Source of the DNA: Meghimatium bilineatum
Lineage: Eukaryota > Mollusca > Gastropoda > Stylommatophora > Philomycidae
Reading direction: 5' to 3'
NCBI GenBank assembly: GCA_034231615.1
Contig: CM067298.1
Span: forward strand, 1,617,834 to 1,681,833
Length of the DNA stretch: 64,000 nucleotides
Under the pieces are notes generated by a model. That model was given only the letters and a program-made list of their open reading frames with translations, was not told the origin of the DNA and searched no databases. The position numbers and the translations under genes were made by a program. Of the stretch, positions 1 through 64,000 are shown piece after piece (the first letter of the stretch is position 1; each line of letters starts with the position of its first letter).

Positions 1-113
1 TGTTGATAAATCATGATTTGTTATGGTATCTTTAAAAAAAGTATGTTTAATTTCTTCTAATATTGTCATATTAATATATCACATAACAATATTATACAAG
101 AAAGGTAGCAGAT

Positions 114-360
114 ATGCCTCGTCTAAAGTGTGTTCCTGGCTGAAAATCTAACTATCGTGAAAGTAACGTTTCTGTGACTGTATTTAAATTTCCCGCGAAT
201 ATTGAGCTTAGAGAAAATGTGGATTAAATGTTTCACACGAAAGGACTGGACACCGAATAAATCAAGTGTGGTATGTAGTAAGCATTTTCTGTCAGCTGAA
301 CTTATTCATTCAGACAAGTTCACAGACAAACATGGTGTTGAACATGTAATTCTACAATAA
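114..360 (+). pseudogene. Broken THAP zinc-finger domain
   Basis: Starts MPRLKCVPG with TGA at the next codon where THAP domains have their second Cys. It continues NYRESNVSVTVFKFP, then a frameshift (TTAGAGAAAATGTGG), and continues WIKCFTRKDWTPNKSSVVCS and KHFLSAELIHS to a TAA. This is the C-x(2-4)-C...C-x2-H layout with the conserved W and FP of the THAP DNA-binding domain. THAP domains occur in host genes and in P-element-like transposases; the surrounding repeats suggest a transposon relic, but no transposase core is visible. Confidence 0.75.
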
Positions 361-490
361 ATATCTGCTTTACAATAGAATGAATGCCCAACTGTCTTTC
401 CTGGAGTGCCATCCTACTTTTCAATTTTAAAAAACCACAGCGCTGTAAAATCCTGATCAACGTTCCGCACAAATTGCTTGTATCCATCAA

Positions 491-925
491 TCAATAGAAA
501 AGAAATTCTAGGCAGTATAATCAACAGAAAAGAAATTATAGCCTGTGCAACTCAACAGAAAAGAAATTCTAGGCAGTACGATCAATAGAAAAGAAATTCT
601 AGGCACTATGATCAATAGAAAAGAAATAATTCTAGGCAGTACAATCAATAGAAAAGAAATTCTAGGCACTATAATCAATAGAAAAGAAATTCTAGGCAGT
701 ACAATCAATAGAAAAGAAATAATTCTAGGCAGTACAATCAATAGAAAAGAAATTCCAGGCACTACAATCAATAGAAAAGAAATAATTCTAGGCAGTACAA
801 TCAATAGAAAAGAAATAATTCTAGGCAGTACAATCAATAGAAAAGAAATAATTCTAGGCAGTACAATCAATAGAAAAGAAATAATTCTAGGCAGTACAAT
901 CAATAGAAAAGAAACTACGCAGTAA
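491..925. repeat. 33/36-bp minisatellite
   Basis: About 13 copies of aattctaggcagtacaatcaatagaaaagaaat, with a 3-nt (aat) insertion variant. Unit lengths stay multiples of 3, so both strands show long open frames that are artefacts. Confidence 0.95.
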
Positions 926-954
926 AACACAGAATACATACTGGTACATCAGAT

Positions 955-1630
955 ATTCCCATTACCATACTGGCACATAGAATGTTCCCATTACAGAAAC
1001 GAACACATAAAATGTTACCATCATACAAACTAATACATCAAATGGTCCATCACACAAAATAACACATCACATTTTTCTATTACACAAACTAATAAATCAA
1101 ATGTTCCCATCACACAAACTAACACATCAAATGTTCCCATTACAGAAACTAATACATCGAATGTTCCCATTACAGAAACTAATACATCAAATGTTCCCAT
1201 TACAGAAACTAACACATAAAATGTTCCCATTACAGAAACTAATACATCGAATGTTCCCATTACAGAAACTAATACATCAAATGTTCCCATTACAGAAACT
1301 AACACATCAAATGTTCCCATTACAGAAACTAATACATCAAATGTTCCCATTACAGAAACTATCACATCAAATGTTCCCATTACAGAAACTAATACATCAA
1401 ATGTTCCCATTACAGAAACTAATACATCAAATGTTCCCATTACAGAAACTAATACATCAAATGTTCCCATTACAGAAACTATTACATCAAATGTTCCCAT
1501 TACAGAAACTATCACATCAAATGTTCCCATTACAGAAACTAATACATCAAATGTTCCCATTACAGAAACTATTACATCAAATGTTCCCATTACAGAAACT
1601 ATCACATCAAATGTTCCCATTATAACAACT
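955..1630. repeat. 30-bp minisatellite
   Basis: About 20 copies of aatgttcccattacagaaac + taatacatca; very regular from 1091 to 1620. Open frames on both strands result from the 30-nt period. Confidence 0.95.
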
Positions 1631-1889
1631 TTCCCCCAAATTTCACATACACCGTGATTTTAGTTAACTTTTCCTCTTCCGTCCGTGTGAGCTCGGAATG
1701 GGAGCCTAGAGGAAGGTGAGAGCAACAATAAATGTTTGCCAGACGGGAAAGTCATTGAAATAATCAAAACACGTACCCAACAAACATAGAGTGGTGGGGC
1801 GGTAAACCAAACACTTTACATACCGTTCTCTGGTTGGGTATCGTTGTGTTATGTTTATCTCTCACCGGTTGAGATGTTTTATCTTTTCG

Positions 1890-2060
1890 TCTTTCTGTAT
1901 AATCTTTCTAACTAAGCTTGTTATCTAATCTTTCTAATTTTTCTATATAATCTTTCTATCCAATCTTTCTATCTAATCTTCCTATCTAATCTTTATATCT
2001 AATCTTTATATATAATATTGCCATCTAATCTTTCTATCAATATATCTAGCTTATAGAAAT
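1890..2060. repeat. Degenerate 12-13 bp simple repeat (atctaatctttct)
   Basis: Irregular tatctaatctttc units. 1630-1890 and 2060-2290 hold no recognisable gene. Confidence 0.7.
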
Positions 2061-2309
2061 TATCCTACCAGCCTTATATAGTTCTTCATCTATCGCCTTA
2101 TCGATCTGTCTGTTCCTTTATCTGTCTGTCCATCATTTGATATGTCTGTCAATATGTTTATATATGATTATACTAGTGTCTATTTACCATATATATATAT
2201 GCATATATGTTTGTTTGTGCTTGTCTGTATGTATGTATGCCTGTCTGCTTCTATTATCAAACTAACTTTGTATTTATGAAACTTGTATAGTTTGGACATG
2301 TATGCAGAC

Positions 2310-2465
2310 ATGATTACTTGTCAGTCAATAGCCGTGTTGAAGGGTACCGTCGAAGGTGGAAGAAGCAGAGGGGGTGAAATAAATACATGGGCCGACAACA
2401 TGAAGGACTGGACAAAACAAGATTTTTCGTAACTCATCCGCATTGTTGAAGATATAAATCGCTGG
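2310..2465 (+). pseudogene. LINE 3' tail fragment
   Basis: Reads VLKGTVEGGRSRGGEINTWA, then DNMKDWTKQ and a frameshift to LIRIVEDINRWRNF: the C-terminal tail typical of APE-type LINE ORF2 (GxRxRGR...W.DN...R.RWR). 5'-truncated. Confidence 0.6.
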
Positions 2466-2600
2466 AGGAATTTTGAGCACTGATGCATCCAATGTTGTTT
2501 GAGAACTGATAGATCCAATGTTGTTTGAGCACTGATACATCCAATGTTGTTTGAGCACTGATGCCTCCACTGTTGTTTGAGAACTGATACATCGAATATT
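2465..2600. repeat. 27-bp minisatellite (5 copies)
   Basis: Units of ttgtttgagcactgatacatccaatg, directly after the LINE tail. Confidence 0.9.
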
Positions 2601-2659
2601 GTACTTTACGAACCTGAGCTGTTACGAGTTTATAGAGTATATAATATTCCTCAAAAGTC

Positions 2660-2990
2660 CTGTGTATGAAAAGCATCCATGTCCTGTTAATTAGTTCCCA
2701 ACTCCGCTGGACCGGCAACGTCGACCGTATGCCAGACAAGCGCCTTCCAAATAGATTGTTCTGTGGGGAGATGTGCGATGATAAGCGTTCAAACAGAGGG
2801 TGGAAACAGTGCTCCAAGGATTACTTAAAGAACTCCCTCAAACACTGTAGCATTGGTCCTAGCCTCAGGGAGACTACAGGACTTGATCACTTATCTTGGC
2901 ACACTCAGATCACCGCTGGCATCACAAATTTTGAAAAAGAAAGAATACCGCGGGCAATATACATAGACAAAAACGGAAGGAAAGATCTGA
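2660..2990 (+). pseudogene. LINE 3' tail fragment (second family)
   Basis: Reads QLRWTGNVDRMPDKRLPNRL, FCGEMCDDKRSNRG, then TGLDHLSWHTQITAGITNFE: the C-terminal tail of an APE-type LINE (LRW.GHV.RMPD.RLP...). Missing everything upstream. Confidence 0.7.
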
Positions 2991-3293
2991 AAACGCTCCT
3001 ACTCGGGACCCTCTGTACGTATGAACGCACTGCAATAGATCTTTCCTGGAACTTATCGGACTCCTTGGGCCTCTACAAACCCACAAACCTATACCAAAAT
3101 AGTCAAATATCAACGTTTTGTTTCATCATCATTTTTCGTCTCACGTGTTTATTATTGTATTTCATACCATTCTTCTTCGCTTGCGAAGGAGCATCAGATG
3201 AATAGATGTCTCCCTGCCTGCCTGTCTGTCTGCCGGAAATAGTTGATACATGAACCCTTAGGTTGAATCCATCTTTAGATTCTACCTACATCT

Positions 3294-3640
3294 AGTGATA
3301 CTGAAAGTATTGCATTCTTCCAATGATGGACTGAAAATATTGGATTCTTCCAAGGATGAACTAAATGTATTTGATTCTTCCAAGGATGGATGAAAGTATT
3401 GGATTCTTCCAATGATGGACTGAAAGTATTGGATTCTTCCAATGATGGACTGAAAGTATTCGATTCTTCCAAGGATGAACTAAATGTATTCGATTCTTCC
3501 AAGGATGGACTGAAAGTATTGGATTCTTCCAATGATGAACTGAAAGTATTCGATTCTTCCAAGGATGAACTAAATGTATTCGATTCTTCCAAGGATGGAC
3601 TGAAAGTATTGGATTCTTCCAAGGATGGACTGATAGTTAG
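3294..3640. repeat. 30-bp minisatellite
   Basis: About 11 copies of gaaagtattggattcttcca + atgatggact. Confidence 0.93.
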
Positions 3641-3699
3641 ACAGCAACAATATTTCTATTAAATATAATCCAAGACATCTATTAACGTGTGGCAGTAAT

Positions 3700-3885
3700 T
3701 TTACCAAGCTATATTGTGCACTCGAAGTAGTTTGTAACTGTACCAAGCTAAATTGTGTACCAGAAGTAGTTTGTAACTGTACCAAGCTACATCACTTACT
3801 TGAAGTGGTTGGTACAGTTATCAAGCTTCATCGTATGCTAGAGGCAGTTGGTAACTGTACCAAGCTACATTGTGTACTAGAAGTG
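3700..3885. repeat. About 39-bp tandem repeat (4-5 copies)
   Basis: Units of tttgtaactgtaccaagcta + cattgtgtactagaagtag. Confidence 0.85.
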
Positions 3886-4208
3886 TACATTGGTGCGCAT
3901 TCCCTGCATCAGGGCCATATTTCCTTGGTTTGGAAGGGGGGGGGGGTGGGTGGAGGGTTCCAAAACAAGAAAGACAATTCCTGTGTTTTAGTGTGTCAAA
4001 TCTTGTTTTTTTTTTAATGAAATGTTTTATGTTTTTTTGGTAAATTATTTTTTCATTTTGGTCAAGTTCCTAGAATTAAATGTGAGTGCAATATGTGAAC
4101 ATCTCAACCCTCACCCTCCCTCCCTCACCCGTTATCAGCGGGCCTGCTCTGACCTCGTGGCTTCAATCCTAACAAAATACACTAGCTTGCAAATATATTT
4201 ATCTTTCT

Positions 4209-6835
4209 ATCGTTTTGGATTGTGCGAATATCAGGATTTGGATGTGCGAATATCAGGATTTGGATGTGCAAATATCAGGATTTGGATGTGAAAATATCAG
4301 GATTTGAATGTGCGAGTATCAGAATTTGATGTGAAAATATCAGGATTTGGATGTGAAAATATCAGGATTTTGACGTGCGAATATCAGGATTTGTATGTGC
4401 GAATATCAGGATTTGATGTGAAAATATCAGGATTTGATGTGAAAATATCAGGATTTGAATGTGCGAGTATCAGAATTTGATGTGAAAATATCAGGATTTG
4501 GATGTGAAAATATCAGGATTTTGACGTGCGAATATCAGGATTTGTATGTGCGAATATCAGGATTTGATGTGAAAATATCAGGATTTGATGTGAAAATATC
4601 AGGATTTGAATGTGCGAGTATCAGAATTTGATGTGAAAATATCAGGATTTGGATGTGAAAATATCAGGATTTTGACGTGCGAATATCAGGATTTGTATGT
4701 GCGAATATCAGGATTTGATGTGAAAATATCAGGATTTGATGTGAAAATATCAGGATTTGAATGTGCGAGTATCAGAATTTGATGTGAAAATATCAGGATT
4801 TGGATGTGAAAATATCAGGATTTTGACGTGCGAATATCAGGATTTGGATGTGCGAATATCAGGATTTGGATGTGAAAATATCAGGATTTGGATGTGAAAA
4901 TATCAGGATTTGGATGTGCAAATATCAGGATTTGTATGTGCGAATATCAGGATTTGGATGTGCGAATATCAGGATTTGATGTGAAAATATAAGGATTTGG
5001 ATGTGAAAATATCAGGATTTGGATGTGAAAATATCAGGATTTGGATGTGAAAATATCAGGATTTGGATGTGCGAATATCAGGATTTGGATGTGCGAATAT
5101 CAGGATTTGGATGTGAAAATATCAGGATTTGGATGTGAAAATATCAGGATTTGGATGTGAAAATATAAGGATTTGGATGTGCGAATATCAGGATTTGGAT
5201 CTCCGCATATAAGGATGTGGATGTGAAAATATCAGGATTTGGATGTGCGAATATCAGGATTTGGATGTGCGAATATCAGGATTTGGATGTGCGAATATCA
5301 GGATTTGATGTGAAAATATAAGGATTTGGATGTGAAAATATCAGGATTTGGATGTGCGAAAATCAGGATTTGGATGTGCGAATATCAGGATTTGATGTGA
5401 AAATATAAGGATTTGGATGTGAAAATATCAGGATTTGGATGTGCGAATATCAGGATTTGGATGTGCGAATATCAGGATTTGATGTGAAAATATCAGGATT
5501 TGATGTGAAAATATCAGGATTTGGATGTGCAAATATCAGGATTTGGATGTGCGAATATCAGGATTTGGATGTGAAAATATAAGGATTTGAATGTGAAAAT
5601 ATCAGGATTTGGATGTGCGAATATCAGGATTTGGATGTGCGAATATCAGGATTTGATGTGAAAATATAAGGATTTGAATGTGAAAATATAAGGATTTGGA
5701 TGTGCGAATATCAGGATTTGGATGTGCGAATATCAGGATTTGATGTGAAAATATAAGGATTTGGATGTGAAAATATCAGGATTTGGATGTGCGAATATCA
5801 GGATTTGATGTGAAAATATAAGGATTTGGATGTGCGAATATCAGGATTTGATGTGAAAATATCAGGATTTGGATGTGCGAATATCAGGATTTGATGTGAA
5901 AATATCAGGATTTGGATGTGCTAATATCAGGATTTGGATGTGCTAATAGCAGGATTTGGATGTGAAAATATCAGGATTTAGATGTGAAAATATCAGGATT
6001 TGGATGTGAAAATATCAGGATTTGGATGTGAAAATATCAGGATTTGAATGTGCGAATATCAGGATTTGGATGTGCGAATATCAGGATTAGGATGTGCGAA
6101 TATCAGGATTTGGATGTGCGAATATCAGGATTTGATGTGAAAATATCAGGATTTGGATATGCTAATATCAGGATTTGGATGTGCGAATATCAGGATTTGG
6201 ATGTGCGAATATCAGGATTTGGATGTGCGAATATCAGGATTTGGATTTGCTAATATCAGGATTTGGATTTGCTAATATCAGGATTTGAATGTGCGAATAT
6301 CAGGATTTGGATGTGCGAATATCAGGATTTGGATGTTCGCATATCAGGATTTGGATGTGTGAATATCAGGATTTGATGTGAAAATATCAGGATGTGGATG
6401 TGCGAATATCAGGATTTGGATGTGAAAATATCAGGATTTGGATTTGCTAATATCAGGATTTGGATTTGCTAATATCAGGATTTGGATTTGCTAATATCAG
6501 GATTTGGATTTGCTAATATCAGGATTTGAATGTGCGAATATCAGGATTTGGATGTGCGAATATCAGGATTTGGATGTTCGCATATCAGGATTTGGATGTG
6601 TGAATATCAGGATTTGATGTGAAAATATCAGGATGTGGATGTGCGAATATCAGGATTTGGATGTGAAAATATCAGGATTTGGATTTGCTAATATCAGGAT
6701 TTGGATGTGCTAATATCAGGATTTGGATGTGCGAATATCAGTATTTGGATGTGCGAATATCAGTATTTGGATGTGCGAATATCAGGATGTGGATGTGAAA
6801 ATATCAGGATTTGGATGTGCAAATATCAGAATTTT
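4209..6835. repeat. 21-22 bp satellite with higher-order structure
   Basis: 2.6 kb of gaatatcaggatttggatgt(gc/gaaa) variants. Unit types alternate (gcgaatatc, gaaaatatc, gctaatatc). The block 4311-4860 repeats with a 151-bp period; 6265-6690 repeats with a 241-bp period. It runs into a truncated SINE body at about 6836. Confidence 0.95.
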
Positions 6836-7080
6836 TAAATACAATTTGCGACATTATGATTGTTTCTCTATTAATAAATTATCGATACTTCTATATTATA
6901 TGATTGATTTACTCAAGTCACATCTGAAGGCAACCTTGTTGTTGTTTATGCATTATTTATGTTTACAAGTATACCTAATTGGAACTTTTAGTACTGAGAC
7001 ATTCTGGCACGTGCTGATGTTAAAATGTTTGTGGCTTACGAGGCATTTATATACCTGTGCTCCGTGTGTGAGTGTGCGTG
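6836..7080 (+). mobile_element. SINE-like body (family E), head missing
   Basis: Matches 42705-42920: both carry ttacgacattatg-like, tcgatacttctatat, gatttactcaagtcacatct and actgagacattctg blocks in the same order. This copy starts where the satellite stops, just after the point at which the other copy's tRNA-like B box ends. Confidence 0.7.
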
Positions 7081-8215
7081 TGCGTGTCTGTCTGCTAATC
7101 AGTATAGGTCCTATGTGTATCTGATGTCTGCCTGCCGATCATTATGTATATCTGATGTCTGCCTGAAGATCAATATGTATATCTGGTTGTGACTGTCTGT
7201 ACTAATGGATGTTTGTGTGTGTGTGTCTGTATATTTGATGTTTGTTTTTGTCTGTCGACGTACAGAATCATATTTCTATAAGTTGGAGGGATATATTGTG
7301 TACACATCAAATACTCATTAATATCAAGCATTGACGTGATTATCGCTTGTGGAACAAGCACTACGAGATTTTGCGAGATTTTACTCTAGTGTTACCATAT
7401 AAACCTGTAACGAACGGGAAAAAACAAAATATATTGATTTACATTTGTACACAGTTGTTATGAATTGAATCCTGTTTCATCAACTGGGAGATGGGTTCGT
7501 ATTGTATATGCAGACATTGTGTAAAATGGACAATGAATTCTTTGACAATAGCTAGTCTCACATTCACACATGTACATAGAACTGATCAATGCGAGTCGAG
7601 GTTTAGTTAACTTGAAGTACATGTTTGTGTGAATATCTTTATCTGGTTTAAAAGACATTTGCCTGTTGTTTTTTTTTAAATTTTCCACCTGGAAAATGAG
7701 GGAAACGTTGGACACGTTTTGTAGAAAAGTAAAACCAAAAATAATCCCACATTAATTTGATATAATAAACAAAACTCTGGACACAGCATAAAGTATGTCC
7801 CACATAGAATTCAGCTCAGCAGCTTGGTCATTAACGGTTACTATTTATGTTCAGATACTAACCAACATGCTCACGCTACACAAGGACCATGGATACACTG
7901 ACAATCTTACAGATACTGAAAAACAGGAAACCATTAAAATACGAAGAGATACCAAGTGCCTAAACCAGTAGAGAAGTACATTAATATGACAAGGCACCAC
8001 ATGAACGTAAGGCTCTCGTACATAAATATATCAATCAGCTGTCTCGCAGCAGCGGGAGTTAATGATTGACGAATACACACTGCCACAGTTATAATACTAA
8101 TAAGAACCATAACTCGTCAGAGTTGTAGTGCATCACTCATATATATTTTATTTCGTTCCTCTTTAGTCTTGCTTTTGACACATATTTACTAGCTCCTTTA
8201 TATGTTGTTATTGGC
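7080..8215. other. Stretch without recognisable genes
   Basis: TG-rich simple sequence at 7060-7240 and otherwise unique AT-rich DNA. No conserved protein, RNA or repeat was recognised. Confidence 0.5.
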
Positions 8216-8219
8216 TTAC

Positions 8220-8405
8220 CAGCTACCCAGTCTCACTAGCAGCCCACCAAACCAACCTCCATACAGTCTCACCAGCAGCCCACTAGACCAACCTCCATAA
8301 AGTCTCACCAACAGCCCATTAAACCAACCTCCATACAGTCTCACCAGCAACCCACCAGACCAACCCTCATGCGGTCTCACCAGCAGCCCATCAAACCAGC
8401 CTGCA
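8220..8405. repeat. 36-bp tandem repeat (5 copies)
   Basis: Units of cagtctcaccagcagcccac + tagaccaacctccata. Confidence 0.9.
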
Positions 8406-8439
8406 CCTAATAGTAAACTTCTAGTAGATGGCCTTGTAC

Positions 8440-8810
8440 ATTCAAAAGTAATTGGTAACTGTCAAAAGTAATTGGTAACTCAAAATTAATTTGTAACTGT
8501 CAGAAGTAATTTGTAACTGTCAGAAGTAATTTGTAACTGTCAGAAGTAATTTGTAACTGTCAGAAGTAATTTGTAACTGTCAGAAGTAATTGGTAACTGT
8601 CAAAAGTAATTGGTAACTAAAAATTAATTTGTAACTGTCAGAAGTAATTTGTAACTGTCAGAAGTAATTTGTAACTGTCAGAAGTAATTTGTAACTGTCA
8701 GAAGTAATTTGTAACTGTCAGAAGTAATTTGTAACTGTCAGAAGTAATTTGTAACTGTCAGAAGTAATTTGTAACTGTCAGAAGTAATTTGTAACTGTCA
8801 GAAGTAATAC
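8440..8810. repeat. 20-bp minisatellite
   Basis: About 17 copies of gtaactgtcagaagtaattt. A block of variants (ggtaactcaaaattaat) occurs twice, so the array itself contains an internal duplication. Confidence 0.95.
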
Positions 8811-8979
8811 AAATGGCCTTGCATATATAGCGAGGTTTTCGTGTCATGTAACATCACTTCATCTGTGCATTTACCTAACGCACAATCTGATCAGGATAAA
8901 TCTTCCCGAAGATATGCAAACTCGCAGGGAGCTGAACTCTGTGTATGAATTGAAGCGCCGCAGAAAACCCCTCTCCACG

Positions 8980-9600
8980 TTTCTATTTATGTTCCTTCAG
9001 CGCCGAATAGGCTACATAGGGCAGAAACCAGAGCGCTTCCGTTCGAGCGATGTGATGCTACTGTGTGTAATTCTTGCATGTTGTTGAGACACATAGTCAC
9101 AACCTCTTTGTTGGTTGTTCTGCGAAGAGTCTTCTTTGGTCTTCCTCTTTTTCTTTTTCCATTTGGTACCCATTTTAATTCTTGTAGTGGCAGTCTTTTT
9201 TCATTCATTCTAAGAACATGTCCGAAATAAGTCCATCGTTTTCTTCTTATTGTCGTAGAAACATATTGCTGTTTGGTGTCTTATCGCACTTGTTTGTTTA
9301 ACTTGAATTTATCCCAACCAATATTTAAGAGCTTTCAAAGACATTTATTTTCACATAAAAATTCAAACATATATTTCTTCTCCAGCGCTGTTGTTATTTT
9401 CCAACTTTCGCAACCATATGTTATGTTAATACGGATATCACATTGGAGTTGAAGTCTTAGTTTGGTATATTTACTTATTGTTTTTTTATTTCCAGATGTT
9501 TGTTAGGTGGTTGAATGCACTTGAAGCTATCTATTTCTGGTAGAAATCTCTTGTGTTGTACCCTCATCTTGTGTCATGATTCCTTGTAATTCCTGAAGAA
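8980..9600 (-). pseudogene. LINE ORF2 C-terminal fragment (GRPKKTLRRT type)
   Basis: Minus strand reads LTYGCESWKITTALEKKYMF, then RRKRWTYFGHVLRMNEKRLP, LQELKWVPNGKRKRGRPKKT and a stop at about 8987. This is the C-terminal tail of RTE-like lophotrochozoan LINEs. It is interrupted by stops and frameshifts upstream. Related copies lie at 19860-20370 and 49060-49190. Confidence 0.8.
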
Positions 9601-9689
9601 GAAAAAAATACACTAAACACGCTTCATGTTTATATTTTCGATGGTATATTTCATATCTTGATCACAGATCAATACAACGGTAAAATAAT

Positions 9690-9800
9690 CAGACAGTGGA
9701 GGTTCAGATTTGATCCTGGTAGGTTGAGACATCTCCATCTCGCTTCATTAAAAAGCAGCCTTTTACTAACTCAGCTATTCAGTGTATCAACGAAGATTTC
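9690..9800 (-). mobile_element. Degenerate tRNA-like SINE head
   Basis: Minus strand has TAGCTGAGTTAGTAAAAGGC (A-box-like) and GGATCAAATCTGAACC (B-box-like) at tRNA spacing. No tail recognised. 9800-10130 shows nothing else. Confidence 0.45.
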
Positions 9801-10139
9801 AGCCAAACACTGCTGCTGAATTAGCTAAAGCTCTGTCTATCCCACTGTGGCGGTGGTGCCAATTTGACAGAGTTTCAAGACATGGTTTCCACTTGTTTTT
9901 ACAATAAATCTGTCTAGTAATATGACTTATAACGGGAATAATACAATATGTTATTTTATGTTCTCGTTTCAGATCTGATCAATAATGGAAGTTATTGAAA
10001 GTGGATGACATGAGGGCACACATATACGGCTTGTCAGTTGAAAATTGTTTCAGTTATTCTGGAGAGAATATGACAAAACAGAAACTTGGTTATTTTGTCT
10101 GTGAAAAATAAACTAATCCAGCAAATGCTGGTGATAAAA

Positions 10140-10445
10140 TGATGTATCTTCGTCCAACGATGATTCTCCCTTGACAAGCTAGTATCTTCGTCCAACGATG
10201 ATTCTCCCTTGACAAGCTAACTTATCTTCCTCCATTGATAAACTATTCTATTTTATTCCATTTATGATTGCCCCTTGATATGCTAGCTTATTTTTCTCCA
10301 TGAATCTCCCTTGATAAGCTGGCTTATTTTTCTCTATGATTCTCCCTTGATAAGCTAGCTTATTTTTCTTCATAAATCTCCCGATAAACTAGCTAATTTT
10401 TTCTCCATGATTATCCCTTGATACGCTAGCTTTTTTTTCTCCATG
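10140..10445. repeat. Degenerate 36-bp repeat
   Basis: Seven or so units of ttgataagctagcttatttt + tctccatgattctccc. Confidence 0.85.
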
Positions 10446-11284
10446 ATTGTAAAAAGCTGACCTGCTGTAAAAAAATAAACATCTTGGATTCCCTGACAAC
10501 AATTTCTTTCTTCCCCTCCCCACCCCGACATAAAATTCTTTCTAACAGCCCAACGATTTCTCCACCCCACCCCTCCTGTCCAAGAAAATCTATATTTTCT
10601 AGCAGCAGACACAAGTTTTCCCCAATCTTCACCAGTCTGCTCTGAGACAAGACTATCGATCTGAGCTGCCTGGGATTATTACTTGGACTTCCAACCAGGT
10701 CAAGATAGATTTATCGCGCTTGGATTACCAAGAAAATTGCTCCATTTTTAAACGTTTTCTTTCCTTAACTTTTTCTTCTATTACACCAAATGACAGCAGC
10801 CGAGATTCCTTCATCTATTCGCTCCAGTTTGATAATTAGATCGTTATTGCAACAATCATCGTCAAGAAATGGTCCTCGGCTTCACAGTTGATCATTTGAA
10901 ATCACTTCAAACATAAGCGGAGGTAGGGTTAGTGGTGTGGCAACTAGTGAAATATTTCAGCTGTGTTCTACCACCCAATTGTTGGACAAACAAATCAAAC
11001 AGTACTTCAAGCCTAATAATAGTTTTGTGTGTGAAAACTAATGCAACTTTCATACATGCCAGTCTTGTACGGACAAACTATCACTCAAGCCATGGCTTTG
11101 TGTCGTTTTCATTGTCGTATAATGGTAAAATGACAATTCTATGTGTATTATTTTATGTAGGAATGAGCAATTTCTTGTCCAAGATTTCTAGTTGGCATAC
11201 TAACTGGAATGGTATAAGTAGTGTTCATTATTGCGTGTGTCATCAAATAAATCAGTTTGTTTGACAAACGAACACATTTAGCAG
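10446..11284. other. Region upstream of the tail-anchored-protein exon
   Basis: Non-repetitive. If 11285 is an acceptor, this is intron and possibly contains undetected exons. A polypyrimidine stretch is weak before 11284. No other product was recognised. Confidence 0.4.
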
Positions 11285-11817
11285 ACGACAGTGATATTTA
11301 TCTATCAATTGATATTCCTGTCCATAATTGGGCAGTTCTCAACCAAGAAATGAGACCGCATTCTATTCGATCCAGCACTGAATATCGTAGGAGGTCAAGC
11401 GTGAATGCAGGACTGGATCCGTTGACTCTGTCCGAATCTATGCGACGTCGTAGCATTGGTTTAGCGCAGAACATTGGACAAGATGGCGGTATAAGAAGAT
11501 TGTCATTAGCTCTAAGTTCTCACGCAGACGCTAAATATGGCGAAGATGGATGTTTAAATTCACAGCACAGTTTAAAAAACATTCCCGGAACAGGAAATAC
11601 ATTTTCACTTTCCAATTTGATACTACGTAGAAGCTCCATGCCCAACAGAGTGATTCACAGCAGCAGCCGTGGGGGAAACAGGAGTACAAGTTCCAGTCGG
11701 TCAATAGATCCGAATCAACAAGATTTGAATACTTTCCGGATTAAAGTTCTTATTGCAGCGTTTATTGTTACCCTTCTCATCGCGATGCTGCTGATATTCC
11801 TCCGGTCTGCCAGCTAA
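11285..11817 (+). CDS. Putative terminal exon of a tail-anchored, basophilic-kinase-motif protein
   Basis: Not recognised. The frame is open from a stop at 11248 to TAA-type stop 11815-11817, but there is no upstream ATG. A good acceptor (acatttagcag|AC) precedes DSDIYLSIDIPVHNW, so I read it as a last coding exon of about 177 codons. If it were a single-exon gene, the first ATG is at 11350 (155 aa). The protein is Ser/Arg-rich with four R-R-x-S motifs (RRRSS, RRRSI, RRLSL, RRSSM), the consensus of PKA-like kinases. A hydrophobic stretch (VLIAAFIVTLLIAMLLIFL) lies only four residues before the end, i.e. a C-terminal tail anchor with the body in the cytosol. Non-repetitive sequence and balanced codons support real coding. 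Upstream exons were not found; the KCTD9 gene is convergent, 7.8 kb away. Confidence 0.55.
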
Positions 11818-11939
11818 TGATTCCATTCAAAATTCTTCTGGAATACATCAACGTTGATTTTCGCATTAAATTTGTGTTTTTCTTTCAAATTCCCACAATT
11901 TAATTGTTAGGCCTATATATGCACAAAAATATATTGTTA

Positions 11940-12260
11940 ATGTCAATATTTGTCAACCACCATATTACCCCATGTAAACAATTTTCTGACCCCCCCCCCT
12001 CTCTTTACCAAATGTAAACAATTGTCACAATTTTCTGACTCCATGATCCCATGTAAATAATTGTCACTATTTTCTGAGCCCCCATTATCCCAAGTAAACA
12101 ATTGTCACAATTTTCTGAGCCCCCATTATCCCAAGTAAACAATTTTCTGAGCCCCCATTATTACATGTAAACAATTGTCACAATCTCAGTTCCCTAGTAC
12201 ACCTGGAAAGAAAGCGTAATCTCAGTTCTCTAGTACGCCGGGGAAGACAGCACAATCTCA
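11940..12260. repeat. About 42-bp tandem repeat
   Basis: Four to five units of ccccattatcccaagtaaac + aattgtcacaattttctgag, then two to three units of cacaatctcagttccctagt. Could lie in the 3' UTR of the preceding gene. Confidence 0.85.
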
Positions 12261-12751
12261 GTTTACCGGTGAATTCTTGAAGAGTTGTGATCAACTATCG
12301 AACTGCCATGATGATTATCTGTCAGAACACCTTATTTCTGACTTTCAAAATAATCATCAGTGGGGAATCTTGATTCAGATCAACTGTGTAGGTGTCCAGT
12401 TTTATTTAGTTTCTGTACATATGTATATGGTTTTAGAAATTGATACATTTGTTGATGATGAATATTAAATATTTGGTTCATGTACATTTGTGTTGGCGTT
12501 ACATTTGTATTGATCTGTATGCTAGCGCTTGATGAAACTGATTGATCTTGCTATCTGTCAAACATCTGTAGAATGTTTGATGACTGACGATGATATCAAT
12601 GTACAGATATAATCATCAGACAGAGACTTAGTATAGGCAGAGGTTGAATGCCATGATCTGGTGGAGAGGTTTTGTGGGTCGATTGGTTGGTTGATAAGAA
12701 TAAGTCAATTTTCTTCACGTTGTCTTGTTTTTACAGAAAATCATAATACAG

Positions 12752-12790
12752 CAAACGGGATTTGAACCCGTCACGAGATGGAAGTTGTAG
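12752..12790 (-). mobile_element. Isolated RNA polymerase III B box (tRNA-like)
   Basis: Minus strand has GACGGGTTCAAATCCCGTTT, a perfect T-arm/B box. I could not fold a full tRNA around it, so it is listed as a probable SINE or tRNA relic only. Confidence 0.35.
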
Positions 12791-13339
12791 TTGACAGACA
12801 ACATCAAGAAATGGACATATTAAAATGTGTAGAAGTTTATTGTCTAGTCCAGAGATAGGTGTTGATAGTTACACGCAGAAAGGTCACCACATTGTTGATG
12901 CTGGTCTCTAGCGCTGTCTAGGAAGCACACACACACACGAGAGACCAAATGGTATAAACAGAATATCAGCAGATGTTGTCTTGCTGCATATCTTGATCCG
13001 AACACCTGCTGACTATATCACAAATAAACCAACCAATCAAAAATTAGCATACATCTGTTATTGACAACAAAACAAAATCAATACGTTCCGACAAACCCTT
13101 CCCTTCTGACGTCATAACTCTCGAGGCTTGTTGTGCTGACTTGATTTCACCACGAGTTATCATACAAATGTTCAGTATCTTCTAGATAATGTATAGGATA
13201 TAAACGCTTAGGGTTCCCGTGACTCGCTGCTTAAACACATTCCTGATAGCACTCTGCATGTGCACAGCCTTACAAGTGCAAAGCGTGACGTCAATTGTCT
13301 TCATTCGTTATACTAAGTCATTATCTCCTGCTGTGTGCC

Positions 13340-13860
13340 CCATCCGCGAATCTGTCTCTACCTGCAGTATGCCCATCTTCAAACACATCCATCAGCTGTT
13401 TCTACCTGAAGTATGCCCATCTTCAAACACATCCATCAGCTGTTTCTACCTGAAGTATGCCCATCTTCAAACAATTCCAAGAAATCTTGTGACGCCATGT
13501 GCCTACAGTCATACCCTGATTGTGTGATGGCGAGAGCCTAGTCAAGTCCTACTTGTGTGATGGCGAGTGCCTAGTCAAGTCCTACTTGTGTGATGGCGAG
13601 TGCCTAGTCATGTCCTACTTGTGTGATGACATGCCTACAGTCATGTCCTACTTGTGCGATGGCATGTGCCTACAGTCATGTCCTACTTGTGTGATGACAT
13701 GTGCCTACAGTCATGTCCTACTTGTGTGATGACATGTGGCTACAGTCATGTCCTGATTGTGTGACAGCATGTGCCTACATTAATGTGCTGACTTAGTGAT
13801 GGCATGTGCTTACATTCATGTGCTGACTGAGTGACTGCATGTGCCTACAGTCATGTTATA
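13340..13860. repeat. Two tandem arrays (45 bp x3; 33 bp x about 10)
   Basis: 13350-13475: tatgcccatcttcaaacaca units. 13515-13860: tgtgatgacatgtgcctaca + gtcatgtcctact units. Confidence 0.9.
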
Positions 13861-13869
13861 AAATGCATG

Positions 13870-13995
13870 TGGTGGCGTCTGTGGGTATCACCAATGGTCC
13901 ACTAGACAAACCACCCATGCAACAAAAATACTTAGTAGATGACATGCAGTTATACAGAGGCTCTCTAATGCAAGTTTTGTAGTATGTCATCTATA
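13870..13995 (+). mobile_element. Partial copy of repeat family D
   Basis: Shares caatggtccactagacaaac, cacccatgcaacaaaaa and gtcatctatacaattata with 22660-22795. No coding capacity. 13995-14450 shows nothing else beyond a short CA repeat. Confidence 0.75.
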
Positions 13996-14469
13996 CAATT
14001 ATAGATTATAGTAGTAGAATGTCTTGAGTAGAAGGCTTCTTCAGTAGGCATTGCATTCAGCCAAAGTCTCCTGGGTATGAAAAAAAACTCAGAAAAACCA
14101 CCCTCCTACTGTACATACAAAGTAAGAGATAATCACTCGCAATTCCTGGGGTTCTCAAACAATCAATCAATCATAACTACAAAATGATATGCCAGTGATA
14201 GCAAAATAACAAAACACACACACACGTTTTATTTCCACTTGATACACAGTTGATCATCTGTGTCACAGGTTTCACATTTGGAGATTCAACAAAAACATCA
14301 TGACATTTACACAACATCAGATCTTGAATTTTTTTGTGCACTACACTAAAACTACAAGAAATTAGCATTATTTACTATGCCCCTATAGATTTGAGAACAA
14401 AGTACAGCAACATCTTGAGATAAAGTGCAATTTTTGTGTAGAGGTTCCTGGGGATGATAAATAATCAAA

Positions 14470-14910
14470 CTGTCTGTCAGAGGATATCTGACATGGTGGA
14501 GAGTGCCGCAGTAACAAATTGTCCAAGGATATCTGACATGGTGGAGAGTGCCACAGTAACAAATTGTCCAAGGATATCTGACAATGTGGAGAGTGCCACA
14601 GTAACAAACTGTCAGAAGATATCTGACATGGTGGAGAGTGCAGCAGTAACAAACTGTCATAGGATATCCAGCAAGGTGGAGAGTGCCACAGTAACAAACT
14701 GTCAGAGGATATCTGACATGGTGGAGAGTGTCACAGTAACAAACTGTCATAGGATATCCAGCAAGGTGGAGAGTGCCACAGTAACAAACTGACAGAGGAT
14801 ATCCGACAAGGTGGAGAGTGCCGCAATAACAAACTGACAGAGGATATCCGACAGGGTGGAGAGTGCCGCAGTAACAAAACCAAGAAGAGATAACTATGAT
14901 AGTGTACTGG
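14470..14910. repeat. 45-bp minisatellite inside a dispersed repeat
   Basis: About nine units of aggatatctgacatggtgga + gagtgccacagtaacaaactgtcag. The same unit occurs once at 29915-29950, flanking the 23-bp satellite; both are followed by related sequence (ccaagaag...tagtgtactg / ctaagaag...aatgtattattgttactg). Confidence 0.9.
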
Positions 14911-15079
14911 TAGCTAATATAAGTAACAAATGGTAAAGTTAAATGTAAAAGAGAAAAAAAAAAAAAAAGAAACAAGGACTTTTTTACGCTACATTTCAAT
15001 AGGGACTTTATCAAGAAACAACTACAAACAAAAGGTGATTGCGACTTTTTCCCTTTGCTCTTCTTTTTCTCTTGTGTCT

Positions 15080-15172
15080 AATGCAGGGTGATGGTGTCAT
15101 GCAGGGAGATGGTCTCATGCAGGGAGATGGTGTCATGCAGGGAGATGGTGTCATGCAGGGAGAAGGTGTCAT
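15080..15172. repeat. 18-bp minisatellite (5-6 copies)
   Basis: Units of atgcagggagatggtgtc. Confidence 0.93.
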
Positions 15173-15734
15173 GAAACCATCTCTTTATATTGATAATTTA
15201 ACAAATGTGTCTGTTTATTTCGTACTTGTGTTTCTTTCTCGATAAAGCTCCCTGTTGGAACGTAATGTACAAAATGTGCTTGTTTCTCTGCTTTTCTTAT
15301 TTCACTTTGACATTATTTTTACTGCTTGTTAGTTACCAGTAAACTATACTACATGACCATAATTGTTATATTTCCTGGGGGGATTATTGTTTGAGCTATG
15401 AATTCCTATCAATGATCTACAAAGCAGAGATGTGCTGAAATGTTCACAAGGATAGATTATGTATACAAAAATCTTAGCACAATCAAATCACTCCTCTGCT
15501 CTTTCAGAGATCTGTTGTTTTAGCATGAATGTTATATGATCTGATCTGGGATATAAAGTTATATGATCTGATCTGGGATATAAAGGTACACAAAAATGGA
15601 GAAAAATCTGGAGAAAACTATACTTGTTTGACAATAATAAACTGTATTTATGTGTGAACTCATCCATTACAAACTAAATAACAACACATTATTACTAATT
15701 ACACCAAATTTGATACAATATTCATTCATTAGGT

Positions 15735-16130
15735 ACCATGCCAGCAGGTATAGGTGATCATGGCTCTCCACAGCTCTCTGTCTCCAGTGTCAGGCTGTTA
15801 AACTAATATTTTCTCACATTGTCACCCTCTGTCTCTGTTGCCTTAAATCTTGCCTGTTGTGACTATGTTTTCCAAACCTACTTGTCTCATTCATAATGAA
15901 GACTGGCTATTTCTTATATTATTGATTAAGTTCCATTTCGTATTTGACTCTTTCAACACCTCCACATTAGTTTTCCTGTTATTTCCAGGTATTCAACATT
16001 CTTCTGTAGAACCACATCTCTATAGCCTCTAATTTCCCACTTTCCTGTTTGTTTATTGTCCTAGACTCACATCCATATTTTAGTATAGGAGTTATATAGC
16101 ACTGCAGGACTCTGTCTATATAGTCACTGG
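15735..16130 (-). pseudogene. LINE ORF2 C-terminal fragment (third family)
   Basis: Minus strand reads ILKYGCESRTINKQESGKLE then AIEMWFYRRMLNTWK, followed by debris resembling ETESCGEP...AGMVP. This matches the YGCESWT...K.LEA.EMWF.RRML block downstream of the RT domain in common metazoan LINEs. Stops and frameshifts throughout. Confidence 0.7.
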
Positions 16131-16507
16131 TACAACACAGCTGTGAGTACAAGTTATATGTTATAATATGAAAGACACCAATGAAGCAACAAAATAATTA
16201 AGACCTTAAATGTCTATTAAATATCTGTTAGGAAAAAAACAAATCAAGTTAAGAGTTATGTCTGCAATTCACATGGGCAAATCATAGGTGCTCCGATCTC
16301 CAGATCAAGAACTCCATCCAATTGTAGCTGCAGACAGTTCCAGTTTAACACTACGGTACTTTATTATGTTTCACTTTATGGGCTGTTGTACGTCAATCTC
16401 ACGCAATCTTGAGAGAGAGACCATGACGTACACATTTCTGAGCGGACAAGTTCCCTTAACATATTCACTATGTTAGATAAATGCAATCATGTACTTATTG
16501 ACACTGC

Positions 16508-16790
16508 TCGCCAGTGTATCATGCTCGCCAGTGTATCATGCTCGCCAGTGTATCAATACAAGAATATCAACATTTAATACATACTACTAGAAAAACTGGT
16601 CTTTCCAAACGCTCAGTGACATTGTCCATATCAATTCTTCAAAGATAACCAACTACCACAGACAATCACAATCAAATCTTATAGAAATCATTACAACAAT
16701 CACAATCAAATCTTATAGAAATCATTACAACAATCACAATCAAATCTTATAGAAATCATTACTACAGACAATCACAATCAAATCTTAGGA
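16508..16790. repeat. Two short tandem repeats
   Basis: 16508-16555: tgctcgccagtgtatca x3. 16640-16785: acaatcacaatcaaatctta + tagaaatcattac x3-4. Confidence 0.9.
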
Positions 16791-16989
16791 GTAGGCATCT
16801 GTGGTCAAGTCGATAGTGATACAAGCAGTAAAAAAAATGACAAGCATGTGTGACCATGGTTAGCTTTGAGCATGGTAATCAGCTTGAAGTATGAGAAGCA
16901 GTTCTCGCGTATGGCTGGAGTACGGCTGACCTACTGCTAGTGCCATGGTTACAGATGTTCACCGTTCAGTAGAAGTGGATAAAAACAAT

Positions 16990-17165
16990 GAACATATTAA
17001 TTACCAATGCCAAACTCAGATATGTTGGGCCACTGGTGCATATAAAAAGGTGACACAGTGTATTTCTGTTTTCTGGACTGTAGCCTGCTGGAAATGTAGT
17101 AGAGACATCCTGAGAGACATTCAATGGAAGTTTGAGAATGAACACCCCAAAAAAATCTTAAGAAA
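16990..17165 (+). mobile_element. Diverged SINE family C copy
   Basis: Carries gttgggccactggtgcatat, actgtagcctgctggaaatg and gaagtttgagaatgaacac in the order seen in the full copies at 57415, 60337 and 42941. The GAAGAAG tail is lost. Confidence 0.65.
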
Positions 17166-17675
17166 ACCATTCTCACAGACTACCATAATCAAAAGCCATG
17201 AATATCGCAACAGAGAAGAAATTGAGAAGTTCTAAGTGCTACAAAAACTAACAAGATTAAATGTCTGTCCCAGTACAGACAGAAAACTACCAGTCCACTT
17301 TGTCCAGACAACTACAGGCAATGTCATCTGTAGCAAGACTCATGGCAAACCTGACAAAAAGAATGTGAAAGTATATAGTACATGGTTAAGTTATTGGCAA
17401 TTTAATATTTATTTTTACTGCAATGTATTGTCTGCGTACAAAATTATGTAGTAATCAAGAAAACTAATTTGACCATGCCATTGGCACAAATAAACACAGA
17501 CTACCGGTTGTAACCACTGAATGGCATAGTAGTAAAATTGCTACGCAATCTTTGAAACAGTAAATTAAACTTTTTTAAAACCTGAACAATATAACACTGC
17601 TATTAGCAAAAATCAAGCATCTTTTACAGATCAGATTTTGTGTACAGCAGATAGCAAATTTGACAAGAAATTCAA

Positions 17676-17990
17676 TTTATAGTAATCTGTTCTAATCCTA
17701 GCAAATCTGTTCTAATCCTAGCAAATCTGTTCTAATCCTAGCAAATCTGTTCCAGTCCTAGCAAATCTGTTCCAGTCCTAGCAAATCTGCTCCAATCCTA
17801 GCAGGTCTGTTCCAATCCTAGCAGGTCTGTTCCAATCCTAGCAGGTCTGTTCCAATCCTAGCAGGTCTGTTCCAATCCTAGCAGGTCTGTTCCAATCCTA
17901 GCAGATCTGTTCCAATCCTAGCAGATCTGTTCCAATCCTAGCAAATCTGTTCCAATCCTAGCAAATCTGTTCCAATCCTAGCAAATCAAG
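17676..17990. repeat. 20-bp minisatellite
   Basis: About 15 units of gcaaatctgttccaatccta with ordered variants: ttctaat, then ttccagt, then ttccaat; aaatc/aggtc blocks. 17190-17676 and 17990-18500 show no gene I can name. Confidence 0.95.
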
Positions 17991-18499
17991 TTGAAATGGA
18001 AGCCATGTGTAGTGAAATTCTTATCGATTGTGTTTCTAATGATGAGGAATTGTTGGGAATTGTGGGTTTTTTTTCCACAGAAGATATTACACATAGGCTA
18101 GTTTCATTATGAAATGACATCTGAAATAATCGGCCTAGACATACTGCTGTGAATATAACTGCGTCATGTATGGGACAAATATTCTTAGACCTAGTGAAGA
18201 ACAGATCGATAAGGTTAGTGAAATCTACCCATTTTATTTATTTTCACAGATGATTGTACAATTATTCCTAGAAATTTAACAGCAATTTATCAGAGGTGCC
18301 ATGCATCAGACAAGTATAGTTAAATGAGTCAGATATTTTATTCATTGTTCATCTTCATCACCTTCTCATATATCATACACATAAAAACATAACGTTATTA
18401 GATTCATTATTCAATTCTTTATTTCCACCAAAAATGTATTTAGAAGTCTGTATTTAGAATTTTCTGTGGTATTTATTTATGTTTAGTGGCAACACTGAT

Positions 18500-18985
18500 T
18501 TTTACGGACACCGCCAGGAAGGTAGGTTTCTACCTATGACACCACCAGAAAGGTAGGTTTCTACCTATGCACTGCTTTGAGCCACTGCAGCCAAGATAGG
18601 GTTCATTGTGCTCATTCCCCGCCATCAATTGCCTATAGGTTATTTTCTATGGCTCCAGGCATGCAACCAAACGTTCAAGGCAAACGGCGTGTCACGTCCT
18701 GAGTCACTATGCCACTATGATGAGCCTCAGCCATTGGAAAACAGTGCAGTAAGTTTCCCCCTTCCCAGTGTTGCACAGTACATCTCTGACTCCCTTCCAA
18801 TCACAAAGAGTACATGCATATATACTAATAACAATGCATATAAAAAAACAAAAAATGCAACAAACATCAAATGAAAAGCATAATTGTAAAGATGATATAT
18901 GCTACACAGCTTCCATGAGAGCCTCAAAGGCTTGTCATCTACTAAGTTTTATGTTGCATGGGTGGTTTGTCTAGTGGTCCATTGG
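18500..18985 (-). mobile_element. Repeat family D, inverted copy
   Basis: Reverse complement of 22660-23150 (shared: aggtaggtttctacctat, gttcattgtgctcattcccc, ggcatgcaaccaaa, gtttgtctagtggtccattg). About 4 kb from the plus copy, which directly precedes a LINE endonuclease ORF, so D may be a LINE 5' UTR or a passenger of it. Confidence 0.75.
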
Positions 18986-19104
18986 TGAGACCCACAGATG
19001 CAACCGCATACATTTAAAACTTTTATACTAACAAAAACTACAAAAAGAAAAAAATATTATAATGCACAGAGATTAAAAAATTTATGGAATGAAGATGCCT
19101 TTCA

Positions 19105-19592
19105 ACCCTAGAATACTTGAGGTAATTGTTAAACTCTAGAATACTTGCATTAATTTTTAAAACCCTAGAATACTTGAGGTAGTTGTTAAACTCTAGAATA
19201 CTTGAGGTAATTGTTAAACTCTAGAATACTTGCATTAATTTTTAAAACCCTAGAATACTTGAGGTAATTGTTAAAACCCTGGAATACTTGAGGTAATTGT
19301 TAAACTCTAGAATACTTGAGGTAATTGTTCAACTCTAGAATACTTGCATTAATTTTTAAAACCCTAGAATACTTGAGGTAATTGTTAAACCCTAGAATAC
19401 TTGCAGTAATTGTTAAACCCTAGAATACTTGCAGTAATTGTTAAAACCCAAGAATACTTGCAGTAACTGTTAAAAACCTAGAATACTTGCAGTAATTGTT
19501 AAACCCTAGAATAATTGCAGTAATTGTTAAACCCTAGAATAATTGCAGTAATTGTTAAACCCAAGAATATGTGCAGTAATTGTTCAAAATAC
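19105..19592. repeat. 28-bp minisatellite in the KCTD9 3' UTR
   Basis: About 17 units of ttgttaaaccctagaatact + tgcagtaa ending about 15 nt from the KCTD9 stop codon. Confidence 0.95.
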
Positions 19593-19606
19593 CTGAATTC
19601 TACTGT

Positions 19607-19729
19607 TTATCCATCTCCAACAGTCTGTGTCATGTGCAGCGGATGTAACATCAGCTCAAATGTGGCACCCTTTAAATTTGCCCCTCGGAGATTTGCTTCT
19701 TGAAGGTCACAACCAGTCAGATCACAATT
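19607..19729 (-). CDS. KCTD9: KCTD9 coding exon 12 (aa 345-384, stop)
   Basis: Acceptor gatag; [20 protein letters not shown], then [20 protein letters not shown] and TAA (19609-19607). Human ends ...TPLHMSQSVR, so this C-terminus is 2-3 residues longer. The 3' UTR begins with a 28-bp minisatellite about 16 nt after the stop. No polyadenylation site was assigned. Confidence 0.94.
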   Translation of the reverse strand, partial: NCDLTGCDLQEANLRGANLKGATFELMLHPLHMTQTVGDG

Positions 19730-22700
19730 CTATCAGTTTATAAACGTACATTTCAGTAGATATTGCTTATTGCTATATGCAACATAACAGACAGCAACAT
19801 CTTTATTTCTCAAGTTATCACTTCACATCCATCATCAACATGGATCACACAGTTTGTGTGTCTTATCTTATCTATGTTCCTTCATCTCTGAATATATGGT
19901 ACATAGGACAGAAACAAGAGATCTCTGGTTCTATCTATGTTCCTTCAACTCTGAATATATGGTACATAGGACAGAAACAAGAGCTCTCCAGTTCGAGCGA
20001 TGTGATGCTACTGTTTGTCATTTGTGCATGTTGTTGAGACCCACAGTCACCCTCTTTGACGTTTGTTCTGCTTAAAGGCTCTCTTCATTCTTCATATTCT
20101 TCTTTTCCGTTTGCCATATGGCACCATTTTAATGCTTGTAGTGACAGTCTGTTTTCATTCATTCTAAGCAAATGTCCGATATAAGTGCACTGTTTTATTC
20201 TTATTGTTAAAGAAACATATTGATATTTGATACCTTCTCTTACTTGCTTGTTTGACTTGAATTCTTCCCAACCAATATTTAAGAAATTTCTAAGACATTT
20301 ATTTTCAAATGAATTAAATTTCTTCTCCAGTGATTCTGTTATTTTCCAATATTCTCAACCATACGTTAATGTGTTTTATTATAGTGCAACACTAATACAA
20401 TTGTCTGGAAAGATGGAAAGTTGTTTACTATCACTTCACATCGATGACATATTTAATCATAGCACATCAAATGTTATACATGACATTTCGAATTCATCAA
20501 ATCGTTATTTAGACCATGAATAGAAAAAAGGAAAAAGTTTTTTTTTAATGAAGTAGCTTCAAAAAGTTCCAGGAATTAGTGGTTGAATTAGAAATAAGTA
20601 GCAATAGAATTATTGACACTACATTTCTACAATTGAATTATTGACACTACATTTCTACAATAGAATTATTGACACCACATTTCATTATTGACACCACATT
20701 TCTACAATAGAATTATTGACACCACATTTTTACAATAGAATTATTGACACTACATTTCTACAATATAATTATTGACACTACATTTCTACAATAGAATTAT
20801 TGACACCACATTTCTACAATATAATTATTGACACTACATTTCTACAATAGAATTATAAACATTACATTTCCTTCAAAGCAGTTTCCTTCGGCAACTACAC
20901 ACTTTTGACAACGTTCATACAGCTGGTGGAAACATTCATACAGCTGGTGGAAACATTCATACAGCTGGTGGAAACATTCATACAGCTGGTTGAAACATTC
21001 ATACAGCTGGTGGAAACATTCATACAGCTGGTGGAAACATTCATACAGCTGGTGGAAACATTCATGCAGCTGGTGGAAACATTCATGCAGCTGGTGGAAA
21101 CATTCATACAGCTGGTGGAAACATTCATACAGCTGGTGGAAACATTCATACAGCTGGTGGAAACATTCATACAGCTGGTGGAAACATTCATACAGCTGGT
21201 GGAAACATTCATACAGCTGGTGGAAACATTCATACAGCTGGTGGAAACATTCATGCAGCTGGTGGAAACATTCATACAGCTGGTGGAAACATTCATACAG
21301 CTGGTGGAAACATTCATACAGCTGGTGGAAATATTCATACAGCTGGTGGAAACATTCATACAGCTGGTGGAAACATTCGTGGAAGCCATTCTTTGATGCC
21401 TCTTTCAGCTGTCTTGTTGCATTTGTGATAAATGTCATCTGCATTTTTTGATACCAACACGATCTTCACAGAAACACTTCTGCCCCATACAGACTTGTGA
21501 TGTCTTTATTGGGTATCACCTTATGCTTTATTCAACTTTCTTCGTATCTAAGTTTGACTTCTCAAATAAAACACAGAATTTGACACCTGTATGTTGTTCA
21601 ATCAGGTACATTTTCAACTGTGACGATGCAACTAGCGCAACACACAAACATCTGTATCTTCTCTTCGAGAGTATAAGTGAAGGTCACATCTACCATGTCC
21701 TGTCATCAAGGTCATTACCAACTTCTAAACATATAATCTTCATAACATCACCTTTCACTCAAATACTCGGCACAAATTTCAGGGAATTTCTCCAGGGGGT
21801 TATCTCATAATATTAGTATGGCAATCAGTACACACATTTTATATTTGGATGAGAAAATAACAAATGTAGAATTGAAGAAAATTCTGTAAGTAATTTGTTC
21901 AGGCAGCCAGAGATAACATAAATATAGAACACTGATGACAGTTCAGATGGGATTAACTTGTATACTAACCAACAACATAACACATTCCATTCTCTGGGCT
22001 ACTTCCTGCAAGCCGACAGGAGTTTGAGAGAACGAACAAAGAAAAAAACAAAGAAAAATTTGCTCCAAAGGTTCATATCATAGTTAATCAGTAATAGGTA
22101 ATAACTGCAGCAAATCTGAAATCCAATAGGCAAAACTAGGAAACTGATGACATTTGTTTAATCATCGGAAATATACACGATAACACACAACGTTTCGACC
22201 AAAAGACCTTTATCAAGAACACATTCACAACATAATACAACGAGTAAGAATGACACTGTCCACATTTACATGACAGAACTAAATGGTGTAAATTGAAAAT
22301 AAAATTTTCAATGTTACAGAAAACCCACAGAAATGCACAGTGAGATGGAACTGACCAGTGTTTGAAGAAATGTATCCTTCGTATGCTTCGTACAAAAATG
22401 GTCTATGTAGTTTATGTGTGGCCATTTCTGTGTTGCTGATCTGTCAAGATCAGGAAAACCATCCTCAAAGTGGGACAATGAAAATTCTACAAGAGTGAAA
22501 AACGAAATCACCAGGACAAGTAAATGGCAATTGTGTAGATATCTAATTCAGCAAAACTGAGTGAAAATATAGTTTGTAGAATTTTACACAACAGATTGAA
22601 CAAGAGAGATGGATGGTACCTGCCTGAGTTCCAAGTCTATTAACATGTACCACGCATGGTTTGCGTCTGTGGGTCTCACCAATGGCCCATTAGACAAACC

Positions 22701-25700
22701 ACCCATGCAACAAAAAAACCTAAGTAGATGACATGCCGTTATATTGAGGTTATCTATTATAGAAGTTTCATGGCACGTCATCTATACAATTATGCCTCTC
22801 ATACTTTTAATTTTTTGTTACAATGTATTTTATGCCATGTTGTTTTCTTTTTCTTTATTTGTTTATGTATGCACCCTCTGTGGTTGGGAGAGAGCTAGAG
22901 ATTTGCTGCGCAGCAGTGGAGAGGAGGAAACTGACATCACTGTTATTCCTATGGCTGAGGTCCATCATAGAGGCACCTCTGACTCAGGACGTGACGATCC
23001 TTTTGACTTCAACATTTGGTTGCATGCCTGGAGCAATAGAGAAGTTCGGCATAACCAGTAGTCAAATGGTGGCGGGGAATGAGCACAGTGAACCCTATCT
23101 TGGCTGCAGTGGCTTGGAGCAGTTCATAGGTTGAAACCTTCCTTCCTAGTAGTGTGATAGTTTTTCTCTGGCTCTGGCTCGGGGTGGGACGAAAATCCAC
23201 AGACTCCCCAGCAATATAATGCCAGTACAAAACATACTAATTACAAACGAGATCAGACGTATCCTCGGTTATCAAGGTCCGCGGCAGGCAGCGGGTAACC
23301 AGGCTGCTCTGTCTGAGAAATTAACTACTGGAACGCATCCAAAACATCAGCACAAACACAGACATGCACAATACACAACACAGCAACAACACCTGCACAA
23401 GCACCAAAACATTAAACCCAGAAAACCTCGGAGGGAGAACCAGCAGAGCCAAGATTTTCATAAAACAAAGTCTTCACTTAATATTCTACAACTGAACATC
23501 TGTGGAATAAGAAGAAAAAAACTAGAGCTCGCTAATTTACTACATGCTCATGAGATACATGTGGCCCTCTTACAGGAGACTATACGCAAAGACACTGACC
23601 CATATCTGTCAGGATATACCAGCTATGCCTGTAAGTGTACCAACTGCCGTGGCATAATTACTTATATCAGGAATGACATTCAGGGACAAGTCACCCAACT
23701 AACAGCCAATCCCACAGACATGCAGAAGGTGACCATCTGTCACACTGGAGGAAAATACACAATCTACAACATATACAGACAACATGCAATTTACTTGAAA
23801 TCCATACAACACAATTTATCAAAACAATACTTGCTGGTGACTTTAATGGTCACTCACCCCATTGGAGTTACCAGAACCACAATAAGACAGGAAGATATAT
23901 AGAAGAACTCTGTGAAACAACAAACCTGTCTGTCCTTCAAGATGCAAAGTCTGTACCAACACTTTTGCACAGGAGCCATCTATCTCTCAGTCGACCTGAC
24001 TTGACTATCTGTTCATCTGATATAATAGACGCTTGCTCCCTAGAAATACTTGATGACATTGGAAGTGACCACAGATCAATCCTCACCACCATAACTACAC
24101 CCAACAAAGCATATTTGAAATAGAAAACTCGCTGGAATTTTGGCAAGGCAGATTGGAAACTATTCCAAGAAACATCTGATTTCCTGCTAGGTAAAATCAA
24201 AAGCAATGACATATAAACATTTACTGCAGAGGTGACAAAAGCTATTCTCAATTCAGCATCACAAAGCATCCCAAGGGGCAGTAGGAAATCATACAAACCA
24301 TTCTACAACAAAGAAATGCAAGCTGGAATCCTCGATAAAAAAAAAGCAAGAGAAGCCCTTGAGATCTCACCTTCACAAGAAGCAAAAATCCTGTACAATA
24401 AAATATGTGCCAAAGTAAAACTAATAGTGAAGAAGGCCAAACATGATAAATGGGCAAAAACATGCACAAATTTAGATCTAAGGAAAAAGGGCAGAAAGGC
24501 TTGGGGGCTGATCAATAATTTGTCTGGGAAAAGAAGAACAACAAACGATAAACCTGTGATAGATGGAAACAGAACAATCACCACAGATCAGAAAAAGGCA
24601 GAACATTTAAACCACTTTTTTGCCAGTGTGAACAGAGTAGGGAAGCTGTCCGAGGCTGGCAAGAAGTGTCTGTACCTACTGAAGCAGCAAGAAAAAGTCC
24701 AAACCTCTGGCTCAACCATATTTGATGATGACTTCAGTATGCAGGAACTCCAACAAGGGCTGAAGAAACTAAAGCCAAGAAAGTCTCCTGGACCAGATAA
24801 AATTTATAATGAAATGTTAACACACATGAGCACATCAGGGAAAGAAGTACTCCTTACACTAATAAATATGACCTGGAGAAATGGAAAACTGCCTAAACAT
24901 TGGAGAAATGCTCACATCTTTCCCATCCTGAAAAGTAACAAACCTCCAGATGAACCCAAAAGCTACCGCCCCATATCCCTAACATCATGTCTTGGGAAAT
25001 TAGCAGAAAGAATGGTTATCGCACGACTTTACTGGTTCCTCGAGAGCTCAAACACCCTCTGTCATGAACAGGCTGGCTTCAGAAAAGGCAGTTGCACAGA
25101 AGACCAGCTATTTAGGTTGACACAGAAAATCCATGATGGATTCCAGGAAAACAAACACACTGTAGCCATCTTCTTTGACTTACAACAGGCTTATGATCGA
25201 GTATGGAGAAAGGGTCTTTTGATGAAGATGATTGAGATGGGAATTAGTGGAAAGCTATATAACTGGATAAAATACTTCCTCATTGACAGAACAATCCAGA
25301 CAAAGATAAATGATGCAATTTCATCTAAAGAAGTTCTAGAGGAAGGCTTACCACGGGGTTCTGCTTTAAGCTGCACCCTCTTTCTCATTTACATCAATGA
25401 CCTTACCAAACATATCAAAGCTGAAAAAGCCCTCTATGCTGATGACTTAACAATATGGCAGAGCCATGAGAATGTTGAAAGTGCTGCCAAAAGACTAAAT
25501 GGAGATTTAAAAAGACTACATGAATACTGTCAAACATGGAAGCTAAAAATAAACTGTGAGAAAACTGTCTATACCATCTTTACCAAGAGTCATAAAGTAG
25601 CCAAATAAAATATCAGTCTATGGTTGGATACACAGAAATTGCCAAGAGAAGAACACCCCACATATCTTGGAATCACGCTTGATCGGCAGCTCACTCTCAA

Positions 25701-28700
25701 GAAGCATGTAAAAAATATCAAAAATAAAGCACTTAAACGGCTACAACTACTGAAAAGACACTGGCACATCTTGGGGATCAGACAAGGATACCCTTAGAGG
25801 ACTATTCCTTGGTTACATACGTTCTGCTTTAGAATACAACAGTGCACTCCTCACAACATGTTCCACGACAAATGTAGAATCCCTAGACAGAGCGCAGAAC
25901 AATGCCCTACGTCTTATTAGTGGAGCAATGAGATCTACACCGACGGCTGCATGTGAAATACATACGAATGTAGAACCCCTTGAGATGCGGAGAGATATGG
26001 CTGCACTGGAGGCTTATGAAAGAAGCAAAAGAATGAACAAAGACCACCAAAATAAACAACTTGTAGAAAACTGGGAACCAAACCACAGAATAAAACAAAA
26101 GTCAGTCCTGAGCCATGTCAATGAAATAAAAGACAGTTACCACCTTCCAGACAAGAGACAAAAACTGCAAAGAGTAGAAAAATGTTTACCACCACATGCA
26201 GGCTTTAAATTGCTAGAAATCAAAACACAGTTAAGAGATAATGCAACGAAACGTTCCGACCCAGTAAGTCTTATGAAATAACACAGAAAACAATAGACAC
26301 CTACCCAGAACAATGGATTCATGTCTATACTGATGGGTCTGCCTTCAAAGCCATCATCAAAGCAGGTTATGGTGTCTATATAGAATATCAAGACAAAACA
26401 TCTGATGAGTTGTTTGATGCCTGTGGGGAGATATGTTCTAACTATGAAGCTGAAATAACAGCACTAGAAATTGCCTTGTACCACCTGAAGACCATATTTG
26501 ATGCCTTCCCATCAAAAGTCCAAAACATTGTTATTTTTACAGCAGACTCTATGTCTGCTCTCCAAGCATTGGAATATGATGGACATTGTAAACCCCAGCT
26601 AGCTGAAATATACCACCATGCAAACCAGCTGCTCACATCTTATGATGTCAACATTGTTATGCAGTGGATTCCTGGCCACTCAAACACACCTGGTAATGAT
26701 ACGGCAGACAGACTAGCAAAGAGGGGAGCACAACAAGAACAGCCTTATACAGAAACAACAATGCACACAGTTAAAATGATGTTGAAATCTGTGAACAAAG
26801 AAAATTGGATGAACAGATGGGCCATGGGAAACACTGGGAGGGAAATCTATAAATATATGACCAGCCCAAATCCTAAAGACAACATCAACCTCCTAGGAAG
26901 GAAAGACCAGATTATCATCTTCAGACTGCACACACATGTACAGCTTAACAATCACCTGAACAAAATACAACCAAAACACACTCCAGGGTGCCGGCTGTGC
27001 ACTCATCCATATGAAACTGTTGACCACCCCCTTTTTGAATGTCCAGCGCTGGATGACATCAGGGAAATGCTTCTCCCTCCAGGGCCAGATAAATGGAACA
27101 CATTATATGGAACAAAACAACAACTCACAAACACATGCATATATCACACAATCGCATTGGGTCAAAGGGCATGAGCCCATGGACCGCTGGATCAGCAACC
27201 AACCAACCATTAACATGTACATGGAAACAGACGAGGGTTCATTGATGTGGCCAGTTGCTTAAATTGCAGCGGTGGAAAAACATGTTGATGACCATGATGG
27301 CAGTAGAGACCTGGGGCTCATTGTTATGAAACTATAATTCAAATTTCTAGCATGCAGCGGAAATCTCTGGGCTTGCCAACACATGTCAAGCCAGGAGCAC
27401 AGAAATATGCAAGAAATGCAGTGCTGACTAGATGCCAAATATGTTATATTTAAATATTATAATGACAGACTACCTGTCTCATGGCAACATAGTTAATGGT
27501 CAGGACTATGCAGATCTCCTTACCAAATTAAGAAAATCTGTGACCAGAAAATTATGGACAACATGCATTTTGGCATGAGTAAATTCTGCCCTTGCTTCAA
27601 GACAATGCATCCTTCCATAAAGCACAGCTTGTACTGCAAACGGCCAACGATTTGAATATTGAATTTCTTTCCCACTCACCATATTCTTTAGATTTGGCTC
27701 CTATGGAATTTTTTATTTTTTTCAAATCTTAAAAAACAGTTGAAAGGAAATCAATTTAACAGTGACAAAGATGTTATACTTGATTGCGATAATTAGTTTA
27801 GTTTGAAAAATAAGTTGTTTTATTCCGGTATTTTTGAACTACTATTTGCAGACGATCAAAGTCTAATATACTAAAATAACAAAAACTTGCAAAACCATAT
27901 TAACTCAATGCTATTATAGCATGTAAGAAGTACAACATAAAAATTAACATGTAAAATAGAACAGAAGTTATGAAAAACAGCAAGTCTGCAACACCCAATG
28001 AATATAACAATAGATAACACCAAAGTGAAACAAGCTAAAGAATTTAAATATCTCGGCAGCATTTTTTCCAAAAATGAAAGACTAAACAGAGAAATAGAAA
28101 CAAGGTACAAAAAAAGCAAACAATGTGACCTACCGACTTTACCATAACTTCTCCATCCAAAGATCAAGATGGAAATCAAGACAGATAATATCTACAATGT
28201 TTATACCAACACACCGTTACCAATTTCAAACATGGTCTTTAACAGTATCACAGCAAAGGAAAATCGTTACATGTGAAATGAAGTGTCTGAGAAAAGCTGC
28301 AATGGTTACTGAACTAGATAAAATAAGAAATGAATAAATTAGGAAATGAGTTGGTATAATATCATGTATTGAACATATTGAAAGACGGCAAGTAAAATGA
28401 TTCGGTCACCTTATGAAAATGAACCCAAGCCAAATACCAAATAACAATATGCTTTGTTGGGTGTAGTTATGGTGGTGAGGATTGATCTGTGGTCACTTCC
28501 AATAAGAGCATAAACAAAAAAATTATACGAACATAAGGACAAAGGTGGAGCGAGAAAACAGTGGATAGAAAACATTGAGATACCCTTGAACAAACATGGA
28601 TTCAACACAACTAAGTCAACACATCTGGTTTTGGAATGAAAACTGAGGCTCCCACCCGTATGTTTAACAGTACGTGTGGATAATATGAACCATCATCCGC

Positions 28701-31700
28701 TTGGGAAAACACAATAGGTCTTGTCTAAGCGATGCAGAGATGGCAGAAATTCATATGGTGACTACTGTGTCAAGTTTCAACTTTCTACTTACTTCTTTGT
28801 GATCAGGGTTTAAGGTATATAACAAGCCCTATGCATGCAGACAGAATACACATGTAGACAGAATACACATGCAGACAGAATACACATGTAGACAGAATAC
28901 ACATGTAAATAGAAAACAAATATAAACTTGAGAGAAAACACCAACAAACTGACAGAGAAAAGAGAACAAATAAAATATTATTTTCAAAAGACAAGAGTTG
29001 TAAGTCTGACCTCCAAATCTGCCCCAGCTAAGACTGCTCCTCGAAGATCACAGTTTTGTAAGTTTGCATTTTTCAAATTTGCAACTCTTAAATTTACTCC
29101 TGCCATATGGCTGCCTCCTAAGTCCACATTCTTCATGAGAGCACCTGCAGAAATTAACAGGAAAGTACAGTATTATAAACACACACACACACAAAAACCA
29201 GAAGCAAACTTAATTGTGAATTTCTGAGGCATAGTGGTTAATGTAGTTGTGGGTTCGGATCCGACTCATGACTTCATGTTTACAAGGTACATTTGTTCAA
29301 AGATCCCTGGAAATTATTACTGTAAGCTATGAAATTACTCTCAGCAAGCAGTATGTCGTTTCTTTGAAAGACTAGAGCACACCTAGGGAAAACAGAGTAC
29401 AATAAAGTCAACCTTTCAAAACTTTCTTTTTTTAACTAATTTCATATTTCAAACAAAATTTGACTAACATCAATGTCAGCCAACCTGGCATACTTATTCT
29501 CATGCTCCTGGCATATTATCGTGCAGATCATTGGTTATGATAAATCAGAGTCAGGAACAATATGTTTCAAATGTTACCCAAACTGACAGTGGGGAATTTG
29601 CTGTTGCTTGCTCTCTTCTAGGTTATTGTTCACACGTACTTGGATCAAGTCCGAGGGACAGTTACTCGCTGACACATTGACGACATCTAGGACTACGGCC
29701 CTGGTCTATATTGTCTCAAATTATTGTTGGAAACAGCTAACACTGGTGATCAGAATGATAAGAAGATGAGGTTCAAATCACAGGGAAGGACATAGCAAAA
29801 CTATCTGCTGCCTGCAATAACCACTCAGACATAGTAAAGCTACCTGCTGCCTGCAATAACCACTCAGAGATGGAAAACTATCAGATGACAAATATAAATA
29901 ACCCAAATTTCAGAGGATATCCAAGAAAGTGGAGAGTGCCACAGTAATAAAACTAAGAAGCTAAAACAGCTAAGATAATGTATTATTGTTACTGCTTAGT
30001 TATATTAGTTACTATTTGTTTGTTATATTAGTTACTATTTGTTTGTTATATTAGTTACTATTTGTTTGTTATATTAGTTACTACTTGTTTGTTATATTAG
30101 TTACTATTTGTTTGTTATATTAGTTACTATTTGTTTGTTATATTAGTTACTACTTGTTTGTTATATTAGTTACTACTTGTTTGTTATATTAGTTACTATT
30201 TGTTTGTTATATTAGTTACTACTTGTTTGTTATATTAGTTACTATTTGTTTGTTATATTAGTTACTACTTGTTTGTTATATTAGTTACTATTTGCTTGTT
30301 ATATTAGTTACTATTTGTTTGTTATATTAGTTACTATTTGTTTGTTATATTAGTTACTATTTGTTTGTTATATTAGTTACTATTTGCTTGTTATATTAGT
30401 TACTATTTGCTTGTTATATTAGTTACTATTTGTTTGTTATATTAGTTACTATTTGTTTGTTATATTAGTTACTATTTGTTTGTTATATTAGTTACTATTT
30501 GTTTGTTATATTAGTTACTATTTGTTTGTTATATTAGTTACTATTTGTTTGTAATATTAGTTACTATTTGTTTGTTATATTAGTTACTACTTGTTTGTTA
30601 TATTAGTTACTACTTGTTTGTTATATTAGTTACTATTTGCTTGTTATATTAGTTACTATTTGTTTGTTATATTAGTTACTACTTGTTTGTTATATTAGTT
30701 ACTATTTCTTTGTTATATTAGTTACTATTTCTTTGTTATATTAGTTACTATTTGTTTGTTATATTAGTTACTATTTGTTTGTTATATTAGTTACTATTTG
30801 TTTGTTATATTAGTTACTATTTGTTTGTTATATTAGTTACTATTTGTTTGTTATATTAGTTACTATTTGTTTGTTATATTAGTTACTATTTCTTTCTTAT
30901 ATTAGTTACTATTTGTTTGTTATATTAGTTACTATTTCTTTGTTATATTAGTTACTATTTGTTTGTTATATTAGTTACTATTTGTTTGTTATATTAGTTA
31001 CTATTTGTTTGTTATATTAGTTACTACTTGTTTGTTATATTAGTTACTACTTGTTTGTTATATTAGTTACTATTTGCTTGTTATATTAGTTACTATTGGT
31101 TTGTTATATTAGTTACTACTTGTTTGTTATATTAGTTACTATTTGTTTGTTATATTAGTTACTATTTGTTTGTTATATTAGTTACTATTTGTTTGTTATA
31201 TTAGTTACTATTTGTTTGTTATATTAGTTACTATTTGCTTGTTATATTAGTTACTATTTGTTTGTTATATTAGTTACTATTTGTTTGTTATATTAGTTAC
31301 TATTTGTTTGTTATATTAGTTACTATTTCTTTGTTATATTAGTTACTATTTGCTTGTTATATTAGTTACTATTTGTTTGTTATATTAGTTACTACTTGTT
31401 TGTTATATTAGTTACTATTTGTTTGTTATATTAGTTACTACTTGTTTGTTATATTAGTTACTACTTGTTTGTTATATTAGTTACTATTTGTTTGTTATAT
31501 TAGTTACTATTTGTTTGCTATATTAGTTACTATTTGTTTGTTATATTAGTTACTACTTGTTTGTTATATTAGTTACTATTTGTTTGTTATATTAGTTACT
31601 ATTTCTTTCTTATATTAGTTACTATTTGCTTGTTATATTAGTTACTATTTGTTTGTTATATTAGTTACTATTTGTTTGTTATATTAGTTATTACTTGTTT

Positions 31701-34700
31701 GTTATATTAGTTACTATTTGCATGTTATATTAGTTACTACTTGTTTGTTATATAAGTTACTATTTCTTTGTTATATTAGTTACTATTTGTTTGTTATATT
31801 AGTTACTATTTGTTTGTTATATTAGTTACTATTTGTTTGTTATATTAGTTACTATTTCTTTGTTATATTAGTTACTATTTGCTTGTTATATTAGTTACTA
31901 TTTGTTTGTTATATTAGTTACTATTTGTTTGTTATATTAGTTACTATTTGTTTGTTATATTAGTTACTATTTCTTTGTTATATTAGTTACTATTTGCTTG
32001 TTATATTAGTTACTATTTGTTTGTTATATTAGTTACTATTTGTTTGTTATATTAGTTACTACTTGTTTGTTATATTAGTTACTATTTGTTTGTTATATTA
32101 GTTACTACTTGTTTGTTATATTAGTTACTATTTGTTTGTTATATTAGTTACTATTTGTTTGTTATATTAGTTACTATTTGTTTGCTATATTAGTTACTAT
32201 TTCTTTGTTATATTAGTTACTATTTGTTTGTTATATTAGTTACTATTTGTTTGTTATATTAGTTACTATTTCTTTCTTATATTAGTTACTATTTGCTTGT
32301 TATATTAGTTACTATTTGTTTGTTATATTAGTTACTATTTGTTTGTTATATTAGTTATTACTTGTTTGTTATATTAGTTACTATTTGCTTGTTATATTAG
32401 TTACTACTTGTTTGTTATATTAGTTACTATTTGTTTGTTATATTAGTTACTATTTGTTTGTTATATTAGTTACTATTTCTTTGTTATATTAGTTACTATT
32501 TCTTTGTTATATTAGTTACTATTTGTTTGTTATATTAGTTACTATTTGTTTGTTATATTAGTTACTACTTGTTTGTTATATTAGTTACTACTTGTTTGTT
32601 ATATTAGTTACTATTTGTTTGTTATATTAGTTACTATTTGTTTGTTATATTAGTTACTACTTGTTTGTTATATTAGTTACTACTTGTTTGTTATATTAGT
32701 TACTACTTGTTTGTTATATTAGTTACTATTTGCTTGTTATATTAGTTACTATTTGTTTGTTATATTAGTTACTATTTGTTTGTTATATTAGTTACTATTT
32801 GTTTGTTATATTAGTTACTATTTGCTTGTTATATTAGTTACTATTTGTTTGTTATATTAGTTACTATTTGTTTGTTATATTAGTTACTACTTGTTTGTTA
32901 TATTAGTTACTATTTCTTTGTTATATTAGTTACTATTTGTTTGTTATATTAGTTACTATTTGTTTGTTATATTAGTTACTATTTGTTTGTTATATTAGTT
33001 ACTATTTCTTTGTTATATTAGTTACTATTTGCTTGTTATATTAGTTACTATTTGTTTGTTATATTAGTTACTATTTGTTTGTTATATTAGTTACTATTTC
33101 TTTGTTATATTAGTTACTATTTGCTTGTTATATTAGTTACTATTTGTTTGTTATATTAGTTACTACTTGTTTGTTATATTAGTTACTACTTGTGTGTTAT
33201 ATTAGTTACTATTTGTTTGTTATATTAGTTACTACTTCTTTGTTATATTAGTTACTATTTGTTTGTTATATTAGTTACTACTTGTTTGTTATATTAGTTA
33301 CTATTTGTTTGTTATATTAGTTACTATTTGCATGTTATATTAGTTACTATTTGTTTGTTATATTAGTTACTATTGCAATATTAGTTACTATTTGCTTGTT
33401 ATATTAGTTACTATTTGTTTGTTATATTAGTTACTATTTACTTGTTATATTAGTTACTATTTCTTTGTTATATTAGTTACTATTTGTTTGTTATATTAGT
33501 TACTATTTGTTTGTTATATTAGTTACTACTTGTTTGTTATATTAGTTACTATTTGCTTGTTATATTAGTTACTATTTGCTTGTTATATTAGTTACTATTT
33601 GTTTGTTATATTAGTTACTATTTGTTTGTTATATTAGTTACTATTTGTTTGTTATATTAGTTACTATTTGTTTGTTATATTAGTTACTATTTGTTTGTTA
33701 TATTAGTTACTATTTGCTTGTTATATTAGTTACTATTTGTTTGTTATATAAGTTACCAGTAACAATAATACATTTTCACTATTGTTATCACTATCAGCTG
33801 ACCCTGACAGAAAAATGAAACTCATTAAAGACAAAATGAACAAGCACCAGGAACAAGTAGAAATACAGAGAAAATCTGGTCACCTGGGCAAGGTCAAGAT
33901 GATGAAAAGCTCATTAATCCACTGCATATGAAAACAAGTATTGTCAAGTTAGCTATAATTATCAAAACTCATCAGGGATTTTTTCAAAAATTAACGAGCG
34001 AAATAAAAAATGTTTCCCTGTGAAAAAACTGTTGCTCTTTTTAGAATCGGCAAGTGAAATATACCCAAAACCTGGTATAAATACCCAGGCACCGAAACAA
34101 TTGTTGTTGTTGACCTGTATCAATCTATGATCATGTTTTGTGGTTTTGTGTGCTGCTTTCTGATGAAGACAGATATGTCAGACCATTGGCACAAATAAAA
34201 CAGTGACACATCCTGCAAAAAACTAGTAGAACCATTGTCCTGCTACAAGAGAGATCCAGCGGAAGTATGAGAACGAACACTGAAGAAGAAGAATAAGAAT
34301 TCAGTTTGTATGTATGCACATGGATGTGACAGTTATGTCAGTGGATGTGCCATGTATGCACATGGATGTGACAGTTATGTCAGTGGATGTGCCATGTATG
34401 CACATGGATGTGACAGTTATGTCAGTGGATGTGCAATGTATGCAAAAGTTATATAAGTGGATGTGCCATGTATGCGACAGTTATGTCAGTGGATGTGCCA
34501 TGGATGTGACAGTTATGTCAGTGGATGTGCCATGGATGTGACAGTTATTTCAGTGGATGTGCCATGTATGCAACAGTTATGTCAGTGGATGTGTCATGTA
34601 TATGAGTTATGTCAGTGGATGTGCCATGTATGCAAGTTATATCAGTGGATGTGCCATGTATGCACATAGATGCGACAGTTTTAAAAATACAAATATACTA

Positions 34701-37700
34701 AGTACAGTCATCCCTCGGTTCATTTATCAAGGCCTCAGTACATTGCGCATTGTTAAAAAATATTCATCAAAATTGAGGAATTGCAGTGCGAAAGTTTCAT
34801 GCATGCCAGCAGAAGGCAGGGTGTTCCCACACAATTCAAAATCCACGTCTCTGATTGGCTGACTAGCATTCCGCCATTTGATATCCCTCCAACTCAGGAA
34901 TCTCGCAAACTGAAAACCTAGACGTTTCCCCCATCTTCGCTCTCATACCCAGCGAAGACGACCTATCATTCAAGTGAATTATGTACCTTGTTATAAAAGA
35001 AAAGTTGTTATAAGAATAAAAGAGTTCTAAAAACATATTTACAGTATATACACTTTACACACACACGTATCATATTTATATCATTTATACATTATTTTAT
35101 GTATGTTATTTATACTATTAATATTTTATTTACATGTTTGAAACTATTCTTTAATGTTATAATGATAACATATGCACTTATATGGTTTCATATACACTTA
35201 TTGATATTATACATACACAAAAAATGTATGTGTGTTAAAAATGAGAGGATGACACTACTTCATGGTTTTTCACTTATCGCGGCTGGTTCTGGTCCCTATT
35301 AACTGCGATAACTGAGGGGTGACTGTATTATAATAATACTTACAAATTATAATAATAATAATACCACATAATGTCATAAATTTAATTACCATAAAATTGA
35401 AAATCAGCAAACGAAAGGATAAAAAACATTTTAATAATTGATAGATGTCTTAAAGTTTGTGGCTAGTAAGATGGACACTACTATCAGACCATTGTTTGTA
35501 TTTATAGATGTCTGGAAGTTTGTGGCTGGTATGATGGACGTTACTATCTGACCATTGTTTGTATTTATAGATGTCTTGAAGTTTGTGGCCGGTATGATGG
35601 ACGTTACTATCTGACCATTGTTTGTATTTATAGATGTCTTGAAGTTTGTGGCCGGTATGATGGACGTTACTATCTGACCATTGTTGGTATTTATAGCTAT
35701 AACCATAAAAGTATTCTTTTATATTTTTAAAATGTATTTTGTAACAAGGTCAGGCCATGAAATTATTTGATTGTTATCAATTGTACATTCAAATTTCCTG
35801 ACTGATTCATCATACCTTGGTGATTTCCGTAGCATACTGGTTAAACTGTTCGCTATGTACTCAAGAGGATGTAGGTTCAAATTCTGCTCAGTGTCTCTTT
35901 ATAAAGTGGATTTTTTTCTCAGATCTGTGAGGATTATCGCTTGAAGCTATGGAGTTACATGCTGTAAAAAGTAATCTCGGCAGATGACATGCAACTTCAT
36001 TGAGAGAGGGATGGAGTACATATAGGATAACCCAAGTACAATGAAATCCATCCTCTATGGCTCTTGAGACATTTTTTTTTATTAATCATAACTAATAATC
36101 TGAACACATAATTAGATGCCCGTCCTTTTGTAGTTGGAGCCCGAAATGGAAGAAAAGAATAGTAACACTGTTTACTTTCCATGCATGTCATAGGAGGCGA
36201 CTAAGGAGATTTTTGGGTGGTTGGTTGTCCAATTCCATACAGGGTGAAAGTGATCCAGAACTATGCTGAAATTGGATGTGTCAGGCTGAGGGCGTAGATA
36301 TCGCAGCTAAACTGTAATCTATGATACAACGGGCGAATGCAGAAGAAGAATATGTCAAGTGTATAAGAAGAATTGGAATGAATTTATGAAACAATTGACA
36401 TATCAATTACCCTCCATATTAGCTCTGCTGCCAGCTGGATCTTCAAAGTAGCAACCCCTCAGAGATGTGCCCTCCAGGTTAGCACATAGCATCTTGACAC
36501 CCAGCAGATTAGCAGCCTGAATGAGAAACACATGACATGTGACTACAGATTGTACAATGTGACTACAGCCTGAATGAGAAACACATGACGTGACTACAGA
36601 TTGTACAATGTGACTACAGCCTGAATGAGAAACACATGGCATGTGACTACAGATTGTACAATGTGACTACAGATTGTACAATATGACTACAGATTGTACA
36701 ATGTGACTACAGATTGTACAATGTGACTACAGATTGTACAATGTGACTACAGCCTGAATGAGAAACACATGGCATGTGACTACAGATTGTACAATGTGAC
36801 TACAGATTGTACAACGTGACTACAGATTGTACAATGTGACTACAGATTGTACAATGTGACTACAGATTGTACAATGTGACTACAGATTGTACAATGTGTT
36901 TATAACATCTTCAGCTCCTGTATACTCATGCTAGGTCAATTACCTTTACTTTGCTCAATACAAATTACATACCCTAACTTACCCCCACCCACATATTGGA
37001 TTGGATGTTTTTTTTTTAAATGGTGTAATGATGAAAAAATGCATATAAACATATTTGTAAAATAACTGACTCGTTAGTTAGTTAGTTAGTCGTCGGATCA
37101 TCATCAATGCACAATGGACACATCCATAGTTGCTCCGATTTCTCCTTGAGTGTATCCGCCATCACACTTCTGCTGACAGTACCGGTCCTATGCTGGTTGA
37201 CCATCATTCTTCTGCGCCCTCCAAAATGTTCACCTCTAGCAACACCGCATTTCAATCCCTGATCTTTAATCCTAGCCATTGAAAAGGAATCATCATCCAC
37301 ATTAGTCTCACTCTCGCGTATTATATCTCTTAAGGAGTTCAAAACGTCAGCGTGATCCATTGCCCCATCGCCCTGTGCCACAATCGCGCATGATGCCAAT
37401 TGATCCGCTCTTTCATTGCCTCTAACGCCCACATGTCCCGGCACGAAAATAAATGTAACCACTTTCAAGCTTGCCTTTCTCAAGGCCTCAATCCACTGTT
37501 CGCGAACGAGACCCATTTGTACCTTCTTAATCATACTCATAGAGTCACTCAAGATGAAGACCTGCGTTACCTTTTGTGTGCGTAGCCACTCAAATGCCTT
37601 GGTCACCGCCATAGTCTCCATGGTCATACTACTCGTAGTGACCGCAAAGGCACCATTTTCCTGCTTGATCATTTTACCTGCGCACTGAGCTGTAAAGGCC

Positions 37701-40700
37701 CAAGCACTGCGAACATGTCTAATCACAGATCCATCAGTGTATATAATCACATCCCCCTCTTTGGTATTCTCACCGATTAAAGCCTGCACTTCTTCCTCCA
37801 CAGCTGTGGGACACCATTTTCTGCATTCCCTGCTAAGTGATATTACTACTCTCAAACAAGTTTCGAAATCTGTGGGTAGACCTATCCATTCTGCACCTGC
37901 TGCCACATCCTGTAATCTGCACACGCTTTGTATGACATCCTCAGCACGTCCCATCCACGACCTTCCTCTCTTGAGTCTGCTGCCTTTAACTTTCTGTATT
38001 TCGGAATGCAACGGGTGTTCCTTATCTGCATGTATTTGAAGGTACACCCGTGCACGGCAATACTGTAATCTATGCTCAGCTGTTGGGCAGTCAAGTAGGT
38101 ATCGCAGAGCTCTTGTTGATGTGTCTCTTGTGCATCCCAGAATGATACGCATTGCTGCATTCTGGACTCTATCCAGTCTTTCGATCTGAGTTTGGCTAAG
38201 AGTCAGAATTGCCAGTGCATATTCCACCACAGCCACAACCAGACCCTGGTACAAAAGAAATAACAATCTCTGCTCACACTGCGCAGCAGCCTTCATTGCT
38301 GCTAAGCCTTTGCTTGCCCTTATGATAATGTGGTCAACATGTTCCCTGAAACTCAGGCTTCTGTCAAAAAACACACCCAGATATCTCATTGTGCTAGTTC
38401 TTTCTAAACTTTTCCCGGACAACGAAAATTGTGGCATGGGTGTCTTTACCATGTGATTGTTCAAGGAAAACCACGTCACGAATGCCTTAGATGGATTAAC
38501 CACTGCTCCCGTATCTCGACACCAATTTGTCAGTCTGTCCAGCTCCTTCTGTAGTTCCACGACGCACTCTTCTCGATTTCTGCCCTGTCTATACACCAGG
38601 ATATCATCGGCATATGACATCGTTCTGCCAACACCTGTGATTTGATTGCCAGCGATATGTACTGTGTATACATTGAAAAGTACAGGAGATAGAGGTGATC
38701 CTGTGGCAGACCAGGGCTAATAACCATTGGTGCAGATACCCAGTTACCACACTTAAGAACTACAAACCTGTGCATCAGAGCGCCGCCAACCCAACGCACA
38801 ACAAAAGGATTAACTGCAAGATTTAACAGCTGGTGCATCAAGATATCCAAGGACACCCTATTGTACGCATCCTCAAGGTCTATCACATGTCTCCATGCGC
38901 GAATCGAACCCCTCAAAAACATCCTACGCAAATATAGCTGCATTCTGCCATGTCTTCTTTCCTGGACGATATCATCCTACAATGTTGGTAAACACTTATT
39001 TCTTTCAAGATAACACGATACCTTCCAGGCAACAATTTTTTCCAAAAGCTTGCTAATCGTATTCTGCATTGTTATTATTCTGTAGCCTTGTATCCTGGTG
39101 TAGTCCTTCCCAGGTTTGTGTAGTGGGACTAAATAGCTGTGCAACCAGTCTTCTTTCACTGTGCCCTTTAGAAGGCTATTATTGAACATGTCCGCCAACT
39201 CTCCCAACTCCTCATTCCGTTCTTCGACTAATGTCATCGTATCTAATGCCATCTGGCCCTGATTAGTGGGAAATCAGGTGTGGGATAGGCCCCCCTGGTG
39301 AAACGAAGAGGCTCAAAGGGCATGGAGCGAGAAACGGAAAGCAGTAGCACTATGGAAAAGGGCAAGGAAACGTGTTGCGGCTCAGCCCATAGAGGTCGCA
39401 CAATGGAAACGGAAGAAAGATATCTTAGTCCAAACATTCAAAGATTTGCAAAGTCAGCAAAGGCGTCAAAATGGGATGAATTTTGTCAGGAGATCACACA
39501 CGAAAAGTCACTAAAATTGTTCTGGCGGTTACACAAGTCCATGAATGGTCTGACAAGACGCGCGACTATTGCCGACTTCCAGAGCGCCGATACCGTCTGG
39601 CAGAAGACGGACGAGACAAAAGGTGCGGCGTTGCTGGCACCCTACACCGCACAAATTGGTCAGAGAAATGTGGAGGCATATCAAGAAATCAGGAAAAAGA
39701 TTACAGACGTGTGTAAGAACTTGAGCATGGAAAACCATATGCTAATCACAGTTGAAGACATCAGGAAAGCGCTGAAAAGTACAAAAAACTGACTCGTGTT
39801 CTTGTCCTACCAATTTATTCTTTGAATACATTCCTATACCTATCTTGTTGCTATATATGTGAACTTTATATCACTAACACCTTCTTTAAACACAGAGTCA
39901 CATATCTATACTTGGCATAAGTGGAACAAGCCTGAATGCAGAAGCCAGATTGACTTCATATTAACAAAAACCAAGAACAGAAGACAAATCACGGACAGTA
40001 GAACCGTACCTAATTTATCAGATGATACAGACCACCATATGGTGATGGCTACCATCAGAAAACCAAATGCAAGTGAAGATATTTATAAAATAAACAAGAA
40101 AGGCAATGACGAGATCATTAGAATTAACAAGCTTCAAGATGAAAACATATTAAAACTCTTTGAAAGACAAATAGAAGAAAAATACAAGAAATTAGACCCA
40201 GAAACAAGATCAGTAGAAGAAGAGTGGACACAATTTAAAACCTCAGTAATGAACACGGCTAAAGCAATATGTGATACTAAACAACGTGGTAAAGAGGGGA
40301 AAAAGAGCACCACGTGGTGGAGTGAAACTATAAGACAAGGCGTGAAAGAGAAAAAGAAACTATACAAAGACTGGAAACATAACAAAGAACAAGAAACATA
40401 TGAAAAATATGCATTAGCCCGAAAAAAAGTAAAACAAATGATTAAAGAAGCTAAGAGTAAAGCATGGTCTGATTTTGGCAAGAACTTGAATCAGGATTAC
40501 AAAACAGCTACAAAACGCTTCTACAAAACAATCAAAGTTATGAGAACCAGAACAGAAAATCACGATCCTACAGAACTAATAAATGACAGAGAAGGTAATC
40601 CCATTTCAAATAAGCAAAGAACAGTAAAAAGATGGAAAAAATACTTTTCTGAGTTACTAAATACAACACCAAGCAATAATAAAGCACAAGAAACCATAAA

Positions 40701-43700
40701 GAGTTGTCATGAACAAGAGCCAAATATTCTCATAGAGGAAATTGCCGAGGTCATAAAAAAGGCAAAAAATAATAAAGCTCCAGGGAAAGATAACATACCA
40801 TTAGAAGTTATAAGAGCAGCAGGAACAACAGGATTATATTGGCTACACAGAATTTTTAACACAGCGTGGAGGCAACAGAAGACACCAACAGACTGGAGAA
40901 AAGCTATCATAGTGCCAATATGGAAAAGGAAAGGCAGCAAAAGAGACTGTAACAAGTACAGGGGAATTTCCTTGTTAAGCGATGCAGGAAAACTATATGC
41001 AAAAATAGTAGAGAAAAGACTGAGACCTGTAATAGAACAACAGCTTAGTAATACACAAATGGGTTTTAGAAGAAACAGAGGATGTACTGATGCAATATTT
41101 ATTCTGAAACAGTTGGCAGAGAAGTCAATAGAATACAACCAAAATTTATACATATCCTTCATAGATCAAGAGAAAGCATTTGACCGAGTAAACAGAGAAA
41201 AACTATGGGAAACATTAAAAATTTATGGAGTATGCCAACATTTAATTAACGTTTGTAGAAGTCTCTATAACAACAGCAGTTGCACTGTAAGAACAGCTGC
41301 AGGCTACACAGAGGACTTTGTGATTAGCACAGGAGTAAAGCAGGGATGTGTATTGTCCCCACTACTTTTTTGTTACATACATGGACCATATAAACAAAAC
41401 AGCAAATTCAAATGAAACAAATGAACTGCTTTTTGCAGATGACCAGGTTTTATTCCACAACAGCATAAAAAACCTGCAAGACCACTTAAACATAACAGAC
41501 ACAACAGACAAGCAATTTGGAATGAAAATCAACTTGGACAAAACAGAAGTAATGAATATTGCAAGAGAAAAGGAGAACATCAACATACAGATAGACAATA
41601 AACAACTAAAACAACTACATTAATTCAAATATTCCACTTTGTCAGACACCCTCTGACCATTTGGTTATTTATATTAATTCAAATATCTGGGCAGCACATT
41701 GAGATATTAATGTCTTCGTAGGATAACTAACACCCATTGGAGTGAATTCAAATCGAATGATAAAATCAGAGAAGAGACACATCAAAATGTCATCACAGAT
41801 GTTATCAGAAATCGCCATTGGTCCTACATCGGACATGTCCTACGCGCAAACACCAACAGAATACACCACAAATCTCTTGAATGGATACCTACAGGCAAAA
41901 AAGCATGGGGTAGACCAAAAGAAACACTCAGAAGAACAATACTTAGCGAAAGTAAAAAAAAACAATATTCATACTATTCAAGAACTGCACAAAATAGCTT
42001 TGAACAGACAGAATTGGAGAGATCTGACCTCTGCCCTATGCGCTAACTTCAGCACAAAAGGAAAATGAATGAATGAACATTGAGATATGACAACAAACAA
42101 CAAGTAGAAATAAACGCAAGATGTAATAAGGCATGTCAGGTCATTGGTCAATTAACACCTTTACTACAAAACAAAGATATTACACTAAAAAAAAGGGCTA
42201 TTTAACACCATTTTCTTACCAACGTTATGTTATCAGCGTCAAACTTATCTGTTATGTTATCAGTGTCAAACTTATCTGTTATGTTATCAGTGTCAAACTT
42301 ATCTGTATCTATCAACCTTATCTATCTATCAGCAATTGCTGAGATACTTACATCAATTGTAGCTCCTCGTAAGTCTGCTCTCTCAAAGTTACAAAATGAA
42401 AGATTTGCCCCAGCCAGGTTTGCATTTTTCATAATGGCATATTTGAAGTTTATGTATCTCAGATCCAGTTTAGACAAGTTTGCTCCAGCAAAATTCATAC
42501 CCTGTTTTTTTTTCAACAAAAAATCATTCAGAATTATTTCTAGAACTCAATGTTCAGGACATGTTCTCAAACTTCTAAAAGTCTGGAATAAAATCACATC
42601 CTTTTTTTTTTAGAGGTTGGGTGTGTTAACAGATGGAAAACATGGTGACACAGTTGCCAGGCGATTGGTGCCATCTGAGAGGACCTGGTTCAATTCCCAT
42701 TTGCTGCATTATGCTTTTTTAAATAAGAATTCCTCGATACTTCTATATTGTATAATTGATTTACTCAAGTCACATCTGAAGGTAACCTTGTTTATGTTTA
42801 TGTGTTATTTATGTTTACAAGTAGGTCTCATTGGAACTTTCAGTACTGAGGCATTCTGACATGTGCTGATATTAAAATGTTTGTGGTTCTCTGGGAATTT
42901 ACATAACTGTAGAGTGTGAGTGTGTTGTCTGTTTGTCATTCTTCTTCTTCTTCAGCATTCATTCTCATACTCCCACTGGATCTCCCTTGTAGCAGGACCA
43001 TTGTCCTACTAGATTTCCAGCAAAATATAGTCCAGAGATGGAAATGCGTTATGTCGCCATTTTATTTGTGCCAATGGGCCGACACATCCGTCTTCGGCTG
43101 TGTTTATCATTCAAATGTCCATATTGATAGTAACTTGGGTATATACACGTTGAAAATCTGGACTAAAATATCATCATTTTTAGGGATGCGGTGTGGTCGA
43201 AGATGGAAAACATGTTACTCAAGTTATGACAATCAATACAAGGTATCGTTACTCAAGTTGTGAGGCAAGTGGAAGCATTATGATTTTTCTCCGAACATTT
43301 AACAGGATATATAGTCCTGAGATGTGGCATTGTAATTGACTGTTTAACTGCGATATAATGTTTTTCAGTTCAGCACATCCACATTTATTAAATTGTGGAG
43401 TACCTGGTTGATTCACTTATTGATTCCTGACACTTAACCTGACTGGACTGATACATCCAGTAGACCTGAATTAGCAGATGTCAAGTAAAGGCAGCTCTGG
43501 TTCTCTAGCCAATTTTTGCAGCTAACTATTCAACTTTTTCTGCATCGCAGTAGGTACATTTCCATCTCTCCAGATGATAGTAGTATTGTTATGCTATAAG
43601 CAGTATAAACTGTGATCCATGGCGATGATGGATGTGACTCACAAGACCAATCTGAGACACAAAGAGCCTTCCATGGTATGTACAAGAAAAACAGACCAGC

Positions 43701-46700
43701 TTGTACCTGTGTGTACTCTTAGATGTGCAAACCTTGAACTAACTTCTATAATATTCTCTTTTGTCTTTATACCATTCGTGATATTTTCCCTCCAACATGA
43801 TCCATAACAGACCTGTTCCCATGAATCTATGTGAATGCCTGTATCATGCATATTGGGCTTGCATATATCTTTGTACCGAACAGAGGTCAACTCTTGAGAT
43901 CTTTTACCAGACTCTAATTCTCCATAAAGTAGATCCTTCGGTATTGTTATCTTCCATCCTCATAGTGTGTTCCAGCCTTCTAAGTCTATGCAGACTGAAC
44001 ACAGAAATTACTGTGGTATTGTCTGTTCCTTCTAATACATCAGTGTTAGTGACTGATACAATATTCACTCTTGTATAATCCCTGAGACTAGTCTCTTTAG
44101 TTTCACATCAAGATACAACCAACACATTCATTTTTTCCACTACAAGGCTGTTTCAGGAATGTATATTTTCTGAGTTCATCGGTTCACAAATGTCTGAATA
44201 AGATGGCTTTCTTCACAGAACTGTATCAATAAAAAATGTCTGAATAAGGTGGCTTTCTTCACAGAACTGTATCAATAAAAAATGTCTGAATAAGGTGGCC
44301 TTCTTCACAGAACTGTATTAATTTAGCTCCATCATTTCTTGGTCCTACAATATTTTTTTTCTGTCCACTTTGACATCCAAGACTCCAATAATTAAAACAT
44401 GTTTTATATTTTTCTGCCAACTGACATCCATTTTAGCAATAATTAAAACATTGATTTCACTTGTTCATTGCCAGTCTTAGTACTCTTCTTCTATATTCAT
44501 TCTCAAACTCTTGCAAATTAACAGGATGTAGTCCGGAGAACGGAATGCATTCTCTCATGATTTACACCTTAGTAACAATATCTCTTTTGATCCTATATGT
44601 TTGTTTGTTTTGCGTTCGCTCCATTGTAACCATCACGGATATCCGTGCAATTTCTGCCGGGAGCGCGATTACGTTGTGCCACCGTTATGCACCTTGTAGG
44701 CCTAGCACATCCGATTTCAGCATGCCTTGACAGTTCGGGTGGGCTACCCTTAGCCTGTGACAGCCTCTATATCTGTCTCCAGGCACGCGTAGTGGCGACT
44801 CTTCGCCCAGACGATTTTTGCTCTCGTCTGACTCGCACGAGGTGTTCCACTGTCTATGAACTCGCCTCGTGTAATTGGACGTGCTGTGCCTGTGCCCATT
44901 GGGTACTGAACCGTTTCTCATCCGTGAGCCTGGTTCCTTAAGGGGAAGAACTCAACAGAGGAGTTGGACCCTGGCTCTTTCGCCCTCTTAGCCGAGGTGT
45001 CATTCACTGACATCGTGTACCCCTTGTCCGAGTTCGAGTCTCACACCCCGCGTTTGAGAGCAAGGCGTTCTAGAGCTGAGCGTCCTTGTCCCAATAGCGC
45101 CTGAGCCCATCAGGTACTGAACCCTTTCTCTCTTCAAGTGTATTTCCGGTGTAGGAAAACCTGACAGTAGAGTTGGGCCAGGGCTAAATCGTTGTCCCTT
45201 TTGTGCCTGAGCCCATCGGGTACGGAACCCTTTCTCTCTGCAAGTGTACTTCCGGTATAGAAAACCTTGACAGTAGAGTTGGACCAGGACTACCATCATT
45301 GTCCCTTTCTTGCCTAAGCCCATCGGGAATAGAACCCTTTCTCTTCGCGAGCATATTTCCGGTTTAGGAAGGCTCGACATTAGAGTTGGATTAGGTCTTC
45401 TTGCTTTACCAGCCACCAATGGATGGGTCTGGGTCTCTGTCTGTAAGGAACACAGGTAACTAGATGCTCGTCTCGAGCTGACGGAGAGAATAGTTCACCT
45501 TTCCTAGAGACTTTTCACTTTCTATTTGCAGTTCACACTGCCCTCTAGCGCTGTTCTGCCCTTTCATTGTTTCATTGTACTCGGTATGAAATCTATTTGT
45601 CTCTCGCCATGCATCTACCTTTACGTGCATTTTACATTCGCCGCCCCTCCAATGTTCGGACTGGACTGACTAGCTTCACTGTATGTCGACAGTGTCGCTA
45701 TATGTGGTGATGCTGGTGGTGTCGGAGATATTGTCTGTCTCTTGTGCAGTCAAATCTCTTTCCATCTGCTACCTCCACATTCTCGGACATGATCCCCAAA
45801 TGATTTGGCCAGAATCAGCTCGAGCTGCTGTATTTCTGTTTCCAGGGTGCACCGCATGGAGGTACATTTGGGATCTTGGTTATCTGCTAACCCTGGGTCC
45901 GCCTAGAGCAATGCGTTCCCTTCGCACCCCTTATCCTATATGAGATGAGACAGCCAACTACACCCCAAAATCTCCTTAGTCATTCTCTTACGACATGCAT
46001 GGAAGATAAACAATGTTGCTTTTCTATGCTTCCACTGTGGGCCCTAGCAACACACAGGTGAGACTAGTGATATGATTTATGACTAAACTCAAACAAAATT
46101 ATATTGGAATAAAATATGCATACATTTCTGCTTGATCCATCAAAACAACAACAGCCATACGTCAAGCTGATTGAAAGGTCAAGAACTCCAGCAACTTAAG
46201 AAACTGTCACTCAGTAAGGTTGTAAATTCTTAACTGACATCTCAGTTCCTGATTTGTTGGTATAATAATCAACCGCAGTATGAAATATAGATGTGAGAAC
46301 TGGAAAAGCTCTGTATCTTCAGAAAAGAAACTACTGAGTTTCGAGAACAAATGTCTTCGTACGATAACTAACATCCATTGGAGTGAATTCAAATTGAAGG
46401 AAAAAATCAGAGAAGAAACACATCAAAACTACATCACAGATGATATTAGAAAACACTGTTGGTCCTACATCGGACACGTCCTACACTCAGACAATAACAG
46501 AATACACCACCAATCTCTTGCACAGATACCAACAGACAGAAGAGCCAGGGGTAGACCAAAGGAAACGCTCAGAAGAACCTACTTAGAGAAATTAAAACAA
46601 ATAATATTCATACTATTCAAGAACTGCACAGAATAGTTTTGAACAGACAGAATTGGAGAGATCTGACCGCTGCCCTATGCGCTAACTTCAGCACTAAAGG

Positions 46701-49700
46701 AAAATGAATGAATGACACACTTACCTGACATCTGAGTTCCTGATTTGTTGGTGTACTAATCAACCTCAATACCAAATCTCGTCTAGTCAGTGGAGTGTCA
46801 TCGTCTGGAAGCTGTTCTCTCTGGCATCATTCAAAGATAAAAACCGGGTTATCTGGTTGCTAGTCAGTCTGTTTAGTTAGCTAGTTTAGTAGGTCAGTTA
46901 GATTTAGCTAGTTTAATTGGTCAGTTAGTTTTAGCTAGTTTAGTTAGTCAGTTAGTTTTAGGTGGTTGGTCAGTCAGTTTAGTTAGTTACCAGTAGTCAG
47001 TTAGTTTAGTTAGTTGGTTAACAGAACCAATAATACTGAACTTTGAGCATCTATGGACGTGTCCAGAGTGACATAATGATGACCTGACGACTAACGAACA
47101 GTGTATTTGTCAATTAAGTATGTATGTGTATACTTTTATCAAACCTAACATGTATGTATGTTTGTGAGTGTACGTGACACTCAATCACGTGCCATGTTTG
47201 TATGTTTGTGAGTGTACATGACACTTATCTCAATCCCTAGCCATGTGTGTATGCATGTTTGTATGTGAGTGTATGTGAAACTTATCTCAATCACCTGCCT
47301 TGTATGTTTGTATGTGAGTGTATGTGACACTTATCTCAATCACCTGCCTTGTATGTTTGTATGTGAGTGTATGTGACACTTACCTCAATCACCTGCCTTG
47401 TATGTATGTATGTTTGTATGTGAGTGTACATGACATCTCAATGACCAACCATGTATTCATGTATGTGAGTGTATGTGACACTTACCTCAATCATATCTTC
47501 CAAAGTTTCTATCAATGAAGTTAAACCAAAGAACTTTGCCTCTTCTAAAACACCTGTAGAGAATATATTTTATTAAGCAGTTCATCTCATGGCAAGAAAT
47601 ATCTAAATATAGCAGATAGAAATTTGCACACAAACAGTTCAAATATCAAATCCACAACAAAGGTTGTCTATGATAGATTCTACCTTCAATTTCCTCTGCC
47701 TCATCTTGGTAGCACATTGATAAAATTGTAAGCTGCCAATGTCTTTGTGACGTTCACCCAATTTTATTTCTGTTTATTTCTTGGTCAACCATGAGCTTGA
47801 CCTTCTAGTTTGTTTCTTGCCGTCAACCATGAGCTTGACCTTCTAGTTTGTTTCTTGCCGTCAACCATGCGCTTGACCTTTTGGTATGGTTTTTAATAAA
47901 CTAATATGTATTTTTACCAACAACATTTTTATAATGAATCTACTAGTATTACAATATTCTGACATTAAATCTACCAGTATTACAATATTCTGACATTGAA
48001 TCTACCAGTACTACAATATTCTGACATTAAATCTACCAGTATTACAATATTCTGATATTAAATCTACCAGTACTACAATATTCTGACATTAAATCTACCA
48101 GTATTACAATATTCTGACATTAAATCTACCAGTATTACAATATTCTGACATTGAATCTACTAGTATTACAATATTCTGACATTGAATGTATATACAAGTA
48201 TTTGAAACAGCTATACCTTCTGGGTTGACAAATTTATCCAAGATCAGACGACCATGTCTCAAATAGTTGAGGATAGGTTCAAAATAAAGTGGACTTCTGT
48301 CTATCAGATAAGCTCCGGACTCATCCACTCGACTGTTCCATTCCACTTCTGAAAAACGAAATTTCATGCTTTGAGTTCAACAAATGCTACGTCATTAACT
48401 GTGATGTTGCTTCAATTCTTGATTCAAAACCAGCATCATGGTACAGGGAACAAGCACAGAAGTCAATCTCTCTCACTTCTCTCTTTCATCCACCATCACA
48501 GAATGTACACACTGAAAGTGCCAGTCAAATGTTGATTATGTGATATCTGTATTTTCCCCTGACATATTTTGACACCAAATTCTATATCAAAACTTTATTT
48601 CTGTATTATATACAACAAATTACTGCAGTTGTCCATCTGAGATATTGATCATATTTGACAGATATTTGTTCATCTTGTGATATGAACAGGTTACAGAATA
48701 CCGCGTTAGCACAGTGGTTAGCGCACTGGCTTCGCATATGAGTGGTCCTGGGTTCATTAACCAGTTGAGGCAGAAATGTTTTCAGATCGCAACAGCTCCC
48801 GGGTCGACCCAGCCTTAAATGGGTACCGGATTAATCCGGGAAGTAAAGACTGCGAGGGAGAGGAGATAGCTACCGCCCTCATTTGCAGAGCCTCTGAAAT
48901 GTGAGATCGCTAAAATCTTGCACCCCTGCGGCATTAATAAATGCTATGTGTTACTTTACTTTTTTTTATGAACAGGTGACTTTTTATGGACCTATGGTTG
49001 TTTTATATACTGGTAATTAAAATGTAGCCATCTGGGAAGCCTTTTCTTAGCATAATCATTTTCTTCGTATTGTTGTAGTAACATATTACTGTGTCATGTT
49101 GTCTCTTGCTTGTTTGACTTGAATTCTTCCCAACCAATATTTAAGAGTATTCTAAGACATTTATTTTCAAATGAATTTAATTTTCTGGTGCCTTTATTAC
49201 TTGATTATTATTAATTATTTCTATGATAACAGCTATCCATGTTGCTTGTATACACAGATATATGGTAACAGCTATTCACATCATAATATTTCATACTAAC
49301 ATCAGGAAACCAAATATCATATGAGAAGCCACATGTGTGTTGCCAGGATCCAAGACAGGAGTAAAGAATAACAACATTGTTTACATTTCACGCAGGTCAA
49401 AAGAGGTAACTAAGGAGGATATGGGGGTGGAGTTGGCTGCCCAATCCCATATTGGGTCAAATTGATCTAGAAGCCATGCTGATGTTGGATGTACCAGACC
49501 AAAATGTGCAGATATTACAGCAAAGCTGTAAACGATGATATAAGGCATCCCGTTCTCAGAACTACATCCTGCAAATCTGCAGGAGTTTGAGAACAAATGC
49601 AGAAGAAGATATGAGAAACAAAGATATATATCAACAAACAGAAGAGTTCCTCATACAAAAACATATGTTCAGGTATTTCCATACATTCATTGATAAACAT

Positions 49701-52700
49701 TTGTTGTACTCTCACAGATTCATTGATAAACATTTGTTGTACTCTCACAGATTCATTGATAAACATTTGCTGTATTTCCATACATTCATTGATAAACATT
49801 TGTTGTACTCTCACAGATTCATTGATAAACATTTGTTGTACTCTCACAGATTCATTGATACACATTTGTCGTACTCTCACAGATTCATTGATAAACATTT
49901 GTCGTACTCTCACAGATTCATTGATACACATTTACTGTATTCCCACACATTCATTGATAAACATTTGCTGTATTTCCATACATTCATTGATAAACATTTG
50001 TTGTACTCTTACAGATTCATTGATAAACATTTGTTGTACTCTCACAGATTCATTGATAAACATTTACTGTATTCCCACACATTCATTAATAAACATTTGT
50101 TGTATTCCCACACATTCATTAATAAACATTTGTTGTATTCCCACACATTCATTGATAAATATTTGCTGTTTTCCCACACATTCATTGATAAACATTTGTT
50201 GTATTCCAACACATTCATTTGTAAACATTTGTTGTATTTCCACACATTCGTTAGTAAACATTTGCTGTATTCCCACACATTCGTTGGTAAACATTTGCTG
50301 TATTCAACACATTCGCTAGTAAACATTTACTGTATTCCCACACATTCATTGATAAATATTTGCTGTATTCCCACACATTCATTGATAAACAATTGTTGTA
50401 TTCCAACACATTCATTGATAAACATTTGTTGTATTCCAACACATTCATTGATAAACATTTGTTGTATTCCAACACATTCATTTGTAAACATTTGTTGTAT
50501 TCCAACACATTCATTGATAAACATTTGTTGTATTCCAACACATTCATTTGTAAACATTTGTTGTATTCCCACACATTCGTTGGTAAACATTTGTTGTATA
50601 TAAATTGTACAATCAGAATTTTCTTATTTTCGTTCGTTTGGGATGTGCTTATATCTGATTTCTTTGCTTCTTCTATAAACTTTTACTTGTTTTGTCTCTC
50701 ATACAAGAGGTCAGCAGAGTTTTGCCTTCTAGTATTGCTTCTTCTATAAACTTGAACTGTTTTGTCTCTCATACAAGAGGTCAGCAGAGTTTTGCCTTCT
50801 AGTATTGCTTCTTCTATAAACTTGAACTGTTTTGTCTCTCATACAAGAGGTCAGCAGAGTTTTGCCTTCTAGTATTGCTTCTATAAACTTGAACTGTTTT
50901 GTCTCTCATACAAGAGGTCAGCAGAGTTTTGCCTTCTAGTATTGCTTCTTTGGATTAGTGACAAACTAGACAAAATATTCTAAACCAAAAACATTTGTTG
51001 GCACACATGAAACAACAGAACATACCTGACTCAGTGCTAAACATCCTAGCAAGCATGCTCTCTGGATCAAATCTGGTCAATGTACCCCTGATAGTAAACA
51101 CATTATCTGAGTATTTGCATGTCAAAAAATGTTCTAGTCTAACTGACATAATTGGGGTCTAAGATAATCGGGAATTGATTTTAACAAATGAAGACAACGA
51201 AAATATGTCCCTTTAGTTTTGTTTAAATTGACAATACGTGAGTTAAATAGACGAAATAGAATAGAACCAGTTTTCACCAGCTTTTGTAACTACTGAACGC
51301 ATGTTGACAAATTGGGGTCATGTGACAAACTGGAGGTTCTTAAAAAATAAGTAGGAGACATGTTGTCTATGCAATTACATTAAGTTAGGAAAAAACTTTT
51401 AGAAAGGAAATATCTGTTTACCTCGAAATCGAGCAGATGTTGTTTAATTATAGAAGTAGGACAAAAAGTCAGATTAGAAAAATTATGCTTGTTGGGAACT
51501 GTTCACAAATGTTCTAGCAATTTTAATTACTTGAGATGTGAATAAAATATCTTGTACTGAGTTGAAACTGAGATTAGTTCGGAAGCAGAGCGAGAGAACA
51601 CATTGTTCTAGCATGTGATGTGAGCAAAATCGAGTTGGGGCCCTTTTCTATAAAGGAGCCAGCCCTTAGAGTTTTAAAAAGTATTTGTTGAGAGCTTGGA
51701 TCATCAGGGAGGAAAGTTTTGCTGTTTGAGATCGTACATAATGGGGTTCAACAATTTCTCTTCAATTCATGTGATTAGAATTAAGATTAAGGAAGTGTCA
51801 TTTATCAGTGGTAGTGTAGAAAATAGTCAAAGGATATGAGTGTTGAGAATTAGCTAAAGGTTGCCAGTGTCAAAGTTGAGAAATAGCAAGAGAATTTTCC
51901 TGTTGATATTGTGAGTTAGATTCAGAATCATAGCACTACAGTAAGATGCCTGTTTATAATTTTGTGACTGAGTATTTTTATCAAAGTAGTAGTGTAATTA
52001 TGAGGGGGAATTCTACAGAGTTGTTCAAGAATTGTCACACCCGGTAGGGGTTCACAACCGTGACTTGGAAGAATAGAAGCTGATGCTATCCCAGAATGTG
52101 TGTCAATCTGATGCTTCAGGAAATCATTGAGCTATAATGTTTATGAGAGATCTCTACAATGTGATTTATCTGTTGAGTTCCACGTTAATTAAATTCAGAG
52201 GGGAAATTCCTGTGAATGTGTGTTTTATCTGTCTGGTGAGGAAGCTGAATCTCTGAGGGGATGAAATTTCTTTCCAATGTCTGCTTGAATTAGATAAAAG
52301 TTAGGGAAGAGGAATTGACATATTCCTCCAATGAAATTCCCTTTGTATTTGCTCCTGAAGTAACCTATATTAGAGGTTTGTTGCAGAATGTTAATCTATG
52401 CCAAGAACATTCTGAATCATTTCTTCCTGAGACAACCTTGATTGAAGGTTATGTCATTTGTTCCTGAGACAACCTTGATTGAAGGTTTATGTCATTTGTT
52501 ATTGAGATGAAATTACAGATGTAAGCAAACTTTGAAGTCCAGTGTTCCAGATGTAACCCGAGAAATGGTTATATAGCCCTTTTATGAAGTCCAGTGTTCC
52601 AGATGTAACCTGAGATATGAACTTTTTATGAAGTTGTCCTTCTTCTTCTTCTTCTGCGATCAGTTTCCTATGCTCATAAGTCTATACAGGAAGGTGGGCC

Positions 52701-55700
52701 GCCTCCATGAATTCAGTCGTCAGCAGGAGGTCCTCACGGTTGCCCCACAGCTTCACCTTCAGATCTGTCTCTTGATGCCATATTTTGGTTCTCACGTCAT
52801 CAAAGAGTGGGCATGTCTGCAGAATATGTTCTGGAGTCTGGGGACCCTTTTGACATGGGCATTGATCAGTTTGGGCAGCCTTTATTTTGTGGAGATGTGC
52901 TTGTAGTCTGCAGTGTCCTGTGCGAAGTCTAAAAATTGTGGTTTGTTGTGACCTGTTTAGCTTTAGAATAGGGTCCTGTGGAAAGTTACTGCCTGTTCTC
53001 TGACTCCATGTATGTTTGTATATTCCTTTGATGAGGGTTTTTGCTTCAGTCAGTGATATTCTGTGGTGGAATTGTTCCTTTTTTGCACCTGCTTTTGCCA
53101 GTCTGTCAGCTCCTTCATTTCCTGCTATTCCACAGTGTGCAGGGATCCACTGCAGCACAACTTTATTGTTGGCAGATAGTTGATTTAGAAGTTCTACAGT
53201 TGTTTTTGTTAGGATATCTTTTGGTTCCTTTTGGATGGTTTGGAGTACTGACATGCAGTCACACAAGAAGACTATGTTAGCTCCTTTGAACCTCCGTTCC
53301 TCTAGAGCCTTTGATGCTTCCAAGATTGCTTGTAGCTCTGCCCTGTAATTTGTTGATAATTTGCCAGTAGCGATTGAGAGTTCTAGTTTTGGGGTGTTTG
53401 GTATGAGTATTAGTATCCCAGCTCCTCCTTTCTTTACTGCACCCTCTGATGATCCATCTGTGAAGACATGAATCCACTGTGAGGTAGGGTATTGGGTGTC
53501 TAGGTGATCAAGTGTTTTTGCCTTAAGGGCAGTAGGGGTTTCCATAGTTTTTCTCTCAATGCCTGGTATTGTAAGTTTTGCTGTATATATGGGTGAAGTG
53601 TTTGTGATGTTGCAATATGCTTCTAGCTGTTCCCATTCATCCGGATTGTTGCTGGTTACTTCTTTATTGGCTTTCATAAGTTTTTTTGATAGGTGATTGA
53701 AGCTTGGTCTTTTCAGTCTGTTTTTTGTTAGTTCTTTTGTTTTTTCATGCATAGGGTGATGTTTCAGACGTCTAAATTTTTCTGTCATTATTGTGATTTT
53801 CTCATCCCTGCGGTCTGTTAGGTTTTGTAATCCTGCTGTTGCTTCCATTGATGTTATAGGTGTGCTCCTTAGTCCTCCTGTTATGATTCGGAGACCTGCA
53901 TTTTGAATTTTGTCCAGCTTTTGAAGATTGGTGTTTGCTGCTGTTGCATATGTGGTCAATCCATATTCCAGAGTTGGACGAATGTGACCTACATAGACTT
54001 GTCTTATGGTTTTTATGTTGGCTCCCCAATCTGTCCCAGATAGTTTTTTCATTATTTGTAGTCTGCGTGTGGCTTTATTTTCTGTCTCTTCAATGTGTGA
54101 TCCCCAAGTAAGTCTTTTGTCAAATTTTAGCCCCAGGTAGACTGGGGTGTTTTCTTTTGGGAGTGGGGTATTGTCTAGAGTGAGAGTATAATTTTCAGGC
54201 TTTGTGGAGAGGGTGAAGAGTGTAGTGACGGTCTTACTTTTGTTTATTTGAACACCCCAGGTTTTTGCCCACTCTTCAACTTTGTTTATTGCCTCCTGCA
54301 TTCTAACTTTTGCAACTCCAATGTATTCTGATTGGGTCCAGATAGCAAGATCGTCTGCATGGAGAGCTCTATGTACATATGGTGTGAATAGTTTTGGCAG
54401 ATCGTCTATAAAAACTATAAAGAGTGTGGGGGACAGAATTCCTCCCTGTGGGACACCTTCTGTTATGTTGACCATTTTACTTTTCATTCCCTGGAGTTTG
54501 ACTCTTGCATGTCTGCCTCGTAGGAAGCTTTTTATCCACTGAAACATTTTGCCTCTGATTCCTTTCTGGGCAAGTTTTAGCAATAGCCCCTCTTTCCAGA
54601 CTTTGTCAAAGGCCTTTGTGAGGTCAAAGAAGGTGGCTAGGAGTTTTGATTTTTTCTGGAAAGCATCTTCTATTTCCTGGGCAAGGTATGTTGTTTGGTC
54701 CTCAGTGCATCTGTGTTTTCTGAAGCCTGATTGGCAGTCATCTAGAAGATTGTTTTCCTCCAGGTGGTTTAAGAGTCTGTTATTCACCATTTTTTCCATG
54801 ACCTTTTCTAAGCAACTAAGTAGACTGATAGGGCGGTAACTTATTTTTTTGGTTTTTGGTTTTCCTTTCTTGGCAATTGGAATTATTTCTGCCTCTTTCC
54901 ATTCTTCTGGGAAGATCCCTTGCGCCCATGATTCATTAAAAAGGTCTAGGATTCTGCTTCTACCCACAGGACCTAGGTGTTGGAGCATTTCATTTATGAT
55001 TCCATCGGGTCCAGAGGCTTTCTTCTTTTTTAGATTTTGAATTGCCATGTTAAGTTCTGATTTGTGAAAAGGTGAGGTCATTGTGCCTGGGCAAGGTTGA
55101 TGTTTATTTACAAGGTTTTTTGTCTCTCGTCTTACTTCAGCAGTTCTTGTTCTAGTTATCTTAATTTTGCTTTCTTCAGCATAGGAGTCTGCTAGAATAT
55201 TTGCAGCTCGTGTGCCAGTGTAGGACTTCCCCTTGTCTTCTATGATGATACTACTTTGGGGGTTGTTTTCTTCATTGAGACACTTGATAAGTTTCCACAT
55301 TTTTGTTGAGTCTTTTTCCATGTTGAGTGTTGCTGTTTTTTCTTTCCAGCTGGATCTAATGCTGTTTAGCTTTTCTCTCCTGAAAATTGCTTGCAGTCTA
55401 TTGTGTTCAGTGATATTGGTTTCTGTTGGTCTAGTTTCCATCTTGGATCTTGCAGCAGAGGCTTCATCATGCATAGCCTGGAGTTTTTTGTTCCAGAAGG
55501 GTTTGTAGTTTTGTCTTCTTCCTCTAGGTATACTGTTGTTGGCAGCTTCCAGGATTATTCCTGTTATTAATTTTGCATCTTTCCGTATATTTCTTGCTGT
55601 AAGATGTGTTAGTAGTTTTTCCTCTGTAAGGCGTTGGTAAGTGTCCCAGTTAGCCTTTTTGTAGTTCCAGCTAGCGATTTTGTGTTGTTGCTTTTCTGTC

Positions 55701-58700
55701 TTGTGGTTCCCTTTTATTGTTAATATTACGGGCTTGTGGTCACTCCCACCAAGCTGTTGTGCCACTACTCTTTCTGTCACACGTTGGATGTCTTCTGTTG
55801 CAATGGCCAGATCTGGAGTGCTCTGAGATTTCCATCGTCTGGAGTAAAAGGTTGGCTCTGATAGATGTTCATTTATAAGGATTAGCCTATTTTCTATCAT
55901 CCAGTCTTCTATGTCTTCTCCTCTCAAGTCCATAGTTGGGTAACCCCAGCTTGGGGAATGACTGTTGAAATCTCCAACTATAATATGATTTGATGATGTG
56001 AGAGGTATTGTCCTGAGGTGTAATTTTTTGTTGTTTGGGCAGTAGAAATTTGTGATAATCAGTGGTTTTGGGGTTGTATGTAATTTGATGGTGAGATGTT
56101 CTGAGTCCTCTGGGTTACGTGCGATTTCTGTAGTAGGTATGTTATTTCGTACCATTGTGATGATCCCTCCTTTGTGGCCTAATCTATCTAATCTGAAGCA
56201 TTCAAAGCCTCTGATGGAGAATCTGTTGCTGTCATTAAGATGTGTCTCCTGAATGCACAAGACATCAATCTTTTGCTTTTGAAGGAAATTCTGCAGTTCT
56301 AATTTCTTCTTAGCCACACCCTCACTGTTCCACTGCATAATTTTGATTGTGTTTTTGTTGTCCTGATTGGTTTGGCCGGTTGCTCTACTCTGTTTAATCC
56401 CGGGTCCCCGATACACAGAGTCATCATCAGTAGCTTTTGGTGGACCCATTCGAGGCTGGGGGTCCGGAGCTCCTCCTGCCTGGCGATGAACCACAGGGGC
56501 AGCCCCACTTCGTATAATAAATCCGAGCATAATCATTAACTGTATAATGCGTACATGTCCCATTTCCATTGCTGGGTACCCACGCCTATTCAGGCTGACA
56601 TGTTCCGTCTTCGGTGAGGGAAGTTATGGAGTCTTCCTATCCATGTTCTTGGACATCCTAGCACTGCCCGCAAGACATCGGAGGTTTGTGGAGTGGCCTT
56701 CTCCTATTTTACTGTCAGGGTTGTCTCCCATAGCCTTTCCATCTCCCGATGGTGACTGCAAGGCAGCAATTTTTTTTGGGGAAAAAAAAAAAAAAAAAAA
56801 ACCCTTCCCCAACGCGCTCCTGGCATGGAGTTCATTACTCCACGCCAGCAGCGTGAGCTTATAGCGGCTCATACTCGCTTGAAGCTGCCCGTCACTGGAC
56901 ACATGGGGTATTTCAGTGGGGATATCAGCACCGACTGATATCCCGCCCCGTCCTGGTAGGCAACAGCACCGGTTTGGTCCGCGGCTGCTTAATTGCAGCA
57001 AACACTCCATATATGGACATTTATGGAGTGCCCTCCACTATCCGCCACCTGTGGACGCGCCTGGTAGGGGTCGGTAGACCCTCCAGGATGAAGTTGTCCA
57101 ATGAATCAAGTCTGCTAGGAAATATTTTCTTTCGACACCTTGCAGTCTTATTTTGAGATGTGCAGAGCTGAGGACATCATCTTCTGCAGTCGAGAGGATG
57201 AGCAACATTCTCCACCCTTTTGAGAAAATTTATCGTTTAGGGAGGAACTAAGGAAGTTACTGTAATGAACTAGAAAGACTATCTTTGAGTTAACAATTGG
57301 TTAATTAGTGAAGATAGGTAGATTGACAGCCTGGGTTTTGTAAAGGCAAGGAAATCTAGGCAGGGTTTATGTCTAATGTTCCAGGGAGACTACTGAGCTC
57401 AAAAGTGAGTAATCACAGCCGAAGACGGATTTGTTGGGCCATTGGCGCAAATAAAACGGCAACACAATGCATGTCAATTCTCTGGAATACATTCAACTGG
57501 AAATCTTGTAGGACTATTGTCCAATTACAAGAGAAATCCAGCGGAAGTTTGAGAATGAATGCTGCAGAAGAAGAAGAAAAGTGAGTAATCTATGTGGAAT
57601 GCTTGTGAAGTGCTGACTTATACATGTAATTCTTTTCCTCCTTACCTTTTGTAAGATTGTTATTAAACGTCGATCATGTCTGTAATGACAGGATTCTTCT
57701 TTGCTTATTAATTTCAACTATTAGTTAGATTAGGTATTGCAGGTGGAGCCTACATCTCTCTCAATTCGAGTATACACAACACACCATCTTTAGAAGTACA
57801 ATTACCACCAAACCAGAACTACAATACGAAATCAGAAGGAACTCGCAGACCATTGGAGAATGACTGTTAAGTCAACAAGAATTAAAAGTCAAGATTATAA
57901 GCAGGGAAGATACAGTTGAGTTTGTGTGTTAGAGAAAATGAAATAACAAAGGTTACTTTCACATTGGGTTTCTCTATTACATTGCTGCCTTTGTGGCTGT
58001 CAAAAGACCCTTGTTTATTACATTTGCATCTTATTTCTAATAATCACACAATTAATAAAATACAGAAAATGAGGTATTCTCACATTCATTAATGTACCTT
58101 CTCATTCAATTATCATGCTCACCAGCCTGTCAGCTCTCTAATTACCACATCCTCTCCCCCCCCCTCCCATGCAAACATGCCTGGCATGAATATTAAACAC
58201 AAAAGTATTCTCATGAAATCAGAGTGATCTCACCTTGTGGTTGTAAATAATTTCCCACCAACATTAAGAGTCAGCCAATCGGATATGCAAGAACCAGCAC
58301 CAACTGTTAATATCATGTTGCGTTGATGACCTCGAGCATGGTTTACATTCTGGGCTAAATATCAAGAAAAACATTTTCACATCAAATACAAATTTCAATC
58401 AAACAGAAATTTTGATCTCACAGAAAAACATGTTGTATGAAGCTGGCAACAGGATGTTTACACAATTCAAATCATGCACCAGATTTTCAGCAGTCATCCA
58501 AGAGTGCTACAAACAGCGAGAGTCAAACAATCATGTCCGTCCCAGCTTTGCTGTTCACGGTAATGTATGCCAACGACAGGTCACTGTCAACATGACACTC
58601 TATAAATAAGAGGTCATGGTGACTAGATTATCAGATCTACCACCGCCAATGGTTGCAAAGCACCAATATAACCAAACTGAATTAATGCCTGCGGTTGAAA

Positions 58701-61700
58701 GTAGTGTACCTCACCACAAGAGGTACATTTTACTTAACCAGAACCAAAGTTCAACATTTCATCTGTCTATTCATCTTCTTCTTCTTCTGTGTTCATTCTC
58801 AAACTCCTGCAGATTAGAAGGATTAGTCTGGAGAACAGAATATATTGTCATGGTTTACAACTTTGCTGTGATATCTGCACCTTTCAGTCAGACAGATCCG
58901 ACTTCAGCATGGCTTCTGAGTCATCCCATGTCAAATTCACCTCATAACCTCCTTTAGTTGCCTCCTACGACATGGATGGAAGGTAAACAGTGGTGCTATT
59001 CATTGTTCCCTTTTCAGGCTCCGGCAGCACATGGGCACTGTCCTATTCCTAAAAGAATATTCAATTCTTCTTTCTTCTTCTTCTGCGTTCGTTATATATT
59101 CAATTCAACTTAGTAGAAAACAAATGGTTATAATGGCATACCTATAAATGGTTCCCCTCCTTCTGAGACATACAGAACATCCTCATCCCTGGAGATAAAA
59201 ATGAGAACGTTATAAATATATCAACAGCCATCTGCATAACTCAAGACTGATTTATACAATAACAGGATGTCTATAAAGTAGCTGTGCATTCATTGACATT
59301 GCTGGTGACAGTACATTGCATGAATTGTGGGTATTTAGTGCAGATCTCTGTGAGACATCACTTATGTTACAACATTTATGAAAGAAACACTACTGCTCAT
59401 GTCAATCCTGTATTGGGTAAGTATCTGGTAGAACACACAAAGTGATTTCTTGGTCAGCTAATACAAGTTGACTCTGCAACTAATAGTAATCTGCTGAGTC
59501 ACACTGTACACTGGAGCATGGAAGTACACAACTTTCAATGATGTCATATTTTGAATCAAAAATTGCATTTAAAGACTTTTTTCATTTATCCTCATGCTTC
59601 CTACTTGAATTTCCTTGTATAAGTTATTATTTGAAGCAACATTGTCCTGTCTCTATGATTTTTATTTTCACAGGCCTATCAGTCCTTGTAGTCTGCATAC
59701 TGATGTTCTATGTGTGTGGTCCTGAGGATACTTCAACACGTGTACGGCACGTTTCTTTTTGTTGTAAGAGTCTTTGTCTCGATTAGTCTTTTCTCAGTGA
59801 CTTGGGTGCATAGCTTAAATGGGTTGACAAAATCACATCATTATTTATTTAGGGATGTGGTTGGTCAGGTGCCGTGCAGTTCGCCTTTTTACTGGACTTG
59901 CAAAGTGATTCTGTGTCACTAGAACAGACCTGGTTCAATTCCAGTCAGCCTTAAGAATTTGTTCACTTATCCTAATGCTTCCTACTTGAATTTATTTTAT
60001 AGGATATCAACCATGGTTGTTACATTTATATGTTGATGATATGACATCAACCACAGCTGTATTGAGATGTTAACTTGTACTCATCAATATAACAAAGATG
60101 TAATCTAACAGAACATTTTGTATGTCTGTACTGTCCATAGTTTGACCACCTGTTATACAGTATAGTAGCAGAACCAACCAATTTGTTGGTTCGCTCGTTT
60201 CCCTCCATAGTTGTGTGTTCTGTGAACAAAGTTTAAAGTGATTTTGTGAAGTGAAACCCAATTCTTAGAACTTTCCAATGACTCCACCCATCGACTACGC
60301 ACTTCACCCGCTTTCCCTTTCTGAATCATACTCATTGAACCAGAGAAGATGGATGTGTCAGACAATTGGCACAAATAAAATGGTGACACAACACATTTGC
60401 ATTCTATGGACTACATCCTGCTGGAAATCTAGTAGGACCATTTTCCTACTACAAGGGAGATCCAGCTGGAATTTGAGAATGAACGATGAAGAAGAAGATA
60501 CTCATTTAGACGGTATGCTTTCACAAAGATAGACTAGCGATTTCAGCCAGTTTAGGACTTTCGTTACGGCACACCAAGGTATATTAAGTATGAATATTAT
60601 TTTCGTACTTTACCTCACAACAGTCAAATCTTCTCATAATTTACCTCACGTCAAATCTTCTCATAGTTTAGCTCACAACAGTCAAATCTTCTCATTGTTT
60701 ACCTCACAACAGTCAAATATTTTCATTGTTTACCTCACAACAGTCAAATCTTCTCATAGTTTACATCACGTCAAATCTTCTTATAGTTTACCTCACAACA
60801 GTCAAATCTTCTCATAGTTTACCTCACAACAGTCAAATCTTCTCATAGTTTACCTCACATCAAATCTTCTCATTGTTTACCTCACAACAGTCAAATCTTC
60901 TCATAGTTTACCTCACGTCAAATCTTCTCATTGTTTACCTCACAACAGTCAAATCTTCTCATTGTTTACCTCACAACAGTCAAATCTTCTCATAGTTTAC
61001 CTCACGTCAAATCTTCTCATTGTTTACCTCACGTCAAATCTTCTCATTGTTTACCTCACGTCAAATCTTCTCATAGTTTACCTCACGTCAAATCTTCTCA
61101 TTGTTTACCTCACAACAGTCAAATCTTCTCATAGTTTACCTCACAACAGTCAAATCTTCAATGCATCCACCATGACAGTTATAAATTTGAGAAGCAGTGA
61201 TGCCTAACTTTATGCTTATGCTTGTCAGCAGATCTTCCCAGGTGGCTGGTACCAAGATAACCTGTAATTACATCAACATATGTCAGGACATCAGTTAGAA
61301 ATTACATCAACATATGTCAGGACATCAGTTAGAAATTACATCAACATATGTCAGAACATCAGTTAGAAATTACATCAACATATGTCAGGACATCAGTTAG
61401 AAATTACATCAACATATGTCAGGACATCAGTTAGAAATTACATCAACATATGTCAGTACATCAGTTAGAAATTACATCAACATGTCAGAACATCAGTTAG
61501 AAATTACATCAACATATGTCAGGGCATCAGTTCGAAATTACATCAACATATGTCAGAACATCAGTTAGAAATTACATCAACATATGTCAGGACATCAGTT
61601 AGAAATTACATCAACATATGTCAGAACATCAGTTAGAAATTACATCAACATATGTCAGGACATCAGTTAGAAATTACATCAACATGTCCGGACATCAGTT

Positions 61701-62499
61701 AGAAATTACATCAACATATGTCAGGACATCAGTTAGAAATTACATCAACATATGTCAGAACATCAGTTAGAAATTACATCAACATATGTCAGGACATCAG
61801 TTAGAAATTACATCAACATATGTCAGGACATCAGTTAGAAATTACATCAACATATGTCAGAACATCAGTTAGAAATTACATCAACATGTCAGGACATCAG
61901 TTAGAAATTACATCAACATATGTCAGGACATCAGTTAGAAATTACATCAACATGTCCGAACATCAGTTAGAAATTACATCAACATATGTCAGAACATCAG
62001 TTAGAAATTACATCAACATGTCCGGACATCAGTTAGAAATTACATCAACATATGTCAGGACATCAGTTAGAAATTACATCAACATATGTCAGGACATCAG
62101 TTAGAAATTACATCAACATGTCCGGACATCAGTTAGAAATTACATCAACATGTCCGGACATCAGTTAGAAATTACATCAACATATGTCAGGACATCAGTT
62201 AGAAATTACATCAACATATGTCAGGACATCAGTTAGAAATTACATCAACATATGTCAGGACATCAGTTAGAAATTACATCAACATATGTCAGAACATCAA
62301 TTAGAAATGACATGTATCAGTCAGTATCAATTTAGACAATTCAATCACACCACCCATTCAGTCACAACATATTGAACATATGATCATCATAGAGACTCGC
62401 AGAAACAAATCTGAGCATAATTTCAAAACTCGTACATGACATTCATTAGCAAACCTTTCCATTACAATTAGTTCCATTTTTGAAGACAGTAACTCTCAT
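19607..62499 (-). CDS. KCTD9: KCTD9 orthologue, complete 12-exon gene (BTB/T1 + pentapeptide repeats)
   Basis: Spliced minus-strand gene. Coding exons, 5' to 3': 62499-62455, 61261-61140, 59188-59142, 58303-58234, 51087-51026, 48348-48217, 47553-47486, 46820-46725, 42501-42352, 36516-36411, 29144-29011, 19729-19607. The sum is 1,155 nt = 384 aa + stop (human KCTD9 is about 389 aa). All junctions are GT-AG and in phase and no exon contains a stop. Order of domains: N-terminal KHA/DUF3354-like region (about aa 1-72), BTB/T1 (about 80-180, with DWLTLNVGG and [18 protein letters not shown]), linker, then pentapeptide repeats A(D/N)Lxx (about 215-372). Known for the family: KCTD proteins oligomerise through the BTB and act as CUL3 E3 ubiquitin-ligase adaptors; the pentapeptide repeats form a right-handed beta-helix, presumably the partner-binding part. 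Introns total more than 41 kb and are packed with repeats. Exons were found by translated similarity recalled from the family, so exact splice choices (2-3 nt shifts at exons 6 and 8) remain inferred. Confidence 0.95.
19860..20370 (-). pseudogene. LINE 3' tail fragment
   Basis: Nucleotide match to the 8980-9400 LINE tail (tcgagcgatgtgatgctact, tttcattcattctaagc, cttcccaaccaatatttaag). Its distal end is duplicated as a 58-bp tandem (ctatgttccttcatctctga...). Confidence 0.75.
20612..20865. repeat. 28-bp minisatellite
   Basis: About nine units of tgacactacatttctacaat + agaattat, abutting the mariner relic. Confidence 0.93.
20868..21611 (-). pseudogene. Mariner-type transposase relic with a 7-residue coding minisatellite
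   Basis: Minus strand starts ATG (21611) with [16 protein letters not shown], the N-terminus of SETMAR-like mariner transposases. It then jumps to [20 protein letters not shown] and ends [17 protein letters not shown], the C-terminus (usually ...FQ..W..RW.KC...G.YFEG). The DD34D catalytic middle is missing. Between FHQL and YERC a 21-bp unit encoding YECFHQL is repeated about 22 times in frame (20908-21380). Confidence 0.8.
20908..21380. repeat. 21-bp minisatellite within the mariner relic
   Basis: About 22 nearly identical copies of gctggtggaaacattcatac + a; rare variants (gcagctgg, ggttgaaac). The 21-nt period keeps four frames open. Confidence 0.95.
22150..22225 (-). other. Penelope-like-element terminal motif (possible hammerhead relic)
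   Basis: Minus strand has TTGATAAAGGTCTTTTGGTC then GAAACGTTGTGTG. This resembles the CTGATGA-stem-GAAAC core found near Penelope/Poseidon-type ends, with two core substitutions. No PLE coding region here. 21612-22150 and 22225-22640 show no recognised gene. Confidence 0.35.
22640..23160 (+). mobile_element. Repeat family D, plus copy (possible LINE leader)
   Basis: Starts near gtctgtgggtctcaccaatg and runs to the endonuclease ORF at 23219. The bases before both LINE ORFs in the window (here and at 56570) contain cccagcaat. No good ORF1. Confidence 0.65.
23219..27174 (+). pseudogene. Decayed EN-RT-RNase H LINE (I/Ingi/Nimb-like)
   Basis: APE endonuclease at 23219-24115 ([19 protein letters not shown]) with stops. 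Reverse transcriptase in one open frame 24232-25605: [49 protein letters not shown] (R for the usual Q), [11 protein letters not shown] thumb/connection at 25610-26281 with stops. RNase H at 26290-26800 ([37 protein letters not shown]). C-terminal CCHC-like [19 protein letters not shown] ends at 27174. The 3' UTR includes an (aacc) run at 27200. At least four disabling changes: dead. It lies in KCTD9 intron 11, opposite strand. Confidence 0.88.
27460..27790 (+). pseudogene. Mariner-type transposase fragment
   Basis: Reads [20 protein letters not shown], later [21 protein letters not shown] frames, [19 protein letters not shown] and [18 protein letters not shown] blocks spread over three frames. 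This is the order of the C-terminal half of mariner/SETMAR transposases (VN...Y...L...PYSPDLAP.D...LF..LK). Heavily mutated. Confidence 0.7.
27990..28660 (+). pseudogene. LINE ORF2 C-terminal fragment with a 58-bp foreign insert
   Basis: Reads [20 protein letters not shown] then [18 protein letters not shown] (the FKYLGS...I.TRI..A block after the RT), further debris, and ends [13 protein letters not shown]...LVLE. At 28446-28503 it is interrupted by an inverted exact copy of 58 bp from the endonuclease region of the LINE at 24058-24115. Confidence 0.75.
28835..28912. repeat. 17-18 bp tandem repeat (4 copies)
   Basis: Units of agacagaatacacatgt, about 100 nt downstream of KCTD9 exon 11 in intron 11. 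Confidence 0.85.
29011..29144 (-). CDS. KCTD9: KCTD9 coding exon 11 (aa 300-344; pentapeptide repeats)
   Basis: Acceptor ctgcag; [21 protein letters not shown], then [20 protein letters not shown] and ADLE; donor GAG|gtcaga, a weak site. The match to human MEGSQMTGINLRVATLKNAKL is clear. Confidence 0.94.
29221..29375 (+). mobile_element. tRNA-derived SINE (family F)
   Basis: A-box-like ggcatagtggttaatg and B box GGGTTCGGATCCG, then a body sharing gctatgaaattac...gcagtatgtc with the copy at 35817. Confidence 0.6.
29994..33757. repeat. 23-bp satellite, about 163 copies, flanked by a 17-bp inverted repeat
   Basis: Unit ttagttactatttgtttgtt + ata, very homogeneous (variants at 2-3 positions: tattt/tactt, gtttg/gcttg/ctttg). 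Left edge 29977-29993 aatgtattattgttact and right edge 33758-33774 agtaacaataatacatt are exact reverse complements. Lies in KCTD9 intron 10. Confidence 0.97.
33775..34307. mobile_element. Includes a SINE family C copy at about 34161-34293 (+)
   Basis: 34161-34293: agatatgtcagaccattggc, ctagtagaaccattgtcctg and gaacgaacactgaagaagaa. The middle is shorter than in the full copies. 33775-34160 shows no recognised feature. Confidence 0.75.
34308..34680. repeat. About 40-bp tandem repeat with deletions
   Basis: Units of gtatgcacatggatgtgaca + gttatgtcagtggatgtgcc; later units are shortened. Confidence 0.9.
34705..35325. mobile_element. Pogo/Tigger-like MITE with TA target duplication
   Basis: Left end TA|cagtcatccctcggttca (TA at 34703), right end gataactgaggggtgactg|TA (TA at 35326). 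The ends are an imperfect terminal inverted repeat of the Tc1/mariner-pogo kind. Non-coding, 621 bp, in KCTD9 intron 10. Confidence 0.75.
35445..35700. repeat. 63-bp tandem repeat (4 copies)
   Basis: Units of atagatgtcttgaagtttgt ... gaccattgtttgtattt, 63 bp = 21 codons, hence an artefactual minus-strand ORF. Confidence 0.93.
35817..35995 (+). mobile_element. tRNA-derived SINE (family F)
   Basis: A-box region tttccgtagcatactggtta, B box GGTTCAAATTC, body cttgaagctatggagttaca. Confidence 0.65.
36118..36350 (+). mobile_element. SINE family A copy
   Basis: Begins gcccgtccttttgtagttgg, contains aggcgactaaggagattttt and tcgcagctaaactgtaatct, ends gcagaagaagaat. The 3' region is shortened relative to the other copies. 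Confidence 0.75.
36411..36516 (-). CDS. KCTD9: KCTD9 coding exon 10 (aa 265-299; pentapeptide repeats)
   Basis: Acceptor cattcag; [16 protein letters not shown], then [12 protein letters not shown]; donor G|gtaatt. Matches the family's ANLQGVKMLCSNAEG and NFEDPSG. The acceptor region is repeated three more times upstream, within the intronic minisatellite. Confidence 0.95.
36530..36902. repeat. 20-bp minisatellite containing copies of the KCTD9 exon 10 acceptor
   Basis: Mostly gactacagattgtacaatgt units, interspersed with agcctgaatgagaaacacatg at about 36567, 36620 and 36749. The latter is the intron-exon junction of exon 10 (minus strand catgtgtttctcattcag|GCT). Confidence 0.93.
37064..37074. 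repeat. Target-site duplication (11 bp), left copy
   Basis: aactgactcgt, identical to 39787-39797. Confidence 0.85.
37075..39270 (-). pseudogene. LINE RT-RNase H portion (3' part of a 5'-inverted insertion)
   Basis: Minus strand starts [11 protein letters not shown] (about 39265) and runs through RT fragments with frameshifts ([40 protein letters not shown]). A long open frame 38620-37082 then follows: [11 protein letters not shown] thumb, RNase H ([42 protein letters not shown]) and WMCPLC near the end. The 3' tail is an actaactaactaac run. The RT half is broken, so it is inactive. Confidence 0.88.
39271..39786 (+). pseudogene. Inverted 5' part of the same LINE (twin priming)
   Basis: Plus strand reads [20 protein letters not shown], then [40 protein letters not shown] and ends [13 protein letters not shown]. 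This is the EN-RT linker that should directly precede [11 protein letters not shown], which here lies on the other strand at 39265. One frameshift at about 39430. Confidence 0.85.
39787..39797. repeat. Target-site duplication (11 bp), right copy
   Basis: aactgactcgt; shows that 37075-39786 is one insertion. Confidence 0.85.
39850..42085 (+). pseudogene. 5'-truncated RTE-like LINE (EN end, RT, C-terminal tail)
   Basis: Open frame 39859-41415, without a proper ATG: end of the endonuclease ([28 protein letters not shown]), RT ([56 protein letters not shown]). Then a frameshift, FADDQVLF at about 41430, and a tail in mixed frames (GHVLR...[14 protein letters not shown], [19 protein letters not shown]) ending in (tgaa)n. 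A 40-bp insert with a 14-bp duplication sits at 41619-41686 and a deletion follows it. No RNase H. Clade assignment is by gestalt only. Confidence 0.85.
42218..42310. repeat. 27-bp tandem repeat (3 copies)
   Basis: Units of tatgttatcagtgtcaaact + tatctgt, about 40 nt downstream of KCTD9 exon 9's donor. Confidence 0.9.
42352..42501 (-). CDS. KCTD9: KCTD9 coding exon 9 (aa 215-264; pentapeptide repeats)
   Basis: Acceptor aacag after a poly-A/T stretch; [20 protein letters not shown], then repeats [18 protein letters not shown]; donor GAT|gtaagt. A phase-0 exon of 50 codons in pentapeptide register. A 27-bp repeat lies about 45 nt downstream in the intron. Confidence 0.95.
42615..42929 (+). mobile_element. 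tRNA-derived SINE with body (family E)
   Basis: Head gttgccaggcgattggtgcc ... B box GGTTCAATTCC at about 42685, then the body shared with 6836-7080. Confidence 0.7.
42941..43100 (-). mobile_element. SINE family C, full copy with target duplication
   Basis: Flanked by tgtttgtcatt (42930-42940) and tgtttatcatt (43101-43111). Minus strand starts cagccgaagacggatgtgtc, contains attggcacaaataaaatggc and ctagtaggacaatggtcctg, ends gaagaagaagaag. 160 bp. Inserted at the end of SINE E. Confidence 0.88.
43110..43635. other. Stretch without recognisable genes
   Basis: AT-rich intron 8 sequence of KCTD9; a short fragment resembling the SINE heads near 43170-43260 (tagggatgcggtgtggtcga). Nothing else seen. 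Confidence 0.5.
43639..44010 (-). pseudogene. LINE 3' tail fragment (RYKD type)
   Basis: Minus strand: [15 protein letters not shown], then [20 protein letters not shown] and SWEQV...[14 protein letters not shown], the C-terminal tail of a common LINE family (LRYKDVCKR.....I....WE..A.DR..WR). Frameshift at about 43880. Confidence 0.75.
44190..44325. repeat. 46-bp tandem repeat (3 copies)
   Basis: Units of tgtctgaataaggtggcttt + cttcacagaactgtatcaataaaaaa. Confidence 0.92.
44484..44599 (-). mobile_element. SINE family A, 3' half of an interrupted copy
   Basis: Minus-strand SINE A from its GAAG tail (cttcttctatattcattctc) to the core gatcctatatg; it continues at 45934. Confidence 0.8.
44600..45933. 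mobile_element. 1,334-bp unclassified insertion with 9-bp target duplication
   Basis: Flanked by tcctatatg at 44591-44599 and 45934-45942, splitting one SINE A. GC-richer than its surroundings. Contains about three to four copies of a 110-bp repeat (45090-45400; key: gcctgagcccatcgggtacg, aaccctttctct, ttccggt, gacagtagagttgga). No convincing ORF, no clear terminal inverted repeat or TG...CA ends seen. A 9-bp duplication is typical of Mutator-like elements, but that is inference. Confidence 0.7.
45934..46052 (-). mobile_element. SINE family A, 5' half of an interrupted copy
   Basis: Continues the copy from 44599: tcctatatgagatgagacag, aatctccttagtc, acgacatgcatggaagataa, gtgggccctagcaacacaca. 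Confidence 0.8.
46229..46279 (-). pseudogene. Orphan duplicate of the 3' end of KCTD9 exon 8
   Basis: 51 bp matching 46720-46770 with 6 differences. It includes 46 nt of exon 8 (reads ...PTNQELRCQ) and the former donor, now CAG|ttaag, so the GT is lost. It lies at the 5' end of the LINE tail 46280-46719, the position of a target-site duplication. Probably non-functional; use as a cryptic exon is unlikely because it lacks an acceptor and a donor GT. Confidence 0.8.
46280..46719 (+). pseudogene. RTE-like LINE 3' fragment inserted in KCTD9 exon 8
   Basis: Reads [70 protein letters not shown], then [20 protein letters not shown] in another frame, ending gaaaatgaatgaatga. The same family as 39850-42085. 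Flanked by a 51-bp duplication of KCTD9 exon 8/donor. Confidence 0.85.
46725..46820 (-). CDS. KCTD9: KCTD9 coding exon 8 (aa 183-214; linker)
   Basis: Acceptor gccag; [20 protein letters not shown] then [12 protein letters not shown]; donor CAG|gtaagt. Corresponds to the linker ending SELRCQ in human. The donor lies 10 nt from the 3' tail of a LINE fragment. A second, degenerate copy of the last 46 nt lies on the other side of that LINE (46234-46279). Confidence 0.92.
46850..47020. repeat. Degenerate tagttag-rich tandem repeat
   Basis: Irregular units of ggtcagttagttttagctag + tttagt, in KCTD9 intron 7. Confidence 0.8.
47130..47485. repeat. About 50-bp minisatellite containing copies of the KCTD9 exon 7 donor
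   Basis: Units of tatgtgagtgtatgtgacac + ttacctcaatcacctgccttgtatgtttg. The part cacttacctcaatca equals the exon 7/intron 7 junction (minus TGATTGAG|gtaagtg). One copy (47378-47389) keeps a perfect donor; others read cttatctc (GT lost). Confidence 0.92.
47486..47553 (-). CDS. KCTD9: KCTD9 coding exon 7 (aa 160-182; end of BTB)
   Basis: Acceptor ctacag; [23 protein letters not shown]; donor GAG|gtaagt (strong). Matches the family's GVLEEARFFGIDSLIEHLE. A minisatellite repeating its donor begins immediately downstream. Confidence 0.94.
47765..48200. repeat. 38-bp x3 and 31-bp x9 tandem repeats
   Basis: 47765-47885: cgtcaaccatgagcttgacc + ttctagtttgtttcttgc. 47920-48195: ttctgacattaaatctacca + gtattacaata. 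Both in KCTD9 intron 6. Confidence 0.93.
48217..48348 (-). CDS. KCTD9: KCTD9 coding exon 6 (aa 116-159; BTB core)
   Basis: Acceptor tttttcag; [18 protein letters not shown] then [15 protein letters not shown] and LDKFVNPE, donor G|gtatag. [17 protein letters not shown] is nearly invariant in KCTD9. The alternative acceptor 3 nt downstream (cagaag|) would drop one codon. Confidence 0.94.
48700..48972 (+). mobile_element. tRNA-derived SINE (family G), well preserved
   Basis: A box gcgttagcacagtggttagc, B box GGGTTCATTAACC, central domain ctcccgggtcgacccagcct + taaatgggtaccgg, tail tttactttttttta. The tRNA head and a conserved centre with AAATGGGTACC are typical of animal V-SINE/Deu-like families; exact family not assigned. 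Confidence 0.8.
49060..49190 (-). pseudogene. Short LINE tail fragment
   Basis: Shares gacttgaattcttcccaacc + aatatttaag and acatttattttcaaatga with 20240-20320. Confidence 0.65.
49330..49609 (+). mobile_element. SINE family A copy
   Basis: aggtaactaaggaggatatg, gctgcccaatcccatattgg, attacagcaaagctgtaaac, gcaggagtttgagaacaaat, then gcagaagaaga. The most complete copy of the family. Confidence 0.85.
49675..50602. repeat. 33-bp minisatellite
   Basis: About 28 copies of cattgataaacatttgttgt + actctcacagatt (left half) and ...attccaacacatt (right half). Divisible by 3, hence a 338-codon ORF that is not a gene. Confidence 0.96.
50665..50950. repeat. 70-bp tandem repeat (4 copies)
   Basis: Units ttgcttcttctataaacttg ... 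cagagttttgccttctagta; copies are almost identical, so recent. Ends 76 nt before KCTD9 exon 5's donor. Confidence 0.93.
51026..51087 (-). CDS. KCTD9: KCTD9 coding exon 5 (aa 95-115; BTB)
   Basis: Acceptor tttactatcag; completes Arg95, then [20 protein letters not shown]; donor G|gtatgt. MLARMF matches the family's MLAHMF. Confidence 0.92.
51100..52627. other. KCTD9 intron 4 without recognisable genes
   Basis: Non-repetitive AT-rich DNA, then small duplications: ttcctgagacaaccttgatt x2 at 52420-52490 and gaagtccagtgttccagatg x2 at 52530-52610. No product recognised. Confidence 0.5.
52640..57087 (-). mobile_element. Full-length I/Ingi/Nimb-like LINE
   Basis: 4,448 bp flanked by a 12-bp target duplication atgaagttgtcc (52628-52639 and 57088-57099). 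Layout on the minus strand: a 5' leader of about 518 bp (57087-56570) without a convincing ORF1, one ORF 56569-52682, a short 3' UTR and a (gaa)n tail ...gatcgcagaagaagaagaa. It lies in KCTD9 intron 4 in the same orientation as the gene, so it is transcribed through. Confidence 0.9.
52682..56569 (-). CDS. Intact LINE polyprotein: endonuclease, reverse transcriptase, RNase H
   Basis: 1,295 aa, no stops or frameshifts. APE endonuclease at about aa 75-285 (QWNSEG 79-84, QETH 107-110, GDFNSHS 199-205, SDHKP 276-280). RT at about 500-780 (SGPDG 519-523, [25 protein letters not shown] 647-655, [10 protein letters not shown] around 707, HADD 737-740 in place of the usual YADD). RNase H at about 1030-1170 (TDGS with D1038, YRAEL with E1078, D1104, NEGADRLA with D1154). 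C-terminal Cys/His motif [18 protein letters not shown] (about 1237-1254). The start ATG at 56569 is followed at once by a second ATG. The product would nick DNA and copy its own RNA into the site. A single ORF without gag-like ORF1 fits Ingi-type elements. Intactness suggests recent activity; whether HADD is catalytically normal is unknown. Confidence 0.93.
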   Translation of the reverse strand: MEMGHVRIIQLMIMLGFIIRSGAAPVVHRQAGGAPDPQPRMGPPKATDDDSVYRGPGIKQSRATGQTNQDNKNTIKIMQWNSEGVAKKKLELQNFLQKQKIDVLCIQETHLNDSNRFSIRGFECFRLDRLGHKGGIITMVRNNIPTTEIARNPEDSEHLTIKLHTTPKPLIITNFYCPNNKKLHLRTIPLTSSNHIIVGDFNSHSPSWGYPTMDLRGEDIEDWMIENRLILINEHLSEPTFYSRRWKSQSTPDLAIATEDIQRVTERVVAQQLGGSDHKPVILTIKGNHKTEKQQHKIASWNYKKANWDTYQRLTEEKLLTHLTARNIRKDAKLITGIILEAANNSIPRGRRQNYKPFWNKKLQAMHDEASAARSKMETRPTETNITEHNRLQAIFRREKLNSIRSSWKEKTATLNMEKDSTKMWKLIKCLNEENNPQSSIIIEDKGKSYTGTRAANILADSYAEESKIKITRTRTAEVRRETKNLVNKHQPCPGTMTSPFHKSELNMAIQNLKKKKASGPDGIINEMLQHLGPVGRSRILDLFNESWAQGIFPEEWKEAEIIPIAKKGKPKTKKISYRPISLLSCLEKVMEKMVNNRLLNHLEENNLLDDCQSGFRKHRCTEDQTTYLAQEIEDAFQKKSKLLATFFDLTKAFDKVWKEGLLLKLAQKGIRGKMFQWIKSFLRGRHARVKLQGMKSKMVNITEGVPQGGILSPTLFIVFIDDLPKLFTPYVHRALHADDLAIWTQSEYIGVAKVRMQEAINKVEEWAKTWGVQINKSKTVTTLFTLSTKPENYTLTLDNTPLPKENTPVYLGLKFDKRLTWGSHIEETENKATRRLQIMKKLSGTDWGANIKTIRQVYVGHIRPTLEYGLTTYATAANTNLQKLDKIQNAGLRIITGGLRSTPITSMEATAGLQNLTDRRDEKITIMTEKFRRLKHHPMHEKTKELTKNRLKRPSFNHLSKKLMKANKEVTSNNPDEWEQLEAYCNITNTSPIYTAKLTIPGIERKTMETPTALKAKTLDHLDTQYPTSQWIHVFTDGSSEGAVKKGGAGILILIPNTPKLELSIATGKLSTNYRAELQAILEASKALEERRFKGANIVFLCDCMSVLQTIQKEPKDILTKTTVELLNQLSANNKVVLQWIPAHCGIAGNEGADRLAKAGAKKEQFHHRISLTEAKTLIKGIYKHTWSQRTGSNFPQDPILKLNRSQQTTIFRLRTGHCRLQAHLHKIKAAQTDQCPCQKGPQTPEHILQTCPLFDDVRTKIWHQETDLKVKLWGNREDLLLTTEFMEAAHLPV
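57415..57576 (+). mobile_element. SINE family C, full copy with 14-bp target duplication
   Basis: Flanked by aaaagtgagtaatc (57401-57414 and 57577-57590). acagccgaagacggatttgt, cattggcgcaaataaaacgg, gagaaatccagcggaagttt, tail gcagaagaagaag. No clear pol III boxes. The tail is the same as that of the LINE at 52640, which may mobilise it. Confidence 0.92.
57600..58225. other. Stretch without recognisable genes
   Basis: KCTD9 intron 4 sequence next to exon 4; nothing identified besides a poly-C run at 58158. Confidence 0.5.
58234..58303 (-). CDS. KCTD9: KCTD9 coding exon 4 (aa 72-94; start of BTB/T1)
   Basis: Acceptor ttaacag; [23 protein letters not shown] and the first two bases of Arg95 (AG|gtgag). 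DWLTLNVGG is the start signature of the T1-type BTB domain. It is shorter than the human protein just before the BTB. Confidence 0.92.
58774..59040 (-). mobile_element. SINE family A copy
   Basis: Minus-strand copy: tail cttcttcttctgtgttcatt, tgctgtgatatctgcac, cctcctttagttgcctccta, ccggcagcacatgggcac. 100 nt from KCTD9 exon 3. Confidence 0.82.
59142..59188 (-). CDS. KCTD9: KCTD9 coding exon 3 (aa 56-71)
   Basis: Acceptor ctccag, then G completing Arg and [15 protein letters not shown], corresponding to the family's RDDDVLFVCEGEPFI. Donor G|gtatgc. 47 nt. Confidence 0.93.
59200..59850. other. KCTD9 intron 2, no recognised feature
   Basis: Unique AT-rich DNA; ORFs here have no recognisable domain. 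Confidence 0.45.
59850..59960 (+). mobile_element. tRNA-like SINE head
   Basis: tagggatgtggttggtcagg then B box GGTTCAATTCC; similar start to the heads at 42615 and 43170. Confidence 0.5.
60337..60497 (+). mobile_element. SINE family C, full copy with 9-bp target duplication
   Basis: Flanked by atactcatt (60328-60336 and 60498-60506). agatggatgtgtcagacaat, attggcacaaataaaatggt, ctagtaggaccattttccta, tail gatgaagaagaag. 161 bp. Confidence 0.92.
60605..61139. repeat. 31/27-bp minisatellite made of the KCTD9 exon 2 donor junction
   Basis: About 18 units of tttacctcacaacagtcaaa + tcttctcatag (27-bp form lacks acaa). On the minus strand each 31-bp unit reads GAAGATTTGACTGTTGTGAG|gtaaa: the last 20 nt of exon 2 and its splice donor. 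Array continuous with the real junction at 61140. Confidence 0.95.
61140..61261 (-). CDS. KCTD9: KCTD9 coding exon 2 (aa 16-55 plus two bases of codon 56)
   Basis: Begins after ttacag with [12 protein letters not shown], continues with [12 protein letters not shown], and ends ...DLTVV + AG before gtaaac; the split codon AG|G is Arg. This is the second half of the N-terminal KHA-like domain. The exon is squeezed between two minisatellites: a 34-bp array ends 4-6 nt before its acceptor, and a 31/27-bp array starts inside its own 3' end and donor. Confidence 0.93.
61266..62312. repeat. 34-bp minisatellite filling the 3' end of KCTD9 intron 1
   Basis: About 31 units of acatcaacatatgtcaggac + atcagttagaaatt; 30-bp variants (acatgtc). 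It ends within about 5 nt of the acceptor of exon 2. On the minus strand each unit carries TTTCTAACTGA, a branch-point-like sequence. Confidence 0.95.
62455..62499 (-). CDS. KCTD9: KCTD9 coding exon 1 (start codon, aa 1-15)
   Basis: ATG at 62499-62497 followed by [15 protein letters not shown], matching the family's N-terminal MRRVTLFLNG. The donor is AAG|gtttgc, a weak 5' splice site. Phase 0 into exon 2. The 5' UTR and promoter lie upstream (above 62,500); no TATA box or initiator was identified. Confidence 0.88.
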
Positions 62500-62544
62500 C
62501 GTTCTCTTGTTAATGTTACCATGTTATCAAATACGTGTGTAATA

Positions 62545-62700
62545 TTATCTAACGTGAATCAATGACAACTTTCGTTCATCCAGAACCCAGATCACAATTT
62601 CATCCTGACCGCTACCTGCTTTATTTATAGCAACAATGTTGCCAACTCGTTTCTTCAAATAACTTAATAAGCAATAGTTTCGTGCCTTTAAAAAAAGCAC

Positions 62701-62741
<41 letters not shown>

Positions 62742-62930
62742 GTGTGTGTGTGATGTGTCCTTTACAGAAAGTTGCCCTCAGTGCCACTGTGTAAGCTTCT
62801 CGGTTCTGTGCATGCATCGCAGCTTCTTTCTGTGACATGTTCAGAAGGTATTCGCTGTCATTTGTCCATCGTAGTATCGGTCTGCCTCTTGTTCTCTTAC
62901 CTAGAACTTTTCCCTCCATCATTAATCTTT
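62545..62930 (-). pseudogene. LINE tail fragment upstream of KCTD9
   Basis: Minus strand: MMEGKVLGKRTRGRPILRWT, EYLLNMSQKEAAMHAQNREA and YTVALRATF, the C-terminal tail of an APE-type LINE, then a (ga)n microsatellite (62701-62752). It ends about 50 nt above the KCTD9 ATG, so it may form part of the 5' UTR or promoter region. Confidence 0.75.
62701..62752. repeat. (TC)n/(TG)n microsatellite
   Basis: Dinucleotide run; about 200 nt upstream of the KCTD9 start codon. Confidence 0.95.
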
Positions 62931-63431
62931 CTAAACCATTGTGTCACTTTATATGTCCGAAATATGTTCGTTTACGTTTTTGATAGTTTTGATAAGCCAA
63001 TCTTCTTCTATGCTCACATCTTTGTGGATTAGCTGTGTTCGTTTGACTTTCTATCCATGATATTCTTAGCACCTTTCTATTCATATTTCATTTAGAATGC
63101 CGGTATTTTCTTTTCTATTGCAGATAATGTCATTGCGCTCGTCTCATAACCATATGTTGTCACTGGAAAGATATAGCTTCTCAATAGTTGTAACTTTACA
63201 ACATGAAAATGTAGAATGAGTCATTGTAGTTTCCAATTAGTCAAGAGGTATTATATTGCCAATGATCTCGGTTTAACTACATTGTAAGAAAAATAGTGTG
63301 TTAGTAGTTGAATTTCAAAAAAATGTATTTTTAATGGTGGCTGGTAAACAATAAGCAAATTGACAACTTACTTTCTCTAAATATTGTTAGATATTTTAGT
63401 GTTCCTACAAAAATTGACACGCTAAAAGCAT

Positions 63432-63706
63432 TTCTTCTTCTTCTGACGTTCGTTCTCAGACTCCGGCAGATTAACATGGATGTAGTCCAGAGCGAATGCA
63501 TTGTGTCATGGTTTGCAGCGTTACTGCGACGTATGAACCTTTCGACCTGACACATTCGACTTCGGTGTGGCTCTGTGTCACTTTGACCCTATATGGGATA
63601 GACAACCCCACGCCATAACCTCCTTAGTCGCCTCTTACCACATTCATAAAAGGTAAACAGTGTTGCTATTCTTAGCTTCCCTCTCGGGTTCCGACAAAAC
63701 ACGGGC
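63432..63706 (-). mobile_element. SINE family A copy
   Basis: Minus strand: tail ttcttcttcttctgacgttc, ggatgtagtccagagcgaat, tagtcgcctcttaccaca, ctcgggttccgacaaaacac. 62930-63430 shows no recognised feature. Confidence 0.83.
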
Positions 63707-63759
63707 GGCAAAAATTACTAAAAAAGCACTTTTAAAAACCCATTAAAAACCCACTAGAT

Positions 63760-64000
63760 ATTTGGAGACACTCAGTAAACTACTATAACTTACACAAACA
63801 CAGCAACCAGAAATTAGAATAGACAATGCTGAAATCAAAAGACAACAGATCAAGTGGTTTTCACAGGCTTCCAGACTACCAACAGATAGCATGCCACAAA
63901 GGGCCATGACACATAGACATAATGGTTATAAAGCCAGAGGCAGACCATGTAAAAGATGGATCACAGAAATCAAAGAAGCCACAGGAACAAGCTTACAAAC
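63760..64000 (+). pseudogene. LINE ORF2 C-terminal tail, cut by the window edge
   Basis: Reads RQQIKWFSQASRLPTDSMPQ, RAMTHRHNGYKARGRPCKRW and ITEIKEATGTSLQT, a third variety of LINE tail (GxKARGRP.KRW...I). Continues past 64,000. Confidence 0.7.

Follow-up and report, generated by a model that had tools for sequence, protein, structure and literature searches.

The donor of exon 2 in the KCTD9 gene is followed by 18 tandem copies of itself, and we think it likely that this array is a mirage, in the sense in which the word has been used for amphioxus genes: a minisatellite grown by duplication of the donor, whose decoys are mostly silent and which is a near-neutral by-product of minisatellites lying close to exons. 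The array is not a one-off, either in the gene or in the genome. Repeats that span a splice junction are already known as a kind; what is less expected is their recurrence within one gene and the crowding of minisatellites at the exon edges that we sampled.

Results

KCTD9 is encoded on the minus strand of the window (the whole stretch of 64,000 nucleotides that was analysed) by 12 exons, which make up a frame of 384 aa; each of the 11 introns has GT-AG ends. The exons were located by tblastn with human KCTD9 and were then joined at splice sites. The frame is full-length and contains the KHA, BTB_2 and pentapeptide-repeat domains of Pfam. Its closest relatives are the proteins of the stylommatophorans Bradybaena similaris and Candidula unifasciata (83% identity, 99% query coverage); judged by sequence, the host is a gastropod nearest to the stylommatophoran snails, most likely a land snail or slug. 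The relatives in snails have 399 aa, and our model is shorter than these at the join of exon 3 and exon 4 (58234-59188), where a small extra exon or another acceptor may have been missed. Two further observations concern the introns: intron 4 harbours a stop-free frame of 1313 aa on the minus strand (52682-56623), perhaps a transposable element, and intron 10 a 23-bp array of 163.6 copies (29999-33756). The features discussed below are collected in Table 1.

Table 1. Positions in the window of KCTD9 exon 2, its donors and the arrays lying at KCTD9 splice junctions; a slash marks the splice junction.
Feature	Position	Strand	Located by
KCTD9 exon 2 (122 nt)	61140..61261	-	tblastn, splice-consistent model, alignment with 17 relatives
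True exon 2 donor, GAG/GTAAAC and next intron letters	61131..61142	-	donor-anchored sites, gene model
Minisatellite across exon 2 donor, true junction and 18 copies	60609..61159	-	TRF and unit tables
18 decoy donors of exon 2 array	60608..61111	-	donor-anchored unit table
34-bp array, about 31 copies, at exon 2 acceptor	61266..62313	-	TRF
49-bp array across exon 7 donor, GAG/GTAAGT and 6 copies	47149..47493	-	TRF, copies recounted
Array across exon 10 acceptor, TCATTCAG/GCTG and 3 identical upstream copies	36513..36898	-	TRF, recounted

Exon 2 ends in GAAGATTTGACTGTTGTGAG/GTAAACTATGA, and this 31-bp stretch recurs behind the exon. Exon 2 contributes its last 20 nt to the unit, such that the tandem repeat straddles the exon-intron boundary. 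The TRF call is a 31-bp unit in 18.8 copies, and anchoring on the donor gave 19 sites on the minus strand, namely the true donor, with its GT starting at 61139, and 18 sites behind it. The splice signal is present in the copies: GT is kept in 17 of the 18 decoys and the exact GAG/GTAAA in 16, the two deviants being GAT/GTAAAC at 60767 and GAG/CTAAAC, in which the GT is lost, at 60674. The decoy units have a mean pairwise identity of 94% (gaps left out), so the array is not a chance match. An earlier note on this DNA had proposed about 18 decoy donors grown from the exon 2 junction, which agrees with the 18 counted here and with an exon part that can be aligned in relatives. It had also described the unit as the exon 2 end plus its donor, with a single length of 31 bp; the composition stands, and the single length has to be dropped, since the spacing is 31 bp in 10 units and 27 bp in 8. 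An inflated or collapsed tandem repeat in the assembly would be a technical source of such a pattern. The array comes from one assembly, and the window was cut from that same assembly and is hence not independent of it; however, the two unit lengths occur intermingled in the array, as do several sequence variants, and further exon-edge arrays are present elsewhere in the genome, which makes an artefact very unlikely.

The repeated part of the exon encodes CIEDLTVVR, for which the alignment shows no gap in any of the 17 KCTD9 relatives, a set with snails at one end and lancelet and fish at the other; its Arg is nearly invariant. This gap-free alignment argues that exon 2 is the source and that the intronic copies are derived from it. 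The opposite direction, in which the end of exon 2 was recruited out of a pre-existing intronic array and did not seed it, would fit the smooth passage of the array into the exon, but it is disfavoured by the same alignment and we regard it as extremely improbable. On the other side, the GAG/GTAAA of the farthest copy passes into different sequence (GTACGAAAATAAT), where the intron may originally have begun.

We then compared the decoys with the true donor in strength. By a simple human donor table, the true exon 2 donor scores 2.51 bits, and 16 of the 18 decoys match or exceed it (14 at 2.51, one at 2.58 and one at 3.78). U1 complementarity, the scoring of which for each copy had been suggested in the earlier note, gives the same computed pairing of -6.9 kcal/mol for the true donor and for these 16 decoys. 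Intron 2 has 143 GT sites. Those that equal or exceed the true donor in score number 18, the true donor itself counted, and all of them are inside the array, one of them not being the donor of a unit. When exon 2 is extended to a decoy, the reading is ...VVR and then a stop (AGG TAA); the added letters start alike for every decoy, and translation of the first three bore out the claim that the use of a decoy would give Arg then TAA and truncate the protein at once. The decoys also leave possible introns between them and the true donor: exon 2 has AG at its end and the intron GT at its start, so that a stretch measured from the true GT to where a copy ends takes the form GT...AG in 17 of 18 cases. 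A recursive splice site would combine AG/GT with a good acceptor tract before it. AG/GT, as GAG/GT, is found in 16 of the 18 copies, and the one unit inspected has pyrimidines at 8 of 20 positions, the exon 3 acceptor at 16 of 20.

Decoys that score like the true donor, and any of which would halt the frame at once, speak for a regulatory role, in which some transcripts would use a decoy, gain the TAA and be degraded, with the length of the array setting the output of KCTD9. The use of two downstream repeat donors in human IFI6 points the same way (PMC4526556). However, the donor columns are without clear extra conservation, with 2 of 144 cells changed compared with 19 of 382 elsewhere (15 of these 19 changes falling in two shared columns), and amphioxus mirages are reported to leave splicing regular (PMC3087553). 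On balance such a role appears unlikely.

Exon 2 is flanked by arrays on both sides. The upstream one reaches to within 4 nt of the final intron base ahead of the exon, and it contains 29 CTAAC, which are branch-point-like, and zero AG across 1048 nt of the sense strand. These features, together with a true donor that is just 7th of 11 in KCTD9 by simple score, would suit a supporting role, in which the repeated donors add U1 binding behind a middling donor and the AG-free, branch-point-like array upstream aids the acceptor. Against it, the absence of AG is of little weight, since the consensus of the 34-bp array is itself without AG and the number of independent changes is too small to test, and the donors of exons 1, 6, 10 and 11 score weaker and none of them has a donor array. 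We consider that this support is distinctly unlikely.

Arrays cross two more KCTD9 junctions, namely the donor of exon 7 and the acceptor of exon 10. One of the six exon 7 copies keeps GTAAGT (47383), three read GAG/ATAAGT and two are otherwise broken. The loss of GT in five of the six could mean that strong decoys were selected away there, which counts against the view that the decoys are a silent by-product. The intact exon 7 copy, or any of the exon 10 copies, would lead to a stop if used. Arrays were also considered at exon 9, where the distance to the donor is 20 nt, and at exon 6, where it is 29 nt; they are not counted as mirages, as the donor is not contained in them. Altogether, 5 of the 22 KCTD9 junctions lie at most 20 nt from the edge of an array, compared with 0.9 expected when arrays are placed randomly within their introns (P 0.0005 in a post hoc test); with the two exon 2 arrays taken out, the figures are 3 of 20 junctions and 0.59 expected (P 0.016, also post hoc).

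The genome assembly (1.61 Gb in 32 contigs) was surveyed at the exons of a kinase family, for which the search gave 135 matches; 40 of these were hand-picked (no internal stop, open frame of at most 192 aa) and taken with 600 nt on each side. A clear array of a locus's own donor was found in 1 of the 40, L052 (C12:34019657-34021063), which from its sequence we take to be a GRK-like kinase. There, the exon end GGGATCTCAAG/GTATGT is accompanied by three AAG/GTATGT copies in 25-nt steps, and every one of these donor copies would lead to a stop if used. Together with the KCTD9 arrays at exon 7 (donor) and exon 10 (acceptor), this places junction-spanning repeats in more than one gene, at donors and at acceptors. 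The junction-copy test also flagged L038, L046, L051 and L058, which were left uncounted as the flagged GT or AG is not the evident splice site.

The 40 kinase loci hold 31 arrays, and their near edges, in 100-nt bins from the exon match, number 18, 3, 4, 2, 3 and 1. The 18 arrays of the first bin are spread over 15 of the 40 loci and 18 of the 80 edges; 4 overlap the kinase exon match and 14 lie within 100 nt of it without overlap. Pseudo-exons, set in 20 stretches of 10 kb drawn at random from contig C1 and by construction clear of any overlap with arrays, give a background of about 2 arrays per bin per 40. With the 4 overlaps set aside, the first bin still shows about a sevenfold enrichment, and the other bins are near background; in this comparison match edges are inexact as splice sites, the loci are hand-picked, the pseudo-exons lack matching for introns and transposon cover is not taken into account. 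Array occupancy declines more gently, from 0.139 to 0.07 across the 600 nt at the kinase loci. The window itself is rich in minisatellites (period 10-100), which make up 27.6% of it compared with 7.6% of the 20 random stretches of contig C1.

Discussion

Turri et al. reportedly described in 1995 a minisatellite in human IFI6 (6-16, G1P3) that provides splice donors. In amphioxus, minisatellite-like tandem duplications across exon-intron boundaries, 5' or 3', were named mirages and occur in Adh3, the globins BflGb6 and BflGb9, troponin C and PGBD5 (PMC3087553, PMC3902484). The statement of the earlier note that no tandem array of a gene's own donor had been described is thus superseded, as amphioxus mirages (PMC3087553, PMC3902484) and human IFI6 (PMC4526556) are such cases. 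The anatomy reported for amphioxus is the same as that of the KCTD9 exon 2 array, with repeats that span the junction and copy the splice signals. AG/GT signals are present in many of the amphioxus copies, and regular splicing is reported to be undisturbed (PMC3087553). The host differs, being a gastropod for the KCTD9 array and amphioxus for the described mirages, and so do the dimensions, with 18 copies of a 31/27-bp donor unit in KCTD9 and 3 to 6 units of 150-160 bp reported for BflGb6 (PMC3087553); the units of 10-72 bp given for amphioxus Adh3 are close in size to that of KCTD9. A literature search, largely without subscription papers, yielded no mollusc case.

The likeness to IFI6 is that a minisatellite lies at the end of an exon and has splice donors in its units. 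In the human gene, splicing reportedly uses two downstream units, which gives three mRNAs (PMC4526556). In contrast, the length of the KCTD9 unit is not a multiple of three and the use of a decoy meets TAA immediately, such that the KCTD9 decoys predict a stop and no longer protein isoform of the kind made from repeat donors. Intron gain through tandem-duplicated AG/GT proto-splice sites has also been discussed for mirages (PMC3087553). In KCTD9, too, the duplicated AG/GT leaves behind a GT...AG stretch with the potential to turn into an intron; however, KCTD9 has no gained intron here, and the copies sit within an existing one.

Our preferred reading of the exon 2 array, a mirage with mostly silent decoys, would start with a short piece of sequence across the exon 2 donor that was duplicated in tandem; the array would then have grown through unequal exchange or slippage, the latter being a presumed cause. 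Coding constraint would fix the end of the exon, such that added copies would accumulate on the intron side. Splicing would most likely stay at the exon-proximal donor, with the decoys mostly silent; that the first site wins is favoured because RT-PCR in amphioxus is reported to have given this outcome (PMC3087553). IFI6 counts against the silence of decoys, since two downstream repeat units are reported to serve as donors there (PMC4526556). A transcript spliced by mistake to a decoy could in principle be repaired by a second splice, which would excise the added part as a small GT...AG intron, although this second step is doubtful because of the poor pyrimidine tract. In vertebrate extracts, when two identical donors are paired, the intron-proximal one can be preferred, contrary to an exon-proximal rule.

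More widely, exon edges in this snail genome may give birth to minisatellites, within about 100 nt and in some cases across the junction itself. Many genes would then carry multiplied splice sites or branch-point-like sites, and an exon-proximal rule would bypass a dozen or more equal sites; we put this forward tentatively, as a serious possibility and not as our expectation.

The mirage architecture is now seen outside chordates. The true donor and the 16 decoys that equal or slightly exceed it in computed strength form a row of 17 donors, each decoy being fatal to the frame. They constitute a natural test: RNA from the snail would reveal whether the spliceosome picks by position when strength is equal, and the lengths of the array among individuals would reveal any effect of repeat number on the output of the gene. 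The concentration of minisatellites around exon edges points to a mutational process that recurs, and it may be a source from which new introns arise.
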